Shown here: piece after piece, positions 1-64,000 of the stretch | How the letters are laid out: the number at the start of each line of letters is the position of its first letter | Numbering within the stretch: the stretch's first letter is position 1 | Source: Paenibacillaceae bacterium | Lineage (GTDB): Bacteria; Bacillota; Clostridia; Lachnospirales; Lachnospiraceae | Assembly: GCA_015057705.1 (NCBI GenBank) | Contig: SVDU01000002.1 | Coordinates: forward strand, 124,001 to 188,000 | DNA length: 64,000 bases | Reading direction: 5' to 3' | Made by a program: the position numbers and the translations under genes | The notes under the pieces: generated by a model | What the model was told of the DNA's origin: nothing | Database searches by the model: none | What the model saw: the letters and a program-made list of their open reading frames with translations, nothing else

Positions 1-1161
1 CATTTTATTAAATTCATTCCAGCTGATTTTAGTTGTCATAAAGTACCGGATTCCACATTTTTTCATAATCTGGGGCAGCGCCGCCGAATAACCAAATACA
101 TCTGGAAGCCACAAAATCACATTGTCTGTTCCAAACTCTTCCCGGAAGAATTCCTTTCCGTGAAGGAACTGCCTGACCAGTGATTCTCCAGAAGATAAGT
201 TGCAGTCCGCCTCCACAAACATGCCGCCCTCTGTTTCCCATCTTCCCTCTGTCACACGTTTCTTAATCTCTTCATAGACATCGGGAGCGTTCTTTTTCAC
301 ATATTTGTAAAGCTGGGGCTGGCTGGACATGAAGACATATTCCGGATACTGTCTCATCAGTTCCAGAACTGTAGAAAAGCTTCTCACTGCTTTATCTTCT
401 GTAACAGCCAGAGTCCACAGCCACGCCACATCAATGTGGGTATGTCCAACACAGCATATGGTTTTACTTTCTTCGCCACAGTAGCGGTCATAAAATGCTT
501 CCTTCATATAGCTGGAAGCCTTTTTTAAGCTCTCATAGTATTCCGGTGAATACTCTTTTCTTAAATCCAGCAGATTCAAAGATTCATTTGCTGCCGATAA
601 AATGGCAATGCAGCTGCTGTCACCGTCAGGCAGCAGTTTTGCTGCTTCATAGGGAACGGATACATCATAAAAATACTGTTCCGTCTCCTGGTCGAGAATG
701 CGGATTTTAGAATCCATCACCAGCTTAAAATTCTGGTCTCCCGTAAAAGCAGATAAAATAATCCGGAAGGTTTCTCCTGCTTTTGCCTGTCTTGTTAAAA
801 GCACTTCCCGATGATTTACATCAAGCCCCTGGCGCCTGATTCCATTTATATAAATGGTAAACTGGGGATTGGTAGCATCCCAGAAGCCTTCCCTTCCTGT
901 CCGCAGTTCATAAACCACACACTGGTCTTCCCATTCCTCCGGTATGGTAACTTCCGTTTCAAACCAGTAATACTCCCTGTGTCCACCCCAAAGTTCTTCT
1001 TTTGACAGCACCTCCCATGACTGGGTATCCAGATCCCTGACGTGCTCAAACCGTTCTGCCGATTTAAGCATCCGGTACTCTGAAACCAGAATATCTTCTT
1101 TATAGATCAAAGACTGTAAATCACTTAACAGCTTGCCGATTCTCTCTTTTATTAATATCAC
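1..1161 (-). CDS. Alpha-mannosidase, glycoside hydrolase family 38 (3' part outside window)
   Basis: Reading the minus strand from a GTG at 1161 gives 387 open codons to the window edge, so the C-terminal half is missing. The start is fixed by a strong AAGGAGGG five bases upstream. The protein has an N-terminal beta-sandwich-like region and then the GH38 zinc-site motif HTHIDVAWLWT and the nucleophile motif WLPDVFGYS, in which the aspartate attacks alpha-mannosidic bonds. It lies 21 bases behind a CUT1 permease gene, so it probably trims mannose from imported oligosaccharides in the cytoplasm; no signal peptide is seen. The family is clear; the exact linkage is not. Confidence 0.93.
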   Translation of the reverse strand, partial: MILIKERIGKLLSDLQSLIYKEDILVSEYRMLKSAERFEHVRDLDTQSWEVLSKEELWGGHREYYWFETEVTIPEEWEDQCVVYELRTGREGFWDATNPQFTIYINGIRRQGLDVNHREVLLTRQAKAGETFRIILSAFTGDQNFKLVMDSKIRILDQETEQYFYDVSVPYEAAKLLPDGDSSCIAILSAANESLNLLDLRKEYSPEYYESLKKASSYMKEAFYDRYCGEESKTICCVGHTHIDVAWLWTLAVTEDKAVRSFSTVLELMRQYPEYVFMSSQPQLYKYVKKNAPDVYEEIKKRVTEGRWETEGGMFVEADCNLSSGESLVRQFLHGKEFFREEFGTDNVILWLPDVFGYSAALPQIMKKCGIRYFMTTKISWNEFNKM

Positions 1162-1182
1162 GTGTATTCCCTCCTTTTTTTA

Positions 1183-2004
1183 TCAGCCCTTGGCTGCTCC
1201 GGCCATATTAAAGCCTTTTGACATGTAATTCTGAGACAGAACATAAAGGACAATGGAAGGAACTGCATAAACTGCGGAATACGCTGCCAACTGTCCATAG
1301 ATCACCATTCCGTGCTGCCCGAAAAACTGATAAAGTGTCACCGAAGCGGGAAACTTATCCAGGGTCTGCAGCAAAATATATGGCACAAAGAAATTGCCCC
1401 AGCTTCCTGAAAAGGTGAAAATAAAAACCACACAAATCCCCGGAAACATGAGAGGTGCAATAATCTTTCTTAAGCTGTCAAAGGCAGAAGCCCCGTCCAC
1501 CCATGCAGCCTCCTCCAGCTCCACTGGCACATTATCCATAAAATTCTTCATCAGCCAGATTCCATACGGCATTGATGTTGCCGTAAGAAATAATATGAGC
1601 CCTCCAATCTTATCATACAACCCAACGGTCAGAAACATTTTATAAACGGGAACCATTACTGCTGTAATGGGAAGTGAGGTCATAAATAAAATCGTATATA
1701 AAAACATGTTCTTATAACGAAGTTCGTATCTTGACAGGGGATATGCCGCAAAACCGGCAATCAGCACCACCAGTACGGACTGCCCTAAAGAGATTAGAAG
1801 CCCATTTCCAAACGCTCTCTGATTTGCCTGATTAAGCAGTATGGTTTTATAATTTTCCATGGACCACTGAGACGGCATCTTCACCGCCTGGGAAGCATTG
1901 GCATCAAAGGAGGCAAGTAAAATCCAGAGAAGAGGCAGGGCAAATATTACAGCTAAAATTGTGAGTACCAGGTAAGGGATTGTTTTACGAAATTTCCAAT
2001 ACAT
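1183..2004 (-). CDS. Carbohydrate ABC transporter permease, MalG/CUT1 type
   Basis: This 273-residue protein has about six hydrophobic segments and the cytoplasmic EAA loop (EEAAWVDGASAFDSLRKI, near residue 165) that docks on the ATPase. Its length and loop fit the second permease of CUT1 sugar importers. It lies 12 bases after the partner permease and directly before the GH38 mannosidase, so the likely substrate is a mannose-containing oligosaccharide (inference). No ATPase gene is present locally; CUT1 systems of Firmicutes often share a distant MsmX-type ATPase. Confidence 0.93.
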   Translation of the reverse strand: MYWKFRKTIPYLVLTILAVIFALPLLWILLASFDANASQAVKMPSQWSMENYKTILLNQANQRAFGNGLLISLGQSVLVVLIAGFAAYPLSRYELRYKNMFLYTILFMTSLPITAVMVPVYKMFLTVGLYDKIGGLILFLTATSMPYGIWLMKNFMDNVPVELEEAAWVDGASAFDSLRKIIAPLMFPGICVVFIFTFSGSWGNFFVPYILLQTLDKFPASVTLYQFFGQHGMVIYGQLAAYSAVYAVPSIVLYVLSQNYMSKGFNMAGAAKG

Positions 2005-2016
2005 GTGGTTGCCTCC

Positions 2017-2895
2017 TTAATCATTTCTCATAATTCTGGTATAAAATACGCTAAGAACAATTCCAATCACCAGGAGGATCATGGATATGGCAGTTCCATA
2101 TCCCAGCTGCTGGGAAATAAATGCCTGTCTGTACATAAAGATGGGAAGAGTCAGGGTTTTTGTTCCCGGACCGCCGCCTGTCATCATATAAATCAATCCG
2201 AACACTCCAAGAGTGGACAGAGTATTTAGCATGGTATTGGTTGCAATGGTATTTTTAATGCATGGGAGGACAATCCGGATCATGGTCTGAAAAGGCCCTG
2301 CTCCATCCACTCTTGCCGCTTCCTCAATATCTGCTGGAACCCCATCAAGGGCTGACTGGAAGTTCATCATGGAAAATGCTGTCCCGTGCCAGATATTTGC
2401 CAGTATTACCGTAAGCATGGGAACTGCAAATAAAAATTCCACTTGCGGCAGATGGAAAAAAGAAAAAATCTGGTTTAAAGTCCCGCCGTCTCCAAAGAAT
2501 GTACTGCAGCAAAGAGCTACCACAACCTCAGGCATTATCCAGCCTGCCAAAAAAATGGGACCTACAATCCCTCTGAAAACCCTGTTTTTATTTCTCATAT
2601 TAAGAGCGATGATAAAACCTAAAACCTGCTGCCCAATCAGACTTCCAAGCAGGAATACCAGAGTGTTACCAATGCTGATGCGGACAGTTCTGTCTTTAAA
2701 CATGGTAAAATAGTTACTCAGTCCGATAAATTTTAGCTGCCTGGCATTCTCCCCTGACAAAGCCAGGTTTGTAAAAGAGTAATATACCGTTAGCAGAATG
2801 GGTGCGACAAAGAAAACTAGCAGAAGCAGGACTGACGGCATTAACAGTACCGATTTTTTTGCCTCTTCCAACAGGCCGCTTTGTTTTTTCTTCAT
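2017..2895 (-). CDS. Carbohydrate ABC transporter permease, MalF/CUT1 type
   Basis: This 292-residue membrane protein carries a lysine-rich cytoplasmic N-terminus, about six membrane segments and an EAA loop (EEAARVDGAGPFQTMIRI, near residue 190). It would form the channel heterodimer with the next permease. The ATG follows a GGAGGCAAC ribosome site. The order binding protein, MalF-like, MalG-like is the standard CUT1 operon order. Confidence 0.93.
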   Translation of the reverse strand: MKKKQSGLLEEAKKSVLLMPSVLLLLVFFVAPILLTVYYSFTNLALSGENARQLKFIGLSNYFTMFKDRTVRISIGNTLVFLLGSLIGQQVLGFIIALNMRNKNRVFRGIVGPIFLAGWIMPEVVVALCCSTFFGDGGTLNQIFSFFHLPQVEFLFAVPMLTVILANIWHGTAFSMMNFQSALDGVPADIEEAARVDGAGPFQTMIRIVLPCIKNTIATNTMLNTLSTLGVFGLIYMMTGGGPGTKTLTLPIFMYRQAFISQQLGYGTAISMILLVIGIVLSVFYTRIMRND

Positions 2896-2927
2896 AGTTG
2901 CCTCCTTATGGAATGGGGTAAAAGGGA

Positions 2928-2954
2928 AGGGCAGGTACTGAACTAACCTGCCCT
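2928..2954 (-). promoter_or_regulatory. Intercistronic hairpin after sugar-binding protein gene
   Basis: A perfect 9-bp inverted repeat (AGGGCAGGT / ACCTGCCCT, 9-base loop) lies between the binding protein stop and the permease start. No T-run follows on the minus strand, so it is more likely a 3' stabiliser or partial attenuator that keeps binding-protein mRNA above permease mRNA than a full terminator. Confidence 0.5.
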
Positions 2955-2973
2955 CTCTGACCTCATTCTGACT

Positions 2974-4395
2974 TTACTTTTCCACTACATTTTCCGCGCC
3001 TACGCTGTTGGTCACATCTGACTTATACTGAGCCATTGCATCCTCCGGGCTGGTACCGGACACGACGGATTCTACCATCGTCTGAATGTGGGTGGTAACG
3101 GTGGTATACTGGCTGTTTCTCGGACGATAGAACGCTCCTGAGAGGAAGCCGGTGCAGGTTTCCATAAACGGCTGGGATGAATAGGAAGCATCTTTTGCAA
3201 TGTCGGTTCTTGTGGCAATATTTCCCTGAGCAATAATGGTATCTAAGTAAACATCATAGCTCATGCAGTGTTTGATAAAATCCATGGCTGCATCTTTTTG
3301 ATCGGACAGATTTGGTATGGATAATGCCCAGCCACCTGACATGGTAACGCTGCCCGGCGCCTGTCCTTCACTGGTCGGCATCGCTGCAATTCCAAGCTTA
3401 TCTTTATACTCCGGCCATGGTGCAGCTCCTGTCTCCTTGTAGTTCCCTGTCATCCAGTACCCGTCTAAGGAGATGGCTAACTTGCCTTTTGGTAAATACT
3501 CTCTGGAAGCGATGTTTCCTGCCTCACCATTTAATACTTTTGATAAGGAAGGACCGTAACCATCTTTATAAATTGTGCTTACAAAATTTAAGGATTTTAA
3601 AATATTATCGCTTTTTACAATCCATTTGTTGTTATCAAGAAGCTGCTCTCCTGTTCCGTAAAGAAGCATCTCATAGGTCTGCATGGAAGTGGCTTCGCCG
3701 GTTGCTACACCGGAGTTGCACCAGAATGGTACTACATCCGGACATTTTTCTTTAATAACCTTACAGGTATCAAGAACATCCTGCCAGGTTTTTGGCTGCC
3801 AGTTGGTGTCAAGTCCTGCTGCTGCAAATACATCCTTGTTATACCAAAGCCCTCTGGTATCTGTACAATAGGGAATTCCATAGACACTACCGTCATCATA
3901 GGTAACGCCATCTACCAGTGCACCGTAGAAGGTTCCGTCATTCCACTCCTTATAATCCTTTAAATAACTGGATAGATTGGTTAAATATCCGGCTGCCACG
4001 TCTGAGGGCAGCTGGAAGGTATCTTCACATACGATATCCGGTGCCGTATCGGCAGACTGAAGAGCCAGAGCCACCTTTGCAAAATAATCTCCCTCTGATG
4101 CAGTGATTGGTGCAATATCCAGCTCAATGGAGTCTTTTTTGTCATAGGTTTCATAGGCGTGTTCAAACCACTTTTTCAGCACATCGCTTCCGTCATTTCG
4201 AAAGGTAATGCTGATCTTTGTCTTTCCTGCTGCCGCTGTTGTCTGACCGGCTGGTTTTTCCGTTTCCTTTTGTGTTGCTGCCGCTGTACTTCCTCCCTGG
4301 GTCTCTGACTTGCCTCCTGCCCCCTGACAAGCCGTTAAGGAAAGCGCCATAACTGAAGCAAGCGCTGCTGCCTGAATCCGTTTCATTTTTTTCAT
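2974..4395 (-). CDS. Extracellular sugar-binding lipoprotein of ABC transporter (SBP family 1)
   Basis: This 473-residue protein has a lipoprotein signal peptide ending in the lipobox LTAC, then a low-complexity Ser/Thr/Ala/Gln linker to about residue 60, then a family 1 solute-binding fold. It would capture an oligosaccharide outside the membrane and deliver it to the two permeases encoded just downstream. An AAAAGGAGAGGGT site precedes the ATG. The substrate is inferred only from the neighbouring mannosidase. Confidence 0.93.
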   Translation of the reverse strand: MKKMKRIQAAALASVMALSLTACQGAGGKSETQGGSTAAATQKETEKPAGQTTAAAGKTKISITFRNDGSDVLKKWFEHAYETYDKKDSIELDIAPITASEGDYFAKVALALQSADTAPDIVCEDTFQLPSDVAAGYLTNLSSYLKDYKEWNDGTFYGALVDGVTYDDGSVYGIPYCTDTRGLWYNKDVFAAAGLDTNWQPKTWQDVLDTCKVIKEKCPDVVPFWCNSGVATGEATSMQTYEMLLYGTGEQLLDNNKWIVKSDNILKSLNFVSTIYKDGYGPSLSKVLNGEAGNIASREYLPKGKLAISLDGYWMTGNYKETGAAPWPEYKDKLGIAAMPTSEGQAPGSVTMSGGWALSIPNLSDQKDAAMDFIKHCMSYDVYLDTIIAQGNIATRTDIAKDASYSSQPFMETCTGFLSGAFYRPRNSQYTTVTTHIQTMVESVVSGTSPEDAMAQYKSDVTNSVGAENVVEK

Positions 4396-4430
4396 AATAC
4401 CCTCTCCTTTTTATTTGTTAGATGAATCAT

Positions 4431-4460
4431 AGCATAAGACATTTCCCCGGTGTATTCCAA
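4431..4460 (-). promoter_or_regulatory. Possible promoter for the sugar ABC/mannosidase operon
   Basis: On the minus strand TTGGAA (4455-4460) and TATGCT (4431-4436) are separated by 18 bases, about 35 bases upstream of the binding-protein start. It would let the transporter genes be transcribed separately from the sensor genes. Match quality is moderate. Confidence 0.4.
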
Positions 4461-4495
4461 ATTTTTAGAAAAGGGGTGTAATTTTAACCTCCGCC

Positions 4496-5752
4496 TTACC
4501 GTTCCAGAATGGCGCTGCGGATTTCTCCCTGAAGCCTTGATGAAACTGCCTGGGGCGTCATGGATTTGTCTCCGAAAAAGTCCGACATTGCCCCTGCAAT
4601 GGAATCTGAAATAATAAACCATGTGGAATAGGTGCTTTTTAAAACACTCTGGTTTCGTTCCCGTTCCACGAACTCATCAGAAAGTCCCCGCACTTTCCCC
4701 GGATTGATACGCACATCAGTTCTGACAGAAAGGCTATAGGTGTTTTTATAATAAGATTCAGCAACCTCCGGAGAAGTCATGTAATCCAGTAATTTTAATG
4801 CTTCCGCCTCATCTGCTGTCTCAGTAACCCCGATCATATCTCCCTGAAATAAAAAAGTCTGCTTTTGAATATAAGGAATTTCCGCTATCTCATAATTAAT
4901 CTGGCTGGCGGAATGCTCTAAAAGCGACATGGAGCTTAGCTTGGCAACCGCAATCTTTACATATCCACTGGAAAAAGCCTGCATAAGATCCTTCTGATTC
5001 CAGTTAATCACGTCCTGGGCAATGATTCCTTCATCTCTCATTTTTCCAAGTATCTCGTATAATTTCAGGCTGTTTTCCGAATCCAGGCCCCGAAGATTCC
5101 CCCCTGCCGAATAGACCAGTTGAAGAAAACTGGAAGCAATATCTTCCTTATTTCTGACTGCAATCCCAAAACTGTAGGTCCCCAGACTTTTGGTCTCTCT
5201 GCAAAGATTATAAAAATCATCCATATTATCAGGGATCTCTTTTTTGTATCTGGCTAAATGGTCTTTGTTATAAAACACAACATATGGATTGCTTGTAAAG
5301 GGTACGCCATAGCAGATTCCATTTACCACACAGCTGCCATAGGCATGCTTTAAAAACCGGCTGGTTCTCTCCCCCGTCATATAATCGGACAGATCCCGCA
5401 AAATATCCATAGACTGGAGTGCAGGCGTCATCACGCTGTCACAGATAATTAAGTCAGGAAGGCTGTTCTGATCCTTATATAGACAGAGCTGCTTTTGAAA
5501 TGCAGACTGAGCCACATATTCAGTAACCACCTTGGGATTACCCGGTATGGCAGAATATTCATCCAGCATTTTCTTTAAGTATTCATCACTTTCATCCTCT
5601 TCATAAACTGCCATAATCACCAGCTTTTTTTCTTCATTTGAAGGGCGGTGTACCACATTGGTTTCCCTGCTGAAATTAACCAGAACACACATCAGCAAAA
5701 GAAATACAACGGTCCAGGTTAAAATCAGTAATTTACCAATTCTACGGTTCAA
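4496..5752 (-). CDS. Membrane-anchored solute-binding protein linked to a YesM/YesN pair
   Basis: This 418-residue protein resembles family 1 extracellular binding proteins but starts with an uncleaved-looking membrane segment (about residues 8-27) and lacks a lipobox, since the only cysteine there is preceded by Met. Its start is 3 bases after the stop of the response regulator, so it is translated with the two-component genes and not with the transporter. It may present sugar to the sensor kinase or be an accessory binding protein; its role is inferred from position. Confidence 0.8.
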   Translation of the reverse strand: MNRRIGKLLILTWTVVFLLLMCVLVNFSRETNVVHRPSNEEKKLVIMAVYEEDESDEYLKKMLDEYSAIPGNPKVVTEYVAQSAFQKQLCLYKDQNSLPDLIICDSVMTPALQSMDILRDLSDYMTGERTSRFLKHAYGSCVVNGICYGVPFTSNPYVVFYNKDHLARYKKEIPDNMDDFYNLCRETKSLGTYSFGIAVRNKEDIASSFLQLVYSAGGNLRGLDSENSLKLYEILGKMRDEGIIAQDVINWNQKDLMQAFSSGYVKIAVAKLSSMSLLEHSASQINYEIAEIPYIQKQTFLFQGDMIGVTETADEAEALKLLDYMTSPEVAESYYKNTYSLSVRTDVRINPGKVRGLSDEFVERERNQSVLKSTYSTWFIISDSIAGAMSDFFGDKSMTPQAVSSRLQGEIRSAILER

Positions 5753-5755
5753 GGT

Positions 5756-7261
5756 CTATACCCCCTTTCTGTAATCCGACGGACAGACTCCTGCAATGGA
5801 ACGAAACACCTTATTAAAATACTTGGTGTCCTTATACCCCACAAGCTCCGCTACCTCATAGATTTTATATTTACCGGAGGCAAGCAGCTTTTTTGCCGTA
5901 CTGATGCGAAATTCCCCTAAAAATGCAGTAAAGTTGATCCCCATTTCCTTGGTAAACAGCTTGCTTAAGTATTCCGGCGTGATTCCTACCAGCTCCGCCG
6001 CGTCGGTCAGGGATATTTCCCTGGCATAGTTCTGTCTTATGAATCCAATGACATTTAAAATCATCCCATTGTCTGTCAGTGCTCCGCTGTCCCTTTCATC
6101 TGTCACCATACCGATAATCTTCCAGTAATTATTTAAAAATACCTCTCTGATTCCGGTTTTCATCATATCGTTTAAAAGATACTGGTACAGCCCGTCTATA
6201 TCTTTTTCCTTCATCAGTTCTCTTGCTGTATCAAGAATTGCCATGACAAAACGTACCGTATGATTTTTTATTGTTTCAGGCCGTTCTCTGCTTAAAATTA
6301 CCTGTTCCTCAAAAAGCCCAGCCATTCGTCTGATACCGTCCTGATTTCCATTCTTTATTTCCCGCTTTACTCCATGCTCCAAATATTCCGGATATTCAAT
6401 CCGCTCAAAAACCACTCCTTTCATAAGCTCCTGATCAATAATACAGCTTTCCGAGAACAGGAAACTGTAAGATAAGCTGTCCTGCATCTGCCGGATGACA
6501 TCCTTTAATTCTCCAATCCCATAGATGCTTTCAAAACTAATTAAAAATTCTCCCTTCTCCTTCAGTTGTTTTAAAATTCTGGTCTGAAACAGATTTTTTA
6601 AATAGCGTACGCTTTGTCCGTCTAATATCATCACCAGTATCTGCCTTTCATAAGGCAGCAGAAAGGTATAAAAGTTTGTCAGGCAGTTTACTTCCAGACT
6701 ATCCTTAAGCAGTTCAGCCATCTGCTTTGTGGTATCCTCCAGAATGCTTTCCGACTGTATTAAAAACAGAGAAATCTCCTGACCGTTCTGGTAGCGGATT
6801 TCACCTGCAAACTGCCTCATAGCTTCCTCTTTTAACTCTCCTGTCAGCAAAGAAAACAGCAGCTGCTGGGGTGATACCGTCTTTGCCCTGGTCTTTGACA
6901 GCCTGTTTTCCACCGTCTCTAACACACTCATAATATCTTCTACGCTCAAAGGCTTTAAAAGATATTCCACTACAGACAGCTGAATTGCCTTCTGTGCATA
7001 TTCAAATTCCGAATAGCCAGTCAGTACAACTGCAGCAGCCTCACACCCCTCTTTTCTCATCCGCTCAATCATGACCAGGCCGTTCATCTGAGGCATGTTA
7101 ATATCTGTAATGACCACATCAGGCTGTAACCGCAAAGCCTCAAAAAGTCCCGTTTCACCATCACTTGCCCCTCCCACCACCTGGTGGCCGGTATATGTCT
7201 CGATAATTTTAATAATTCCGTTTCTTGTGTTGGGTTCATCTTCTACAACGAGAATTCTCAT
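5756..7261 (-). CDS. Response regulator, YesN/AraC type
   Basis: This 501-residue protein has an N-terminal receiver domain (phospho-acceptor Asp53 in ITDINMP) and a C-terminal AraC-type double helix-turn-helix (about residues 400-500, including EVAELVGYKDTKYFNKVF). The middle 250 residues are the poorly conserved linker usual in YesN proteins. It is encoded 21 bases after the YesM-like kinase and probably activates the downstream sugar transport genes. Confidence 0.93.
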   Translation of the reverse strand: MRILVVEDEPNTRNGIIKIIETYTGHQVVGGASDGETGLFEALRLQPDVVITDINMPQMNGLVMIERMRKEGCEAAAVVLTGYSEFEYAQKAIQLSVVEYLLKPLSVEDIMSVLETVENRLSKTRAKTVSPQQLLFSLLTGELKEEAMRQFAGEIRYQNGQEISLFLIQSESILEDTTKQMAELLKDSLEVNCLTNFYTFLLPYERQILVMILDGQSVRYLKNLFQTRILKQLKEKGEFLISFESIYGIGELKDVIRQMQDSLSYSFLFSESCIIDQELMKGVVFERIEYPEYLEHGVKREIKNGNQDGIRRMAGLFEEQVILSRERPETIKNHTVRFVMAILDTARELMKEKDIDGLYQYLLNDMMKTGIREVFLNNYWKIIGMVTDERDSGALTDNGMILNVIGFIRQNYAREISLTDAAELVGITPEYLSKLFTKEMGINFTAFLGEFRISTAKKLLASGKYKIYEVAELVGYKDTKYFNKVFRSIAGVCPSDYRKGV

Positions 7262-7282
7262 GCCTGTCCTGCCTCCTGCCTG

Positions 7283-9031
7283 CTATTCAAATAATATTTC
7301 TGCCCTGACTGTTGTCCCGTTTCCGTCTGACTCAATTTCAAAATGACCCTCGTCACCGTAGTAATACTTGATTCGCATAATCACATTCCTCACACCGATG
7401 CTCCCCTCCAGAGAGCTGGCGGAATAATCGTAATGATTGAGTTCATGGATTAATTCAGAATCCATTCCTTTTCCATTGTCTTTCACCTCAAACAGCAGAT
7501 GCCTCTCCCCCTTTTTTCTGATGGTTATGGTGATTAAATCCTCTCCTGATTTACCTGGGAAACCATGATTAATGGAATTTTCAATGAGAGGCTGAAATAA
7601 AAGCTTATGCATCTTAAGATCCATCACTACCTCTTCAATATCCATAATGCAGTGGAAGGAAAAGGAAAAACGCTGCTGTTGGAGAAATATGTACTGCTTC
7701 AAATACTCAGTCTCGCTTCTTACAGTGACCACGCCATTGCTTTTATGGATACTGTAACGCAGAATATTGGCCAGATTTTTTAACATCTTACTGATTAAAA
7801 ACTGTTCATTTTCTATTGCAATCCAGTTAATGGCATCCAGGGTATTATAAAGAAAGTGGGGATTGATCTGTGCTTCCAGTGCCTTTAGCTCCGCATTCTT
7901 CTCCCTTAAAAGAGCTTCCTTTTCCATCCTGCCTGACTGGTCTATCTTTGTAACCATGTGGTTAAAATGCCTTGCAATGGTTCCGAATTCATCCTGCCAG
8001 GAATGGCTGATCTGGACTGTATAATCCCCTTTGTATGCCTTATCCATGGCTGATGTAATCTTCTCCACCCTGACCTGAAGGGACTGGGCAAACCGGAGCA
8101 TGATCAGAATGCTGGTGATTATAATCAGGATTGTCAACAGGATAATAACTTCAAAAATATATTTAAAATCCTTCAAAAGCTCTCTGTTATCCCGTATGGT
8201 AACCAGCACATACTGACCATTTAAAACCGGTTTTGTGTAGATACTGGAAAAACGCACCTTAGTCGCCGGCTCAATTCTTGTTCCGATCAGCTCTGCCCGG
8301 TTACTGGAGATAATGGTTCCATTGGTATCACAAAGAAAGGATACGGTCCTGTCCTGTTTGTCTTCCTGAGAATACGTCTCCCTGATCCGTTCTTCATCCA
8401 GGCAGATTAAAATACTTCCTACCGTCCCCTGTCTGTAATTGTTAATATCCGCAATCCTGTGACCCAGGTAAATAATATTCCGGCTGGTTCCGTTATCTTC
8501 CTTCCGGTTAATCATGTCAGAATAAACAGTTCTGGTATTTAAAAACGTCTCATCTGCCACTTCCAGCCAGCTTTTATCCCTGTTTGGAAAGCAGAAGCTG
8601 TTCATGGTGCTGTTGGTAACAGAGTCATACCCAATGCACTCTTTTTTCTGCGTTACCACCGCAATACCCAGAATCTCCGGGTGTAAGTAAGATATATTTT
8701 CCAGATCATCTTCCAGTTCCTTCTTTATGAGATAATAATTTCTGGAATCCCAGACATTTAATTTTTCAAGCTTCAGTGCATATTGGTTCTCTGTATAGAT
8801 CGACATGATAATGCTGTCATACTGGGAAAAATAATCCTCAAGTCCCTTCTGTGACAGCTTCATATTGCTTTCCATTAAAATGTCTGTCTGACGTTTTAAC
8901 GTGCTGGCAGCAATAATGCAGGTGATTGTCTCCATTATCATTAACGGTACGATGGAACCTGCCAGCAAAATAATAAGAGTTTTTTTTGCTATACTATAGC
9001 TTTTATATCTGTTAAGTAGTTTTCTTATCAA
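7283..9031 (-). CDS. Sensor histidine kinase, YesM type
   Basis: This 582-residue kinase has a membrane segment near residues 17-39, an extracellular sensor region of about 250 residues, a second membrane segment near 290-312, a HAMP-like region, the histidine motif NPHFLYNTLDAINW and a GHKL ATPase domain (NSINHGF; DNGKGM; IGVRNV). The start is TTG at 9031, supported by AAAGGAG six bases upstream. It would sense an extracellular sugar or binding-protein complex and phosphorylate the adjacent YesN-type regulator. Confidence 0.93.
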   Translation of the reverse strand: MIRKLLNRYKSYSIAKKTLIILLAGSIVPLMIMETITCIIAASTLKRQTDILMESNMKLSQKGLEDYFSQYDSIIMSIYTENQYALKLEKLNVWDSRNYYLIKKELEDDLENISYLHPEILGIAVVTQKKECIGYDSVTNSTMNSFCFPNRDKSWLEVADETFLNTRTVYSDMINRKEDNGTSRNIIYLGHRIADINNYRQGTVGSILICLDEERIRETYSQEDKQDRTVSFLCDTNGTIISSNRAELIGTRIEPATKVRFSSIYTKPVLNGQYVLVTIRDNRELLKDFKYIFEVIILLTILIIITSILIMLRFAQSLQVRVEKITSAMDKAYKGDYTVQISHSWQDEFGTIARHFNHMVTKIDQSGRMEKEALLREKNAELKALEAQINPHFLYNTLDAINWIAIENEQFLISKMLKNLANILRYSIHKSNGVVTVRSETEYLKQYIFLQQQRFSFSFHCIMDIEEVVMDLKMHKLLFQPLIENSINHGFPGKSGEDLITITIRKKGERHLLFEVKDNGKGMDSELIHELNHYDYSASSLEGSIGVRNVIMRIKYYYGDEGHFEIESDGNGTTVRAEILFE

Positions 9032-9085
9032 GTCCGGCTCCTTTTGTTGTATAATTCAGATAATTTAATCGTATTTTCTTTTGCT

Positions 9086-9115
9086 ATTATAGCACATATT
9101 GCCAATAACAGGCAA
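9086..9115 (-). promoter_or_regulatory. Sigma-A-type promoter of the YesM/YesN operon
   Basis: TTGCCT (9110-9115) and a perfect TATAAT (9086-9091) are spaced by 18 bases on the minus strand, about 55 bases upstream of the kinase start. The group II intron stops just upstream and leaves this promoter intact. Confidence 0.7.
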
Positions 9116-9144
9116 TCCGCACATACATGGATTGTTTCACGTAA

Positions 9145-9215
9145 TAAAGTAGGGTAGCCTATTTCTAGGCTACCCCCTTATCAAACCGTACGTGCGCTAT
9201 TAACGCATACGGCTT
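9145..9215 (-). other. Group II intron domains V and VI
   Basis: Domain V is 9183-9215: the arms AAGCCGT and ACGGTTT close a 33-base hairpin with inner pairs and a small bulge, as in the catalytic core. Domain VI is 9145-9182: a 9-bp stem (GGGTAGCCT / AGGCTACCC) followed by CTACTTTAT at the 3' splice end, where the branch-point adenosine is expected. Intact V and VI suggest that splicing is possible. Confidence 0.8.
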
Positions 9216-9235
9216 ACCAATTGTAGCTTTATAAT

Positions 9236-10672
9236 TTATGATGTAATCAAACCTTTGTTAAAGGCTATTCCTTGTAATCTACTGGCATTATAGTATTCAA
9301 TTCCTTGTGCTTTCAAGTTCTTTATCTGTCGTTCAAGATTCTTCTTGTTTTTCATCGTCTGCTTTTCGACATATTGGTCTATCGTATAACCATACATTTT
9401 ATTATAGTATAGCCAGTTTGAAGGAATTAGTTTAATCTTGCAGAAGTATTCTAAATTCCACTTCTGCAACATTCGAAACCCTTTTCTCACTGTAGGATGC
9501 TTATGTTGCATACAAACCCTTAATCTTTGCCTTGTGTACATATCCAGGCTATGCAGTTGTCTGCTGATACTATTGTGATAACAGTGACTTTCCAGTCCGT
9601 ATTTTCTATTTATTTCTGCTGCTTTATAGGGATATAAATAGTAATTGACTTTTCCCCGGATAATCGGATTGACCCTGTTTATCCACTCTTCTTGGCTTAA
9701 TGTCAGTTTCCTACACGTTGCATCTTTGATTTTCTTCTTGAAATCTTTTAGAGATTGTTCCGTTGGCTCTACTATAAAGTATTTCCCACTTCCATCTTTC
9801 TTTTCTCTCCAATGTTTAAAATCAAACCCTACAAATTTAAAGTCTTCATTATGAAAATCTACGAACTTGGTTTTATTTATTGCTATCTCTAACCCTAAGC
9901 CTGCGATTACTTTCTTTGCTATTTCCCCAGCTCTCTTTATTTCTTCATCTGATTTTGCAAAGAGCAGAAAATCATCACAATATCGTACAAATTTTATTCC
10001 TTCCTTCTCTAACTCCCAGTCTAATTCATTTAAGTATACGTTTGCTAATAATGGAGATATAACGCCACCTTGCTGAGTTCCAGAGTTACTTTCCATAAAT
10101 TTCCCTTCTTCCATATATCCTGATTTCAGCCATGCCCATATCATATCCAGCACAGTTCCGTCAGCTATATATTTCGTCAGTACTTTCATCAGTTTCTTAT
10201 GCGGTATGTTATCGAAAAAACCCTTGATGTCACAGTCATAGATATAATTATTTCCATGCTCTACATACCACAAAATTATCTGCATTACTCTTTCAATCCC
10301 TCTATCTGGACGATAGCCACAAGAACATTTATGAAATATTCCGTCCTCAAATTTCGGACTTATTACATTCACAATACTTTGCTGAACTATTCTGTCCCTG
10401 ATAACTGGTATACCCAATGGTCTTTTGTCTCCATTTTTCTTTGGAATGTACACCCTTTTTACTGGTGTTGGCTTGTATTCCTTATTTTTAAGTTCTTGTA
10501 GTAGTTCAAGTATTTTCCTCTCTTCATCTGCTTTAAAGGTATTTATGGTTTCCTTATCTACTCCACCACATCCTTTATTCTCTTCTACCTGTTTCCAAGC
10601 CGACATTAGTTTCCGGTCAAATAAGATCTGTCCGTAGATACTATGCCATTTCATTTTTAATTCATCATTCAT
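9236..10672 (-). CDS. ltrA: Group II intron reverse transcriptase/maturase
   Basis: The protein of 478 residues (start ATG 10672, preceded by AAGGA; an ATG at 10699 would add nine residues) contains the reverse transcriptase blocks IPKKNGDKRPLGIP, YDCDIKGFFDNI, GTQQGGVISPLLANVYL and the catalytic YCDD (about residues 231-234), followed by a maturase-like domain X with RQRLRVC. It would help the intron fold and reverse-transcribe it at the target. No zinc-type HNH endonuclease follows. The reading frame is intact. Confidence 0.95.
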   Translation of the reverse strand: MNDELKMKWHSIYGQILFDRKLMSAWKQVEENKGCGGVDKETINTFKADEERKILELLQELKNKEYKPTPVKRVYIPKKNGDKRPLGIPVIRDRIVQQSIVNVISPKFEDGIFHKCSCGYRPDRGIERVMQIILWYVEHGNNYIYDCDIKGFFDNIPHKKLMKVLTKYIADGTVLDMIWAWLKSGYMEEGKFMESNSGTQQGGVISPLLANVYLNELDWELEKEGIKFVRYCDDFLLFAKSDEEIKRAGEIAKKVIAGLGLEIAINKTKFVDFHNEDFKFVGFDFKHWREKKDGSGKYFIVEPTEQSLKDFKKKIKDATCRKLTLSQEEWINRVNPIIRGKVNYYLYPYKAAEINRKYGLESHCYHNSISRQLHSLDMYTRQRLRVCMQHKHPTVRKGFRMLQKWNLEYFCKIKLIPSNWLYYNKMYGYTIDQYVEKQTMKNKKNLERQIKNLKAQGIEYYNASRLQGIAFNKGLITS

Positions 10673-11315
10673 TACTATCCTTGTCCTCCCTACGTCCATT
10701 TGACTCGTTTTTGCTAAGTATTTACCTTAACATCGTTGCCATTAACATAACTATAAGTTCTTGACTTGGTCTACAAAGGTCAACCCCCTTCCATTCGTTC
10801 CGCGTTTGGTCGCGTAATTACTTCTGTACTATGAGATTGTCTGACTCCCTTATATGCTGGTATAATTTCGAATTACTCTTATATATATCAGCCCTTTTGG
10901 TAGATATAAGGGTCTCACAGGGTCATCACACCTTCCCTTTTAACATACCAAGCACCTTCACATGACAACCTCCATTTACTCGACTGGTTCTTCTGGGTAA
11001 ATGATTTAGATTTCCCGACTTTTCGCACGGTCATCAACTTGCCCTGCCGCATCATGTGCTTCACTTTTCGTTTCGGTCTGCTAAACCGTCTACGGGTCTC
11101 TCGACTTTCCGCATCTCCTTCAGACAACATCTTACGATGATGCCCTAGATTAGACTTCCCGATTTGCACCAGTGCTCACGGGTGGAGATTTTCACTCCAG
11201 AGAAATCTTGCTTTCGGAACTCTTGATTCGTGTTTGCCTCCGCATCGTAATCGCTATTCTTAATATACAAGATAGTCCTGGCCAAAGCCAGGACTGGTGC
11301 GACTGCCTGTCGCAC

Positions 11316-11343
11316 AAAAAGGCAGCCCCCTAAAGGCTGCCTT
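11316..11343 (-). terminator. Rho-independent terminator of the UppS-family gene, intron target
   Basis: On the minus strand AAGGCAGCC, a 7-base loop, GGCTGCC and five Ts lie 24 bases after the UppS-family stop codon. The intron's first base follows the T-run directly. Confidence 0.85.
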
Positions 11344-11366
11344 AAATAATATTGTATTCTCTGTTT

Positions 11367-11990
11367 TTACCCCCCCAGGGTCACATCCTGCCTGGAGTAC
11401 CACTCCAGCGCATTGTAAACATGATCTGTTTTAAAATCCGGCCAGTAATCGTCTACCACATATAAATCCGAATAAACGGACTGGACCGGGAGAAAGCCGG
11501 AAAGTCTTCTCCTTCCTCCCCAACGGATAATTAAATCCATTCTGGATACATCAGAGGTTTTAAGCTCAGGACCTATGGTTCCGTCTGACAGTCCCAAATC
11601 CCATTCCCAGCTGTAATTGATGAGGAAGTTGATTTTCATTCCTCCTGTACCGAAGCACACCCTTTTGGTATATGGCTTAAGCTCGTCCGGAAACATGGCC
11701 GAAGAAGTTTTTCCAAGAACCAGAAGCTGGGCATTCTCTTTCGACAAAACTTCCACAGCCTTTACGCAGGCATTGGAAAATGCTTCTCTTTGTACAGACG
11801 GACGTTTGGTATTATCTGCGGTAAAGCCATAAAAGGTCATCTCTTCTACTCCCAGATCCCTGCAAAGACGGTAAAGGGTCATTCCCGGTGAGATACCCTT
11901 ATCATACCCTTCTTCTTTCTTTATGCCATTCTCCACAGCCCAACGTCTGTTTCCATCAGGAATGATACCGATGTGTTTTGGAATTCTCAT
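11367..11990 (-). CDS. Divergent undecaprenyl diphosphate synthase (cis-prenyltransferase) family protein
   Basis: The chosen start, ATG at 11990 behind GGAGGG, gives 207 residues beginning MRIPKHIGIIPDGNRRWA. The family pyrophosphate loop reads PDGNRRWA where most UppS have PDGNGRWA, and TFYGFTADNTKRP replaces the usual AFSTENWKRP. The C-terminal signature IIRWGGRRRLSGFLPVQ lacks the SGE tripeptide seen in typical enzymes, and YSDLY replaces YSEFY. It may make a polyprenyl diphosphate of another length or be a secondary paralogue. It is short for the family (about 230-250 residues). Confidence 0.8.
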   Translation of the reverse strand: MRIPKHIGIIPDGNRRWAVENGIKKEEGYDKGISPGMTLYRLCRDLGVEEMTFYGFTADNTKRPSVQREAFSNACVKAVEVLSKENAQLLVLGKTSSAMFPDELKPYTKRVCFGTGGMKINFLINYSWEWDLGLSDGTIGPELKTSDVSRMDLIIRWGGRRRLSGFLPVQSVYSDLYVVDDYWPDFKTDHVYNALEWYSRQDVTLGG

Positions 11991-12104
11991 TATCTGCCCT
12001 CCATGATTGGTTCCCTTCGAGGAAGTCCTCTTAAAATTATAGCCAACTTTTTCAAAGGATATCATGTCCTGCAGAAAATTATGTAATTATAGTTGCCCTG
12101 GTGC

Positions 12105-12242
12105 TTATTTCTTAAATTTCTTAAGATCCGGCATCTTCGGCTGGTGATAGATATACATGCATCTGCTCTGAGATGCCAGCTCCACAGATTTTCTAGCTAC
12201 CTGCTCCATGAATTTAGCTGCGATATTACTTTTACCTTTCAT
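12105..12242 (-). CDS. agrD: AgrD-like cyclic autoinducer precursor peptide
   Basis: A 45-residue open frame starts at ATG 12242 behind GGAGGT. It has an N-terminal amphipathic stretch (KFMEQVARKSVELAS), then the likely thiolactone segment CMYIY (Cys28 to Tyr32) followed by HQPKMP and a charged lysine-rich tail. This three-part layout, with Cys four residues before the ring's last residue and a proline-rich processing tail, matches cyclic lactone autoinducer precursors of Clostridia. The AgrB-like protease at 14990-15571 is the probable processing partner, although it lies on the opposite strand about 2.7 kb away. The exact mature peptide is inference. Confidence 0.85.
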   Translation of the reverse strand: MKGKSNIAAKFMEQVARKSVELASQSRCMYIYHQPKMPDLKKFKK

Positions 12243-12343
12243 TCTTTCTACCTCCATTATTATAAAGACATTAAGATAATGCAATTATACATAAACAACA
12301 GCTATATAAAGACAAGTTGTAAAAATTACGGCTCTGCTCGTAA

Positions 12344-12664
12344 CTATTCCCGATTTTGATACTCATGAATCCTCCCATTGTCACTTTTATAAAAGAACAT
12401 GAACAGCACCAGAACGAGACACAGCAAAATGTTAACCAGATTTAGCAGGGATATAAAGCTTTCCCCCAAAAATGCGGCTCTCCTCTCAAACTGCATTTCA
12501 CTCCACTCAATACAATTGGAAATGACAACAGCCGTCATCATATTTATTACATAAATTTTTCTGTTTGTTTTTCGATTATTATTTTTTTCCAGAATCAGAT
12601 GAACTAAATTTACAACTAAAAACACGGTACAAAGAAAAATAATGAAAAGCAGATAGTGTTTCAA
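12344..12664 (-). CDS. Small membrane protein of unknown function upstream of agrD
   Basis: A TTG start at 12664, eight bases after GGAGG, gives about 106 residues with hydrophobic segments near 3-25, 38-52 and 70-90 and a charged C-terminus. I do not recognise a family. It lies 101 bases upstream of the autoinducer precursor in the same orientation and is divergent from the AgrA-like gene, so it may belong to the agr-like locus, for instance as an immunity, export or sensor accessory protein; this is only a positional guess. An alternative TTG at 12679 overlaps the ribosome site and is less likely. Confidence 0.6.
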   Translation of the reverse strand: MKHYLLFIIFLCTVFLVVNLVHLILEKNNNRKTNRKIYVINMMTAVVISNCIEWSEMQFERRAAFLGESFISLLNLVNILLCLVLVLFMFFYKSDNGRIHEYQNRE

Positions 12665-12917
12665 TTTTGTTACCTCCAATATTAAAATGTGATATAATTT
12701 TTAGTGCAATAAGAAAATATTATATTTGCATTGAAAAAATCACACCATGTTGAAATTTCGAGCCTGCAAGTAATTTTTAATTTATTCAATTAGACAAAAT
12801 GCGACAAAAGCTCCTAATTCTCTCTTTTAATTAATGGGAGGTATCGTACGATATACAGATATAGATGTTTCATTTCTGCATAAATAAAGTAAATAGTTTT
12901 AATGGGGAAGGGTACGT

Positions 12918-13658
12918 ATGTTAAGAATAGCAATTTGTGATGACGACGTTCTGTTTACAGGAATGTTAGAAAATTTAATCAAAGAAGAAGCTTTGGCAAA
13001 CGGTATTGAAATCGAAGTTGACGTGTTTTTTGATGGATCCATGCTGACAAAATACGTACATCTTGGTAACTTATTTGACCTGATCTTTCTTGATATAGAA
13101 ATGTCACAGCAAAACGGAATTGAGGCAGCACGCCACATCAGAGAGGTTGATAAGACTGCACTATTAATTTATATTTCCGGATATGAGCAGTATTTAAAAG
13201 AATTATTTGAGGTGGAGCCGTTTCGTTTTCTTTCCAAGCCACTTGATACGGAGAAGTTCTCCCGGTATTTCAAAGAAGCATATGAACGGATCAATGAAAA
13301 TAACGTCTATTTTCAATTTAATTTTAACAAAGAGATTAAAAAGGTAGCCTTAAAGGATGTGGTCTACTTTGAAAGCCGCAACCGGATTGTATATATCTAT
13401 TTAAAGGATGGGAGAGAGGAGTTTTTTTATGGAAAGCTTAACGATGTGGAAAATGAGTTAGCAGGAAACAAACAGCGGTACCTGCGGATACACCAATCCT
13501 ATCTTGTTAATTATGATTACGTCAGTACCATGAATTTTTCCAGTCTTGTAATTGAAAACGGTGGGAAGTCAACCACACTGCAGATCAGCGAAGACAGGCA
13601 GAAGAAAATCCGGAAGCAGTTATGTGATCTGGCCAGTAAGAAAGCGGGGGGGAAATAG
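12918..13658 (+). CDS. LytTR-family response regulator, AgrA-like
   Basis: This 246-residue protein has a receiver domain (acidic residues near the N-terminus, phospho-acceptor Asp59 in LIFLDIEM) and a C-terminal LytTR DNA-binding domain (about residues 140-240, with YLRIHQSYLVN). It is the expected output of the kinase encoded one base downstream. LytTR regulators of this kind bind pairs of short direct repeats near agr promoters; no convincing pair was identified by eye here. Confidence 0.92.
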   Translation: MLRIAICDDDVLFTGMLENLIKEEALANGIEIEVDVFFDGSMLTKYVHLGNLFDLIFLDIEMSQQNGIEAARHIREVDKTALLIYISGYEQYLKELFEVEPFRFLSKPLDTEKFSRYFKEAYERINENNVYFQFNFNKEIKKVALKDVVYFESRNRIVYIYLKDGREEFFYGKLNDVENELAGNKQRYLRIHQSYLVNYDYVSTMNFSSLVIENGGKSTTLQISEDRQKKIRKQLCDLASKKAGGK

Positions 13659-13659
13659 T

Positions 13660-14958
13660 ATGAAAATTCTTTCAACAACCGTTGTCAGTCCTTTTCTTTC
13701 ACTTTTTTATATTTTAGTCATACGGAAATGCATCAATGCGTTTTTTGCGCCTTCGTGGAAAAAAACCACAACGTATTTAATCTGGATCGCGTATTATTTC
13801 TTTCAGTTATTTCTGGGCATTGGAAGTGGGATTCCTCCAGCACTGACCCTTTTACTTAACATGGTCTTTGTCTTTCTCGCAACCAGTATTTCTTATTCAG
13901 AAAGTTATAAAAAATGTGCCTTATTCTCTTTTTTGATCTGTGCAATCTGGATGCTTGTGGAAATTATCATACATATGATCTTAAATATGATGAATTTAGA
14001 TGATAAAGCCGGTCTCTCAGGAGCCATTATCTCAAAAATCATAATGATGGTTTTTGCCATTATTACGGGACACTGCCTTCAGCATAAAAGTACAGGAGAT
14101 ATTTCCTTACGGTATATGGCGATTTTACTTATGGTTCCTGCTGGAAGTATTTACATTATGCATAACATTTTTCTCATCAGCAGCACGGCTGAGGATGAAG
14201 TTCTTTTCTCCTTTATATCCGGTATTTTACTGCTGTTTATTAACTACATTATTTTCGAAGTATTTGAGTCTCTGGCAGCAAGTTCAGAATATCAGAAAAA
14301 AACACTCCTCTATGAACAGCAATTAGAACTTTGCAGCCGCCAGGCTGAGGAACGTGAGATACAAAACACTGAAATACGTTTATTGCGCCATGACATGAAG
14401 CAGCACTTAGTCAGCATACTGGGCATGGTTAATTCCGGAAAAAATGAAGAAGCTGCCACTTATCTCACTTCTTTTTTAGAAAAGGGAACATCAAAAAAAA
14501 TTAATGAAATATCCCACAGCGGTAATATTGTAGTGGATTCTCTTGTGAATTATAAATCTTCCATAGCCCGGAAACAAAATATAGAATTCTGTACCAATAT
14601 TTTTATTCCGCCGGTAATGCCTTTTAAAAACGGAAATCTGACCATTATACTGGGAAACCTGCTGGAAAATGCCCTGGAAGCCTGCCGCCAGATGAACAGC
14701 GGACATCCAAAAATTGATCTGGAAATGTCCTATCAGAAGGGGATTCTATCCATAGTTGTCTGGAATACCTTTGAAGGGGATCGATACACAGACGGGCAGA
14801 AACATTTTCTTACCACTAAGAAAAATCCCGCCCATCATGGCCTGGGTCTGTTTTCCATTGAACAGGCGGTAGCCGCCTGTAATGGGGAGGCCATCACGAA
14901 GGTTGAGGGAAACATATTTAAAGCGGTTGTGATTTTATATCAGGAAACGGAAAAATAA
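13660..14958 (+). CDS. GHKL sensor histidine kinase, AgrC-like
   Basis: The start ATG 13660 lies one base after the regulator stop and behind a G-rich ribosome site, giving 432 residues. About six hydrophobic segments fill residues 1-205, a coiled linker follows, then the histidine motif LRHDMKQH (His244), the N box NLLENALEAC and the G box HHGLGLFSI of the GHKL ATPase. This is the topology of peptide-pheromone receptors such as AgrC. Its likely ligand is the cyclic peptide from 12105-12242. Confidence 0.92.
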   Translation: MKILSTTVVSPFLSLFYILVIRKCINAFFAPSWKKTTTYLIWIAYYFFQLFLGIGSGIPPALTLLLNMVFVFLATSISYSESYKKCALFSFLICAIWMLVEIIIHMILNMMNLDDKAGLSGAIISKIIMMVFAIITGHCLQHKSTGDISLRYMAILLMVPAGSIYIMHNIFLISSTAEDEVLFSFISGILLLFINYIIFEVFESLAASSEYQKKTLLYEQQLELCSRQAEEREIQNTEIRLLRHDMKQHLVSILGMVNSGKNEEAATYLTSFLEKGTSKKINEISHSGNIVVDSLVNYKSSIARKQNIEFCTNIFIPPVMPFKNGNLTIILGNLLENALEACRQMNSGHPKIDLEMSYQKGILSIVVWNTFEGDRYTDGQKHFLTTKKNPAHHGLGLFSIEQAVAACNGEAITKVEGNIFKAVVILYQETEK

Positions 14959-14989
14959 CAAATCATCTGGTTCAGGGGGGAATAATAAT

Positions 14990-15571
14990 ATGGAGCGGTT
15001 ATCTATTGTATTAACCAATTATATTCTTAAAAAAGAAGTGATCTCTAAAGAAGATTATGAAATTTATTTATATGGCTTTCAAAGCTTTCTGGAACTGTTT
15101 TTTAATCTGCTCTGCAGTCTCTGTATTGCGTTTTTTATTCATATGGAAGTGGAATGCCTGCTCTTCTTTTTATTGTTTATTCCTCTTCGCTCCTTTAACG
15201 GAGGACTGCATTTAAAGTCATATTTCTCATGTCTGGTTTTCTCCTGCGCCACCATGACTGTCATACTTCTGATTGTAAAATATTACAGTCTGAATGCCCC
15301 GGTTTCGTTTCTGCTGTACCTGGTTTTTATGGTACTCATTAAACTGACTGGAGCGGTTGACCATCCAAACCGGCCGGTTGACACAGACGAAAACCAGACA
15401 TTGACTCATAAAACTGACCGTACTCTGTTTATCAGTTTCCTTGCGGCATTGTGCTTTCTCTTTTTGAATTTAGAAAATTATATTTTTTTAGAGGCGCTGA
15501 TTTATCTATTAGTATTTATCACACTGATATTATCCAAAATCAGCGGCAGTAATAAACAGCAAATGGAATGA
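14990..15571 (+). CDS. agrB: AgrB-like accessory gene regulator protease
   Basis: This 193-residue membrane protein carries the AgrB signature RSFNGGLHLKSYFSC, with His74 and Cys81 spaced by seven residues exactly like the catalytic His/Cys of staphylococcal AgrB. AgrB removes the C-terminal tail of AgrD and closes the thiolactone ring. A GGGGGGAATAAT site precedes the ATG, 31 bases behind the kinase. The gene converges on the holin gene with five bases between the stops. Confidence 0.93.
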   Translation: MERLSIVLTNYILKKEVISKEDYEIYLYGFQSFLELFFNLLCSLCIAFFIHMEVECLLFFLLFIPLRSFNGGLHLKSYFSCLVFSCATMTVILLIVKYYSLNAPVSFLLYLVFMVLIKLTGAVDHPNRPVDTDENQTLTHKTDRTLFISFLAALCFLFLNLENYIFLEALIYLLVFITLILSKISGSNKQQME

Positions 15572-15576
15572 GCGTT

Positions 15577-16041
15577 TTAGTCTTTATCAATTTTCCCACG
15601 CAATTCCGTCAGGACTTTTTGTAAAAATTCCGGCATTCTGGCGCCCATTCGTCCTGCATTTTCTAAGATAGAGATTAATTCATTAATAATGAGCCAGACC
15701 GATACCAGTAAACCAAAGATTGTTTTATGCTCAAATTTAATTCCGATCTCAGTAGAAAATTTATAGATTACATAATCCGTGCTGACTGCCGCCAGAATGA
15801 TGAATATATAGCTTGCCTTTTTATAGATTCCGATCCGGCTTTTCCTGCTGTTCCAGCCATACTGATTATTATCAGGATTGTCCAGTGCTTCCTTTTTTGA
15901 TGCCAGCATCCCCGATATGTAGTCCGTAATCATAAGTATTGTCAATAAAGATATGGCTGGAAATAAAAGTCCGAATTGATCCATAATCCAGGCACTGATG
16001 ATTCCCATTGCGCTTTTTTCCAAATCCAGTTTTTTTTCCAT
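15577..16041 (-). CDS. Phage-type holin, TcdE-like family
   Basis: This 154-residue protein has three to four membrane segments (about residues 28-48, 73-93, 102-122) and a family-typical middle region (LTILMITDYISGMLASKK). It resembles the toxin-secretion/phage-lysis holin family that includes TcdE. No endolysin, tail or other phage genes are nearby. It follows a sigma factor gene by 26 bases, a pairing known for UviA/UviB and TcdR/TcdE, where the holin helps release a toxin or bacteriocin. Confidence 0.88.
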   Translation of the reverse strand: MEKKLDLEKSAMGIISAWIMDQFGLLFPAISLLTILMITDYISGMLASKKEALDNPDNNQYGWNSRKSRIGIYKKASYIFIILAAVSTDYVIYKFSTEIGIKFEHKTIFGLLVSVWLIINELISILENAGRMGARMPEFLQKVLTELRGKIDKD

Positions 16042-16067
16042 AACTGCACCTCCTAATAGTTTTTTAC

Positions 16068-16607
16068 TTATATATAATATTTTTCTTTTAACAGATTGTA
16101 AAAATTTCTTCTGACCCGGTTCACGTATTGGCGGGACACAGAGTGGCGTTCTGCAATTACTGCATCTGACTCCTCATGAAAGACAATATCCCACAGAATA
16201 ACCGCCTGTTTTCCTTCTGTCTCCAAGAGCATAGTTTTTAGATCCTCATGAAACAGCCAATCATCATAAACAGGCTGATCCATGCTGATCTCAGCAAAAA
16301 ACTCATCCTCAACAGAAGCCTCTGCGTCAAAATGCTGCTTGCTTTTTTTATACTGTTCTAAGAATTTGTTTTTTAGGGCTCTGCTTAAAAAATATACACA
16401 TTGCCCATCTTCCTTATAATATTGCATTGAATTGATGGCCTCCAGCAGACTGAGTACAAATTCCGAATGCATGTCCTCTTTTTCGTCTTTATATAACAGG
16501 CGAACGTATTTATTAATCAGTGGAGTCATTTTATCTATTATCAGTAAGAATTTTTCTTTATTACCTTTTTTTATTTCCTCAATAATTACATGAACACTTT
16601 CTCCCAT
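16068..16607 (-). CDS. Alternative sigma factor, TcdR/UviA-like
   Basis: This 179-residue protein has a sigma region 2-like N-terminal half (HSEFVLSLLEAINSMQYYKEDG, KNKFLEQYKK) and a region 4 helix-turn-helix at the C-terminus (SDAVIAERHSVSRQYVNRVRRN). Size and layout fit the small group of sigma factors that direct toxin and bacteriocin genes in Clostridia. An AGGAGGTAAGAAA site precedes the ATG. It is co-oriented with the holin immediately downstream. The identity of its target promoters is not known; a possible autoregulatory promoter is listed separately. Confidence 0.82.
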   Translation of the reverse strand: MGESVHVIIEEIKKGNKEKFLLIIDKMTPLINKYVRLLYKDEKEDMHSEFVLSLLEAINSMQYYKEDGQCVYFLSRALKNKFLEQYKKSKQHFDAEASVEDEFFAEISMDQPVYDDWLFHEDLKTMLLETEGKQAVILWDIVFHEESDAVIAERHSVSRQYVNRVRRNFYNLLKEKYYI

Positions 16608-16627
16608 TTTCTTACCTCCTAAAAGGC

Positions 16628-16655
16628 AAAAAGAAAAAAAGGGTAATATTGTAAA
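16628..16655 (-). promoter_or_regulatory. Possible TcdR-type promoter of the sigma/holin pair
   Basis: On the minus strand TTTACA (16650-16655) and CTTTTT (16628-16633) are separated by 16 bases. TTTACA is the -35 element and a CTCTTT-like hexamer the -10 element reported for TcdR-family sigma factors. The resulting leader would be only about 14 bases, which is tight, so this is tentative. Confidence 0.3.
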
Positions 16656-16732
16656 CTAAATTCTTCTGAATCTTTATTTTTTTCGCATAATATGATTGTA
16701 GATAAAAAACTCACTATTTAATGGAACACGTA

Positions 16733-16780
16733 AAAAATGCTGAATAATAAGGAGAAATCTCCATATTATTCAGCATTTTT
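16733..16780. terminator. Bidirectional terminator between lipoprotein and sigma genes
   Basis: A long inverted repeat (AAATGCTGAATAATA... / ...TATTATTCAGCATTT, with inner GGAGA/TCTCC) is flanked by an A-run on the left and a T-run on the right. It ends the lipoprotein transcript on the minus strand. Confidence 0.85.
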
Positions 16781-16811
16781 CTTTATAAGCCTTATTTAGT
16801 TGAATAGTTCT

Positions 16812-17489
16812 CTACCAAACCAGCATCGCCCAGTCTGGTATCAGTTCACCTCTTTCTTTGTTTCTCTTTATAAAAGATTTTTTACTGTTCTCTTTTAATT
16901 CTGTTATATGAAATATATCATTGAACTCTTTAAACCCGGATTTTTCTCCCCCTAAAACTGACTGATCCGGACTGGAATCATCATATGTACCAGTAAGGTA
17001 GGAGCCATCCCGGTAAGTAAATCCCACATATCCGCATCCATCCGATCCATTGCTCACCAGAATCAGGCAATTCTTTTGAATATATAATTCATGGATCATA
17101 TACCAGCCCTCCGGTTCATACAAATCGGCAACCTTCTCCAATCCATGGTTTAAGTAAGTATACACGCTTATGGATATCCCGTCTCCCAGAATTAATTCCG
17201 GTATCCCATCTCCATTAAAATCGTGAATTCCCAGATAAAAAGATGAATTTAAACCATCATCCCCTCTTAATTGATATGGATCTGGCAGATGACCTCCCCC
17301 CTGGTCGATTATCTCCCTATATGCAGTTTGCCAGTTAATTTCCTCTTCTGTCAAAGCAACTGATTCCTGTACCATATTGCTGACCTGATTTTCGTCTGGC
17401 TGCAAAACAGTTCCCCCCGTCATGTTGGAATTAGCGCAGCCGGTTAAAGATAAAATCAGAAAACAAAATAAGAATAAATGTTTATTCAT
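16812..17489 (-). CDS. Lipoprotein of unknown function with a calcium-loop-like motif
   Basis: The ATG at 17489 behind AAAGGGGAAAG gives 225 residues with a lipobox LTGC after a short hydrophobic signal. The middle has DFNGDGIPELILGDG, an acidic loop of the kind found in VCBS/FG-GAP-like repeats, followed by beta-rich sequence. It is probably a surface lipoprotein. It lies between the sigma/holin pair and the lantibiotic immunity genes, so a protective role is conceivable, but nothing in the sequence shows it. Confidence 0.75.
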   Translation of the reverse strand: MNKHLFLFCFLILSLTGCANSNMTGGTVLQPDENQVSNMVQESVALTEEEINWQTAYREIIDQGGGHLPDPYQLRGDDGLNSSFYLGIHDFNGDGIPELILGDGISISVYTYLNHGLEKVADLYEPEGWYMIHELYIQKNCLILVSNGSDGCGYVGFTYRDGSYLTGTYDDSSPDQSVLGGEKSGFKEFNDIFHITELKENSKKSFIKRNKERGELIPDWAMLVW

Positions 17490-17612
17490 TTGTCTTTCCC
17501 CTTTAAATTTTAAAACATAATTGTTTTTTCTATTTCTGGGCATAATCATTTTATTTTACTATTATTACTGGTTATGGGTTTTACCTCGTAATAATTACGG
17601 GTCTGCACGTTG

Positions 17613-17638
17613 AAAAAGCCATAGTTATTTCACTATGG
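17613..17638 (-). terminator. Rho-independent terminator
   Basis: On the minus strand CCATAGT, a six-base loop, ACTATGG and then CTTTTTC follow the end of the gene at 17675. Confidence 0.75.
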
Positions 17639-17674
17639 TTCATCAAAAAGGTTATCAAAAACTGTATTATACAA

Positions 17675-18469
17675 TTAAACCGGTAAATATGTAATCACCA
17701 TACCTCCTATGATCAGGCTCGCCATATTGGCCGTTATTACATATAACGCTACACGTCTTTTCCTGAATTCTTTCACAAAGGTTAGAAATGCAGTCAGTTC
17801 TGCTGCAAGCACCACAATCTCACAAAACAGATAACCAAATATCCAGTAATTACCTAAATCAGGTCCTGTAAGCATTGCATTAAGCCCTGCCTGGGTAATC
17901 AGATTGACTGCTGTAAAGACCAGCCAGCTTCTTTTTTGCCTGAATCCAAAAAGCAGAAAAATAATTCCCTCAATAAGCATTGTCAGGAGAACCCGCATTA
18001 CCACCAGAGCAGGAACCCGCAACGGAGCCTGACCTAATGTAAGGGTCTCCGTTTCCATATCAAGTGTCAAAATATTACTATATCTTTCAAATGTTTCTTC
18101 AGGTAAAGCACATTGAAAACTTTTTTTATTACTTTGTACCACCAGCACTGCATCCTTTAAATCCTTAACCTGGGGTGATGAGTGGGTGTAATAGAGCCTG
18201 TAATACTTTTCCCAACCTTTTTTTCCCCCTTCTACCACTCTTAAGTCTGTAACATCATGATTGGACATTTTTAAGGATAAAGATATCTTCTCTGGAGAGT
18301 TTAATACGATTATGGTAAAACCCGGCGGTTCCGCTGAGTTGGCGAACGCTGTTGAATAATAGCAGATACATAACAGGTGAACAATAAGAATGAGGATGCA
18401 GATACTACTTCTATGACTGATACTCCTCCCTCTTATAAAAAAAACAGCCCCACCTTTATACACATTCAT
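17675..18469 (-). CDS. Membrane protein with signal peptide and four C-terminal helices, unknown function
   Basis: The ATG at 18469 behind AAAGGGGGAAAGAG gives 264 residues. A hydrophobic signal segment (about residues 22-42) precedes an extracytoplasmic domain of about 100 residues beginning ANSAEPPGFTIIV, and then four membrane segments follow (about 150-260). I do not know a named family. Its ribosome site is very similar to that of the preceding lipoprotein gene. It is divergent from the lanF-like gene, with 123 bases between them. Confidence 0.75.
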   Translation of the reverse strand: MNVYKGGAVFFIRGRSISHRSSICILILIVHLLCICYYSTAFANSAEPPGFTIIVLNSPEKISLSLKMSNHDVTDLRVVEGGKKGWEKYYRLYYTHSSPQVKDLKDAVLVVQSNKKSFQCALPEETFERYSNILTLDMETETLTLGQAPLRVPALVVMRVLLTMLIEGIIFLLFGFRQKRSWLVFTAVNLITQAGLNAMLTGPDLGNYWIFGYLFCEIVVLAAELTAFLTFVKEFRKRRVALYVITANMASLIIGGMVITYLPV

Positions 18470-18592
18470 TTCTCTTTCCCCCTTCAATTTTGTTGTAATT
18501 ATAACATACAAAGCAGGTATTATTATTCTTCCTTATAAAATCCTTAAAATTAGCTGTTATCATAGCAATATATAGTCAAAAGGAGGTCCCTT

Positions 18593-19348
18593 ATGGAGCG
18601 GAAATGGTACAAAACGGCTGCTGATTTTGAAAAGGAGGATGTTATGATGCACGAGTATATGTTAAAAACAAACCACATTTCAAAAAAATTCAAAAAAACA
18701 TATGCAATTAATGATTTATCAATGTCTGTAAGAAAAAACTCTGTTTATGGATTATTAGGACCTAATGGTGCTGGTAAATCAACATTGCTGAAGATGATTA
18801 CAGGAATTATCACCCCCACTTCCGGGGAAATAATATTTGATAATCACCCCTGGAGCAGAAAAGATCTGTTAAGGATTGGTTCCCTCATTGAATCACCTCC
18901 TTTGTATGAAAATTTAACAGCATTTGAAAATTTAAAAGTTCGGGCAACTCTTTTGGGAATCTCATCCGATAAATGCATGGAGGTTTTGGAAAGAATGGAC
19001 TTAATGGATACGGAAAATAAGCAGATAGCTAATTTTTCATTGGGAATGAAGCAAAGGCTGGGGATTGCATTAGCACTTTTAAATGACCCTGAATTATTAG
19101 TCTTAGATGAGCCTACCAATGGGCTTGATCCGTTCGGAATGGAAGATTTAAGGAAAATGATCCGGACATTTGCAGTATCCGGGATATCAGTCATTGTATC
19201 AAGTCATATCTTAAGCGAGATACAGCAGGTTGCCGATGACATAGGCATCCTAAATAATGGGTCACTTCTGTATCAGGATAAAATTGATGCCAATGAGAAT
19301 CTGGAACAATTGTTTATGGATATTATAAGAAAGGAGCGTGCTTCCTGA
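18593..19348 (+). CDS. Lantibiotic immunity-type ABC transporter ATPase (LanF/BcrA-like)
   Basis: The ATPase has Walker A LLGPNGAGKST, signature FSLGMKQRLGIALAL and Walker B LLVLDEPTNGLDP. Two in-frame starts, ATG 18593 and ATG 18644, each have a near-perfect AAGGAGG site; family members usually begin close to the second, so 234 residues may be the real length. It is followed without gap by two permease genes, the order lanF-lanE-lanG that expels the producer's own lantibiotic from the membrane. Confidence 0.9.
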   Translation: MERKWYKTAADFEKEDVMMHEYMLKTNHISKKFKKTYAINDLSMSVRKNSVYGLLGPNGAGKSTLLKMITGIITPTSGEIIFDNHPWSRKDLLRIGSLIESPPLYENLTAFENLKVRATLLGISSDKCMEVLERMDLMDTENKQIANFSLGMKQRLGIALALLNDPELLVLDEPTNGLDPFGMEDLRKMIRTFAVSGISVIVSSHILSEIQQVADDIGILNNGSLLYQDKIDANENLEQLFMDIIRKERAS

Positions 19349-20109
19349 TGTTACAAACCTATCTGGCAGCCGAAAACTTAAAATTTAAACGAACCCTGTT
19401 TCGGAAACTTATTTTATACATTCCGGCAGCCTTAATTTTAATAGCAGTTATATTTTTATCTGTGGGGATTGGTTTAGGTGGTTTTTCAGCCTCCATCGTC
19501 TGTAATTGGTGTGTGCCCATTGCATCTTTATCTATTGTGATATTATGCCACTTAGTAAATAATAAGGAACAAAAACACAATTACCGGACTATATACAGCT
19601 TGCCTATAGACTTGAAAAATACATTTATTTCTAAAACAATTTTAATAGCACTTAATCTTTTGCTGATATCATTATTACTTTCATTGATATCTATTATTTC
19701 AGAGTATATGATGTCAGGTGTCTTAAGTGCATTTAAACATACCGGATCTTATGTTTTAGGATACTGCTTATTATGGGTAACTTTATTATGGCAGATCCCT
19801 TTCTGCCTGTTTTTGGATCAAAAGGCCGGATTCGTTGGTTCTATGATTATTAACCTGATTTTTACTGGACTTGGTGGTTTGTTTCTTTCTCTTTCGCCTA
19901 TATTTTGGTTTATTCCATATAGCTGGACCGCCAGATTTATGATTTCCTTATTCGGAGTATTGCCAAATGGATTATTAGTACAGGGAGGTTCAAGACAGAT
20001 TCTGAGTTTGGGTCAGAGTTCACTGCTGGTGGTAGTAAGCATGCTCACTGCAGTGGTTCTTACATTTTTATTTGCACACTGGTACAGAGGGCGGGTGTAT
20101 CGAAATTGA
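19348..20109 (+). CDS. Lantibiotic immunity ABC transporter permease (LanE/MutE-like)
   Basis: This 253-residue protein has six hydrophobic segments and resembles the ABC-2-type permeases of lantibiotic self-protection transporters. Its ATG overlaps the ATPase stop by one base, implying coupled translation. It would form a dimeric channel with the next permease. Substrate is inferred from the lanthipeptide genes at 22992-29452. Confidence 0.85.
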   Translation: MLQTYLAAENLKFKRTLFRKLILYIPAALILIAVIFLSVGIGLGGFSASIVCNWCVPIASLSIVILCHLVNNKEQKHNYRTIYSLPIDLKNTFISKTILIALNLLLISLLLSLISIISEYMMSGVLSAFKHTGSYVLGYCLLWVTLLWQIPFCLFLDQKAGFVGSMIINLIFTGLGGLFLSLSPIFWFIPYSWTARFMISLFGVLPNGLLVQGGSRQILSLGQSSLLVVVSMLTAVVLTFLFAHWYRGRVYRN

Positions 20110-20837
20110 CAATTGCAAGAGAGTTTTTCTCTAACTTTACAAAAATAAAACGAACTCCGCTTTTACTATTACATCTGCTGCCTCCTGTGATAATCACAAC
20201 CTTATTTTTAGTTTATTACAATTCTGGTGGATACCGCCTTTTTTCTGATGTTCGGCAGTTTTTCATTTTGTTACAAATCTGCTATCCTATGTTTGTTAGT
20301 TTTGTTGTACCAATTTTTATTAATTTAGACCGAAATATCAGCAATGTTCAAAATGCTCTGGGGATTGTGGGATCAAGAAGAAGTGCTTATCTTGGTAAAT
20401 TATTGTTTCTGCTGTTCCTGTCTGCCACAAGTATCATACTATACGAGCTATGCTTCTATATTGGAGTGAATTTTTTTCTAAATATGAACGTTATGGACTT
20501 TGATTCCTATATTTTCGTATTCTGCTCTTTTTTATTAAGTAACTTGTTTTTATATTTTATACATGTACCAATTGCATTTAAATTTGGTTTCAGTGTCTCC
20601 GTTTTATCAGGAATAGCAGGTACAATTTTAGCCGGTTACTATGAAAATTACATTGGTGATAAAATCTGGCCGGCTATTCCCTGGGAATGGGGTATACGGT
20701 TTTTAAAAGATTATTTTGACCTGACCAGTGGATCGGTTATTCCTGGAGTGATTTCTCTGATTATTATTACTTCGGTTGTTCTGGTTCTCACAATATTATG
20801 GTATAGTAGATGGGAAGGCAGAATTATACAAGAGTAA
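20106..20837 (+). CDS. Lantibiotic immunity ABC transporter permease (LanG/MutG-like)
   Basis: This 243-residue protein also has about six membrane segments. Its TTG start at 20106 overlaps the end of the previous gene by four bases and has only a weak ribosome site, so translation is probably coupled. With the LanF- and LanE-like proteins it completes an ABC-2 exporter of the nisin/subtilin immunity type. Confidence 0.83.
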   Translation: MTIAREFFSNFTKIKRTPLLLLHLLPPVIITTLFLVYYNSGGYRLFSDVRQFFILLQICYPMFVSFVVPIFINLDRNISNVQNALGIVGSRRSAYLGKLLFLLFLSATSIILYELCFYIGVNFFLNMNVMDFDSYIFVFCSFLLSNLFLYFIHVPIAFKFGFSVSVLSGIAGTILAGYYENYIGDKIWPAIPWEWGIRFLKDYFDLTSGSVIPGVISLIIITSVVLVLTILWYSRWEGRIIQE

Positions 20838-20854
20838 GATTAGGAGGATAGTCT

Positions 20855-21529
20855 ATGCCAAAACTGTTAGTCATCGACGATGACCTGGATATGCTGGCTC
20901 TGGTACGCACTGCTCTGGAAAAAGAAGGTTACCAGGTGGACACTGAAGCAAATGCAGCCTCCTTACAGCCCGCCAGATGCCGATTATACGATCTTTTGCT
21001 TCTTGACGTAATGATGCCCGGCGAGGATGGATTTTCTTTCTGCAGGCGGATCCGTACCGAAGTGGATTGCCCTATCCTGTTTTTAACCGCCAAGGCAGAA
21101 GATTCGGCTCTCGTCCAGGGCTTTGGCCTGGGAGCAGATGATTACATTAAAAAGCCTTTCAGTATTGCAGAGCTACGTGCCCGGGTAGGGGCCCATCTTC
21201 GGAGGGAAGTGCGTCAGCCTACCCACATACTTAAGCGAGGCAGCGTCCGCTTCGATATACAGGCAAAAACGGCATTTGCTGGTGAACACACACTGTCCTT
21301 TACCAAGGGCGAATATGCGATCTGTGAACATCTGGCACTTCACGCCGGACAGGTGTTTACCAAAGAACAATTATACGAAGCCGTTTTCGGCTTTGACGCA
21401 GAGGGAGATCCGTCCGCTGTTGCAGAGCACATTAAAAATATCCGTGCCAAGCTGAAAGCCCACGGCATCAGTCCTATCGATACAATCTGGGGGGTGGGTT
21501 ACAAATGGCAAAAAAACGAAGAACTGTAA
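20855..21529 (+). CDS. OmpR-family response regulator of the lantibiotic cluster (LanR-like)
   Basis: This 224-residue regulator has a receiver domain (phospho-acceptor Asp51 in LLLDVMMPG, LTAK, and the KKPF lysine) and a winged-helix DNA-binding domain (TKGEYAICEHL to GVGYKW). An AGGAGG site precedes the ATG, 17 bases after the permease gene. It overlaps the kinase gene by 25 bases. By analogy with NisR/SpaR it probably activates the minus-strand biosynthetic genes; a repeat upstream of the precursor gene is a candidate site. Confidence 0.9.
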   Translation: MPKLLVIDDDLDMLALVRTALEKEGYQVDTEANAASLQPARCRLYDLLLLDVMMPGEDGFSFCRRIRTEVDCPILFLTAKAEDSALVQGFGLGADDYIKKPFSIAELRARVGAHLRREVRQPTHILKRGSVRFDIQAKTAFAGEHTLSFTKGEYAICEHLALHAGQVFTKEQLYEAVFGFDAEGDPSAVAEHIKNIRAKLKAHGISPIDTIWGVGYKWQKNEEL

Positions 21530-22833
21530 GTCTATCCTTTGTCCTTTTACGCTTTGGCATCATCATGGTTGGCTGCATGCTATTATGCTGCCTGTTATGG
21601 TATGGATTGTTTATCCGGCTTGTAAACGCCGGCTTTTTCTATAATGCTTATACTTCCAGCGAACAGGTAGAGAAAATGCTGGCTGGTGACCCGGAAGCCT
21701 TCGTTTCTCCAGGTGATGATTTTTTGCCAGATTACGCTTTATTTGACCGGAACGGTAAAGTTCTGGAAAGCAACACCAAAGGAAGGAAACTGAAAAAACT
21801 GACCAGTCTCTTATATGAAGACACCTCTAATATGCGTGTTGCCAGACACACTTATGGAGATGGAAGCACGATAATCATTGGATATTATTTCAGATCAGAG
21901 TTTGCTAATCCTGTTCTGCGGAGTACCCTGCCCCCCTTTGAATATATGTGGCTGTCATCACTGGGCGCAGCATTGGTGCTTTGTCTGCTGTTTAACACCC
22001 TGTGGCTTCGTAAGCGTCTTGCTGCCAAGCTAAAGCTGTTTGGCGAGGTTAGCCGGAAGGTAGGTGCACAGGAACTGGATTTTACAATTCCACACGCAGG
22101 AATTCGGGAATACGATCAGGCACTTGATGCAATGGAGCATATGAGAGATGCTTTGTACAATTCCCTGTCTTCCCAGTGGGCGGCACAGCAGGAACGGGAA
22201 GCAGAAATAGCCGCGCTGGCCCATGATTTAAAAACTCCACTCACCCTGGTGGGAGGTAATGCTGAGCTGCTGCTTGATGAAGAACTCCCTGAAAGCAGTC
22301 GTAGAATGGTGGAAACAATTGCATCCAGTAATGAACGTGCCAGGCAGTATGTAACAAGTTTTCTTGAAGCCTCGGCAGGTGAGGAGGAGGCTTTTAAAAA
22401 CGCCAGCCTGAGCGCTCTGTTTGAACAACTGCTTTTTAACACTACGGCTATTGCAGAAGCAAGGGGCGTATGCATGAAAGTCCAGAACAGCCTTAACGGT
22501 TCAGCAAACGTTCAAAAAGATCGTCTGCTTCGTGCCCTTGGAAATTTAGTACAAAATGCCATAGAACATTCACCAGTTGGTGGAAACGTATATTTGACAG
22601 GGAGTATGGCAGATGGCGGCTGGCAGGTGACTGTATGTGATGATGGCCCTGGATTTAGTAAGGCGGCTTTACAACATGCAACGGAACGACTGTGGCGTGG
22701 AGATACCGCCCGTGGTGCAGACGGCCATAATGGTCTCGGTCTCTGGTTTGCCGCACAGGTAGTCAAAACCCACGAAGGTCAGCTTTATCTAAGTAACAGT
22801 AAGTCCGGAGGGGTTGTTACAATTAAATTCTGA
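21505..22833 (+). CDS. Sensor histidine kinase of the lantibiotic cluster (LanK-like)
   Basis: This 442-residue kinase has two membrane segments (about residues 10-35 and 150-170) enclosing a roughly 115-residue extracellular domain, then a HAMP-like linker, the histidine box LAHDLKTPLTLVGG and ATPase boxes NLVQNAIEHS, DDGPGF and GLGLWFAAQ. In nisin-type systems such a kinase senses the mature peptide outside the cell. The gene ends at the convergent terminators that separate it from the cyclase gene. Confidence 0.9.
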   Translation: MAKKRRTVSLSFVLLRFGIIMVGCMLLCCLLWYGLFIRLVNAGFFYNAYTSSEQVEKMLAGDPEAFVSPGDDFLPDYALFDRNGKVLESNTKGRKLKKLTSLLYEDTSNMRVARHTYGDGSTIIIGYYFRSEFANPVLRSTLPPFEYMWLSSLGAALVLCLLFNTLWLRKRLAAKLKLFGEVSRKVGAQELDFTIPHAGIREYDQALDAMEHMRDALYNSLSSQWAAQQEREAEIAALAHDLKTPLTLVGGNAELLLDEELPESSRRMVETIASSNERARQYVTSFLEASAGEEEAFKNASLSALFEQLLFNTTAIAEARGVCMKVQNSLNGSANVQKDRLLRALGNLVQNAIEHSPVGGNVYLTGSMADGGWQVTVCDDGPGFSKAALQHATERLWRGDTARGADGHNGLGLWFAAQVVKTHEGQLYLSNSKSGGVVTIKF

Positions 22834-22884
22834 GAGGGTGTCGCAAAATCACTAAAACTAAGTGATGGAGCGATACCCTCTTTC
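22834..22884. terminator. Convergent hairpin after the kinase gene
   Basis: GAGGGTGTCGC and GCGATACCCTC pair with one wobble, with an inner ATCACT/AGTGAT stem; CTTTCC follows. It begins directly after the kinase stop. Confidence 0.65.
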
Positions 22885-22923
22885 CATAAGGGGCAAATCC
22901 CCCTAATTTCAGTAAAAAAATAA

Positions 22924-22978
22924 AGCTATTGCTCCAATAAATTATTCATCTATTTTTGCAATAGCTCTCTTTTTTACA
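22924..22978. terminator. Bidirectional terminator after the cyclase gene
   Basis: AGCTATTGC and GCAATAGCT form a 9-bp stem with a long A/T-rich loop, flanked by A-runs on the left and CTCTTTTTT on the right. It ends the minus-strand lanthipeptide operon 14 bases after the cyclase stop. Confidence 0.7.
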
Positions 22979-22991
22979 ATTATGAAATTTT

Positions 22992-24263
22992 CTATAATAA
23001 AAATATGGAATCCCATTGTGTTTTAACGGGTTGATAGCAAGATAAAATAGTCAGGATCACTCCACTGGTTCCTGTTAAGAGTCCTATTTCATCCTTATTT
23101 ACGATATGTCCTTCCTCTATTTCTGTATCTTTAAATCCAAACGGATATTGATCACTGTAGGATTCCAGTAAATGATCCATTATCTTCATATACACTTCAT
23201 AAAAGAAGTCATCATCTGTGTATTCATAGAATTTTCTGGTCAGGCAGCACAAACCAGAAAGACCGTGACAAAAAGTAGGTGAGATAACCTGCCGCATTCT
23301 TTTTAAAGATAATTTCATACTATCAATCGCAAGCTTACCCATTTCATTATTATTAAGGATCTTGGAAGCAATCAATAATGAATACGCCACACCTGGAGTA
23401 CCATAACACCACGCATCTCTGGATGGTACTGCTTCCTCCTGTTCCATCCCTAATATTTTTTGAGTTTCCCAAAAATTATCATCACTGTCTTTTATACAGC
23501 TGTTAAAAATAAATTCTGACAGATATTTTATTGCTTCCAGCTGGTCTTGTACATATATTCCTGATTCATAGGACTTACATAATATTAAAAGTATGCCAGG
23601 TATCCCGTGTGCAACCCCTAAATTTATATATCGTATCTCTGGACTATTTTCCAGAGGAAACAATTGACTCTCATCTGACCGGATGGCAAACCGGGGGATA
23701 TTGTCGTCCCCTGCTTTACAAATATCCGTTAAATATTGCAAAATGTGCAACAAAGTCTCTTTCACATCCGGCTGGGATTTAAAATTTAACAGATAATTGG
23801 CTGTACCGGTTAATCCATACATAATATCATAAAATAGTTCGTTTAAAGGAAGTTCTTTGTACTTTATAATATTACTTTCCGCGATATCAACAATATACTC
23901 GTTTAGACTCTTTATAAACGATTGATACCGTTTCCCATGATCTGACATACAATGTGCAGCAAACCCCACTCCGCATAGCCCATCAAACAGGGAGATATCA
24001 TAGATGTTGTTTTTTCCCATATAGTCGTTTATGATCTCCAGATATTTATGGGCATAATGATCAAAACCATAATCTGGGTAATTTAATTGAAGTTCCGAAA
24101 ATAATATACATAATGCGGGATACGATACTGCTACTGAAGTACATCGATACTCAGTGTTATTTGAAGCAAATATCTTCTGAACATAATCTGTGTCGGATAA
24201 CTTTTTTGATATATTTATTATGAAATTATCCAGTTTACGTTTTTTTTCATTCGGTAAATTCAT
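22992..24263 (-). CDS. lanC: Lanthionine synthetase cyclase LanC
   Basis: This 423-residue protein is a LanC-type cyclase, which adds cysteine thiols to dehydroalanine or dehydrobutyrine to close lanthionine rings. The zinc ligands are visible: Cys in DAWCYGTPG (about residue 285) and Cys-His in PTFCHGLSG (about residue 335); GLTG- and LTGTSG-type glycine turns of the alpha-toroid repeats are also present. Length matches NisC/SpaC. A GGAGG site precedes the ATG two bases after the transporter stop. It is the last gene of the minus-strand operon. Confidence 0.95.
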   Translation of the reverse strand: MNLPNEKKRKLDNFIINISKKLSDTDYVQKIFASNNTEYRCTSVAVSYPALCILFSELQLNYPDYGFDHYAHKYLEIINDYMGKNNIYDISLFDGLCGVGFAAHCMSDHGKRYQSFIKSLNEYIVDIAESNIIKYKELPLNELFYDIMYGLTGTANYLLNFKSQPDVKETLLHILQYLTDICKAGDDNIPRFAIRSDESQLFPLENSPEIRYINLGVAHGIPGILLILCKSYESGIYVQDQLEAIKYLSEFIFNSCIKDSDDNFWETQKILGMEQEEAVPSRDAWCYGTPGVAYSLLIASKILNNNEMGKLAIDSMKLSLKRMRQVISPTFCHGLSGLCCLTRKFYEYTDDDFFYEVYMKIMDHLLESYSDQYPFGFKDTEIEEGHIVNKDEIGLLTGTSGVILTILSCYQPVKTQWDSIFLL

Positions 24264-24265
24264 AA

Positions 24266-26062
24266 TCAGCCTCCATTTTGGGGTATATCGAATTCCAGAT
24301 CGTAAATTTCTTTATAAGAGGGACATGTTTTTAATAATTCCTCATGTGTACCTTCTGCCACAATCTTTCCTTCGTCCAGATAAATTATTTTATCAGCTAA
24401 CATGACATGTGCAATTTTATGAGAAATAAATACACCTATCTTGTTTTTTGTAAGCTCAAAAAATGTGTTCATTATTTTTTTCTCACCCATTTTATCCAGC
24501 GCAGCATTGGGTTCATCTAAAATATACATTTGTGCTTTTTTGAAAAAGCACCTGGCCAGAGCAACTCTCTGCCACTGCCCTCCAGATAACTGTGTTCCAT
24601 CTGAGAACCATTTTCCCAGCTGCTGATTTAAATCAGGAGGAAGAAAGTCTATACCAGCTTCTTCCAGTGACTCTCTTATCTGGGCCTCATTATCGATTTC
24701 ATCAATGTTACCGAATCCTACATTATCCTTTACTGAAAGTTCATACTTACAGTAATCCTGGAATAAGATACCTGTTAATTTATGTAAGCTGTCAATATTA
24801 ACTTTATTTAATGGGATTCCATTCATCTTAATCATATCTTCTTCAACTAAATAATATCCCAGTAATAATTTTATTAAGGTACTTTTACCAGACCCGTTCC
24901 TACCAAACAATGCAACTCTTTGGTTTTTATTAATTTTTATATTGATATTCTGAAGAACTATTTTATCTGTATCCGGATATGCAAATGTCAGATTATTTAT
25001 CTCAATCTGATTTAAATCATTTAGTTTGTATGTTTCTTTACCATTCCCATTTCCAGGCTTATTAAGAAAATTAATCAGTTTTGACATATACAGACTGTTT
25101 TGATTTATGCTGTAAATAATATTCATAATACTGTTAAAGCTATCAAACATCATGTTAATAATTCTTAAAAGTGCAACAGCGTTACCAATTAGGATTTCAC
25201 CTGCAATTACGGAGAATATGATTAAAATCATGAGTACCGCCATACAGATCTGATCAACAAAATCAAATACAACAGATATAATCAGTCGCACCTTGGTGTT
25301 GTATAAGTTTTCATTAATCACACTTTTCTTTAAATCATTATGCCTCTTTATAATATGGCTGGCTAAATTAAAAATTTTAACTTCTTTAAATGATTGATCC
25401 TTTGTAAGTAAAAATTCATAATACCATATACTTCTGGCTTTCTTTGCATTTCTTTCTTCTGTCTGGAATTCTCTTTTACTTATGGATAAATAAAAAATTG
25501 AAAAGGCAAATGCTGGAACAATAATCAGAAATACTGACAATGGCCGCCACATCAGCATAATATAAACAGATGAAAGTATGGTAGTAATTGAAGTCACAAG
25601 TGTCAATGTGGTAGTAAAAATATTATAGGGCCTGAATCCCACCTGGGATAAAATATGCTGCAGCTGATCCTGTATGTCAGAATTTTCAAATTCCTCCAAA
25701 GACATAATGGCGCACTTATCCAATAACCTGTTAATTAATTCATAATCCAGCAGGAATTGGAATTTGGTAAACAAAAATGTTTTAATACTTATAATCATAC
25801 CTGACACTAAACTAATACCAATATAGATTGCTAATATCTTCAGGGAAAGATTTAAGTCTTTGGCTGAAATAGCATTAATCAGGCTTCCAAAAATATTTAC
25901 GGAAATTACAGGAACAATACCCGCGATAATATTAATGATAATGGTCAATACAAATATCAGTTTGCTGGCCTGGAAGAATATTTTAATGGATTTGGGAATC
26001 ACTTTTAGGGAAGATAGCATTTCCTTTACTTCTGAAGTATTTAGTATTTTAAATTTCTGCAT
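24266..26062 (-). CDS. lanT: Lanthipeptide ABC exporter LanT (no protease domain)
   Basis: The fused exporter (about 598 residues from ATG 26062; a GTG at 26074 would overlap the dehydratase gene) has six membrane helices in the first 310 residues and an ATPase with Walker A LFGRNGSGKST, signature LSGGQWQRVALAR and Walker B MYILDEPNAALD. No N-terminal C39 cysteine protease is present, as in NisT/SpaT, so the leader must be cut after export. It sits between the dehydratase and cyclase genes and would export the modified precursor. Confidence 0.93.
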   Translation of the reverse strand: MQKFKILNTSEVKEMLSSLKVIPKSIKIFFQASKLIFVLTIIINIIAGIVPVISVNIFGSLINAISAKDLNLSLKILAIYIGISLVSGMIISIKTFLFTKFQFLLDYELINRLLDKCAIMSLEEFENSDIQDQLQHILSQVGFRPYNIFTTTLTLVTSITTILSSVYIMLMWRPLSVFLIIVPAFAFSIFYLSISKREFQTEERNAKKARSIWYYEFLLTKDQSFKEVKIFNLASHIIKRHNDLKKSVINENLYNTKVRLIISVVFDFVDQICMAVLMILIIFSVIAGEILIGNAVALLRIINMMFDSFNSIMNIIYSINQNSLYMSKLINFLNKPGNGNGKETYKLNDLNQIEINNLTFAYPDTDKIVLQNINIKINKNQRVALFGRNGSGKSTLIKLLLGYYLVEEDMIKMNGIPLNKVNIDSLHKLTGILFQDYCKYELSVKDNVGFGNIDEIDNEAQIRESLEEAGIDFLPPDLNQQLGKWFSDGTQLSGGQWQRVALARCFFKKAQMYILDEPNAALDKMGEKKIMNTFFELTKNKIGVFISHKIAHVMLADKIIYLDEGKIVAEGTHEELLKTCPSYKEIYDLEFDIPQNGG

Positions 26063-26063
26063 A

Positions 26064-29000
26064 TTATTTACCACCCAATATACCTATTTTTTTTCTGTTG
26101 TAAACACAGTAGTATGTATGACGTGCTAAAGTTCTCATCTTTTTTTCCAATTCCGTATTGGGACCAAACAATCGATTCATGTTCATATGCAGCAGACTAT
26201 CAAGTATGCTTAATTTTACAGCTTTGTTATCTGGATAATTTTCTTCAATTCTATTTAAATATTCTTTCATTGACTCTTGTTTTACCGATAATATTCTTAA
26301 AATAAAATCAATCTCTGGATCTAACGTTTCATGATACAAATACTTTATAACAAAATCAACGTAGGTTTCTTTATGTTCTTTAAATTCTTTTTGATAGCTC
26401 TTGGTAGGATTTTCACAATTGAGAAATACAAACATATCCTCAAAACTTAAATTAAATGTCTGCATGTGAAAGAAAATAATCACTGATGCTAAAAGTTCAT
26501 CTGTCACTTTTATATTATGATTATTTTTTTCATAGATTATGGTTTGAATTGCTATGCTGTCTTTATAAAACACCTCATGTGCATAGTTCATTAAATCATA
26601 TCCGCCATATCTCTCCAATTCAAGCTCATAACAATTAATACTATAGTTTGAGATAAGAGATTTTTTCATAAGCTGGCTTAATGTATCTAACATTTTAGGC
26701 AATACCATTATTAATCTGGTCTTATCAGCTTTTAATCTTAATCTCAGATGTAAATCGGGATCTTTATACTGAATGAAGAAATAGCTGTCTATTTCTTTAT
26801 TATTAAGTAAATTCTGCAATGGAGCATACAACGCTTCACCTAACAGATAATCTGCGTATTCCTCAATACCGTATATTTTGAAATATAGCCACTCATCTAA
26901 GGGCTCTTTATATCTGACATTACCATAGTTCTTGGTTATATCATAATCATTGGCCTTATGGGGAGTAGCATCCTGACCTAAAATTAATGGTATTACCAAT
27001 TCACAGCAATAAGAGCTATCATTCAGTTTCACTGGATGTTCTGATTCTATATGATATCTTTCCACAACAGTTTCTGATTTTTCCAGTAATTTCTGCAACA
27101 CAGATAAACATCTGTCCTCTTTCAGATTTAACAGAAGTTTTTTGTCTGCATCTACGGCCTCCACCCAATGGGGTATATTTCTTGAATTTATGTATTCGGT
27201 AAACTTATTCTTAAATTCAGCAAAATCATAATGTTTTGTTAAACCCAGATCGCCTATTTTAATAATCCATTTTTCCTGTTCCAATACGAAGTTTTTATAT
27301 CGTATTGTTGGAAGATAGGCAAATTTCTCCAGTAAGTATTGCCATGGTTTATTATAAAACCTGATTCCATCAGAAGAAATTTCGTCAATTAATCGTAGTA
27401 TTCTGGGTTTTAACTGCGGATTAAACATATTGGTAGATGTCGGGATGATTCTTTTATTGTTAACCGCAGACTTTAAATATAATTTGTTGTTTTTAAATTC
27501 TACTAAAATTTCACTTAGCTTAAGTTTAAATGCCTGATCTTTGGAATTTGTAGTCCCAAAACTTGTTTCATAAGTGGAACCATGCATATTTCGGATCACG
27601 TTTGCGGAATATAAACTATCGGGTAAATAGGTAAATTCACAGACCTGGCATTCATCACCATAATTTTTGTTTATTTCTTCAAAAAATTTTTCTGGATTCT
27701 TCATTAAGTGAGAAAATCTTCCAAATGATTTACCTGCATAAGTAGACCCAAAAATATTACTTAAATAATAGACATCCTTTCCATTGTCTTTTACACAATT
27801 AAAGTAGATTTCCATTGATTTAGGCAACTGATCCATATCAATCTCTTCTGTTAAAAGCATTCCCATATCTGCATCGGTGATCTCAATTTCCTGACCAAGT
27901 CTTATGGAATCTACATATTTTCTTTCAAAAAACCGTATCCAGGGATTGATATATTCTCCCAAATTATTCATGCCAGTTTTTCCATCATAATGGGCCGGAA
28001 AACCGATTCCTATATCAGGATCAATGAGTTCAGTCAAAGGAACACACCTGGAGAGGCCATATTTTTCCAGAAATTTATTCTTGTAATCATTCAAACTATT
28101 GAAAGGCTCTTTGATATTAAATTGTATAAATAAATTGAGAAGCTTATTTATTTTTTTAATTTCATTTTGATTTAAATTACATTGGCTGTAGGAGAAGGAA
28201 GAATCTATGGTCAGGTAGTTTTTGGAGTTGTAGATTCTCTTCATATTTTTGAAAATCTGCGTCAGGCATTCGATGGTATTATTTACATAGCCATTGGAGT
28301 ATTCCTGTATTTCATTTTTTATGTCAACTAAGGTGTTTGTATTTATATCGTATTCCTGAAGTTTACAGATAAAGTATTCAAATTGGTCGACGATTGTTAC
28401 TGGTGGACGAAGATCGGATATTAAATAACCTTCTTTTATGAGTGATTGGATATATGTATGAAATGTGTTTTCTTCCACATTCGGATATTCTTTTTTAAGG
28501 TTTTCTATAATATCAGAATAACTTACGTAATCACCTGATATTCTTAAAACTACTTCAAATGCATTGGAGTACTTTATAGATTTTTTATTTACTTTTCCCC
28601 CATCGCTGTCTTTTGTGCAGTTAAACAAGATTGCTTTGTTTCTCTGAATAGCAACACTTTCATTAATTGTGTATCGGAGGGATTCTAAGTACTTGGATTC
28701 GTACATAAAAACCACTTGGTATAACCACTCTGAATCAATCAGAGGTTTCCTTTTTAATTCTGCACTGCTTAATTCAAATGATGTTCTGTCAGATGTAATA
28801 TTGCCAAACGCAACTGTGGAAAATAATCCAAATGGAGTACACCTTGAACAGCTTCTGCTAAAATATTTATAGATTGAATTTAACAAATAATTTGTATCCC
28901 TTGCTGTGCCATCCTCAATATAGTGCTGCATGGATTCATATAAATCTTGGCTGGCCACAAATATAGCTTCATTAAACTGATCTTTATATTCAGGAGAATC

Positions 29001-29120
29001 AAATAAAAACATAGTATGATCTATGTTATTTGCATTTTCTATATTATCTGTCAATAAATTGATTGGCAGACCCGGTGTTCTTATCATAAAGGAACCTATA
29101 TCTTTAAATAAATCTTTCAT
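26064..29120 (-). CDS. lanB: Class I lantibiotic dehydratase LanB
   Basis: This 1018-residue enzyme is full length for LanB. The N-terminal glutamylation domain carries the family motif CSRCTPFGLFSTVAFG (residues 91-106), and the C-terminal elimination domain (SpaB-C type) carries DPDLHLRLRL. LanB uses glutamyl-tRNA to activate Ser/Thr of the precursor and eliminates glutamate to give dehydroamino acids, recognising an FNLD-type leader box; the precursor here has FDLD. It starts 158 bases after the precursor stop. The GGGGG ribosome site is rather far (13 bases) from the ATG. Confidence 0.96.
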   Translation of the reverse strand: MKDLFKDIGSFMIRTPGLPINLLTDNIENANNIDHTMFLFDSPEYKDQFNEAIFVASQDLYESMQHYIEDGTARDTNYLLNSIYKYFSRSCSRCTPFGLFSTVAFGNITSDRTSFELSSAELKRKPLIDSEWLYQVVFMYESKYLESLRYTINESVAIQRNKAILFNCTKDSDGGKVNKKSIKYSNAFEVVLRISGDYVSYSDIIENLKKEYPNVEENTFHTYIQSLIKEGYLISDLRPPVTIVDQFEYFICKLQEYDINTNTLVDIKNEIQEYSNGYVNNTIECLTQIFKNMKRIYNSKNYLTIDSSFSYSQCNLNQNEIKKINKLLNLFIQFNIKEPFNSLNDYKNKFLEKYGLSRCVPLTELIDPDIGIGFPAHYDGKTGMNNLGEYINPWIRFFERKYVDSIRLGQEIEITDADMGMLLTEEIDMDQLPKSMEIYFNCVKDNGKDVYYLSNIFGSTYAGKSFGRFSHLMKNPEKFFEEINKNYGDECQVCEFTYLPDSLYSANVIRNMHGSTYETSFGTTNSKDQAFKLKLSEILVEFKNNKLYLKSAVNNKRIIPTSTNMFNPQLKPRILRLIDEISSDGIRFYNKPWQYLLEKFAYLPTIRYKNFVLEQEKWIIKIGDLGLTKHYDFAEFKNKFTEYINSRNIPHWVEAVDADKKLLLNLKEDRCLSVLQKLLEKSETVVERYHIESEHPVKLNDSSYCCELVIPLILGQDATPHKANDYDITKNYGNVRYKEPLDEWLYFKIYGIEEYADYLLGEALYAPLQNLLNNKEIDSYFFIQYKDPDLHLRLRLKADKTRLIMVLPKMLDTLSQLMKKSLISNYSINCYELELERYGGYDLMNYAHEVFYKDSIAIQTIIYEKNNHNIKVTDELLASVIIFFHMQTFNLSFEDMFVFLNCENPTKSYQKEFKEHKETYVDFVIKYLYHETLDPEIDFILRILSVKQESMKEYLNRIEENYPDNKAVKLSILDSLLHMNMNRLFGPNTELEKKMRTLARHTYYCVYNRKKIGILGGK

Positions 29121-29208
29121 ATTTTAACCGTATCCCCCTTGCTTAACTCTTGTATGCCTAACCAAAATAGAAACGTAATATCACCAGTAAATTACTTCCA
29201 CAAAATGT

Positions 29209-29252
29209 AAACGTACATGCATTTTGTGAATCTTCTAAATGCATGTACGTTT
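29209..29252 (-). promoter_or_regulatory. Long intercistronic hairpin between lanA and lanB
   Basis: A perfect 16-bp inverted repeat (29209-29224 with 29237-29252; 12-base loop) extends to about 20 bp with one wobble. Only a short TTTT follows on the minus strand. By analogy with the hairpin after nisA it probably gives partial termination or protects the precursor mRNA, so that precursor is made in excess over the enzymes. Confidence 0.7.
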
Positions 29253-29278
29253 GCATCGGGTTTAGGTTTGCATGGAAA

Positions 29279-29452
29279 TTAGTAGCATAACCATGTGTTT
29301 GTGCAGTTTCTTGTCATTCCACATTCACTTGTTCCACAGGTAGTTCCTGTTAAACAACCAGGTGTGCAATAAGCAACACTAGCAATTTTTGATTCTCCTA
29401 CATCTACTGAACCCTTGTCCATTTTAAGATCTAAATCAAAATCTTTATTCAT
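29279..29452 (-). CDS. lanA: Nisin-like class I lanthipeptide precursor
   Basis: A 57-residue frame starts at ATG 29452 behind AAAGGGGG. The leader has the LanB/LanC recognition box FDLDL (residues 5-9). Aligning with nisin places cleavage after Lys22, giving a 35-residue core. Core residues 3-14 (Ser, three residues, CTPGCLTG) match nisin's rings A and B, the lipid II pyrophosphate cage. Six Cys at core 7, 11, 17, 22, 28 and 34 pair by spacing with Ser3, Thr8, Thr13, Thr19, Thr25 and Thr31. The C-terminal half, ending WLCY, is unlike nisin or subtilin. Ring pattern and cleavage are inferences. Confidence 0.93.
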   Translation of the reverse strand: MNKDFDLDLKMDKGSVDVGESKIASVAYCTPGCLTGTTCGTSECGMTRNCTNTWLCY

Positions 29453-29547
29453 GTACTCGTCCCCCTTTCTATGTAGTTATATAATCTGTATCTGATCATA
29501 TATAGTAAACGTGAAATGAATCACTTTACTACCAACTTCATGTCTGT

Positions 29548-29576
29548 ATTATATCAAAAAATATACTCTATTTTGA
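29548..29576 (-). promoter_or_regulatory. Likely lanA promoter
   Basis: A perfect TATAAT (29548-29553) lies about 95 bases upstream of the lanA start. The region 17 bases further (29571-29576) reads TCAAAA, a poor -35, as expected for a promoter that needs an activator. Confidence 0.55.
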
Positions 29577-29579
29577 CTG

Positions 29580-29611
29580 CATGTAATTTTTACGACTTTA
29601 CATGTAATTTT
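29580..29611 (-). promoter_or_regulatory. Direct repeat, candidate response-regulator operator upstream of lanA
   Basis: AAAATTACATG occurs twice on the minus strand (29601-29611 and 29580-29590) with a 21-bp period, about two helical turns, ending three bases before the weak -35. OmpR-type activators commonly bind such in-phase direct repeats at this place. Confidence 0.55.
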
Positions 29612-29687
29612 CAATGAGGTCCATTATGAAATGAGGAGGTGAGGGGAGAGAGGGGAAGTTTATAATATCTATAATGCAAGTGCGGGC

Positions 29688-29726
29688 AAAAAAACTGCGC
29701 ATGGCTGATTAAAAAGCTGTGCGCAG
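29688..29726 (-). terminator. Rho-independent terminator
   Basis: On the minus strand CTGCGCA and TGCGCAG arms (with partial inner pairing) are followed by seven Ts, 45 bases after the stop of the gene at 29770. The rest of 29453-29769 holds the lanA leader, promoter and operator, and no gene. Confidence 0.8.
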
Positions 29727-29769
29727 AATATTGTTGAATGATACTTTGTGTTGTTTGGGAATGTCTTTA

Positions 29770-30240
29770 TCAGTCTATTTTTACAATATCAAATATAAAG
29801 GGAAACTTTTCTGCAGTTTTATTTTCGAAGTTAACTTTGTACCCAGTTCCGTCTTTGTAAAATAAACCCTGGCTTAAATCCACTTTGATGTAACACATAT
29901 TTTCATCATTTTCATTGTTATGGGCAAAATACCATAGCTCAAATACCTTAATCAGCTTTTCTCTGATTTTGAGATTTCCCTTTAATAATGGATGCCCAAT
30001 ATTTCGGGCAATTCCGGTAAAACGATACAGATCTTTACTTAATGAGACTACCGGATTATGCTCAATCTCTTTTACTTTATTAGACTTTTGTGAAGTTACA
30101 ATGTAAAATGCTCCATTATCATAAAAGGTATCAATAAACCTTACGGCCGGAATGGTATTGTTTGATGTGGCCAGTGCAAATTGATAGTCTCTTGCAAATA
30201 ATGTTTCTAAAACTCCAAGTCCTTCTTCATACGCATTCAT
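29770..30240 (-). CDS. Pyridoxamine 5'-phosphate oxidase-like flavin-binding protein
   Basis: This 156-residue protein has the split-barrel pattern of the PPOX family: an N-terminal helix, then FALATSNNTIPAVRFIDTFYDNGAFYIVTSQKSNKVKEI, where the Ser/Lys stretch usually contacts flavin phosphate. Such small clostridial members often bind FMN and reduce unknown substrates. It lies 12 bases after the DUF2200 gene in the same direction. Specific activity cannot be told. Confidence 0.8.
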   Translation of the reverse strand: MNAYEEGLGVLETLFARDYQFALATSNNTIPAVRFIDTFYDNGAFYIVTSQKSNKVKEIEHNPVVSLSKDLYRFTGIARNIGHPLLKGNLKIREKLIKVFELWYFAHNNENDENMCYIKVDLSQGLFYKDGTGYKVNFENKTAEKFPFIFDIVKID

Positions 30241-30252
30241 TTCTCTTTTTCC

Positions 30253-30603
30253 CTATTTTCTTAGTATTTTTTCTATTGCTCTGCCTTTGGCAAGCTCATC
30301 TATTAATTTATCCAGATACCGGATCTGCCTCATCAATTCATCTTCAATCTCTTCTACACGGTATCCGCAAATCACTCCTTTGATTAGTGACGCATTGGGA
30401 TTCATCTGAGGAGCTTGGCGAAAAAAGACTTCTACACTTACTTCCTTTTCTATTTGCTGTTGTAATGATTTTGTGTTATAGCCTGTAAGCCAGAATATAA
30501 TTTCATCTACTTCTTCTCTGGTTCTTCCTTTTTTTTCTGCTTTTTTTATATAAAGAGGATAAATGCTTGAAAAAGGCATATGAAAGATTCGTGGTGTCTC
30601 CAT
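30253..30603 (-). CDS. DUF2200 family protein
   Basis: This 116-residue protein starts [21 protein letters not shown] and contains IFWLTGYN and the C-terminal [33 protein letters not shown] typical of DUF2200, a small cytoplasmic family of unknown function. AAAGGAGATC precedes the ATG. It is co-oriented with two PPOX-like genes. Confidence 0.75.
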
Positions 30604-30664
30604 CAGATGATCTCCTTTGGGTGATAGAATGATTGTTTTATTTGTTTTATATGTTTTATATGTT

Positions 30665-31090
30665 TTATATGAACCCTTTGGCTTCTTTCCAATCTATGAG
30701 AAGATTGTATCGGCTTGTGGTGAAACGTAAAACGCAGTAACTTGGATCATCCCATCCACTGAAATGATTCTCCAGTCCACGGTACCACATCTCTCTTTTT
30801 ATTTCAGGGTCTGTTATTACTTCTATTGTACCCAATAATGTGATATTATGATCAATTGAATTAAAACAAACACTGGCTTTGCTGCACCGATCGATTCGTT
30901 TGGTTCTATCACTTCCAAAACCGGTACAAAATGTCAACCAGTTGATGCCGTCAGCTTTTGATACGGATATGGTTGAGGTTGTTGGAAAGTCATCAGTGTC
31001 CATTAGTGTTAGGGCGCAGTATCCTTTTTCTTCACCTGCGGTGTTGGTGGCAATGATCTCTCCTGCTCTTGCAATGATTTCTTCGTTCAT
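30665..31090 (-). CDS. Pyridoxamine 5'-phosphate oxidase family protein
   Basis: The ATG at 31090, behind CAGGAGG, gives 141 residues. The sequence [21 protein letters not shown], then [15 protein letters not shown] and [20 protein letters not shown], follows the PPOX split-barrel fold; general stress protein 26-like members are closest in layout. It is a distinct paralogue of the 29770-30240 protein. The substrate is unknown. Confidence 0.78.
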
Positions 31091-31250
31091 TTGATTTTCC
31101 TCCTGATTGGTTATGGATATAGTATAAGATAATAGATAGGACAACGGGGTGTCATGTTCAAAATGGGGGGTAAAAAAATCGGGTCCGTAACTCCGTCGTG
31201 CCGATCTCGATTCCGCTTTCGCTCCATCTCAATCACGGGCTTCGCCCTAT

Positions 31251-31316
31251 AAAAATAAGTGCCATAAAGCCGGGGGGAGAGCAAGCTCTCCTCCCGGCTT
31301 TTTGACACTTATTTTT
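31251..31316 (-). terminator. Strong terminator of ppdK
   Basis: A long stem (AAAATAAGTG / CACTTATTTT outside, AAGCCGGGAGGAGAGC / GCTCTCCCCCCGGCTT inside) ends in TTATTTTT on the minus strand, 22 bases after the ppdK stop. Confidence 0.88.
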
Positions 31317-31337
31317 GCACGCCTCATTGCCACCGCG

Positions 31338-33962
31338 TTAATTATTCAACGCCGCCTGTGCTGCTGCCAGTCTTGCGATCGGCACACGGAATGGGGAACA
31401 GGATACATAGTCAAGACCAATCTTATGGCAGAATTCTACGGAAGATGGATCTCCGCCGTGCTCGCCACAGATACCTACATGCATGTCAGGACGAACTCCC
31501 TTGCCTAACTTGATAGCAGTCTCCATCAGCTTGCCTACACCGGTCTGATCCAGTTTTGCAAATGGATCATTTTCAAAGATCTTGGTATCATAGTAAGCAT
31601 TTAAGAACTTTCCTGCATCATCACGGGAGAAACCATAGGTCATCTGAGTTAAGTCATTGGTACCGAAGCAGAAGAATTCTGCGTCTTTTGCGATATCATC
31701 GGCTGTCAGTGCTGCTCTCGGGATCTCAATCATGGTTCCTACCTGATAGGTTAAGCTGCTGCCTGCTGCTGCAATTTCTGCATCTGCAGTCTCAACAACA
31801 ATCTTCTTTACAAATCTTAATTCCTTCTCATCACAGATCAGAGGAATCATGATTTCAGGACATACGTTCCAGTCTGCATGTGCTTTCTGAACGTTGATTG
31901 CAGCACGGATTACTGCTTTTGTCTGCATTCTTGCGATCTCCGGATAGGTGACGGCAAGACGGCAGCCTCTGTGTCCCATCATTGGGTTGAACTCGTGAAG
32001 GGAATCAATAATTGTCTTGATCTGCTCCACAGTCTTGCCCTGTGTATCAGCCAGCTTCTTGATATCATCTTCCTCTGTCGGAACAAACTCATGAAGAGGC
32101 GGATCTAAGAAACGAATGGTAACGGGATTTCCTTCCAGTGCCTCATAAAGAGCTTCGAAATCGCCCTGCTGTACTGGAAGAATCTTCTCCAGAGCTGCTT
32201 CTCTCTCCTCAAGAGTATCGGAACAGATCATCTCACGGAATGCATCAATTCTGTCGCCTTCAAAGAACATGTGCTCGGTACGGCAAAGACCGATTCCCTC
32301 TGCACCAAGTTCTCTTGCTTTTCTTGCATCAGCAGGTGTATCTGCATTGGTTCTGACTTTCAGTCTTCTATATTTATCAGCCCATGTCATAATTCTTCCA
32401 AACTCACCGGCAACGGTTGCATCAACAGTCGGAATGATTCCGTCGTAAATTTTACCGGTTGATCCATCAAGTGAGATCCAGTCTCCTTCATGATATTCCT
32501 TACCTGCAAGAACAAACTTCTTTGCAGCTTCATTCATGGCAATTTCAGAACAGCCGGATACACAGCAGGTTCCCATTCCTCTTGCTACTACGGCTGCATG
32601 AGAAGTCATTCCTCCTCTAACAGTCAGAATACCCTGAGCTGCCTTCATTCCTTCAATATCTTCAGGAGAGGTTTCAAGACGGACTAAAACCACCTTTTCT
32701 CCTCTTTCTTTCCATGCTTTCGCATCATCAGCTGTGAAAACGATCTTACCGCAGGCAGCTCCAGGAGAAGCAGCAAGTGCCTTTCCAACCGGCTCTGTCT
32801 TCTTTAATACTTCTGCATCAAACTGAGGATGAAGCAAAGTATCTAAGTTTCTCGGATCAATCATCTTTACTGCTTTTTCTTCTGTGATCATAAATTCGTC
32901 TACTAAATCACAGGCAATTTTTAAAGCAGCCTTTGCTGTTCTCTTACCGTTACGGGTCTGAAGCATGTAAAGCTTCTTGTCCTCAATGGTAAACTCCATA
33001 TCCTGCATATCTTTGTAGTGATCTTCCAGGATACTGCAGATTCCCACAAATTTATGATAAACTTCAGGCATAACCTCTTTTAACTGTTCGATCTTCTGGG
33101 GAGTACGAACACCGGCAACTACGTCTTCGCCCTGGGCATTCATTAAGAATTCACCCATTAAGTGCTTTTCACCAGTTGCAGGATCACGGGTAAATGCAAC
33201 GCCTGTACCGGAAGTCTCACCCATGTTTCCAAATGCCATCATCTGTACGTTGACAGCGGTTCCCCAGGAATAAGGAATATCGTTGTCACGGCGGTAAACA
33301 TTGGCCCTTGGATTGTCCCAGGAACGAAATACGGCTTTGATTGCCCCCATTAACTGCTCCTTGGGATCAGTTGGGAAATCGGAACCAATCTTTTCCTTAT
33401 ATTCTGCTTTGAACTGTCTTGCAAGCTCTTTTAAATCGTCGGCATCCAGATCCACATCCTCTGTAACACCCTTTTTTTCTTTCATTTCATCAATCAGCTC
33501 TTCGAAGTATTTTTTACCTACTTCCATTACTACATCGGAGTACATCTGGATAAATCTTCTGTAGCAGTCATATGCCCAGCGAGGATTGCCTGATTTTTCA
33601 GCAAGTACTTCCACTACGTTCTCATTCAGTCCGAGATTTAAAATCGTATCCATCATACCAGGCATGGAAGCTCTGGCTCCGGAACGAACGGAAACCAGAA
33701 GAGGATTTTCGTTATCACCAAATTTCTTGCCGGTGATTTTTTCCATCTTTTCGATATGATCCATGATCTGCCCCATGATCTCGTCATTAATCGTTTCCCC
33801 ATCTTCATAATACTGAGTACATGCCTCAGTCGTAATCGTAAATCCCTGAGGAACCGGCAGACCTAAATTGGTCATCTCTGCCAGATTCGCCCCTTTACCA
33901 CCTAACAGGTTTTTCATATCTGCACTACCCTCAGTGAACAAATAAACCCATTTTCTTGCCAT
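31338..33962 (-). CDS. ppdK: Pyruvate, phosphate dikinase
   Basis: The ATG at 33962, behind AGGAGGATTTT, gives 874 residues, the standard length. The nucleotide-binding domain begins MARKWVYLF with GGKGANLAEMTNLGLPVPQGFT; the phospho-histidine motif GGMTSHAAVVARGMGT is near residue 455; the C-terminal PEP/pyruvate barrel includes GIGLCRTEHMFF and the ending GICGEHGGDPSSVEFC. It interconverts pyruvate, ATP and phosphate with PEP, AMP and pyrophosphate, and in anaerobic Clostridia often serves glycolysis. Confidence 0.97.
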   Translation of the reverse strand: MARKWVYLFTEGSADMKNLLGGKGANLAEMTNLGLPVPQGFTITTEACTQYYEDGETINDEIMGQIMDHIEKMEKITGKKFGDNENPLLVSVRSGARASMPGMMDTILNLGLNENVVEVLAEKSGNPRWAYDCYRRFIQMYSDVVMEVGKKYFEELIDEMKEKKGVTEDVDLDADDLKELARQFKAEYKEKIGSDFPTDPKEQLMGAIKAVFRSWDNPRANVYRRDNDIPYSWGTAVNVQMMAFGNMGETSGTGVAFTRDPATGEKHLMGEFLMNAQGEDVVAGVRTPQKIEQLKEVMPEVYHKFVGICSILEDHYKDMQDMEFTIEDKKLYMLQTRNGKRTAKAALKIACDLVDEFMITEEKAVKMIDPRNLDTLLHPQFDAEVLKKTEPVGKALAASPGAACGKIVFTADDAKAWKERGEKVVLVRLETSPEDIEGMKAAQGILTVRGGMTSHAAVVARGMGTCCVSGCSEIAMNEAAKKFVLAGKEYHEGDWISLDGSTGKIYDGIIPTVDATVAGEFGRIMTWADKYRRLKVRTNADTPADARKARELGAEGIGLCRTEHMFFEGDRIDAFREMICSDTLEEREAALEKILPVQQGDFEALYEALEGNPVTIRFLDPPLHEFVPTEEDDIKKLADTQGKTVEQIKTIIDSLHEFNPMMGHRGCRLAVTYPEIARMQTKAVIRAAINVQKAHADWNVCPEIMIPLICDEKELRFVKKIVVETADAEIAAAGSSLTYQVGTMIEIPRAALTADDIAKDAEFFCFGTNDLTQMTYGFSRDDAGKFLNAYYDTKIFENDPFAKLDQTGVGKLMETAIKLGKGVRPDMHVGICGEHGGDPSSVEFCHKIGLDYVSCSPFRVPIARLAAAQAALNN

Positions 33963-34035
33963 AAGTAAAATCCTCCTCAAATGTGTAAATTATGCTGCTC
34001 CCCCGCGCTTTCCATTGCGGAAAAGCCCTGAAAGT

Positions 34036-34063
34036 ATTATAGCACAATTAAAGGGGTAGTAAA
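34036..34063 (-). promoter_or_regulatory. Promoter of ppdK
   Basis: On the minus strand TTTACT (34058-34063), 16 bases, then TATAAT (34036-34041), about 75 bases upstream of the ppdK start. Confidence 0.65.
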
Positions 34064-34177
34064 GAGGTTTTCATAGATTATTTAAAGTAATTATCTCTTT
34101 TTTAAATACAATTGTATTGAAAGCACTTACAAAGTCTGTCTTTTTCTGATATGCGATTTACGTTCGTATATGCGAAA

Positions 34178-35500
34178 TTACCTTCGACAAAAACTCTGTT
34201 TCTTTAACATAATTCGACACATGACAAGGGTCAGTATCTCTGTCACAGGCATGACTGTCCAGATTCCGGTAACTCCCATAAAAATTGGAAGAATAAAGAC
34301 CAGAATACTGTTTAAAATAATTCCCCGAAGCAGACAGATCTTTAATGCATTTCCCGGTTCCATCACGGACTGAAACCAGGTGGTATAAAGAATATTCAGA
34401 CCCATTGCTGCAAAAGAAAGGAAATAGATCCGAATGGCTGGAACCGACATAGCCAGAATTTCTTTTTCAGGTCTGACAAATGCTTCTGTCACAAGAGCCG
34501 GAAACAAAAGTCCTGTTACAGCAAACAACACACCGGAAAAACAGGCGGTGCGCTCTGCCAGATGTCTTACTTCCTTTAAACGGTCTTTTTTTCCTGCACC
34601 GTAATTTGTCGCCAGTATGGGCTGGACTGCCTGTGAAATACCGTTATTAACAGATGATGCGATATAAGCACTGTTGGAGATAATACCGTATACCACCACG
34701 CCAAGCTCCCCTGCCACAGAAAGGATCTGACGGTTAAATAAGAAGGTTACGATTCCATTGCACATATCCAGCAAAAAGCTGGAGAACCCATTCTTCACTA
34801 CAGCCACAGCCTGACTGAGATGAAAGCCAGAAACAAATTTTAAAGTATTCCCTTTTGAAACCAGATGGGTCAGCAATATTAAGAGTGTCACACAGGTTCC
34901 GATGACAGTTGCCGCAGCAGCCCCTGCCATTCCCATTTTTAAGGGAAACATCAATATATAATCCAGAATAATATTTAAAACTCCTCCGCAAACCACCGCA
35001 GTCATAGCCAGGCGGGGAGCTTTATCATTTCGTACAAATACCTGATAAAAAGAAGCAAATAAAAAGGCGGGAGCCCCTGATATCAGGATTCTTCCATATT
35101 CTTTCACATAAGGTGTCATGTTTTCATTTCTTCCCAGGAACCCTGTAACAGGAAGGAAAAATGCATGTCCCAAAAATACATAAATCAAGCTCATTCCTGC
35201 AGCCATGATAAATGCCACAGTATAATACTGATTTGCTCCTGATTCATCTTTTTTTCCCTTACATACGGAAAGAAGTATACCGCCCCCTGCTCCAAACAGC
35301 ATACCGGTTGCAAAAAAAAGGCTGAATAACGGCAGCAGTATATTTAAAGCCGCAATTCCAATTGCTCCAACTCCTCTTCCGATCATAAGAGTGTCTGCTA
35401 ATATATAAATGGAGGTAACCATTGTTGCACTAATTGATGGAAGAAGATAACCTGCAAATAATTTTTTAACAGGATCTTCCAGTAAATTTACTTTTTTCAT
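34178..35500 (-). CDS. MATE family efflux transporter
   Basis: This 440-residue protein has twelve hydrophobic segments in two related halves and the MATE N-terminal sequence LLPSISATMVTSIYILADTLMIGRGVG. AAAGGAGACTTAATT precedes the ATG. MATE pumps export cationic drugs or metabolites against sodium or proton gradients; the substrate is not evident. It appears to be a single-gene unit, divergent from the nucleoside transporter operon. Confidence 0.92.
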   Translation of the reverse strand: MKKVNLLEDPVKKLFAGYLLPSISATMVTSIYILADTLMIGRGVGAIGIAALNILLPLFSLFFATGMLFGAGGGILLSVCKGKKDESGANQYYTVAFIMAAGMSLIYVFLGHAFFLPVTGFLGRNENMTPYVKEYGRILISGAPAFLFASFYQVFVRNDKAPRLAMTAVVCGGVLNIILDYILMFPLKMGMAGAAAATVIGTCVTLLILLTHLVSKGNTLKFVSGFHLSQAVAVVKNGFSSFLLDMCNGIVTFLFNRQILSVAGELGVVVYGIISNSAYIASSVNNGISQAVQPILATNYGAGKKDRLKEVRHLAERTACFSGVLFAVTGLLFPALVTEAFVRPEKEILAMSVPAIRIYFLSFAAMGLNILYTTWFQSVMEPGNALKICLLRGIILNSILVFILPIFMGVTGIWTVMPVTEILTLVMCRIMLKKQSFCRR

Positions 35501-35661
35501 AATTAAGTCTCCTTTTGAAAGTCTTAAAATAGTTTACCATAATTTAATTAAATAACAAGGAAAAGAACGATAGTGTGATTTAACATTTAAAAGTTGGGGC
35601 ATATATATTAAAATGACAGAATTTTTTATCTTAGTTTTATGCAAAATATCATGAATTAAGA

Positions 35662-35690
35662 TTGTTTCCGACGCTGAAATATGATACATT
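35662..35690 (+). promoter_or_regulatory. Promoter of the nucleoside ABC transporter operon
   Basis: TTGTTT (35662-35667), 17 bases, TACATT (35685-35690), about 48 bases before the BMP gene. No purine riboswitch-like structure is seen in the leader. Confidence 0.5.
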
Positions 35691-35737
35691 AGAGTTATCT
35701 CTGAAAATATATTAATAACAGGAGGAAAGATCGTATT

Positions 35738-36913
35738 ATGAAAAAAAGAGCTCTCGCATTAGCCATGGCAGTTATGATGGCCGCAACACTCAGCGCATGT
35801 GGTTCCGCTGGCAAAGGAACTGCAACAACTGCTGCTCCATCTGCAGAAACCACAACTGCTGCAGAAAAACCAGCTGAAACGACTGGTGCTACATCCGTTA
35901 AGTCTGATTCTTCAACCGGATATGAACTGGCGCTGGTTACAGACCTTGGTACCATTGATGACAAATCCTTTAACCAGGGTGCATGGGAAGGTATGAAGAA
36001 GTACGCAGAAGAGAACAAAATCTCCTATAAGTACTATCAGCCACAGGAAGGTACTACTGATTCTTATTTAGAAACAATTGGACTTGCTATTGAAGGCGGT
36101 GCAAAATTAGTAGTATGTCCTGGCTTCTTATTTGAAGAGCCTGTATTCCTTGCTCAGGAGCAGTACAAAGACGTTCACTTCATTCTTCTTGACGGAGTTC
36201 CTCATAACGCAGACTACTCAGAATATAAGACAGAATCCAATGTTATGCCAATCCTGTTCCAGGAAGATGAGCCTGGATTCTTAGCAGGCTATGCAGCAGT
36301 AAAAGAAGGTTACACAAAGCTTGGTTTCTTAGGTGGTATGGCTGTTCCTGCAGTTATCCGTTATGGTTACGGATTTGCTGAAGGTGCTGATTATGCAGCT
36401 AAGGAAATGGGCATCGACGGCGTTGAAATCATGTACAACTATACAGGTGCTTTCGCTGCAACTCCAGAGGCTCAGTCTATGGCTGCATCCTGGTACCAGA
36501 ACGGAACCGACGTAATCTTCGGCTGCGGCGGTGCTGTTGGTAACTCTGTTATGGCTGCTGCTCAGGAAAAAGGCAAAAAGGTAATCGGTGTAGACGTTGA
36601 CCAGAGCTATGAATCTGAGACAGTCATCACCTCTGCCATGAAGCAGCTTTCCGTATCTGTATACGACGGCGTAAAAGACTTCTATGACAACAAGTTCCCA
36701 GGCGGCGAGACAAGCATCTTCTCCGCTAAGAATAACGGTATCGGCCTTCCGATGGAAACATCCAAGTTCACCAAATTCACGAAAGAAGATTACGAAAAAA
36801 TCTTCACTGAATTAAAGGATGGCAAAGTAACCCTGGTACAGCCTTCTCAGGATAACAACGATCCGAACAAAGACTTAAAGCTTGAAAAAACAAAGATTAA
36901 CTTTGTAGAATAA
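35738..36913 (+). CDS. BMP family ABC transporter substrate-binding lipoprotein (nucleoside type)
   Basis: This 391-residue lipoprotein has a signal ending LSAC, a Thr/Ala/Glu-rich linker to about residue 60, and a BMP/PnrA fold beginning LALVTDLGTIDDKSFNQGAWEG, whose DDKSFNQ loop binds the nucleoside ribose and base in PnrA-like proteins. AGGAGGAAAG precedes the ATG. It is followed by one ATPase and two permease genes, the standard nucleoside uptake operon (NupN/YufNOPQ type). Confidence 0.93.
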   Translation: MKKRALALAMAVMMAATLSACGSAGKGTATTAAPSAETTTAAEKPAETTGATSVKSDSSTGYELALVTDLGTIDDKSFNQGAWEGMKKYAEENKISYKYYQPQEGTTDSYLETIGLAIEGGAKLVVCPGFLFEEPVFLAQEQYKDVHFILLDGVPHNADYSEYKTESNVMPILFQEDEPGFLAGYAAVKEGYTKLGFLGGMAVPAVIRYGYGFAEGADYAAKEMGIDGVEIMYNYTGAFAATPEAQSMAASWYQNGTDVIFGCGGAVGNSVMAAAQEKGKKVIGVDVDQSYESETVITSAMKQLSVSVYDGVKDFYDNKFPGGETSIFSAKNNGIGLPMETSKFTKFTKEDYEKIFTELKDGKVTLVQPSQDNNDPNKDLKLEKTKINFVE

Positions 36914-36972
36914 TCCGCGGGGATAGTGCCCTCCGGGCATACCACGATGTCAGAATTCTGACATAAAAAAGG

Positions 36973-37033
36973 AAAGGAGATGCCGTTTGATTCACCAGTC
37001 AGTAAAGATCTGGTCTCTTACGGCATCTTCTTT
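36973..37033 (+). terminator. Attenuating terminator between BMP and ATPase genes
   Basis: AAAGGAGATGCCGT pairs with ACGGCATCTTCTTT (one wobble), with an inner ACCAG/CTGGT hairpin, followed by TTTGCTTT. It would reduce ATPase and permease expression relative to the binding protein. Confidence 0.65.
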
Positions 37034-37099
37034 TTGCTTTATAACTTTATTAACCGGGTACCGGGTCCCATAGATAGGTACCGTAGTAAGGGGGATTTT

Positions 37100-38635
37100 A
37101 TGGACTACATTATTGAGATGCTTCATATCACAAAAGAATTTCCCGGTATTATCGCCAATGATGACATTACACTACAGTTAAAAAAAGGCGAGATACACGC
37201 CCTCCTCGGAGAAAATGGAGCAGGCAAATCAACTCTTATGAGTGTATTATTCGGATTATATCAGCCGGAAAAAGGCTCAATCCGGGTTCGTGGTAATGAA
37301 GAAAAAATCACTGGTCCGCTGGATGCCAATGCACTTGGTATCGGCATGGTGCACCAGCATTTTAAGCTGGTAGAGAATTTTACAGTCCTGCAGAATATCG
37401 TACTGGGCATGGAGACGACAAGACGGGGCTTTTTGAAGATGGATGATGCCCGCAAAAAAGTAATGGAATTAAGTGAAAAATACAAACTGTTTGTAGACCC
37501 TGATGCGCTGATATCCGATATTACCGTAGGAATGCAGCAAAGGGTTGAAATTTTAAAAATGCTGTATCGTGATAATGAAATCATGATATTTGATGAACCT
37601 ACCGCAGTCCTGACTCCTCAGGAAATTGATGAACTGATGCAGATTATGCGGGATCTGGTAAAGGAAGGGAAGTCCATACTGTTCATCACACACAAGCTTA
37701 ATGAAATCAAGGCGGTAGCAGACCGCTGTTCCGTCCTGCGCCGCGGTAAATATATTGGAACCGTAGATGTTGCTGATACTACGCGGGAAGAGATGTCAGA
37801 GATGATGGTTGGCCGTAAGGTAAACTTAACTATTAGTAAAAAAGCGTCCCAGCCTGGTGAAGTAGTTCTGGAAGTAAAAGATTTATCCGTAGAAGCCAAA
37901 CGGGAAGGACAAACCAAAAAGCTGGTTCATGATGTGTCATTTCAGGTAAGGAGAGGTGAGATTGTCTGTATCGCCGGTATTGACGGCAATGGACAATCAG
38001 AGCTGGTTCATGCAATCACCGGTATTTCGGATCCCAGCTCCGGTACTGTCACCATTAACGGGGAGGATATGACGAAAAAAAGTATCCGCTACAAAAATAC
38101 CCATGGTCTCTCCCACATCCCCGAAGACCGTCATAAACATGGACTGGTACTGGAATACAATCTGGCATACAACCTGGTTCTCCAGCAGTATTTTGAAAAA
38201 GAATTTCAGAGCGGCACATTTTTAAAGAATGACCAGATCTATGACTATGCACAAAAACTGATTGAAAATTATGATATTCGAAGCAGCGAAGGGGCATTTA
38301 CCACGACCCGCAGCATGTCCGGCGGCAATCAGCAGAAAGCTATTGTAGCAAGAGAAATTTCCAAAGGTCCGGATATTCTCCTTGCAGTTCAGCCTACCAG
38401 AGGTCTGGATGTTGGTGCCATTGAATACATTCACAACCAGCTGGTAAAGCAGCGTGACGCAGGTGCCGCAATTTTACTGGTATCTCTGGAATTAGATGAA
38501 GTTATGAATTTAAGCGACCGGATTTTAGTCATGTTTGAAGGCGGAATCGTTGCCGACTTAGATCCTGAGAACATTACTGTTCAGGAATTAGGTCTTTATA
38601 TGGCAGGCGCTAAGAAAGAAGGTGGCACACTATGA
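37100..38635 (+). CDS. Nucleoside ABC transporter ATPase (double ABC domain)
   Basis: The ATG at 37100, behind AAGGGGG, gives 511 residues, the usual length; an upstream ATG would run through the terminator hairpin. The first ABC domain has LLGENGAGKST and IMIFDEPTAVLTP; the second has a degenerate Walker A (IDGNGQSELV) and signature MSGGNQQKAIVAREI. This asymmetry is typical of sugar/nucleoside-type twin ATPases. It powers the two permeases encoded immediately downstream. Confidence 0.94.
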   Translation: MDYIIEMLHITKEFPGIIANDDITLQLKKGEIHALLGENGAGKSTLMSVLFGLYQPEKGSIRVRGNEEKITGPLDANALGIGMVHQHFKLVENFTVLQNIVLGMETTRRGFLKMDDARKKVMELSEKYKLFVDPDALISDITVGMQQRVEILKMLYRDNEIMIFDEPTAVLTPQEIDELMQIMRDLVKEGKSILFITHKLNEIKAVADRCSVLRRGKYIGTVDVADTTREEMSEMMVGRKVNLTISKKASQPGEVVLEVKDLSVEAKREGQTKKLVHDVSFQVRRGEIVCIAGIDGNGQSELVHAITGISDPSSGTVTINGEDMTKKSIRYKNTHGLSHIPEDRHKHGLVLEYNLAYNLVLQQYFEKEFQSGTFLKNDQIYDYAQKLIENYDIRSSEGAFTTTRSMSGGNQQKAIVAREISKGPDILLAVQPTRGLDVGAIEYIHNQLVKQRDAGAAILLVSLELDEVMNLSDRILVMFEGGIVADLDPENITVQELGLYMAGAKKEGGTL

Positions 38636-39741
38636 AACCGAAACAGATAAAAGATCATACAGGCATCCTCTCTTCCATATTCGCTATTATTCTTGGACTC
38701 ATTGTAGGGCTGATTATCTTGTTTCTGTGTAATCCAGAGCAGGCACTTCCCGGATTTGCTACGATTTTAAGCGGAGCCTTCACCCACGGAGCCAAAGGTG
38801 TGGGTCAGGTATTTTATTATGCCACACCAATTATTCTTACCGGTCTTTCTGTTGGTTTTGCATTTAAAACCGGACTTTTTAACATCGGTACTCCCGGCCA
38901 GTTTATTATTGGAGGCTTCGGTGCGGTTTATGTTGGAATTCTCTGGACCTCTCTCGGCCCGGCTCACTGGATTGTAGCTCTGGCAGCAAGTGTAATCCTT
39001 GGCGCTTTATGGGGGCTGGTACCAGGTATTTTAAAAGCGTACTACAACGTAAATGAGGTTATCGCCTCTATTATGATGAACTATATTGGTATGTATCTGG
39101 TAAACTGGATTACAAAAAGCTATAAACCGCTGTTTAACAATTTGAGGAACGAATCCAAGAATGTGGCGAATACAGCTAATATTCCCAAGATGGGTCTGGA
39201 TAAGATTTTCCCGGGTTCCAGTGTTAACGGGGGAATTATCATCGCGATTCTGGTGGTGATCCTTATATGGGTTATTTTAAATAAGACTACATTCGGATAT
39301 GAATTAAAAGCAGTGGGCTTTAACCGTGATGCCAGCAAATATGCAGGAATCAATGAAAAGAAAAGCATCATTCTTTCCATGGTAATCGCCGGTGCTATTG
39401 CAGGACTTGCAGGAGGTCTTTTATTCCTAGCAGGAACCGGAAAGCATATCGAGATTAAAGACGTACTTCCTTCCGAAGGATTTACAGGTATTTCTGTTGC
39501 ACTCCTTGGTTTAAACAACCCCATCGGCGTTCTGTTCTCTGGTATCTTCATTGCATACCTGACAGCCGGCGGCTTTTACTTACAGCTGTTTGAGTTCTCC
39601 ACAGAAATTATCGATATCATCGTTGCAGTTATTATCTATTTCAGCGCATTTGCCCTGATGGTAAAAATCATTATGGCAAAGTTCGTTGGACAGAAAAATG
39701 GAAAAACTGACGAAACTGGGAAAGGAGAAAAGAAATCATGA
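38632..39741 (+). CDS. Nucleoside ABC transporter permease 1
   Basis: This 369-residue permease has eight to ten membrane segments and family motifs GLSVGFAFKTGLFNIGTPGQ and NEVIASIMMNYI. The ATG overlaps the ATPase stop by four bases. It pairs with the next permease to form the nucleoside channel. Confidence 0.92.
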   Translation: MKPKQIKDHTGILSSIFAIILGLIVGLIILFLCNPEQALPGFATILSGAFTHGAKGVGQVFYYATPIILTGLSVGFAFKTGLFNIGTPGQFIIGGFGAVYVGILWTSLGPAHWIVALAASVILGALWGLVPGILKAYYNVNEVIASIMMNYIGMYLVNWITKSYKPLFNNLRNESKNVANTANIPKMGLDKIFPGSSVNGGIIIAILVVILIWVILNKTTFGYELKAVGFNRDASKYAGINEKKSIILSMVIAGAIAGLAGGLLFLAGTGKHIEIKDVLPSEGFTGISVALLGLNNPIGVLFSGIFIAYLTAGGFYLQLFEFSTEIIDIIVAVIIYFSAFALMVKIIMAKFVGQKNGKTDETGKGEKKS

Positions 39742-40691
39742 GTGTCATTTATTTTATTTTTCAGCAGACCATGTATTTCATGATTCCTCTCATGATCGTT
39801 GCACTTGGAGCCATGTTTTCCGAGCGAAGCGGTATTATTAACATCGCTTTGGAAGGTATTATGACCATGGGAGCATTTACCGGAATCCTGTTTTTAAATT
39901 TTACAGGCAACAGTATGAGCGGCCAGCTTCAGCTGATTATCGCCATATTAATATCTATGGGCACTGGAATGATCTTCTCTTTGTTCCATGCTTATGCATC
40001 CATTAACATGAAATCAAACCAGGTTATCAGCGGTACTGCTCTTAATATGTTTGCTCCTGCTTTTGCAGTATTCGTAGCCCGTGTTATTCAGGGAGTTCAG
40101 CAGGTTCCATTTAACAATACTTTCCGTATCACCTCGGTTCCTGTACTTGGCAGTATCCCATTTATCGGACCTCTTTTATTCCAGAACGCCTATATTACCA
40201 CCTACGTGGGAATTTTAATCTTTGTATTATCTGCCGTTGTGCTTTACCGCTCACGATTTGGTTTAAGGCTTCGGGCATGCGGAGAACACCCACAGGCAGC
40301 GGATTCTGCGGGAATTAACGTTTACCGTATGCAGTATGCAGGAGTATTAATCTCCGGTGCTCTGGGCGGTCTGGGAGGTCTGGTATTTGTAGTTCCTACT
40401 TCCACCAACTTTAATGCAGATGTGGCAGGATACGGTTTCCTGGCATTGGCGGTATTAATCTTTGGTCAGTGGAAACCAGTCAATATCATGCTGTGTTCCC
40501 TCTTCTTCGGACTGATGAAAGCGGTGGCTTCCTCTTATTCCGGAATTCCATTCTTAAGTGCTCTGGGAATTCCAAGTTACTTCTACAAAATGGTTCCTTA
40601 TATCATTACATTAATCGTATTGGTATTTACCTCAAGAAATTCCCAGGCTCCAAAAGCGGAAGGAATTCCATACGACAAAGGTCAGAGATAA
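39738..40691 (+). CDS. Nucleoside ABC transporter permease 2
   Basis: This 317-residue permease begins with FSERSGIINIALEGIMTMGA, the hallmark of the second permease of BMP-linked nucleoside importers, and has about eight membrane segments. It overlaps the previous gene by four bases and is followed by a strong terminator, so it closes the operon. Confidence 0.92.
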   Translation: MSVIYFIFQQTMYFMIPLMIVALGAMFSERSGIINIALEGIMTMGAFTGILFLNFTGNSMSGQLQLIIAILISMGTGMIFSLFHAYASINMKSNQVISGTALNMFAPAFAVFVARVIQGVQQVPFNNTFRITSVPVLGSIPFIGPLLFQNAYITTYVGILIFVLSAVVLYRSRFGLRLRACGEHPQAADSAGINVYRMQYAGVLISGALGGLGGLVFVVPTSTNFNADVAGYGFLALAVLIFGQWKPVNIMLCSLFFGLMKAVASSYSGIPFLSALGIPSYFYKMVPYIITLIVLVFTSRNSQAPKAEGIPYDKGQR

Positions 40692-40698
40692 CAAATAT

Positions 40699-40747
40699 GC
40701 CGCAGGACTGGATAAATCTACTGGATTTACCGCCTGCGGCTTTTTTC
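40699..40747 (+). terminator. Terminator of the nucleoside transporter operon
   Basis: GCCGCAGG pairs with CCTGCGGC, followed by TTTTTTCTTT. Confidence 0.88.
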
Positions 40748-40822
40748 TTTGTCTGATCCGGTGTCACTGAACGATCTCAGTACCATATAATACATTACTA
40801 AAATGAAAAGAGTGATGTTTCC

Positions 40823-41287
40823 ATGTCCGACTGTAATTCGTTTTGTAACTCCACCTGTAATGAACGCTCCTATTATTCCTGGGATGCCAGCGACTACGGG
40901 CCTTCACCTCTCATTCTTAATATCAATCATGATACATTAAGAAATCCTTCCTTTCGAACTACAAGATGGACAGGAGAACATATGCAGCTTACTTTTATGA
41001 GTATTCCTGTCGGGTATGATATAGGTACAGAAAGCCACCCAGGTCAGGATCAGTATTTTTGCGTTGTAGATGGAGATGGAATCATTTATATGGGGGATAG
41101 TCCATATGACCTGTTTTATTCCCAGCCTGTTGATAATGGCTGCGCAGTTTTAATTCCAGCTAATATCTGGCACAATCTGATCAATACCGGTGACCGGCCC
41201 CTGAAAATCTATTGTATCTATGCACCAATTGTCCATCTGCCGGAAACGATACACTGGACCAAACGAGACTCTGATTTGGAAAAGTGA
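40823..41287 (+). CDS. Cupin-domain protein
   Basis: This 154-residue protein has a cupin barrel: motif 1 resembles PVGYDIGTESHPGQDQYFCVVDGDG and motif 2 is PANIWHNLINTG. The metal-site positions (His in motif 1, Glu/Gln, His in motif 2) look present. The Cys-rich N-terminus (CNSFCNSTCN) is unusual. Members of this group are annotated as cupins of unknown substrate. It stands alone between two terminators. Confidence 0.85.
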   Translation: MSDCNSFCNSTCNERSYYSWDASDYGPSPLILNINHDTLRNPSFRTTRWTGEHMQLTFMSIPVGYDIGTESHPGQDQYFCVVDGDGIIYMGDSPYDLFYSQPVDNGCAVLIPANIWHNLINTGDRPLKIYCIYAPIVHLPETIHWTKRDSDLEK

Positions 41288-41291
41288 AGGC

Positions 41292-41336
41292 AAAAAATCC
41301 GGAAGAAAATCTTTAAAAAGATTCTCCTCCGGATTC
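41292..41336. terminator. Bidirectional terminator between cupin and glyQS
   Basis: AATCCGGAAGAAAATCTT and AAGATTCTCCTCCGGATT pair with few mismatches; A-rich and T-rich flanks suit both converging genes. Confidence 0.8.
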
Positions 41337-41341
41337 TGTTA

Positions 41342-42730
41342 TTAGAAATGGAACTTATCTTCAAAGTAGCTTTTAAGCTCTGCAATTGGAACTCTTACCT
41401 GATCCATGGTATCACGGTCACGAACGGTTACTGCGTGATCTTCTTCTGAATCAAAGTCATAGGTAATGCAGAATGGAGTACCGATCTCATCCTGTCTTCT
41501 ATAACGTTTACCAATGTTTCCTCTGTCGTCAAATTCACAATTATAATATTTGCGCAGTTCATCAAATACTTTTTCTGCACCTTCATTTAATTTCTTGGAC
41601 AATGGAAGAACACCAATCTTAACCGGTGCTATAGCCGGATGGAAACGAAGTACCGTACGTACATCACCTTCCGCAATCTCTTCTTCATCGTAAGCTGCGC
41701 AAAGGAATGCAAGTGTTACACGGTCAGCTCCCAGAGAAGGCTCGATTACATATGGAATATAACGCTCTTTCTTCTCATCATCAAAATAGGTTAAGTCCTG
41801 ACCGGAAGTGTTCTGATGCTGGGTTAAGTCGTAATCAGTTCTGTCTGCAATCCCCCATAATTCGCCCCAGCCAAATGGGAATAAAAATTCGATATCAGAG
41901 GTAGCTTTGCTGTAGAAAGAAAGCTCTTCCTGCTCATGATCTCTGACACGCATCTCATCCTCTTTCATGCCTAAGTTCTTTAACCAGCTGACACAGAATT
42001 CTTTCCAATATGCAAACCACTCTAAATCTGTATCCGGTTCACAGAAGAACTCCAGCTCCATCTGCTCAAATTCTCTGGTACGGAATGTAAAGTTTCCCGG
42101 AGTGATCTCATTACGGAAGGATTTACCAATCTGTCCGATTCCGAAAGGAATTTTCTTACGGGAAGTTCTCTGTACATTCTTAAAGTTTACAAAAATACCC
42201 TGAGCAGTCTCTGGTCTTAAATAAACCGTGTTCTTTGCATCTTCGGTAACTCCCTGAAAGGTCTTAAACATTAAGTTAAACTGGCGAATATCGGTAAAGT
42301 CATGTTTTCCACAGCTTGGGCAGCAGATATTTTTTTCATCGATATACTGTTTCATCTCTTCCTGTGACCATGCATCCACAGAACCTTCAATGGTGATTCC
42401 ATGTTCGCCCATGTAATCTTCAATCAGTTTATCTGCGCGGAAACGTTCCTTACATGCCTTGCAGTCCATGAGAGGGTCAGAAAAACCGCCTAAGTGACCG
42501 GAAGCGATCCAGGTCTGGGAATTCATCAGGATAGCGCAGTCCACACCTACGTTATAAGGGCTTTCCTGTATGAACTTCTGCCACCAGGCTTTCTTAACAT
42601 TGTTCTTTAATTCCACTCCCAGATTGCCGTAATCCCAGGTATTTGCAAGACCTCCGTATATTTCAGAACCAGGATATACGAATCCTCTTGACTTTGCCAG
42701 TCCCACTATCTTTTCCATTGTCTTTTCCAT
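41342..42730 (-). CDS. glyQS: Glycine--tRNA ligase, dimeric type
   Basis: This 462-residue class II synthetase begins with [25 protein letters not shown], typical of the alpha2 GlyRS, and contains zinc-like Cys pairs ([14 protein letters not shown]), motif 2 ([22 protein letters not shown]) and the C-terminal anticodon-binding domain. It charges tRNA-Gly. The gene lies 14 bases after a lipoprotein gene. No T-box leader is visible before it. Confidence 0.96.
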
Positions 42731-42744
42731 GATCTTAACCTCTC

Positions 42745-43374
42745 TTATTTAAAAATAATGTAGCTTTTTCCCTTTGTTGTCTGTGCAGTATGACTGTCCT
42801 TTATTACCACATTGTCGGAAACAAGCAGAATCTTTCCCTGGGTCTGTATGGTTACGGGATTGGCTGATGTTACAACAACCGCCTGGCTCGCACCTTTTTT
42901 GGATACTGCCTTATCATCCGCTTTTTTCCCATCCGAAGCTTTTATAAAGGTTACTTTTTCTGATTGACTCTGACTATAAACTTCAGACAGCTTATTTACC
43001 TCAATAGATTCTACCAGATTAGCTTTATCTTCATACTGGGTTGTAAATCCAATCAAAGCCTCAGCAGTAGCGTAATGAAATACCATCTTAGCCGTTCCCT
43101 TATCCAGTGTACAGGTATCTAAAGTGACCTGATTCTGCCCGTTGGCTCCGTTATACTGAGAAACTGCCTCTTCCAGAAATGCTTTCAGTTCATCCCCATT
43201 ATAATAATCCTGCTGCGCATAAGATTCCACCGTTGCAGTCTGAAGGGTTCCTTCTTCTGTTACAAAGATTCTGCTGCTCTCTGAATTTAAGGTGCTGCTG
43301 CCGCTGTTCCCAAGACAGCCTGTCAGCATGCCCGCAGTCAGCAAAACAGCCAGAACCGCTTTCCTTTTCTTCAT
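42745..43374 (-). CDS. Lipoprotein of unknown function
   Basis: The ATG at 43374, behind AGGAGG, gives 209 residues with lipobox LTGC. The mature part is largely beta/alpha with a Lys/Ser-rich stretch near residues 150-170 and no motif I recognise. It lies between recO and glyQS in the same direction and probably sits on the outer face of the membrane. Confidence 0.75.
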
Positions 43375-43439
43375 CCAATTTCCTCCTGCATTGGCACATA
43401 TGAGAGCATTATACCAAATGCTGCCTTTCATTTCAATAC

Positions 43440-44093
43440 TTAACTCCCCATCATCGTCTGCAAAATATCCAGAGAATGAAACTCACGGTCAACGTACCGC
43501 TTTTTATTGATTTCCACACAGCGTGAGAATTCCACGAGCACCGGTTCCGTCAGAGTAAAGGTATATAAATGCTCGATAGGGGAACCAATGACATACTCCC
43601 AGGCATAGTTAGCCGAATCACTGACCTGCCGCGGCGGTTTCTCTGTATATTCCCCGCTTAATACCATGGCCTTCAGTTCAAAAATCCGCAGAACCAGCTG
43701 GTTATTTAAAGCAGGCTTTAAAAGAGCCCTTACCGACTGGTATAAAAGCTTTAACAGTCCGGTCCCATCTATGTTTTCCCTGGAATAGTAATCGGAAAAT
43801 TCCAGGAAATAAGAGCCATAGCAGGTACATTCCATATCAGCTGCCAGTTCATCAAAATAATTGGAAATTTCCGCAGACTGAAGTGTGTAGGAATCCCTGC
43901 CGGCATAAAGGGAAAACTGGCCAAAGGCAAAGGGCCTGCTCACCGCCATAAACGGATTGCCCGGCCTCCTTGCACCCCTGGCAAATGCGGTAATTTTCCC
44001 TCTTTCCCTGGTCAGTATCACAAGACGCTTATCCATCTCTCCTACTGGAGAAACCTTTAATACCATTCCTGTCAGTTTCTCTGTTTCCCTCAA
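43440..44093 (-). CDS. recO: DNA repair protein RecO, short form
   Basis: This 217-residue protein has the RecO OB-fold start (LTGMVLKVSPVGEMDKRLVILTRERGKITAFARGARR). The start is TTG behind GGTGG. It is shorter than the common 240-255 residues and lacks the C-terminal CxxC zinc-binding cysteines. RecO works with RecF and RecR to load RecA. It is downstream of era, as in many Firmicutes. Confidence 0.9.
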   Translation of the reverse strand: MRETEKLTGMVLKVSPVGEMDKRLVILTRERGKITAFARGARRPGNPFMAVSRPFAFGQFSLYAGRDSYTLQSAEISNYFDELAADMECTCYGSYFLEFSDYYSRENIDGTGLLKLLYQSVRALLKPALNNQLVLRIFELKAMVLSGEYTEKPPRQVSDSANYAWEYVIGSPIEHLYTFTLTEPVLVEFSRCVEINKKRYVDREFHSLDILQTMMGS

Positions 44094-44108
44094 TGTCTAC
44101 CACCGTTT

Positions 44109-45014
44109 TTAAATATCCTTCTGGCTATACCCATAATTTTTCATATATAATTCACTGTCACGCCACTCTTTGCGAACCTTGACCCACAGCTGTAAATTCA
44201 CCTTCATCTCCAGCTGAGCTTCGATCTCTCTTCGTGCAGCGCTTCCAATTCTTTTTAACATGGCTCCGCCTTTACCAATGATGATTCCCTTATGGGATTC
44301 CCGCTCACAGATAATATTAGCTTCGATATCCATGATTCCGTTATCCCGTTCCTTCATTTTCTCTACTGTTACTGCAATACCATGAGGAATCTCATCGTTT
44401 AAAAGCCGGAGTGCCTTTTCTCTGATCAGTTCTGCGCAGATCTGACGCATGGGCTGGTCAGTCACCGTGTCTTCATCGTAATACTGGGGACCTTCCGGAA
44501 GATACTTATAAATCAGCTCCAGCATTAAATCCGTATTTTTATCCTTTAAGGCAGATACCGGAACGATCTCTGCAAACTTACAGATATCTTTATAGGCGTT
44601 TATAAATGTGAGGATCTCTTCCTGGTTCTTCACCGTATCAATCTTATTAATTACTAAAATTACCGGCGTTTTTACCTGGTTCAACTGCTCGGCGATATGC
44701 TGCTCTCCTGCTCCGATAAAGGTAGAAGGCTCCACCAGCCACAGAACTACATCCACTTCCTTTAACGTATGCTCTGCCACATTTACCATATACTCTCCCA
44801 GCTTGTTTTTCGCCTTGTGGATTCCCGGAGTATCATGGAATATAATCTGCCCCCTGTCATCCGTATATACGGTCTGAATCTTGTTTCTTGTTGTCTGCGG
44901 CTTGTCCGAAGTAATGGCAATCTTCTGTCCGATTAAATGATTCATCAGAGTAGATTTACCCACATTAGGGCGCCCGATTAAAGAAACGAAGCCAGATTTA
45001 TAATTTTGATCCAT
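44109..45014 (-). CDS. era: GTPase Era
   Basis: This 301-residue protein has G motifs GRPNVGKST (about residues 14-22), DTPGIHK and NKID, and a C-terminal KH domain with GKGGAMLKRIGSAARREIE. Era binds 16S rRNA near its 3' end during 30S assembly. An AAAGGAGAATC site precedes the ATG. Confidence 0.97.
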   Translation of the reverse strand: MDQNYKSGFVSLIGRPNVGKSTLMNHLIGQKIAITSDKPQTTRNKIQTVYTDDRGQIIFHDTPGIHKAKNKLGEYMVNVAEHTLKEVDVVLWLVEPSTFIGAGEQHIAEQLNQVKTPVILVINKIDTVKNQEEILTFINAYKDICKFAEIVPVSALKDKNTDLMLELIYKYLPEGPQYYDEDTVTDQPMRQICAELIREKALRLLNDEIPHGIAVTVEKMKERDNGIMDIEANIICERESHKGIIIGKGGAMLKRIGSAARREIEAQLEMKVNLQLWVKVRKEWRDSELYMKNYGYSQKDI

Positions 45015-45031
45015 ATAGATTCTCCTTTGTG

Positions 45032-47956
45032 TTATGAGTGGAATAAGTTCTTTGTTTCTGTAAACATAGAGCTTTCCGCTGCGATTTTTTCTTCATTGCC
45101 AATGACGCAGAGACTGCCGGTGCTTAATACCGCTTTTACGATAGGAGCCAGTCTTCTGATATCTTCCTGTGATGCATTTAACACTTCTTCCCGCTCTTTT
45201 TCCATCATTTCCCTGGTCACACCTGATATATAGGCGGACAGACCGCGGTTTCCTTTGGTAGACGGCGGATATGGGACATCCATGTCGCTGATGGTTCCGA
45301 TTACGTATTTGGTCATATCCCGATCTTCTACCTGGAAATTCTCCAAATACTCCACCACGCCTTCGTAGATCTGGTTTGTTTCTTTTAAGTTAGGATCCCG
45401 GTATGAGGCAAAATAGCCTTCGCCAGAACGTCCGAATCCGCTCATGCAGCCGTAAGCGCCTCCCTTGACTCTTAAATTGATCCAAAGGTAGTCATAACTT
45501 AAAATAACTTTTAATATTTTTAATGCTCCGGTATAGTCCATTCCTGTGCCTGCAAAGGTTCCGCATCTTGCCACATAGTTAACCTGGGAAGCGGTTGTAA
45601 AGCCTTCGTTTCTGTTTCCTGACGGGTAGAGGAATGAATACCGCTTTTCGTCTCCAGCAGGCAGTCCATCCGTCAGGTTTTTCATTGCATCAGGTAAAAG
45701 GGCATAACCTTCTTTGTCTGCTGTATAGCTGACCAGCATATTGCCGGTTGTAAAAAGCTTTTTCACCACAGACTGAAATCTGGCTATAAATGTTTTCTTA
45801 TCAGCCGGATATTCCTTATCCAGCTTTTCCAAAAATTCATAATAACCGATTCCACCGGTTATATCATTAAAATAGGCTGCTGAGGAGAAATAGGATGTGG
45901 CCCTTGCCACTGCCGCCGAATGGCATGCTCCTTCCAGTTTCATTCTCGCTCTGGATCTGGTTTCACTGATTACCTCTCCTACCCGCTTTTCATCATCTAA
46001 AAGAGAACGGGTCAGTATTTCATTTAAAATAGAAAATCCGAAATCGATTTTATCATAAAGCACTCTTACACTTGCCATGAAATAACCTTTAAACTGACCT
46101 CTGTTTTGTAAATCAGGATAAGAGGTGACACTGAAGCTGACACCACCGCTGTTTAAATGAATCTCACTGGCTAAATCTCCATAAGTGTAATTCTCAGTAT
46201 TCACATATCCAAGCAGGGATTTTAAAAATCCCACATAAGGTAAATCCTCCATCGGCAGAACCGATGTATCAAACAGAACTTTTAAGTAACCAATTCCGGA
46301 ACTGGGCATCTCATGATGAATCACCTTAACTCCACGGACATCCTTTTCTTCCCAGATAATCTCTTCCGGCTCCCTGCTGATATCTTCTCTGGCAAGCATG
46401 GGGATCTTTTCCAAAGCTTCCTGGGGAGAGGGGTTTTCCTGGTATTCCCTTAACGCTTTTGTCTGAATGATTAACCGGTCAATCTCTTCTTCGGAAAGAG
46501 ATGCCTTATATTCAGCAAGCTTTGCCGCTGTTTTTCTGTCTTCTTCCGCTGTTAAGTTCTTTTTGGGGCTGACGGTTAATACTGCCTCAAAAGGATTATC
46601 TAACAGATACTCTCTGATCAGCTGTTCGAAATAGCCGTCATCCACTACTTTCTTTAAATAATCAAAGGTGGCCTGATACTGTAAATGCATCATGGGATCC
46701 CCATCATAAAGCCAGCTGTCCATACACTGAAGTCCATACATCAGCCCTTTTGGTGCGGAACCGTAATCTGCTTCCCGATAACGGAATTCATAGTAATTCA
46801 TGCCTGCCTTTAAGCTCTTTTTGTTAATGCCTTCATCTGCCAGCTTTCTTAAGGTTCCCTTGACCACTGCAAGGAACTCTCCCAGCTGCTCTTTGTTGGC
46901 ATTCTTTGCAATTACAGTAAAATACGGCTGTAAAATTCCGCTGTCGTATCCACCAAGAATATCCTGGCCAATTCCTGCATCAATCAGTGCCTGTTTTAAA
47001 GGAGCACCTGGCGCATCAAGAAGGGTATACTCAAGAATCTGGAATGCCACATACAGTTTGGGATCCAGATCGGTACCCACTACGGTGTTGATGGAAAGAT
47101 AGGTGGCGTTTTCTTCGGATTCCCCTTCAGTTATGGAATAGAATGTCTCTTCCTGTACCGGATGTTCAAAGGGTTTCTGTCTCTCAATTCTGGAATCAAC
47201 CTCTGCCTGATCATAGTGGCTTAAATACTCACGGTCCAGCCATGTAAGCTTTTCTTCCATATCCATATCGCCGTAAAGGTAAATATAACTGTTGGAGGGG
47301 TGATAATACTTCCTGTGGAAATTTAAGAATTCCTCATATGTGAGATCCGGAATAAAGGATGGATCTCCGCCAGATTCCTGACCATAGCAGTTATCCGGGA
47401 AAAGTACCTTTCTGGTAAAACGGTCAAGAACTTCTTCCGGAGAGGAAAAAGCACCTTTCATTTCATTGTAAACTACTCCGTTGTAGATTAAATCCGAGTC
47501 TTTCTCTTCCAGCTCATAATGCCAGCCTTCCTGCATAAAGATCTTCTCTTCTTTATAAATGTTGGGATGAAGTACTGCATCCACATAGACATTCATCAGG
47601 TTATGAAAATCCTTTTCATTGCAGCTGGCAACCGGGTATACGGTTTTATCCGGATAAGTCATGGCATTTAAGAATGTGTTAAGAGAACCTTTGACCAATT
47701 CCACAAAAGGGTCTTTTACAGGGAACTGATCAGAACCGCATAAAACGCTGTGTTCCAGAATGTGTGCCACTCCAGTGCTGTCTCCCGGAGGAGTCCTGAA
47801 TCCAATGTTAAATACCTTATTATCATCGTCACATGGTATAATGAAAATTCTGGCTCCGCTTTTCTTATGATGGAGTACGCATCCTGTGGCGTTTAACTCC
47901 GCAATTTCTTTTTCCTCCACAACCTCATAGGCTGCAAGATTTTTTAATTGATTCAT
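45032..47956 (-). CDS. Insulinase-family (M16C) metalloprotease
   Basis: This 974-residue protein contains the inverted zinc motif HxxEH as HILEH (about residue 65), with the distal glutamate region in the first domain and three further M16-like domains. Length and layout fit the presequence-protease/M16C branch, which degrades small unfolded peptides in a closed chamber. GGAGG precedes the ATG. Its peptide substrate is unknown. Confidence 0.93.
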   Translation of the reverse strand: MNQLKNLAAYEVVEEKEIAELNATGCVLHHKKSGARIFIIPCDDDNKVFNIGFRTPPGDSTGVAHILEHSVLCGSDQFPVKDPFVELVKGSLNTFLNAMTYPDKTVYPVASCNEKDFHNLMNVYVDAVLHPNIYKEEKIFMQEGWHYELEEKDSDLIYNGVVYNEMKGAFSSPEEVLDRFTRKVLFPDNCYGQESGGDPSFIPDLTYEEFLNFHRKYYHPSNSYIYLYGDMDMEEKLTWLDREYLSHYDQAEVDSRIERQKPFEHPVQEETFYSITEGESEENATYLSINTVVGTDLDPKLYVAFQILEYTLLDAPGAPLKQALIDAGIGQDILGGYDSGILQPYFTVIAKNANKEQLGEFLAVVKGTLRKLADEGINKKSLKAGMNYYEFRYREADYGSAPKGLMYGLQCMDSWLYDGDPMMHLQYQATFDYLKKVVDDGYFEQLIREYLLDNPFEAVLTVSPKKNLTAEEDRKTAAKLAEYKASLSEEEIDRLIIQTKALREYQENPSPQEALEKIPMLAREDISREPEEIIWEEKDVRGVKVIHHEMPSSGIGYLKVLFDTSVLPMEDLPYVGFLKSLLGYVNTENYTYGDLASEIHLNSGGVSFSVTSYPDLQNRGQFKGYFMASVRVLYDKIDFGFSILNEILTRSLLDDEKRVGEVISETRSRARMKLEGACHSAAVARATSYFSSAAYFNDITGGIGYYEFLEKLDKEYPADKKTFIARFQSVVKKLFTTGNMLVSYTADKEGYALLPDAMKNLTDGLPAGDEKRYSFLYPSGNRNEGFTTASQVNYVARCGTFAGTGMDYTGALKILKVILSYDYLWINLRVKGGAYGCMSGFGRSGEGYFASYRDPNLKETNQIYEGVVEYLENFQVEDRDMTKYVIGTISDMDVPYPPSTKGNRGLSAYISGVTREMMEKEREEVLNASQEDIRRLAPIVKAVLSTGSLCVIGNEEKIAAESSMFTETKNLFHS

Positions 47957-47990
47957 ATATGATTTCTTCCTCCTGCAAATTCTGTATTAA

Positions 47991-48815
47991 TTACATATTG
48001 CCCACTAATTTGTCTTTTAATATAGCGGCGCATTCTCTGACGCAAAAATGTAGAAAAAGAACTGGATCGGATCCGCAGGATATTCCGTAAATATCAGGAA
48101 TGCCCCATTTTTTAGCAATTTGCTGGGCGCGGAATACGTGAAAATCACTGGTCAGCACTCCCACTCTAATGGGTTTATCGGGCACCTCTTCAAATGCCCC
48201 CGGAACCACAATACCCGGGCTGTTTAACCGGCTGGCCTTATTCCTTGCCTGGTCCTCTTCAATGGCAACACGGCTGTAAGCAATGTTCTCAACTGTACTG
48301 TAAGAACGTGTTTCTAAAATAAGCTGTTCTTCTCTTACACCATTATAAATCAGATAATCTCTCATGGCCTCTGCCTCGGCAACCGGCTCATCTTCTCCCC
48401 TGGCACCGGATAACACGAGAATCGTGCCTGGGTTCTTATCCACATATTCCACCGCCTTATCCAGGCGTTTTTTTAAGGATTTTGTAATCCCTGTCTCCTT
48501 TACTTTTGCCCCCAGAACGATCACATAGTCCAGATTCGAAGTATCACGGACAGCCACACCTGTAAATACCAGAATCTCAACTACAGCAAACACTAAAACA
48601 CCGGTGCAGCACATGGTGGCAGCCGAAACCGGAACCCACAAAGGAACTTTATCCTTATGCTTTATATAGGTTTCCCATCCTCCTGCCAATAACATGCATA
48701 TGGCGGCGAAAAACAGCCAGATCAGGGAAAAAGATGTGGTTAAACCGGAATAAACCACAATCACAATATAATAAATGACACATATAACAGCTATCAGCCA
48801 CAAAATCCATATCAT
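47991..48815 (-). CDS. YdcF/ElyC-family membrane protein
   Basis: This 274-residue protein has three to four N-terminal membrane segments (about residues 3-90) and a DUF218 domain starting NLDYVIVLGAKV with LVLSGARGEDEP, SYSTVENIAYS and TSDFHVFRAQ. The family is linked to cell-envelope metabolism. A GGAGG site precedes the ATG. Confidence 0.88.
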   Translation of the reverse strand: MIWILWLIAVICVIYYIVIVVYSGLTTSFSLIWLFFAAICMLLAGGWETYIKHKDKVPLWVPVSAATMCCTGVLVFAVVEILVFTGVAVRDTSNLDYVIVLGAKVKETGITKSLKKRLDKAVEYVDKNPGTILVLSGARGEDEPVAEAEAMRDYLIYNGVREEQLILETRSYSTVENIAYSRVAIEEDQARNKASRLNSPGIVVPGAFEEVPDKPIRVGVLTSDFHVFRAQQIAKKWGIPDIYGISCGSDPVLFLHFCVRECAAILKDKLVGNM

Positions 48816-48931
48816 ACGTAAGCCTCCGCTCTGCCAGCTTCTAATTTATTTAAACTGATTTAGACATTCTATAGCATACCACAATATGGCAGTTTCTACA
48901 ACAACCACCCGGATTTGCAAGAAAAGAAAAG

Positions 48932-48971
48932 AAAAACACCATCCGGCAGTTACCTGCCATGCCGGACAGTG
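48932..48971 (-). terminator. Terminator after the U32 protease gene
   Basis: On the minus strand CACTGTCCGGCA and TGCCGGATGGTG pair, followed by TTTTTCTTTTC, 15 bases after the gene end. Confidence 0.8.
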
Positions 48972-48985
48972 CTTAAAATCTGATT

Positions 48986-50215
48986 TTATTCCATTTCACT
49001 TCTGCGAAGAATATCGTATGGTTCCAACTGTTCATCAAGTTCCACAAAAAGGATCTGTCTTGCATGAGGTGCACTTTCCTGCGCCTCCCCGTCTTCATTC
49101 CAGATACCTTTCACCGTTACTTCCAGGTTTCTTCCGTCAGGCTTCATGACCTCAATGGTTTCTCCCACAGTAAATTTATTCTTCTGCTCGATTCTTGCAA
49201 ACCCTCTTTCATCAACAGCTTCAACCGTTCCTAAATAGGTGTAGTTTTTTACATAGGTGTTGTTGTCATAAATCTGAGTGGTTTCATCGGGCTTGCCGAA
49301 ATAAAAACCGGTTGTAAACTCTCTGTAGGTACATTTCCCGATTTCGGAACGGTACCAGTCCAAATTAGCTTTATAAAGCTCAGGATCTTTGTTGTAATCA
49401 TCAATGGCTTTCCGGTAAGTTCTGGCCACCGTTGCTACATAAAGAGCCGTTTTCATACGTCCTTCTATCTTAAAGCTGTCAATTCCGGCATCCATCATCT
49501 CTGGAATATACTCAATCATGCATAAATCCTTGGAATTAAAGATGTAAGTCCCACGTTCATTTTCATAAACCGGCATATACTCGCCCGGGCGCTTTTCTTC
49601 CACAAGGGAATACTTCCATCTGCAGGGATGGGTACAGGCTCCCTGGTTTGCATCTCTTCCGGTCATATAGTTGCTCAGTAAGCAGCGGCCGGAATAGGAC
49701 ATGCACATGGCTCCGTGTATAAAGCTTTCAATCTCTAAATCTTCCGGAATTTTTCCCCGGATTTCTTTAATCTCAGCAAGAGACAGTTCTCTGGCAGATA
49801 CCACACGTTTTGCTCCCAGCTGATGCCAGAACAGGTAAGTTCCGTAATTTGTATTATTGGCCTGGGTGCTGATATGAAGCTCCATATCCGGAATCACCCG
49901 TTTTGCAATGGCAAATACACCCGGATCGGAAATAATCACTGCATCCGGCTTTATTTCTTTTAATTCGTTAAAATATTCCTCTACTCCGGAAAGATCATCG
50001 TTGTGAGCCAGAATATTGGCTGTGATATAGACTTTTACCCCGTGTTCGTGGGCAAAGGCAATTCCTTCCCGGATATCATCATTTGTGAAGTTTTTTGCCT
50101 TGGCGCGCAGTCCAAAGGCTTCTCCTCCGATATAAACAGCATCTGCACCGTAAATAACTGCGGTTTTTAACACTTCCAGGCTGCCTGCCGGAATCAAAAG
50201 TTCGGTCTTTCTCAT
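48986..50215 (-). CDS. Peptidase U32 family protein (RlhA/YrrO-like)
   Basis: This 409-residue protein has ELLIPAGSLEVLKTAVIYGADAVYIGG and the U32 signature ESFIHGAMCMSYSGRCLLSNYMTGRDANQGACTHPCRWKY rich in cysteines. U32 proteins modify rRNA or tRNA (hydroxylation) or act as collagenase-like enzymes; the RNA-modifying role is more likely for this set. Its start overlaps the methyltransferase stop by four bases. Confidence 0.9.
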   Translation of the reverse strand: MRKTELLIPAGSLEVLKTAVIYGADAVYIGGEAFGLRAKAKNFTNDDIREGIAFAHEHGVKVYITANILAHNDDLSGVEEYFNELKEIKPDAVIISDPGVFAIAKRVIPDMELHISTQANNTNYGTYLFWHQLGAKRVVSARELSLAEIKEIRGKIPEDLEIESFIHGAMCMSYSGRCLLSNYMTGRDANQGACTHPCRWKYSLVEEKRPGEYMPVYENERGTYIFNSKDLCMIEYIPEMMDAGIDSFKIEGRMKTALYVATVARTYRKAIDDYNKDPELYKANLDWYRSEIGKCTYREFTTGFYFGKPDETTQIYDNNTYVKNYTYLGTVEAVDERGFARIEQKNKFTVGETIEVMKPDGRNLEVTVKGIWNEDGEAQESAPHARQILFVELDEQLEPYDILRRSEME

Positions 50216-50877
50216 GAAACTCCTCTCTCGTACTTCTCTTTCAAAATGCTCACGGTAATTCCGTCTCCAATTGGAACCACCGATGTAATAAGCTGGTCAC
50301 AATGCTTTAATTCAAACAAATATTCCCGCATCCGGTTGTGAATGGTCCGGTTGCGCCGCTCTACTGCATAGCGGGATTCTATAATATCTCCATCCTGAAG
50401 AACATTGTCTGAAATCAGCATTCCGCCTGGCCTTAAAAGTTCAAGAATTCTGGGAAGCCAGACTAAATACTGGCCTTTGGCGGCATCTAAAAAGACAAGG
50501 TCAAAGGGGCCGCTAAGCCCCTCTAATACCTCCTCGGCATCCCCTTCATACAGGGTAATCCGATCCGTTTCTCCGGCTTTCTCAAAATTAGACTTCGCCT
50601 GGGGAATTCTTTTCTCGTATTTTTCTATGGTTGTGATATGGCAGTTACGAGGCATCACCTCTGCCATCAAAAGGGCAGAATATCCCACCGCTGTTCCCAC
50701 CTCCAATATGGCCTGTGGCTGCATGGCGGCAGTCATTGTCTGTAGAAAAGCGGCGGTTTCTTCCCGAATTACCGGAACCCCTTCCATTCTTGCCTTTTCT
50801 CCAATCTCTGTAAGAAGCCCGTTTCGGTCTGTCTCCAGAGATTTTATATATTCCGTTATCCTGTCGTTAACAATCAT
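50212..50877 (-). CDS. SAM-dependent O-methyltransferase (YrrM-like)
   Basis: This 221-residue class I methyltransferase has AILEVGTAVGYSALLMAE (SAM site), DLVFLDAAKGQY and LISDNVLQDG, the caffeoyl-CoA/catechol O-methyltransferase pattern. YrrM-like members neighbour U32 genes widely and modify tRNA hydroxyuridine in Bacillus (TrmR). It overlaps both neighbours by four bases. Confidence 0.9.
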   Translation of the reverse strand: MIVNDRITEYIKSLETDRNGLLTEIGEKARMEGVPVIREETAAFLQTMTAAMQPQAILEVGTAVGYSALLMAEVMPRNCHITTIEKYEKRIPQAKSNFEKAGETDRITLYEGDAEEVLEGLSGPFDLVFLDAAKGQYLVWLPRILELLRPGGMLISDNVLQDGDIIESRYAVERRNRTIHNRMREYLFELKHCDQLITSVVPIGDGITVSILKEKYERGVS

Positions 50878-51269
50878 TGTTTATCTTTCTTTTCCTCCGT
50901 ATTATCATTCATCATCTGAAGGATCTCCCTGGAGGTCATGGAAGTATTAAAGGTATAGATACCCGGATTCACCTTATAATCAAAGAACTTTGCCTGTATG
51001 ATAAAGGAATATTCATTGGCAATTAAGCCGCTCCCCTTTAAAAGTCTGGCTAACCGCGCAGCTGATGCACCCTTTTCCACAGTAATGTTCTTATCCTGGC
51101 CGGGTTTTTGTTCAACTGCGGAGGCATAGAATATCTCATGTCCAAAATCATAGCCTCTGGTCACGCCTTCGTACAGCAGCATTACGACCAGTGCAAAAAT
51201 GATAAGTCTGGAGGATATGGCTATGATCGCTCCTGTTATTTTATTTATCTCACTCGTTGTCCGGCTCAT
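50874..51269 (-). CDS. MltG-like membrane protein lacking the catalytic domain
   Basis: This 131-residue protein has one membrane segment (about residues 15-42) and then the LysM-like part of YceG/MltG: ITVEKGASAARLARLLKGSGLIANEYSF and NPGIYTFNTSMTSREILQMM. The C-terminal transglycosylase domain with its catalytic glutamate is absent, so it is not expected to cut glycan. It may bind peptidoglycan or be a regulatory remnant. Intact reading frame and operon coupling argue against a pseudogene. Confidence 0.8.
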   Translation of the reverse strand: MSRTTSEINKITGAIIAISSRLIIFALVVMLLYEGVTRGYDFGHEIFYASAVEQKPGQDKNITVEKGASAARLARLLKGSGLIANEYSFIIQAKFFDYKVNPGIYTFNTSMTSREILQMMNDNTEEKKDKQ

Positions 51270-51315
51270 AACGATCCATTCCTTTCGCCTTAAAGGCAGG
51301 AGTTATAAAAAACTC

Positions 51316-52983
51316 CTAAACCTCCATAATGATCGGCAGAATCATGGGATTACGCTTCATGCGCTTCCAAAGGAAATCGCTTAAGCTGTCCCGGATAATA
51401 TTCTTAATTTTACCCCAGTCGTTGATCTTGCGTTCCAGGCAGTCCTGAACTGCATCATTTACAATGGTTCTTGCCTCTTCCATCAGATCCTCAGATTCTC
51501 TTACATATACAAATCCTCTTGATACAATGTCCGGTCCTGCAAGAAGCTGATTGGAGTATTTTTCCAGAGTCAGCACAACCACAATAATTCCGTTCTGTGC
51601 CAGATTCTGTCTGTCTCTTAATACGATATTACCTACATCACCAACTCCCAGTCCGTCTACCAGGATACCTCCGGACTGAACGTGATCTACTACTTTCCAG
51701 GATTCTGATCCCAGCTCCACTACGTCACCGGAGGACATGATAATTACGTTCTCCTTTGGAATACCCATAGACTGAACCACACTCTTTTGTGCAATTAAGT
51801 GACGGTATTCTCCATGTACCGGAATGGCGTACTGGGGACGAACCAGAGCATACATAAGCTTAATCTCTTCCTGGCATGCGTGTCCGGATACATGGGTATC
51901 TTCGCAGATTACCTCAGCACCTTTCATGGAAAGTTCATTAACTACCTTAGAGACTGCTTTTTCATTGCCTGGAATCGGGTTAGAGCTTAATATAATCACA
52001 TCGTTTGGCTTAATGGAAATCTTTTTGTGAGTACTTCCTGCCATACGGGAAAGAGCTGCCATGGATTCTCCCTGGCTTCCCGTTGAGATAATCACGGTCT
52101 GCTCATCGGGATAATTCTTCAGCTGATCAATGTCAATTAACGTGCCTTCTGGAATAGCGATATATCCCAGCTCACTGGCCGTACCGATTACATTAACCAT
52201 ACTTCTGCCTTCTACTACAACTTTACGCCCGTTCTTGGCAGCGGAATTGATTACCTGCTGCACACGGTCCACGTTGGACGCAAAAGTTGCCACTATAATT
52301 CGGTTATTCTTATGATCTGCAAATATATTATCAAAGGTCTTTCCAACCGTCTTTTCCGACTGGGTAAAGCCTGGTCTCATGGCATTGGTACTGTCACACA
52401 TGAGGGCTAGCACACCTTTTTTTCCAAGTTCTGCAAAACGCTCTAAATCTGCCGGTTCTCCAAATACCGGAGTATAGTCAATCTTAAAGTCTCCTGTATG
52501 AAGAATTACACCTGCCGGTGAGAAAATAGCAAGAGCAGATGCATCAGCGATGCTGTGGTTTGTCTTGATGAATTCAATACGGAAGCAGCCTAAATTAATG
52601 GACTGTCCATGCTTAATCACCTTTCTCTTGGTGTTTTTCAAAAGATTATGTTCTTTTAATTTGTTTTCGATTAATGCGATGGTAAGTTTGGTTCCATAAA
52701 CCGGCACATTGATCTCTTTTAAAATATAAGGGAGTGCACCGATATGATCCTCGTGACCATGGGTGATAACAAATCCCTTTACTTTGTTAATATTTTGTTT
52801 CAAATAGGAAACATCCGGGATTACCAGGTCGATTCCAAGCATATCATCTGTGGGAAATGCCAGTCCGCAGTCCACAACAATGATGCTGTCCTCGTATTCA
52901 AAAGCAGTGATATTCATACCAATCTGCTCCATTCCTCCTAAGGGAATGATTTTTACTTTCGCGTTGCTGTCTTGTTTCTTCAA
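51316..52983 (-). CDS. rnj: Ribonuclease J
   Basis: This 555-residue metallo-beta-lactamase-fold nuclease has the zinc motif HGHEDHIGA, the later HTGDFKID and beta-CASP motifs including CDSTNA and HVSGHA. RNase J has 5'-3' exonuclease and endonuclease activity on mRNA and rRNA in Firmicutes. A GGAGG site lies just upstream. Confidence 0.95.
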   Translation of the reverse strand: MKKQDSNAKVKIIPLGGMEQIGMNITAFEYEDSIIVVDCGLAFPTDDMLGIDLVIPDVSYLKQNINKVKGFVITHGHEDHIGALPYILKEINVPVYGTKLTIALIENKLKEHNLLKNTKRKVIKHGQSINLGCFRIEFIKTNHSIADASALAIFSPAGVILHTGDFKIDYTPVFGEPADLERFAELGKKGVLALMCDSTNAMRPGFTQSEKTVGKTFDNIFADHKNNRIIVATFASNVDRVQQVINSAAKNGRKVVVEGRSMVNVIGTASELGYIAIPEGTLIDIDQLKNYPDEQTVIISTGSQGESMAALSRMAGSTHKKISIKPNDVIILSSNPIPGNEKAVSKVVNELSMKGAEVICEDTHVSGHACQEEIKLMYALVRPQYAIPVHGEYRHLIAQKSVVQSMGIPKENVIIMSSGDVVELGSESWKVVDHVQSGGILVDGLGVGDVGNIVLRDRQNLAQNGIIVVVLTLEKYSNQLLAGPDIVSRGFVYVRESEDLMEEARTIVNDAVQDCLERKINDWGKIKNIIRDSLSDFLWKRMKRNPMILPIIMEV

Positions 52984-53001
52984 TCTTTTACCTCCGTTTT
53001 A

Positions 53002-53466
53002 TTATTTCCCGTCCTGATCTTCTTCCATTTTCTCCCGGCATTCCCTGCAGTACCCGTGAAGTTTCACTTCATGATCTGTTACCATAAACCCCTCTGTATC
53101 AAGAAGTGCCTGTTCCAGAGTATCTAAAAGGTCGCCTTTAAAGGAAAATACTTTTTGGCATCGGCTGCAAATGGCATGGTGGTGGTGATGTCCGGACTCA
53201 CGATTAAAGCCCCCCAGTTCGTAGCGGGCAAATCCATCATCAAAGCTGACCTTATCAATTACTGACAAATCCACCAGCACCTGTACAGTCCTGTAAATCG
53301 TGGCAAGTCCGATCTCCGGGCAGCTCTGTCTGGCCAGATCATAAATCTCCTCTGCAGTCAGATGTTCTCCCGGACGCTCAGCCATGAGTTCCAGCACCAG
53401 CATACGCTGATTGGTCACCTTGAGTCCTTTTTTTCGAAGCATATCTTTAAAAACTTCCTGTTCCAT
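53002..53466 (-). CDS. Fur-family metal- or peroxide-responsive repressor
   Basis: The ATG at 53466 (GAGGG eight bases upstream) gives 154 residues with a winged helix (KVTNQRMLVLELMAE... LATIYRTVQVL), a His-rich metal site GHHHHHAICSRC, and a second Cys pair CREC near the C-terminus, so both CxxC zinc pairs are present. Fur, Zur and PerR cannot be separated with certainty by eye. Confidence 0.9.
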   Translation of the reverse strand: MEQEVFKDMLRKKGLKVTNQRMLVLELMAERPGEHLTAEEIYDLARQSCPEIGLATIYRTVQVLVDLSVIDKVSFDDGFARYELGGFNRESGHHHHHAICSRCQKVFSFKGDLLDTLEQALLDTEGFMVTDHEVKLHGYCRECREKMEEDQDGK

Positions 53467-53491
53467 ACAACAGTCCCTCAATCACTTACCA

Positions 53492-53773
53492 TCATTTTTC
53501 AATATCCACATCCGCTCCGTCAAGCAGTTCGGAAAATATTTTAAATAAATAATCTATCTCGTTATCATCCTCAACAAACTCATACAAAGCTTCTTCTTCA
53601 TTCTGCTTTGACATGTCTTTTAAGATGTAACATTCTCCTTCTTCATCTTCATCTGTGGAATCAGTTACCAACAGATAATTCATACCATTAATTCTGGTTT
53701 CTTCCAAAACATAAAAAACAATTTCTTCCCCTTCGTCATTGGTCAGGGTAATTTTTCTCTCTTCACTGTTCAT
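53492..53773 (-). CDS. DUF1292 family protein
   Basis: This 93-residue acidic protein ([32 protein letters not shown]) matches the small DUF1292 family found next to ruvX in Clostridia and Bacilli. It overlaps ruvX by 11 bases. Function is unknown. Confidence 0.85.
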
Positions 53774-54203
53774 TGCCTGTCTCCCGTTTTAAACTGTCTA
53801 AATATCCCTGCAGAATCAGTCCTGCTGCCACCTTGTCAATAACTGCTTTCCGGTTTTCCCGTCTCACACCGCTTTCCATTAAAATTCTTTCAGAAGCGGC
53901 CGTAGTCAGTCTCTCATCCCATAAAACCACAGGAAGTCCTGTCCGGCGTTCCAGCATATCTTTAAATTCCTCAGTCTTCTTAGCTCTGTCTCCAGCCGTG
54001 TTATTCATATTCTTAGGATAACCCAAAACAATGGTTTCAATCTCATAATCCTGAATCAGTTCCTCAATCCGGGCACAGGTTCTTCTCAGTTTATTTTCTT
54101 CTTCTCTCGTAATTGTCTCCACACCCTGGGCAGTTATACCCAGTAAGTCGGAAACTGCAACTCCCACAGTCTTAGAACCGTAATCAAGTCCCATGATCCT
54201 CAT
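53763..54203 (-). CDS. ruvX: Holliday junction resolvase-like RuvX/YqgF
   Basis: The ATG at 54203 gives 146 residues. [16 protein letters not shown] and ERLTT with catalytic acidic residues fit the RNase H-like YqgF fold. The family matures 16S rRNA in E. coli and may resolve DNA junctions. Starts further upstream would read through a duplicated segment and are unlikely. Confidence 0.92.
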
Positions 54204-54206
54204 ATT

Positions 54207-54287
54207 TCCTCTTTCCTGTCCATGCTTTTTGGACATAAAGGTATGTTCGTTAGAACGCTCCTCTTTCCTGTCCATGCTTTTTGGACA
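54207..54287 (-). repeat. 29-bp direct repeat containing a small hairpin, upstream of ruvX
   Basis: Two exact 29-base copies (54207-54235 and 54259-54287) are separated by 23 bases, a 52-bp period. Each copy contains the dyad TGTCCA-7-TGGACA followed by GAAAGAGGA on the minus strand, so the ruvX ribosome-site sequence is itself duplicated. The rest of 54288-54426 holds a small GACGCC/GGCGTC hairpin (54410-54425) just after ireB and no gene. Confidence 0.8.
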
Positions 54288-54426
54288 ACAAAACAAAGCT
54301 GGTTCGCAGCCAACTAGATAAAAACAAACTGCCAGACTCCGCCTCTTACCACTTCATCTGACAGCTGTAACGCATTGCAAAGGTCTTATAAGTTGAAACC
54401 TACCCGACAGACGCCTGATGGCGTCA

Positions 54427-54687
54427 TTACTTTAATTTCGTATCAATATATACCCGCATCAGTTCTTCCAGAATCTCGTCCCGTTCCACTTTCATGATCA
54501 GACTTCTGGCATTCTTATGGCTGGTGATATAGGTAGGGTCACCTGACATAATATACCCCACAATCTGGTTAACCGGATTATAGCCTTTTTCTGTGAGGGC
54601 AATATAAACCTGTTCCAGTACCTGACTTACGTCCAGCTTATTTTCCTGGACTGCTTTAAAAAATTGTGTATTATGAATATCGCCCAT
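54427..54687 (-). CDS. ireB: IreB-family regulatory phosphoprotein (UPF0297)
   Basis: The ATG at 54687 (AAAGGACGTGAG upstream) gives 86 residues with VLEQVYIALTEKGYNPVNQIVGYIMSGDPTYITSH, the invariant IreB region. In enterococci IreB is phosphorylated by the kinase IreK and affects cephalosporin resistance. Its position before ruvX is conserved in Firmicutes. Confidence 0.92.
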   Translation of the reverse strand: MGDIHNTQFFKAVQENKLDVSQVLEQVYIALTEKGYNPVNQIVGYIMSGDPTYITSHKNARSLIMKVERDEILEELMRVYIDTKLK

Positions 54688-54767
54688 GTTTCTCACGTCC
54701 TTTAACTGTTCTCCTTTATTTTAAACCATAATCATGGATTCGGCAAGACAAAAATAATTTTTGTCTC

Positions 54768-56087
54768 TTAACATTTTAAAAATATGATTTCATCTGTCAG
54801 CATTTTCCATAAAGTTCCCTTTATCATCCGGCCTTTTAATCCTTCTTCGAAAGGCACTGCTGCTTTTATATATTCTTTTGTATGGCCAATCACATAACGC
54901 TTTCCATCTACCTCATATTCCTCTTCCATCAGCACTTCGGTCTGACTTCCCAGATGAGATTCACGGTAAGAAAGTGACATCTCCCGTTCCAGAGACAGAA
55001 GCTCACCGCTTCGTTTTGTTTTTACAGATTCCGGGATCTGATCCGGCATATCTGCCGCTCTGGTTCCGTTTCTGACCGAATATTTAAACACATGCATTTC
55101 GTAAAACTGGAGTTTTTTTAAATATTCTCTGGTGGTTTCAAATTCAGCGTCGGTTTCCCCAGGAAACCCTACTATGATATCGGTCGTTATGGCAGGATTC
55201 TTAAATGCACTGCGAAGAAGCTCACAGCCTGTTAAGTATTCTTTTGTGTTATATCTCCGGTTCATACGCTTTAACGTAGCATCACAGCCGCTCTGCAAAG
55301 ACAGGTGGAAATGAGGGCATATTTTTTCCATCCCGGCAAGTGCTGTGGCAAATTCTTCGGTTATAATCCTTGGTTCCAGGGAACCCAGACGGATTCGTTT
55401 GATTTCCGGTATTTCATTTACTTTTATAATTAATTCCAACAGGCCGATTCTCTCCTCAGCCGTAAAATCCATGCCATAAGAGCTTAAATGAATTCCCGTT
55501 AAAACAGCTTCCTCATATCCCAGAGCTGCCAGCCGTCTGATTTCTTCCACCACTTCCTGGGGCTTTCTGCTTCTGACCCGTCCTCTGGTGTAAGGGATGA
55601 TGCAGTAACTGCAGAATTGGTTACAGCCATCCTGCACCTTCACAAATGCTCTGGTGTGATCGCCGATCCTGCTGATGGAAAGATTCTCATATTCAGCGGT
55701 ATGGCTGATGTCAATCACTGTTTCTTCCTCTGTCACTTTGTTCTGTGCAAAGTAATCCTCCAGAATGGAAACCAGCTCTGTCTTCTTATTATTTCCTATC
55801 ACCAGATCGACTGCTTCGTCTTTTTTCAGTTCTTCGCCTGCTGCCTGGACATAACATCCGGCTGCAATAACGACTGCACCTGGATTCATTTTCTTGGCGC
55901 GGTGAAGCATCTGTCTGGATTTGCGGTCTGCAATGTTGGTTACAGAACAGGTGTTGATAATATAAACGTCTGCGCCTTCCGCAAATGGCACGATCTCATA
56001 GCCTGCGTTTTCCAAAAGCTGCTGCATAGCTTCTGTTTCATATGAATTTACCTTGCACCCAAGGTTATGCAGGGCTGCCTTTCTCAT
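54768..56087 (-). CDS. mtaB: tRNA-t6A37 methylthiotransferase MtaB
   Basis: This 439-residue radical-SAM enzyme has the N-terminal UPF0004 domain with three cluster cysteines (LGCKVNS, NTCSVTN, GCYVQ), the radical-SAM motif CNQFCSYC near residue 155, and a C-terminal TRAM-like domain. LGCKVN identifies MtaB rather than MiaB or RimO. It converts t6A37 to ms2t6A37 in tRNAs. Confidence 0.95.
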   Translation of the reverse strand: MRKAALHNLGCKVNSYETEAMQQLLENAGYEIVPFAEGADVYIINTCSVTNIADRKSRQMLHRAKKMNPGAVVIAAGCYVQAAGEELKKDEAVDLVIGNNKKTELVSILEDYFAQNKVTEEETVIDISHTAEYENLSISRIGDHTRAFVKVQDGCNQFCSYCIIPYTRGRVRSRKPQEVVEEIRRLAALGYEEAVLTGIHLSSYGMDFTAEERIGLLELIIKVNEIPEIKRIRLGSLEPRIITEEFATALAGMEKICPHFHLSLQSGCDATLKRMNRRYNTKEYLTGCELLRSAFKNPAITTDIIVGFPGETDAEFETTREYLKKLQFYEMHVFKYSVRNGTRAADMPDQIPESVKTKRSGELLSLEREMSLSYRESHLGSQTEVLMEEEYEVDGKRYVIGHTKEYIKAAVPFEEGLKGRMIKGTLWKMLTDEIIFLKC

Positions 56088-56146
56088 TTTATTTTCTCCT
56101 ATCTAAATATTGCTTAAATTTTCAGTATTTTCATGTAAAATTACCA

Positions 56147-56175
56147 TTGACTTTTATACAATAAATCAGTAGTAT
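56147..56175 (+). promoter_or_regulatory. Promoter of the HPr-like gene
   Basis: TTGACT (56147-56152), 17 bases, TAGTAT (56170-56175), about 62 bases upstream of the start. Confidence 0.6.
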
Positions 56176-56237
56176 TGAAGTGAAAAAGGGGGCGGTTCCC
56201 TGATTAATAAAAGAGCTCACGCAAGGAGGTTTTTCAC

Positions 56238-56471
56238 ATGAAAACAGTTCGTATATCTTTAAATTCCATCGACAAAGTAAAATCTTTCGTAAATGACCTG
56301 ACAAAATTTGATACAGACTTTGATCTTGTTTCCGGCAGATATGTGATCGATGCAAAATCCATTATGGGTATTTTCAGCCTGGATTTATCCAAGCCCATTG
56401 ATTTAAATATTCATTCCGAAAGCGCTGTCGATGAAATCTTAAACATTTTATCTCCATATATTGTAGATTAA
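56238..56471 (+). CDS. HPr-like protein lacking the active-site histidine
   Basis: This 77-residue protein has the HPr fold signature VIDAKSIMGIFSLDLSKPIDL and similar length, but the NxLHARPA histidine region is replaced by LNSIDKVKSF and the regulatory serine context is altered (SIMGIFSL). It cannot act as a standard phosphocarrier. AAGGAGG precedes the ATG and it has its own promoter and terminator. Confidence 0.85.
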   Translation: MKTVRISLNSIDKVKSFVNDLTKFDTDFDLVSGRYVIDAKSIMGIFSLDLSKPIDLNIHSESAVDEILNILSPYIVD

Positions 56472-56493
56472 CTTGATTAAGAGTTATTTGAGA

Positions 56494-56536
56494 AATGGGG
56501 TCCGTCCTTCTAATAAGGAGCCGGACCCCATTTTTT
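56494..56536. terminator. Terminator between HPr-like gene and thiI
   Basis: AATGGGGTCCG pairs with CGGACCCCATT, followed by TTTTTTC; it serves the plus gene and possibly the converging thiI transcript. Confidence 0.85.
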
Positions 56537-56538
56537 CT

Positions 56539-57717
56539 TTAACACCAGACTTTTTCTACAGTACGAATGGCCGTCTCAACCAGCTCATCAATCTTTTCTT
56601 CCAGTTTTTCTTCTGAACGCTCAATCATTTTAATGCTTGGCTTTGTAACGGGGTGCTTTGCAACAAAGATGGTGCAGCAGTCCTCAAAAGGAAGTACAGA
56701 AGTTTCATAAGTTCCGATCTTTTCTGATACGTCAACAATCTCCTGTTTATCAAAACCGATTACCGGACGGAATACCGGAATTGTACAGGCTGCATCTGTA
56801 GCTGCCAGTGACTGCATGGTCTGTGAGGCTACCTGTCCGATACTTTCTCCTGTGATTAATGCCTGCGCTCCTGCTTCTCCTGCCAGATGCTCAGCAATCC
56901 GCATCATATAGCGTCTCATGATGATTGTAAGTTCCTCATGAGGACATTTGTCATAAATATAAAGCTGAATGTCAGTAAAATTCACGATATGAAGGTGAAC
57001 TGGCCCGGAATATCTGGAAACCAGCTTTGCAAGGTCAATGACCTTTTCCTTTGCCCGTTCGCTGGTATAGGGCGGAGCATGGAAATAGACTGCGTCAATT
57101 TTAACTCCCCGTTTTGCAATCATATAACCAGCTACCGGACTGTCGATTCCACCGGATAATAAAAGCATGGCTTTTCCGTTGGTTCCTACCGGCATTCCTC
57201 CCGGTCCCGGAATAATTTTGGAATAAATATTAATTTTATTTCTTACTTCTACATAAAGCATAACTTCCGGCTTATGAACATCAACCTTTGTGTCAGGAAA
57301 TGTATGAAGAATCACTTCTCCCAGATCCCGGTTAATCTGTTCTGAGTTAACCGGATACCGTTTGTTTCCTCTTCTTGCATACACTTTAAATGTAAAATGT
57401 TTATCGTCATAATACTGGTCCACATAAGTTAAAACCTGTTGTTTTAAATCCTCATAACCATTGTCCTCCACCTGAACCATTGGGCAGATGGCCGCGATTC
57501 CGAATATGCGGCTTAATGATTCCACAACTTCATCAAAGTCGAATTCGGACTGGGCACTGGCATAGATACGACCTGATTCCTTGGAAACGATAAAATCTCC
57601 ATCCAGCCTCTTTAATGCATGGCGGATGTGTGCCACAAGAGCATCCTCAAATAAGAAACGGTTTTTTCCTTTTACACCGATTTCTGCGTATTTAATTAAA
57701 AATGATTGATATTGCAT
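56539..57717 (-). CDS. thiI: tRNA 4-thiouridine synthase ThiI
   Basis: This 392-residue protein has a ferredoxin-like and THUMP region (to about residue 165) and a PP-loop ATPase domain with LLSGGIDSPVAGYMIAKRG. The C-terminal rhodanese domain of E. coli ThiI is absent, as usual in Firmicutes, so sulfur probably comes directly from the adjacent cysteine desulfurase. It makes s4U8 in tRNA. Confidence 0.95.
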   Translation of the reverse strand: MQYQSFLIKYAEIGVKGKNRFLFEDALVAHIRHALKRLDGDFIVSKESGRIYASAQSEFDFDEVVESLSRIFGIAAICPMVQVEDNGYEDLKQQVLTYVDQYYDDKHFTFKVYARRGNKRYPVNSEQINRDLGEVILHTFPDTKVDVHKPEVMLYVEVRNKINIYSKIIPGPGGMPVGTNGKAMLLLSGGIDSPVAGYMIAKRGVKIDAVYFHAPPYTSERAKEKVIDLAKLVSRYSGPVHLHIVNFTDIQLYIYDKCPHEELTIIMRRYMMRIAEHLAGEAGAQALITGESIGQVASQTMQSLAATDAACTIPVFRPVIGFDKQEIVDVSEKIGTYETSVLPFEDCCTIFVAKHPVTKPSIKMIERSEEKLEEKIDELVETAIRTVEKVWC

Positions 57718-57744
57718 CTGTTGTCCTTTCTTTTAAAAACCCAA

Positions 57745-58899
57745 TTAACCTCTCTGGTACCGCCTGAGTACAGGCAGCAGATCCTTTAAGGTTTGTATGC
57801 AGTAGTCCACTTCTTCCCTTGTATTAAAAACTCCAAAACTAAATCTTAAGGTGGAATCCAAAAGTTCCGGTTTTATACCAATACCTTTTAAGGTTCCGCT
57901 GACAGCCGGATGATTGGAGGAACAGGCAGAACCTGAAGATACATAGATCTCTTTCTCCTCCAGCGCGTGAAGGAGTACTTCACTGCGGATCCCTGAAAAG
58001 CTGGCACTGACAATCTGTGGTGCCGACAATTCTCCTTTTAAGCTGTTTATGGTTACTCCGTCTATTTCTGACAGTCTGTCAATCAAATAATCCTTAAGCT
58101 CTGTAATAGCACGGATCTTCTCTCTGTGATTGGTATACATATAGTTTGCGGCTGCAGATAAACCTGCAACACCCGGAACATTTTCCGTACCGGAACGCAT
58201 ACCTCTTTGCTGGCCTCCGCCATAAATCATGGGTCTTATTTTAACCCGTTTGTCAACGTAAAGAAAACCGACCCCTTTCGGGCCATGGATTTTGTGAGCG
58301 CTTACTGAGAGCAGGTCAATTCCCTGGCTCTTTGGCCGGATCAAAAGCTTCCCGTAAGCCTGTATTGCATCTACATGAAATAAAATGTTCGGATTTTTCT
58401 TCTTAATAATTTTAGAAATGGCTTCCACTGGTTCAATGGCGCCGATCTCATTGTTTACATACATGATGGAAACCAGAATCGTCTCAGGACAGATTGCTTC
58501 CTCCAATTCTTCCAGGTTAATATGACCCTGTCCGTCAACAGAAAGATAGGTCACCCGAAATCCCTGCTCTTCCAGATAGGCAAGAGGGTTGTATACGGAA
58601 GCATGTTCAATTCCAGTACTGATAATATGGTTTCCCGCCCGTTTATTGGCCATGGCAGTCTCGATAATAGCCATATTGTTGGACTCGGAACCGCCGGATG
58701 TAAATACAATTTCCTTTGCAGCCACCTTTAAAGTTCCTGCAATGGTTTCGGCAGCTTCTTTGATATACCGTTCCGCATCCAGTCCTTTTTTATGCCTGGC
58801 TGATGGATTTCCATAATCCTCCATCATTGTTTTTAATACAATTTCTTTTACCGGCTCCAGAACTTTGGTTGTTGCCGAATTATCAAAATATGCTTCCAT
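57745..58899 (-). CDS. Cysteine desulfurase (NifS/IscS-like)
   Basis: This 384-residue PLP enzyme has FDNSATTKV, the PLP-lysine motif SVSAHKIHGPKGVGF and the catalytic-cysteine loop SSGSACSS near residue 327. The short cysteine loop fits the class that delivers sulfur to ThiI (NifZ-like). It lies 27 bases upstream of thiI and is probably its sulfur donor. Confidence 0.94.
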   Translation of the reverse strand: MEAYFDNSATTKVLEPVKEIVLKTMMEDYGNPSARHKKGLDAERYIKEAAETIAGTLKVAAKEIVFTSGGSESNNMAIIETAMANKRAGNHIISTGIEHASVYNPLAYLEEQGFRVTYLSVDGQGHINLEELEEAICPETILVSIMYVNNEIGAIEPVEAISKIIKKKNPNILFHVDAIQAYGKLLIRPKSQGIDLLSVSAHKIHGPKGVGFLYVDKRVKIRPMIYGGGQQRGMRSGTENVPGVAGLSAAANYMYTNHREKIRAITELKDYLIDRLSEIDGVTINSLKGELSAPQIVSASFSGIRSEVLLHALEEKEIYVSSGSACSSNHPAVSGTLKGIGIKPELLDSTLRFSFGVFNTREEVDYCIQTLKDLLPVLRRYQRG

Positions 58900-58912
58900 T
58901 TATGTCATCTCC

Positions 58913-59653
58913 CTAAACGCTTTCCAACTGAAACCCAAGTACGGAAAGAACGAAAAGTCCAGCTGTTTCCGTGCGTAAAATACGTTTTCCCAGTGTAATT
59001 GTATGTGTGCCGTATGATTCTCCAAGTTCCACTTCCCCGTCTTCAAAGCCGCCTTCCGGTCCGATGAAAATTCCAACTTTCATACCCGGTTTTATGCGGG
59101 AAACAATCTCCCTTGTGTGCACCATTCCTTCTGCATGTTCAAAAGGAAGCAAAAGAATGTCAAATTCCTTTGCATATTCAAAGGCTTCCCGAAGAGTCTT
59201 CACACCGGTTACTTCCGGAATCAAAAGCCGTTTAGACTGCTTGGCCGCACTTTCAGAAACAGCCGCCCAGCGTTTGATTTTTGACTCCTCTTTCTTTTTG
59301 TCGAGCTTCACTACAGCCCGCTTTGTTTCAACCGGAATGATTTTAAACACTCCCAGTTCAACCGCCTTTTGTATAATCAGCTCCATCTTGTCGCTTTTGG
59401 GAAGTCCCTGAAATAAATAAATTTCCACAGGCAGCTCCGTGCCGCCTTCCCGGATCTCTAATATCTTTGCCGTGACCTCATCAGAAGAAATGGACAGAAT
59501 TTCACACAAATAATCCTTATCCACTCCATTGCTAAGCAATATCTCTTCTCCAGGTCCCATGCGCAGAACATTTTTTATATGTTTTACATCCGTTCCGGCA
59601 ATCCGGACCGTGGTCTCCCCGATTTGGTCCTGCTGCACAAAAAAATGATACAT
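58913..59653 (-). CDS. rsmE: 16S rRNA m3U1498 methyltransferase RsmE
   Basis: This 246-residue SPOUT methyltransferase has an N-terminal PUA-like domain (HIKNVLRM) and a C-terminal knot with FIGPEGGF and LGKRILRTETAGLFVLSVL. It methylates U1498 in 16S rRNA. It follows prmA by ten bases, a conserved pairing. Confidence 0.95.
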   Translation of the reverse strand: MYHFFVQQDQIGETTVRIAGTDVKHIKNVLRMGPGEEILLSNGVDKDYLCEILSISSDEVTAKILEIREGGTELPVEIYLFQGLPKSDKMELIIQKAVELGVFKIIPVETKRAVVKLDKKKEESKIKRWAAVSESAAKQSKRLLIPEVTGVKTLREAFEYAKEFDILLLPFEHAEGMVHTREIVSRIKPGMKVGIFIGPEGGFEDGEVELGESYGTHTITLGKRILRTETAGLFVLSVLGFQLESV

Positions 59654-59663
59654 CTCTGTTCTC

Positions 59664-60626
59664 CTATTTCTTTCTGACTGTCACAGAAACCCATTCTCCC
59701 TGATAGGTAATCTCCACCAGTTCAAAGGCATCGTTGGCAGCAAAGGCCTGCTTTACAGCTTCTTCCTTCATATTAATGATACCGGAAGTAATAAATACAG
59801 TTCCTTTCTTCATATGAACCGGAACTTCCTTCTGTAAGGGGATAATGACATCGGCCAGAATATTGGCCACTACTACATCATATTTTTCAAAGCCTGCAGC
59901 TTCTTTTACTTCTTTATCATCAATAATATTGCCTTTTAAAACTTTAAACTTATCCGGATGTATATGATTGGATTCCATATTTTCCATAACGGCAGTAATG
60001 GCATTTTCATCTAAGTCTGTTCCGAATACTTCCCCGGCTCCAAGCTTAAGTGCTGTAATTCCAAGTATTCCGCTCCCGGTACCTACATCAAGAACAAGGT
60101 CACCCGGTTTTACATATTTTTTTAACTGGCGGATGCAAAGCTGTGTGGTCTCATGCTGACCTGTACCAAAGGCAGTACCAGGATCAATTTCGATCAGAAG
60201 CTTTTCTTTATGTTCTTTGGGGATCTCCTCCCAGGTAGGCTTAATTAAAATATCGTCAACGGTAAACGGTTTAAAATACTGTTTCCAGTTATTAATCCAG
60301 TCTTTATCCTCTGTCTCGCTGGTTTCAATGGTACGGGCTCCTAAGTCCGTAAACATGGAAAGCTCATCAAGTCCCTCTTCCACCTTTATTAACATCTCTT
60401 CTATATTGGTATCAGAGTCCGGATCTAAGTAAAAGCTGACTCTTGCAATTCCCTCATCAGGCGGTAGTTCCGGAAGAATGTCAATAAACATCCCTTTGGT
60501 TTCCGCTTCAGTAAGAGGAATATTATCTTCGATTTCGATTCCTTCAATTCCGATGTCATCAAACATGCTGCTGACTAAATCAACAGCCTCAGTTGTTGTA
60601 GTAAGAGTAAATTTTTTCCATTTCAT
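59664..60626 (-). CDS. prmA: Ribosomal protein L11 methyltransferase PrmA
   Basis: This 320-residue protein has an N-terminal recognition domain and a methyltransferase domain with DPGTAFGTGQHETTQL, VLDVGTGSGILGI and VVANILADV. It trimethylates L11. Location beside dnaJ and rsmE is common in Firmicutes. Confidence 0.95.
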   Translation of the reverse strand: MKWKKFTLTTTTEAVDLVSSMFDDIGIEGIEIEDNIPLTEAETKGMFIDILPELPPDEGIARVSFYLDPDSDTNIEEMLIKVEEGLDELSMFTDLGARTIETSETEDKDWINNWKQYFKPFTVDDILIKPTWEEIPKEHKEKLLIEIDPGTAFGTGQHETTQLCIRQLKKYVKPGDLVLDVGTGSGILGITALKLGAGEVFGTDLDENAITAVMENMESNHIHPDKFKVLKGNIIDDKEVKEAAGFEKYDVVVANILADVIIPLQKEVPVHMKKGTVFITSGIINMKEEAVKQAFAANDAFELVEITYQGEWVSVTVRKK

Positions 60627-60635
60627 AACAATTCC

Positions 60636-61382
60636 CTATCCTTTTATAATTTTCACAAAGAGACACAACAAAACCACAAGCACAACAGGGCGTACAATCT
60701 TCAGCCCGTTTTTCACCACAAGTCCGGAACCGATGTAATGTCCTGCAATGCAGAATACACCAGCTGCAAGACCAAGTGGAATTAATACTTTACCATTTAT
60801 TAAAAATGTTGTCAGAGCCGCAATGTTGGAAGATAAATTAATCACCTTGGTGGTTCCGGAAGCACTTCTGATATCCATTCCTGCAAGGCCGGTCAGTACA
60901 AGAAGCAAAAACGTTCCCGTTCCAGGCCCGTAAAAGCCGTCATAGCAGCCAATCACAAGGGCAGCCCCCATGGTGATCAGAATCATTTTTCTCTCAGATA
61001 CTTCCTTATTTTCTTCCTGCTCTCCCAAATCTTTATTCTTTAATACATAAAACGCAACAACCGGCAGTGCCACTAACATCATGGTTTTTAACACCGTCTC
61101 ACTTGCAAGCATGGATAAATGGGCTCCAATGACAGAACCTCCTATTGCCAGAAGTGCTGCGCACAAAGACAGTTTCACTTTTATATAACCATTTTTTGCA
61201 AACCGTGCCGTAGAGACCACAGTCCCCATGGCAGATCCCATCTTATTTGTACCAATTGCAAGATGCGGCGGTATTCCCGCAGCAAGATAAGCAGGCAGTG
61301 AAATAAGTCCTCCTCCGCCGGCAATGGAATCTATCAGTCCAGCCAGAAATACAAGAGGACACACAATTAAGTATTGATTCAT
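60636..61382 (-). CDS. TSUP-family transporter (TauE/SafE-like)
   Basis: This 248-residue membrane protein has about eight helices in two repeats with GLIDSIAGGGGLISLP and GCYDGFYGPGTGTF, the TSUP signature. These proteins export or import sulfite, sulfonates or other organic anions; the substrate is unknown here. AAAGGAAACAG precedes the ATG. It is oriented with prmA ten bases on. Confidence 0.92.
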   Translation of the reverse strand: MNQYLIVCPLVFLAGLIDSIAGGGGLISLPAYLAAGIPPHLAIGTNKMGSAMGTVVSTARFAKNGYIKVKLSLCAALLAIGGSVIGAHLSMLASETVLKTMMLVALPVVAFYVLKNKDLGEQEENKEVSERKMILITMGAALVIGCYDGFYGPGTGTFLLLVLTGLAGMDIRSASGTTKVINLSSNIAALTTFLINGKVLIPLGLAAGVFCIAGHYIGSGLVVKNGLKIVRPVVLVVLLCLFVKIIKG

Positions 61383-61604
61383 CTTCTGTTTCCTTTCTTT
61401 CGGCGAATCCTATTCGGATAAAAATCCTTCACAAGGAAAACCACATGATATCATAACATACAATGATATGGGTTGCAAGCGCAGAAAATCGGGCTTTCTC
61501 CGGCATATTCCGGAAAAAATATATTTTTTTTAATTTTTTTTAAAAAGTATGCAATAAAATTTCTACTTGGTGCATTAACTAATTGAACGGATGAAAAAGA
61601 CTTT

Positions 61605-61708
61605 TGTTCCGTAGCAGATATAAGGGCAAAAAAAATCATATCAAGTAAACGAAATTCCTTGATGCATTACACCCCATCACACCCGCCTGAGTATCTGTGA
61701 CCGGAACA
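61605..61708. other. Possible structured RNA in a gene-free region
   Basis: The 454-base stretch 61383-61836 has no credible gene. Within it TGTTCCG (61605-61611) pairs with CGGAACA (61702-61708), CAGATA (61615-61620) with TATCTG (61692-61697), and ATCAAG (61640-61645) with CTTGAT (61658-61663), giving a nested fold of about 104 bases. On the plus strand a CTTTTTT run follows. I cannot match it to a known riboswitch or RNA class. Confidence 0.35.
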
Positions 61709-61758
61709 GAATCTTTTTTACAAAATTACAATCTAAAGGCAATTAGAATTTGTAATGA

Positions 61759-61816
61759 AAAACAGGAGAAATTTGGAACGGCTGATTATTCAGTCATCTC
61801 AAATATCTCCTGTTTT
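61759..61816. terminator. Bidirectional terminator after the cell-wall-binding gene
   Basis: AAAACAGGAGAAATTT and AAATATCTCCTGTTTT pair with a long loop; A- and T-runs flank both ends, 21 bases after the gene stop on the minus strand. Confidence 0.8.
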
Positions 61817-61836
61817 TCGTTTATACAAAAAAGTTT

Positions 61837-62397
61837 TTACGGAACCCATGCTCCGTCAGCCCCCACCTTATAACCATCCGGTGTGACTGTATTCAAAAGA
61901 AGTCTGCCCTGTGTTCCGTCAGACATGGTGTTAAAATAATATGCTTTTTTGTCAATCAGCTGCCAGCCAGTTCTCATGGCACCAAGCATTCCATCATCAA
62001 CGGGATTTAAATAATACTTTGCGCCATTCTGATCCGAATACCAGCCTGTGACCATGTGTCCCCCCTGGTCAAAGCGGTACCATCTGCCGTTTATAAATTT
62101 CCAGCAGTTAGAAGGCCATGTGCCGTCACTGTACTGAAACCACCAGCCTGCAGGACTGTAATACCACCCTCTTCCAGTACTGCGGTTTCCCGGACCATCA
62201 TCATCTTCATCCTCATCATCCCAGAAGTCAAAATAATCATCTGAGTTACCTGGTCCGCCGATTTTGGTGCCGGAACCATTCCATCCTGGAAAATCCCTGG
62301 CAGTCTGGCCATTATCCGCCCATGCATTCATGGACAGCAGGATTATCATTCCTGACAAGGCTGCTGCCCATACTAATTTTTTTCTTACCCCTTTCAT
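61837..62397 (-). CDS. Secreted protein with cell-wall-binding repeats
   Basis: The ATG at 62397 behind GGAGAAGG gives 186 residues: a signal peptide (about residues 1-27), an acidic Asp/Glu-rich stretch (DDYFDFWDDEDEDDD), then three to four aromatic-glycine repeats such as GWYYSPAGWWFQYSDGTW and GWYSDQNGAKYYLNP that bind choline or other wall polymers. It has no catalytic domain and probably sits non-covalently in the wall. Confidence 0.88.
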   Translation of the reverse strand: MKGVRKKLVWAAALSGMIILLSMNAWADNGQTARDFPGWNGSGTKIGGPGNSDDYFDFWDDEDEDDDGPGNRSTGRGWYYSPAGWWFQYSDGTWPSNCWKFINGRWYRFDQGGHMVTGWYSDQNGAKYYLNPVDDGMLGAMRTGWQLIDKKAYYFNTMSDGTQGRLLLNTVTPDGYKVGADGAWVP

Positions 62398-62435
62398 ACC
62401 TTCTCCCTTCTCCGTAACATGTACTTTCAAAGGCT

Positions 62436-63569
62436 TTATTTAAAAAGTCCCTTCTTTTTATGTTTATCACTGTCCGGGTTCCCGTTCATGGCTTCATCGA
62501 AATTCTTCAAAGCTTCTTTTTGTGCCTCTGTAAGACGTTCCGGTACGGAAACCACCAATGTAACATAGTGATCGCCTCTGACAGCACGGTTACGTAAAGT
62601 AGGAACGCCTTTTCCTTTTAAGCGTACCTTGGTGTCTGTCTGGGTTCCTGATTTCACTTCGTATTCTACATCGCCGTCTACGGTTTTTATCAGGATAGTG
62701 CCGCCAAGTGCTGCTTTTGCAAAGGAAATGGGTACCGTGGAGAAAATGCTGGTATCCTGGCGTTTAAATATTGGGTGATTGGAAACCACTGCTTCAACCA
62801 GAAGGTCTCCCCTCTCTCCGCCATTGGTGCCAGGCTCCCCAGCTCCAGCCAGTCTTACGGACTGTCCGTTGTCAATTCCGGCAGGAATGGTGACTTTGAT
62901 CTTCTTTCTCTTTGTGATATATCCTGTACCATAGCAGTCCGGACATTTTTCCTTAATCACCTTACCGGTACCGCCGCAGTCCGGGCAGGTCTGTACGTTC
63001 TGAATCTGACCAAAGAAGGACTGCTGGGTGTACATAATCTTGCCTTTCCCGTTACATTTGGGACAGGTTACCGGTGATGTGCCCGCTTTTGCACCGCTTC
63101 CATGGCAGGAAGCACACTCTTCCTTAAAATTGATCTCGATCTCCCGTTCGCAGCCGAAAATCGCTTCTTCAAAGCTGATGCGGATGCTGGTTCTGATGTT
63201 TGCTCCCTTTAACGGGCCGTTATACTGGGCGCTTCTTCTACCGCCGCCAAAGATATCTCCAAAAATATCTCCGAAAATATCTCCCATATCGGAGCCGTTA
63301 AAATCGAAACCGCCAAAGCCGCCTGCTCCGCCGCTTCCATCAAATGCAGCTGAGCCAAACTGGTCATACTGGCGTCTCTTGTCCGGATCGCTTAAAACAC
63401 TGTAAGCTTCAGAAGCCTGTTTGAATTTCTCTGCAGCGGCAGTATCTCCAGGGTTCGTGTCCGGATGGTATTTTTTAGCCAATGCTCGATAGGCCTTCTT
63501 AAGTGCTGCATCATCTGCATCTTTGGAAACGCCAAGGATTTCATAATAATCTTTTTTACTTTCTGCCAT
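62436..63569 (-). CDS. dnaJ: Chaperone protein DnaJ
   Basis: The ATG at 63569 gives 377 residues. The J domain has [10 protein letters not shown], a glycine/phenylalanine-rich linker follows, then four CxxCxGxG zinc motifs ([32 protein letters not shown]) and the C-terminal substrate domain. It stimulates DnaK ATPase. The dnaK gene lies directly upstream. Confidence 0.97.
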
Positions 63570-63612
63570 CTTAGGTCTACCTCTCATAATTGTAAGGAAT
63601 TTATTCCTGCGG

Positions 63613-63640
63613 AAAAAGTGCTGTATTCCTACAACACTTT
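63613..63640 (-). promoter_or_regulatory. Hairpin between dnaK and dnaJ
   Basis: On the minus strand AAAGTGTTGT and ACAGCACTTT pair, followed by TTCC rather than a long T-run. It probably processes or partly attenuates the dnaK-dnaJ message. Confidence 0.45.
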
Positions 63641-63668
63641 CCCCAAAGCCCTGTCAATCGACTTAATA

Positions 63669-64000
63669 TTAAACTTCTTTGTAATCTCCGTCCACAACAT
63701 CGCTGTCCTGGTAAGAAGCACCTGCTGCTCCCATGTCAGGACCTGCGCCTGCGCCTGCCTGAGACTGTGCCTGCTCATAAACCTTTGCAAACAATGCCTG
63801 AGCGCTGTTCATCAGTTTTTCGCGGCCTGCCTTAATATCTTCAACCTGAGCATCGGTCATATCTTCTAGCGGTGCTCTGTTAATTGCTTCTTTTAATGCA
63901 TTTAAATCAGCTTCAACAGTTGCTTTGTCTGTATCTGCGATCTTATCTCCAACTTCCTGAAGTGCTTTCTCTGTCTGGAATACCATGGAATCTGCATCAT
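63669..64000 (-). CDS. dnaK: Chaperone protein DnaK, C-terminal part
   Basis: The frame enters from the window edge (ADSMVFQTEKALQEVGDKI) and runs through the DnaK helical lid to the Gly/Ala-rich tail and ending DVVDGDYKEV. About 110 residues are visible; the ATPase and most of the substrate domain are outside. Confidence 0.95.
   Translation of the reverse strand, partial: DADSMVFQTEKALQEVGDKIADTDKATVEADLNALKEAINRAPLEDMTDAQVEDIKAGREKLMNSAQALFAKVYEQAQSQAGAGAGPDMGAAGASYQDSDVVDGDYKEV

Follow-up and report, generated by a model that had tools for sequence, protein, structure and literature searches.

Among the closest known relatives of the locus reported here are nisin and the nisin O-like peptides of Lachnospiraceae. 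Our locus shares with them the FDLD-type leader box, the SxxxC-TPGC-xTG front of the core and the set LanBTC, LanFEG and RK. In nisin the lipid II cage consists of rings A and B, and T13 and G14 belong to ring C. Among solved proteins, the best sequence matches to our precursor, dehydratase and cyclase are 9g05 (a precursor), 9g04 (a LanB, 580 bits) and 8byk (a LanC, 284 bits), all of which we take to be of geobacillin type. As to regulation, passages of PMC6193735 describe two LytTR systems of Streptococcus mutans, HdrRM and BrsRM, which control bacteriocin genes through 9-bp direct repeats, mostly 12 bp apart and lying just upstream of the -35 element. The locus described below is real and kept in its genus; its enzymes are ordinary, and its tail and wiring are unusual.

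The window (the whole 64-kb stretch of DNA analysed) holds a lan cluster in which lanA-B-T-C lie on the minus strand and lanF-E-G-R-K, divergent, on the plus strand:

18593-19348, plus strand: lanF, immunity ABC ATPase (TIGR03740, 350 bits for a cut-off of 310)
19348-20109, plus strand: lanE, immunity permease (TIGR03732, 179 bits for a cut-off of 145)
20106-20837, plus strand: lanG, immunity permease (TIGR03733, 137 bits for a cut-off of 117)
20855-21529, plus strand: lanR, OmpR-type response regulator (PF00072 and PF00486)
21505-22833, plus strand: lanK, histidine kinase (PF00512 and PF02518)
22992-24263, minus strand: lanC, cyclase, 423 aa (PF05147, 208 bits)
24266-26074, minus strand: lanT, exporter, 602 aa, with ABC membrane and ATPase parts (Pfam)
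26064-29120, minus strand: lanB, dehydratase, 1018 aa (PF04738, 378 bits; PF14028, 163 bits)
29279-29452, minus strand: lanA, lantibiotic precursor, 57 aa (ORF reading and NCBIfam TIGR03731)
29387-29452, minus strand: leader of LanA, residues 1-22
29282-29386, minus strand: core of LanA, 35 aa
29279-29281, minus strand: stop codon of lanA

The 57-codon frame which a first-pass annotation had announced upstream of lanB is found at exactly 29279-29452 on the minus strand; it starts with ATG, stands 158 bp before lanB and has a plausible ribosome-binding site, AAAGGGGGA, at 29468-29460. Its product reads MNKDFDLDLKMDKGSVDVGESK, then IASVAYCTPGCLTGTTCGTSECGMTRNCTNTWLCY. The FDLDL leader box that had been claimed occupies residues 5-9 and, when residues are numbered from a cleavage after Lys22, the core does have S3, C7, T8, P9, G10, C11, T13 and G14. 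The annotation had added that these residues form the lipid II cage, which is right for those of rings A and B but not for T13 and G14, which belong to ring C. LanA passes the gallidermin/nisin family TIGR03731 of NCBIfam (45.3 bits for a cut-off of 29.3, E 6.5e-12) and falls short of the gathering score of Pfam Gallidermin PF02052 by 0.9 (20.1 bits against 21, E 0.0008). A separate LanB dehydratase and LanC cyclase, the mark of class I, adjoin lanA. The claim of a class I lantibiotic precursor is thus upheld by the TIGR03731 score, by the lan neighbours and by near-identical precursors (88-100%) in seven of the 25 genomes scanned in the genus, our own included, and we regard lanA as very probably such a precursor, of the gallidermin/nisin family and inside a lan cluster.

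The leader ends with ESK, followed by Ile1 of the core. The same ESK-Ile stands at the same place in the precursor of G412, a genome of the same genus whose LanB lies in a distant branch, and the precursor of a third genome, G407, differs there. The G412 precursor supports a cut after Lys22, and we infer a host protease common to the G412-type and window precursors. For the dehydrated core of 35 residues, the calculated monoisotopic mass is 3500-3572 Da for 10 to 6 dehydrations.

The cluster had also been called complete. B, T, C, FEG and RK are indeed present, and LanC carries CYGTPG and CHG, the motifs of its zinc site, but the word is too strong in the nisin sense: neither lanP nor a recognisable lanI was found. 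Pfam gave no protease family in the ten ORFs of 18593-30240 and ten flanking ORFs and no peptidase domain in LanT, and no LanI was recognised among the neighbouring ORFs scanned. Nisin O clusters are likewise without a leader protease, according to passages of PMC11811420. The subtilase (S8) family has 21 matches in the genome of the window, none of them tied to the leader of LanA.

The word nisin-like, used in the first-pass annotation, fits the front half of the core only (rings A/B, T13 and G14), and the tail departs from nisin. The residues of rings A and B (S3..C7, T8..C11, with CTPGC) are present in the window and in five of six other loci; the sixth, L. amygdalina (L022), has CTSGC (P9S), which departs from the lipid II motif, and its core has an extra Ser at 9 and at 27. 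The tail of LanA is TSEC-GM-TRNC-TN-TWLC, that is three TxxC boxes with a period of six residues, and not the intertwined TxTCxC of nisin rings D and E; in contrast with nisin and nisin O-like peptides, position 5 is not Ser and the net charge is 0. We compared 28 distinct cores, of which four are of Lacrimispora type and the other 24 come from elsewhere (L029 repeats a counted core and L047 runs into unrelated sequence, and both stand outside this comparison). TxxC boxes at 19, 25 and 31 occur in all four of the former and in none of the 24 others. Counted as K+R minus D+E, the net charge of the Lacrimispora-type cores is -1 in L. amygdalina and 0 in the remaining three; it lies between +1 and +4 in 22 of the 24 others, the last two having 0 and -3. 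Geobacillin-type cores (L032, L037) differ by seven Cys, closely spaced SC units and charges of +3 and +2. The nearest tail that we found belongs to Paenibacillus bouchesdurhonensis and P. pinihumi (L025, L027), with two [TS]xxC boxes six residues apart (20, 26); these cores differ in that their second box has a Ser, a third box is absent and there are three Lys, and their LanBs are 31-32% identical to ours. The LanBs of the other Lachnospiraceae loci outside the Lacrimispora-type group are 25-31% identical.

Two precursors met in this survey are curious in their own right. In Eubacterium plexicaudatum ASF492 (L047:10001), a nisin-type lanA frame goes on after ring B/C into unrelated, transposase-like-looking sequence, and the locus has no lanB match. 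In Clostridium hydrogenum (L050:9986), an odd precursor with CTPGSCWGC, an acidic tail and a net charge of -3 stands beside LanB/T/C.

From the spacing of the residues, we predict that the core forms six separate rings: S3-C7 (A), T8-C11 (B), T13-C17 (C), T19-C22, T25-C28 and T31-C34. A pairing of T13 with C22, or rings starting from T15 or T16, are possible alternatives. Over seven loci (the window and L017-L022), the 12 predicted ring residues are invariant while 8 of the 23 other core positions vary; Fisher's test gives p 0.03, a weak result, since these loci are closely related and the alignment was already before us when the rings were assigned. Of the varying positions, just one has a Ser, Thr or Cys in the window, namely Thr15, which can be Ser15 and is then still dehydratable. 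We further predict that rings A and B bind lipid II. There is only a one-residue linker after predicted ring C, no hinge of nisin length, and no net charge; hence nisin-type pores are less likely, and pore formation by this peptide seems doubtful. Such a peptide, which joins a nisin-like head for lipid II to an uncharged tail of another kind, would help to tell the binding of lipid II apart from the forming of pores.

The first-pass annotation had suggested a possibly undescribed member. In the PMC article texts searched we found no description of it, and neither IASVAYCTPGC nor CTPGCLTG occurs in them. In the PMC passages retrieved, the only lantibiotic linked to Lacrimispora is the nisin variant RL8var, which PMC12506125, a 2025 mBio survey of nisin-like clusters, mentions by name in a Lacrimispora sp. 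The pattern of that survey, as given in its passages, fits 15 of the 24 other cores and none of the four of Lacrimispora type, although it served only to seed a search which was followed by an HMM step.

The same precursor is found in named records of Lacrimispora xylanisolvens (two, with strain DSM 3808 as L021), L. defluvii and L. amygdalina, and in two MAGs labelled Hungatella and Paenibacillaceae. The MAG titled Paenibacillaceae of L017 (SVDS01000104.1) has a lan locus which is Lacrimispora-like at 90-100% protein identity, and is probably a mislabelled bin. In a scan of 25 genomes of the genus, which is Lacrimispora by its named matches, the precursor is present at 88-100% identity in seven, our own included, and all six Cys are kept among them. 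Two further genomes of the genus, G412 and G407, have nisin-type precursors; their LanBs (L024 and L039) are 29-30% identical to ours and lie in the other main branch of a LanB tree of 26 rows, in which an uncultured Clostridia MAG (L023, 36%) comes closest to the Lacrimispora-type group. Over the family, TIGR03731 is rare, matching 2 of the 397 genomes sampled, namely our own and G363, which has three nisin-type precursors. Over the order, 10 of 392 genomes, including our own, reach E 0.01 with a Lacrimispora profile; the best after our own, G722 and G726, looked nisin-type from their scores alone, and the remaining matches looked like chance. No match was obtained for the precursor protein in a plasmid collection. 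A match in a viral contig (L086) was discarded as chance, being a leader-like stretch inside an open frame of 793 codons that reads as an ATPase. A second match in our own genome (C34, E 0.06) consists of a CTPGC stretch of 29 residues with 31% identity; the frame that holds it has 74 codons and lacks a leader box, and the match was rejected because this genome has only one LanB match. In the genomes searched, the precursor type is, judging by these profiles, confined to one genus, and it does not make a new class.

In G400, another genome of the genus, which gave no LanB match, the counterparts of the flanking orf17675 and orf29770 stand side by side, with about 110 bp separating the ends of the two matches. 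This means that the lan cluster, as read from this comparison, is a discrete island of about 11 kb. Both orf16812 and orf17675 are present in G400 at 62-63% and hence lie outside the island. In G411, lanFEG is present at 97-100% and the contig ends inside lanR, and the missing lanA may be an assembly gap. One could ask whether the cluster is decaying or silent and kept by recent descent only. The empty site of G400, the P9S change of L. amygdalina and the lanB of G419, which has nine in-frame stops beside an intact lanA (L018, CP070896.1; G419:C1:1670407-1673460), would fit with this. But a full-length LanB is intact at 92-100% in the other six of the seven genomes that bear the precursor, all the Cys and the predicted ring Ser/Thr are kept, and the box, promoter and hairpin described below have changed less than the intergenic DNA that lies farther upstream. 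The stops of G419 possibly reflect either a decaying copy or sequencing errors, the latter because other genes of the L018 record also match in pieces, and this lessens the weight of that genome. We consider decay very improbable.

The intergenic regions on both sides of lanA hold the following signals:

29209-29252, minus strand: hairpin of 44 nt with 16-bp arms, between lanA and lanB, identical in seven aligned loci
29548-29553, minus strand: TATAAT, the -10 hexamer of lanA, with a spacing of exactly 26 bp from the box upstream
29580-29609, minus strand: LytTR-type box upstream of lanA, two AATTACATG repeats, 21 bp from start to start
29695-29726, minus strand: hairpin with a T-run, separating the lanA promoter from the gene that precedes lanA (alignment of seven loci)

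The folding of 29140-29285 (146 nt around the hairpin between lanA and lanB) has a z of -3.2, and this hairpin is probably a read-through terminator or a stabiliser of the mRNA end. The hairpin at 29695-29726, which the terminator scan lists on the plus strand only, is a probable terminator of the gene before lanA. The box is present in all seven aligned loci, with one change in the L017 copy, and the layout at lanA is that of LytTR-type promoters, with 9-bp direct repeats separated by a 12-bp gap just upstream of the -35 element. It occurs once in the whole window, and none precedes lanF.

In the genome of the window, the layout of box, 26 bp and TATAAT is found at three places besides lanA. 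A first, looser repeat pattern had five matches in this genome against one for its control. With the refined pattern and at most two mismatches, we obtained 39 sites in 11 of the 25 genomes, against 0 for the reversed control. A TATAAT-like hexamer stands at 26 bp in all 31 of the 39 sites that were read, and is exactly TATAAT in 30, though most of these sites go back to a small number of orthologous promoters and are not independent. An ordinary nisin-type pore former under LanRK autoinduction, with LanK sensing the peptide and LanR, of the OmpR family, binding the direct repeats of the box, was weighed against these results. OmpR-type regulators also bind direct repeats. In addition, lanR and lanK lie within the cluster, and nisin A is autoregulated by NisRK (passages of PMC11811420). 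Yet the box, with its 26-bp spacing unchanged, also stands where no lanRK is near, as in G400, in which the flanks of the island are adjacent and LanB has no match, and lanF lacks it; the core, moreover, is uncharged, has no nisin-length hinge and ends in a tail which is not D/E-like. We find this explanation unlikely as a whole, while LanRK could act on lanA as well.

What the box heads elsewhere is of another kind. Two of the sites in our genome lie 0.8 and 2.5 kb downstream of a gene for a LytTR response regulator, G000:C29:39147-39866, which has a receiver domain and is followed by the gene of a membrane protein with about five hydrophobic segments. These two sites precede a gene which we read as lipoprotein-like (it has no Pfam match) and a VWA gene; the genes behind them on the same strand encode two proteins of the baseplate hub (Phage_GPD) and one DnaJ protein, which score above the cut-off, and FHA-like and PP2C-like proteins, which score under it. 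The third site precedes a frame which we read as a small membrane protein, upstream of a helicase-like gene. In G400, a baseplate-hub gene and a DUF4280 gene are each headed by such a site, and in G404 a site with two mismatches heads a run encoding one protein that weakly resembles Hcp, one of the baseplate-hub type and a fusion of DUF4280 with a ribonuclease. For DUF4280 proteins, a PAAR-like role in non-canonical type VI systems has been proposed (PMC5349215). Since the box heads baseplate-hub, weakly Hcp-like and DUF4280 genes, we call the C29 locus T6SS/contractile-injection-like, a name given on family matches, with sheath and tube unproven: for these, no family was above the cut-off in Pfam, PHROGs, PADLOC, NCBIfam or PDB sequences, and TssD was under it in the injection loci (E 0.009 and 0.018). 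The fusion protein of G404 (L122:9032-10363), in which DUF4280 is joined to the ribonuclease domain PF00545, looks like an injected effector. The C29 locus as a whole (L114 and L116, G000:C29:36500-64400) is a large T6SS/contractile-injection-like run in a Gram-positive genome, and many of its tested products have no Pfam match.

A second LytTR regulator is encoded in the window itself, in an agr-like locus at 12918-15571 on the plus strand, about 3 kb from lanF, which comprises the LytTR response regulator, a GHKL kinase and AgrB; no AgrD stood out in the short ORFs listed for 14900-16100. It might be this regulator (12918-13658, about 5 kb from lanF) that reads the box, which would put lanA under peptide quorum sensing. 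It is found at 88-100% in ten genomes, the same ten that have sites at no more than one mismatch, and the kinase and AgrB are at hand. The C29 regulator, however, is present at 93-100% in precisely these 10 of the 25 genomes; as both regulators occur in the same ten, which are perhaps close kin, their co-occurrence with the sites does not single out either. Against the agr-type regulator, the single box of the window leaves none before its own gene, and, of the four sites in our genome, two are no farther than 2.5 kb from the gene of the C29 regulator. Eight orthologs of the C29 regulator at 56-60% were found; in the regions of the four that were scanned, a diverged box lies near the G407 ortholog only and none was seen in those of G397, G398 and G414, a result which favours neither regulator strongly. 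Control by the agr-like regulator seems improbable to us, and the C29 regulator is the best candidate.

We incline to the view, which we infer from the shared box, that one switch serves the lantibiotic and the injection-like locus. The reading as a whole, that is a functional lantibiotic locus with six rings whose lanA is driven by a C29-type LytTR regulator that also drives the injection-like locus, is one towards which we lean slightly. LanB would dehydrate Ser and Thr of the core, LanC would close six thioether rings and LanT would export the peptide, a host protease encoded elsewhere then cutting after Lys22. Rings A and B would bind the pyrophosphate of lipid II and, given the uncharged tail, a block of cell wall synthesis without nisin-type pores would be the more likely outcome. 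LanFEG would protect the producer, its operon being read separately. lanA(BTC) would most likely be switched on by a LytTR-type response regulator; if this is the C29 regulator, it would also drive the T6SS/contractile-injection-like locus, and a diffusible and a contact weapon would be deployed together. That one LytTR regulator fires both a soluble, uncharged lipid II-binding lantibiotic with six separate rings and a T6SS/contractile-injection-like machine, a mobile island having been wired into a weapon regulon, is put forward tentatively, as a proposal a little short of an even chance.

As in HdrRM and BrsRM, a regulator gene is followed by a membrane-protein gene and the box has 9-bp repeats with a 12-bp gap (passages of PMC6193735); unlike in these systems, the Lacrimispora regulator also has a receiver domain, and its candidate targets include injection-apparatus-like genes. 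Among the PMC titles and abstract openings listed, none describes a lantibiotic of class I whose LytTR box is shared with an injection locus. The shared box offers a testable case that, in a Gram-positive anaerobe, an antibiotic that diffuses and an injection machine that needs contact are turned on jointly, and it would show how an island comes to be wired into a regulon already in place.

Two other elements of the window are worth recording. Between the agr locus and the lan island, at 15577-16607 on the minus strand, a holin-family protein (PF05105) stands beside a protein of 179 aa which looks sigma-factor-like and has no Pfam match. Further away, at 9236-10699 on the minus strand, lies a reverse-transcriptase-like ORF, presumably of the group II intron type.
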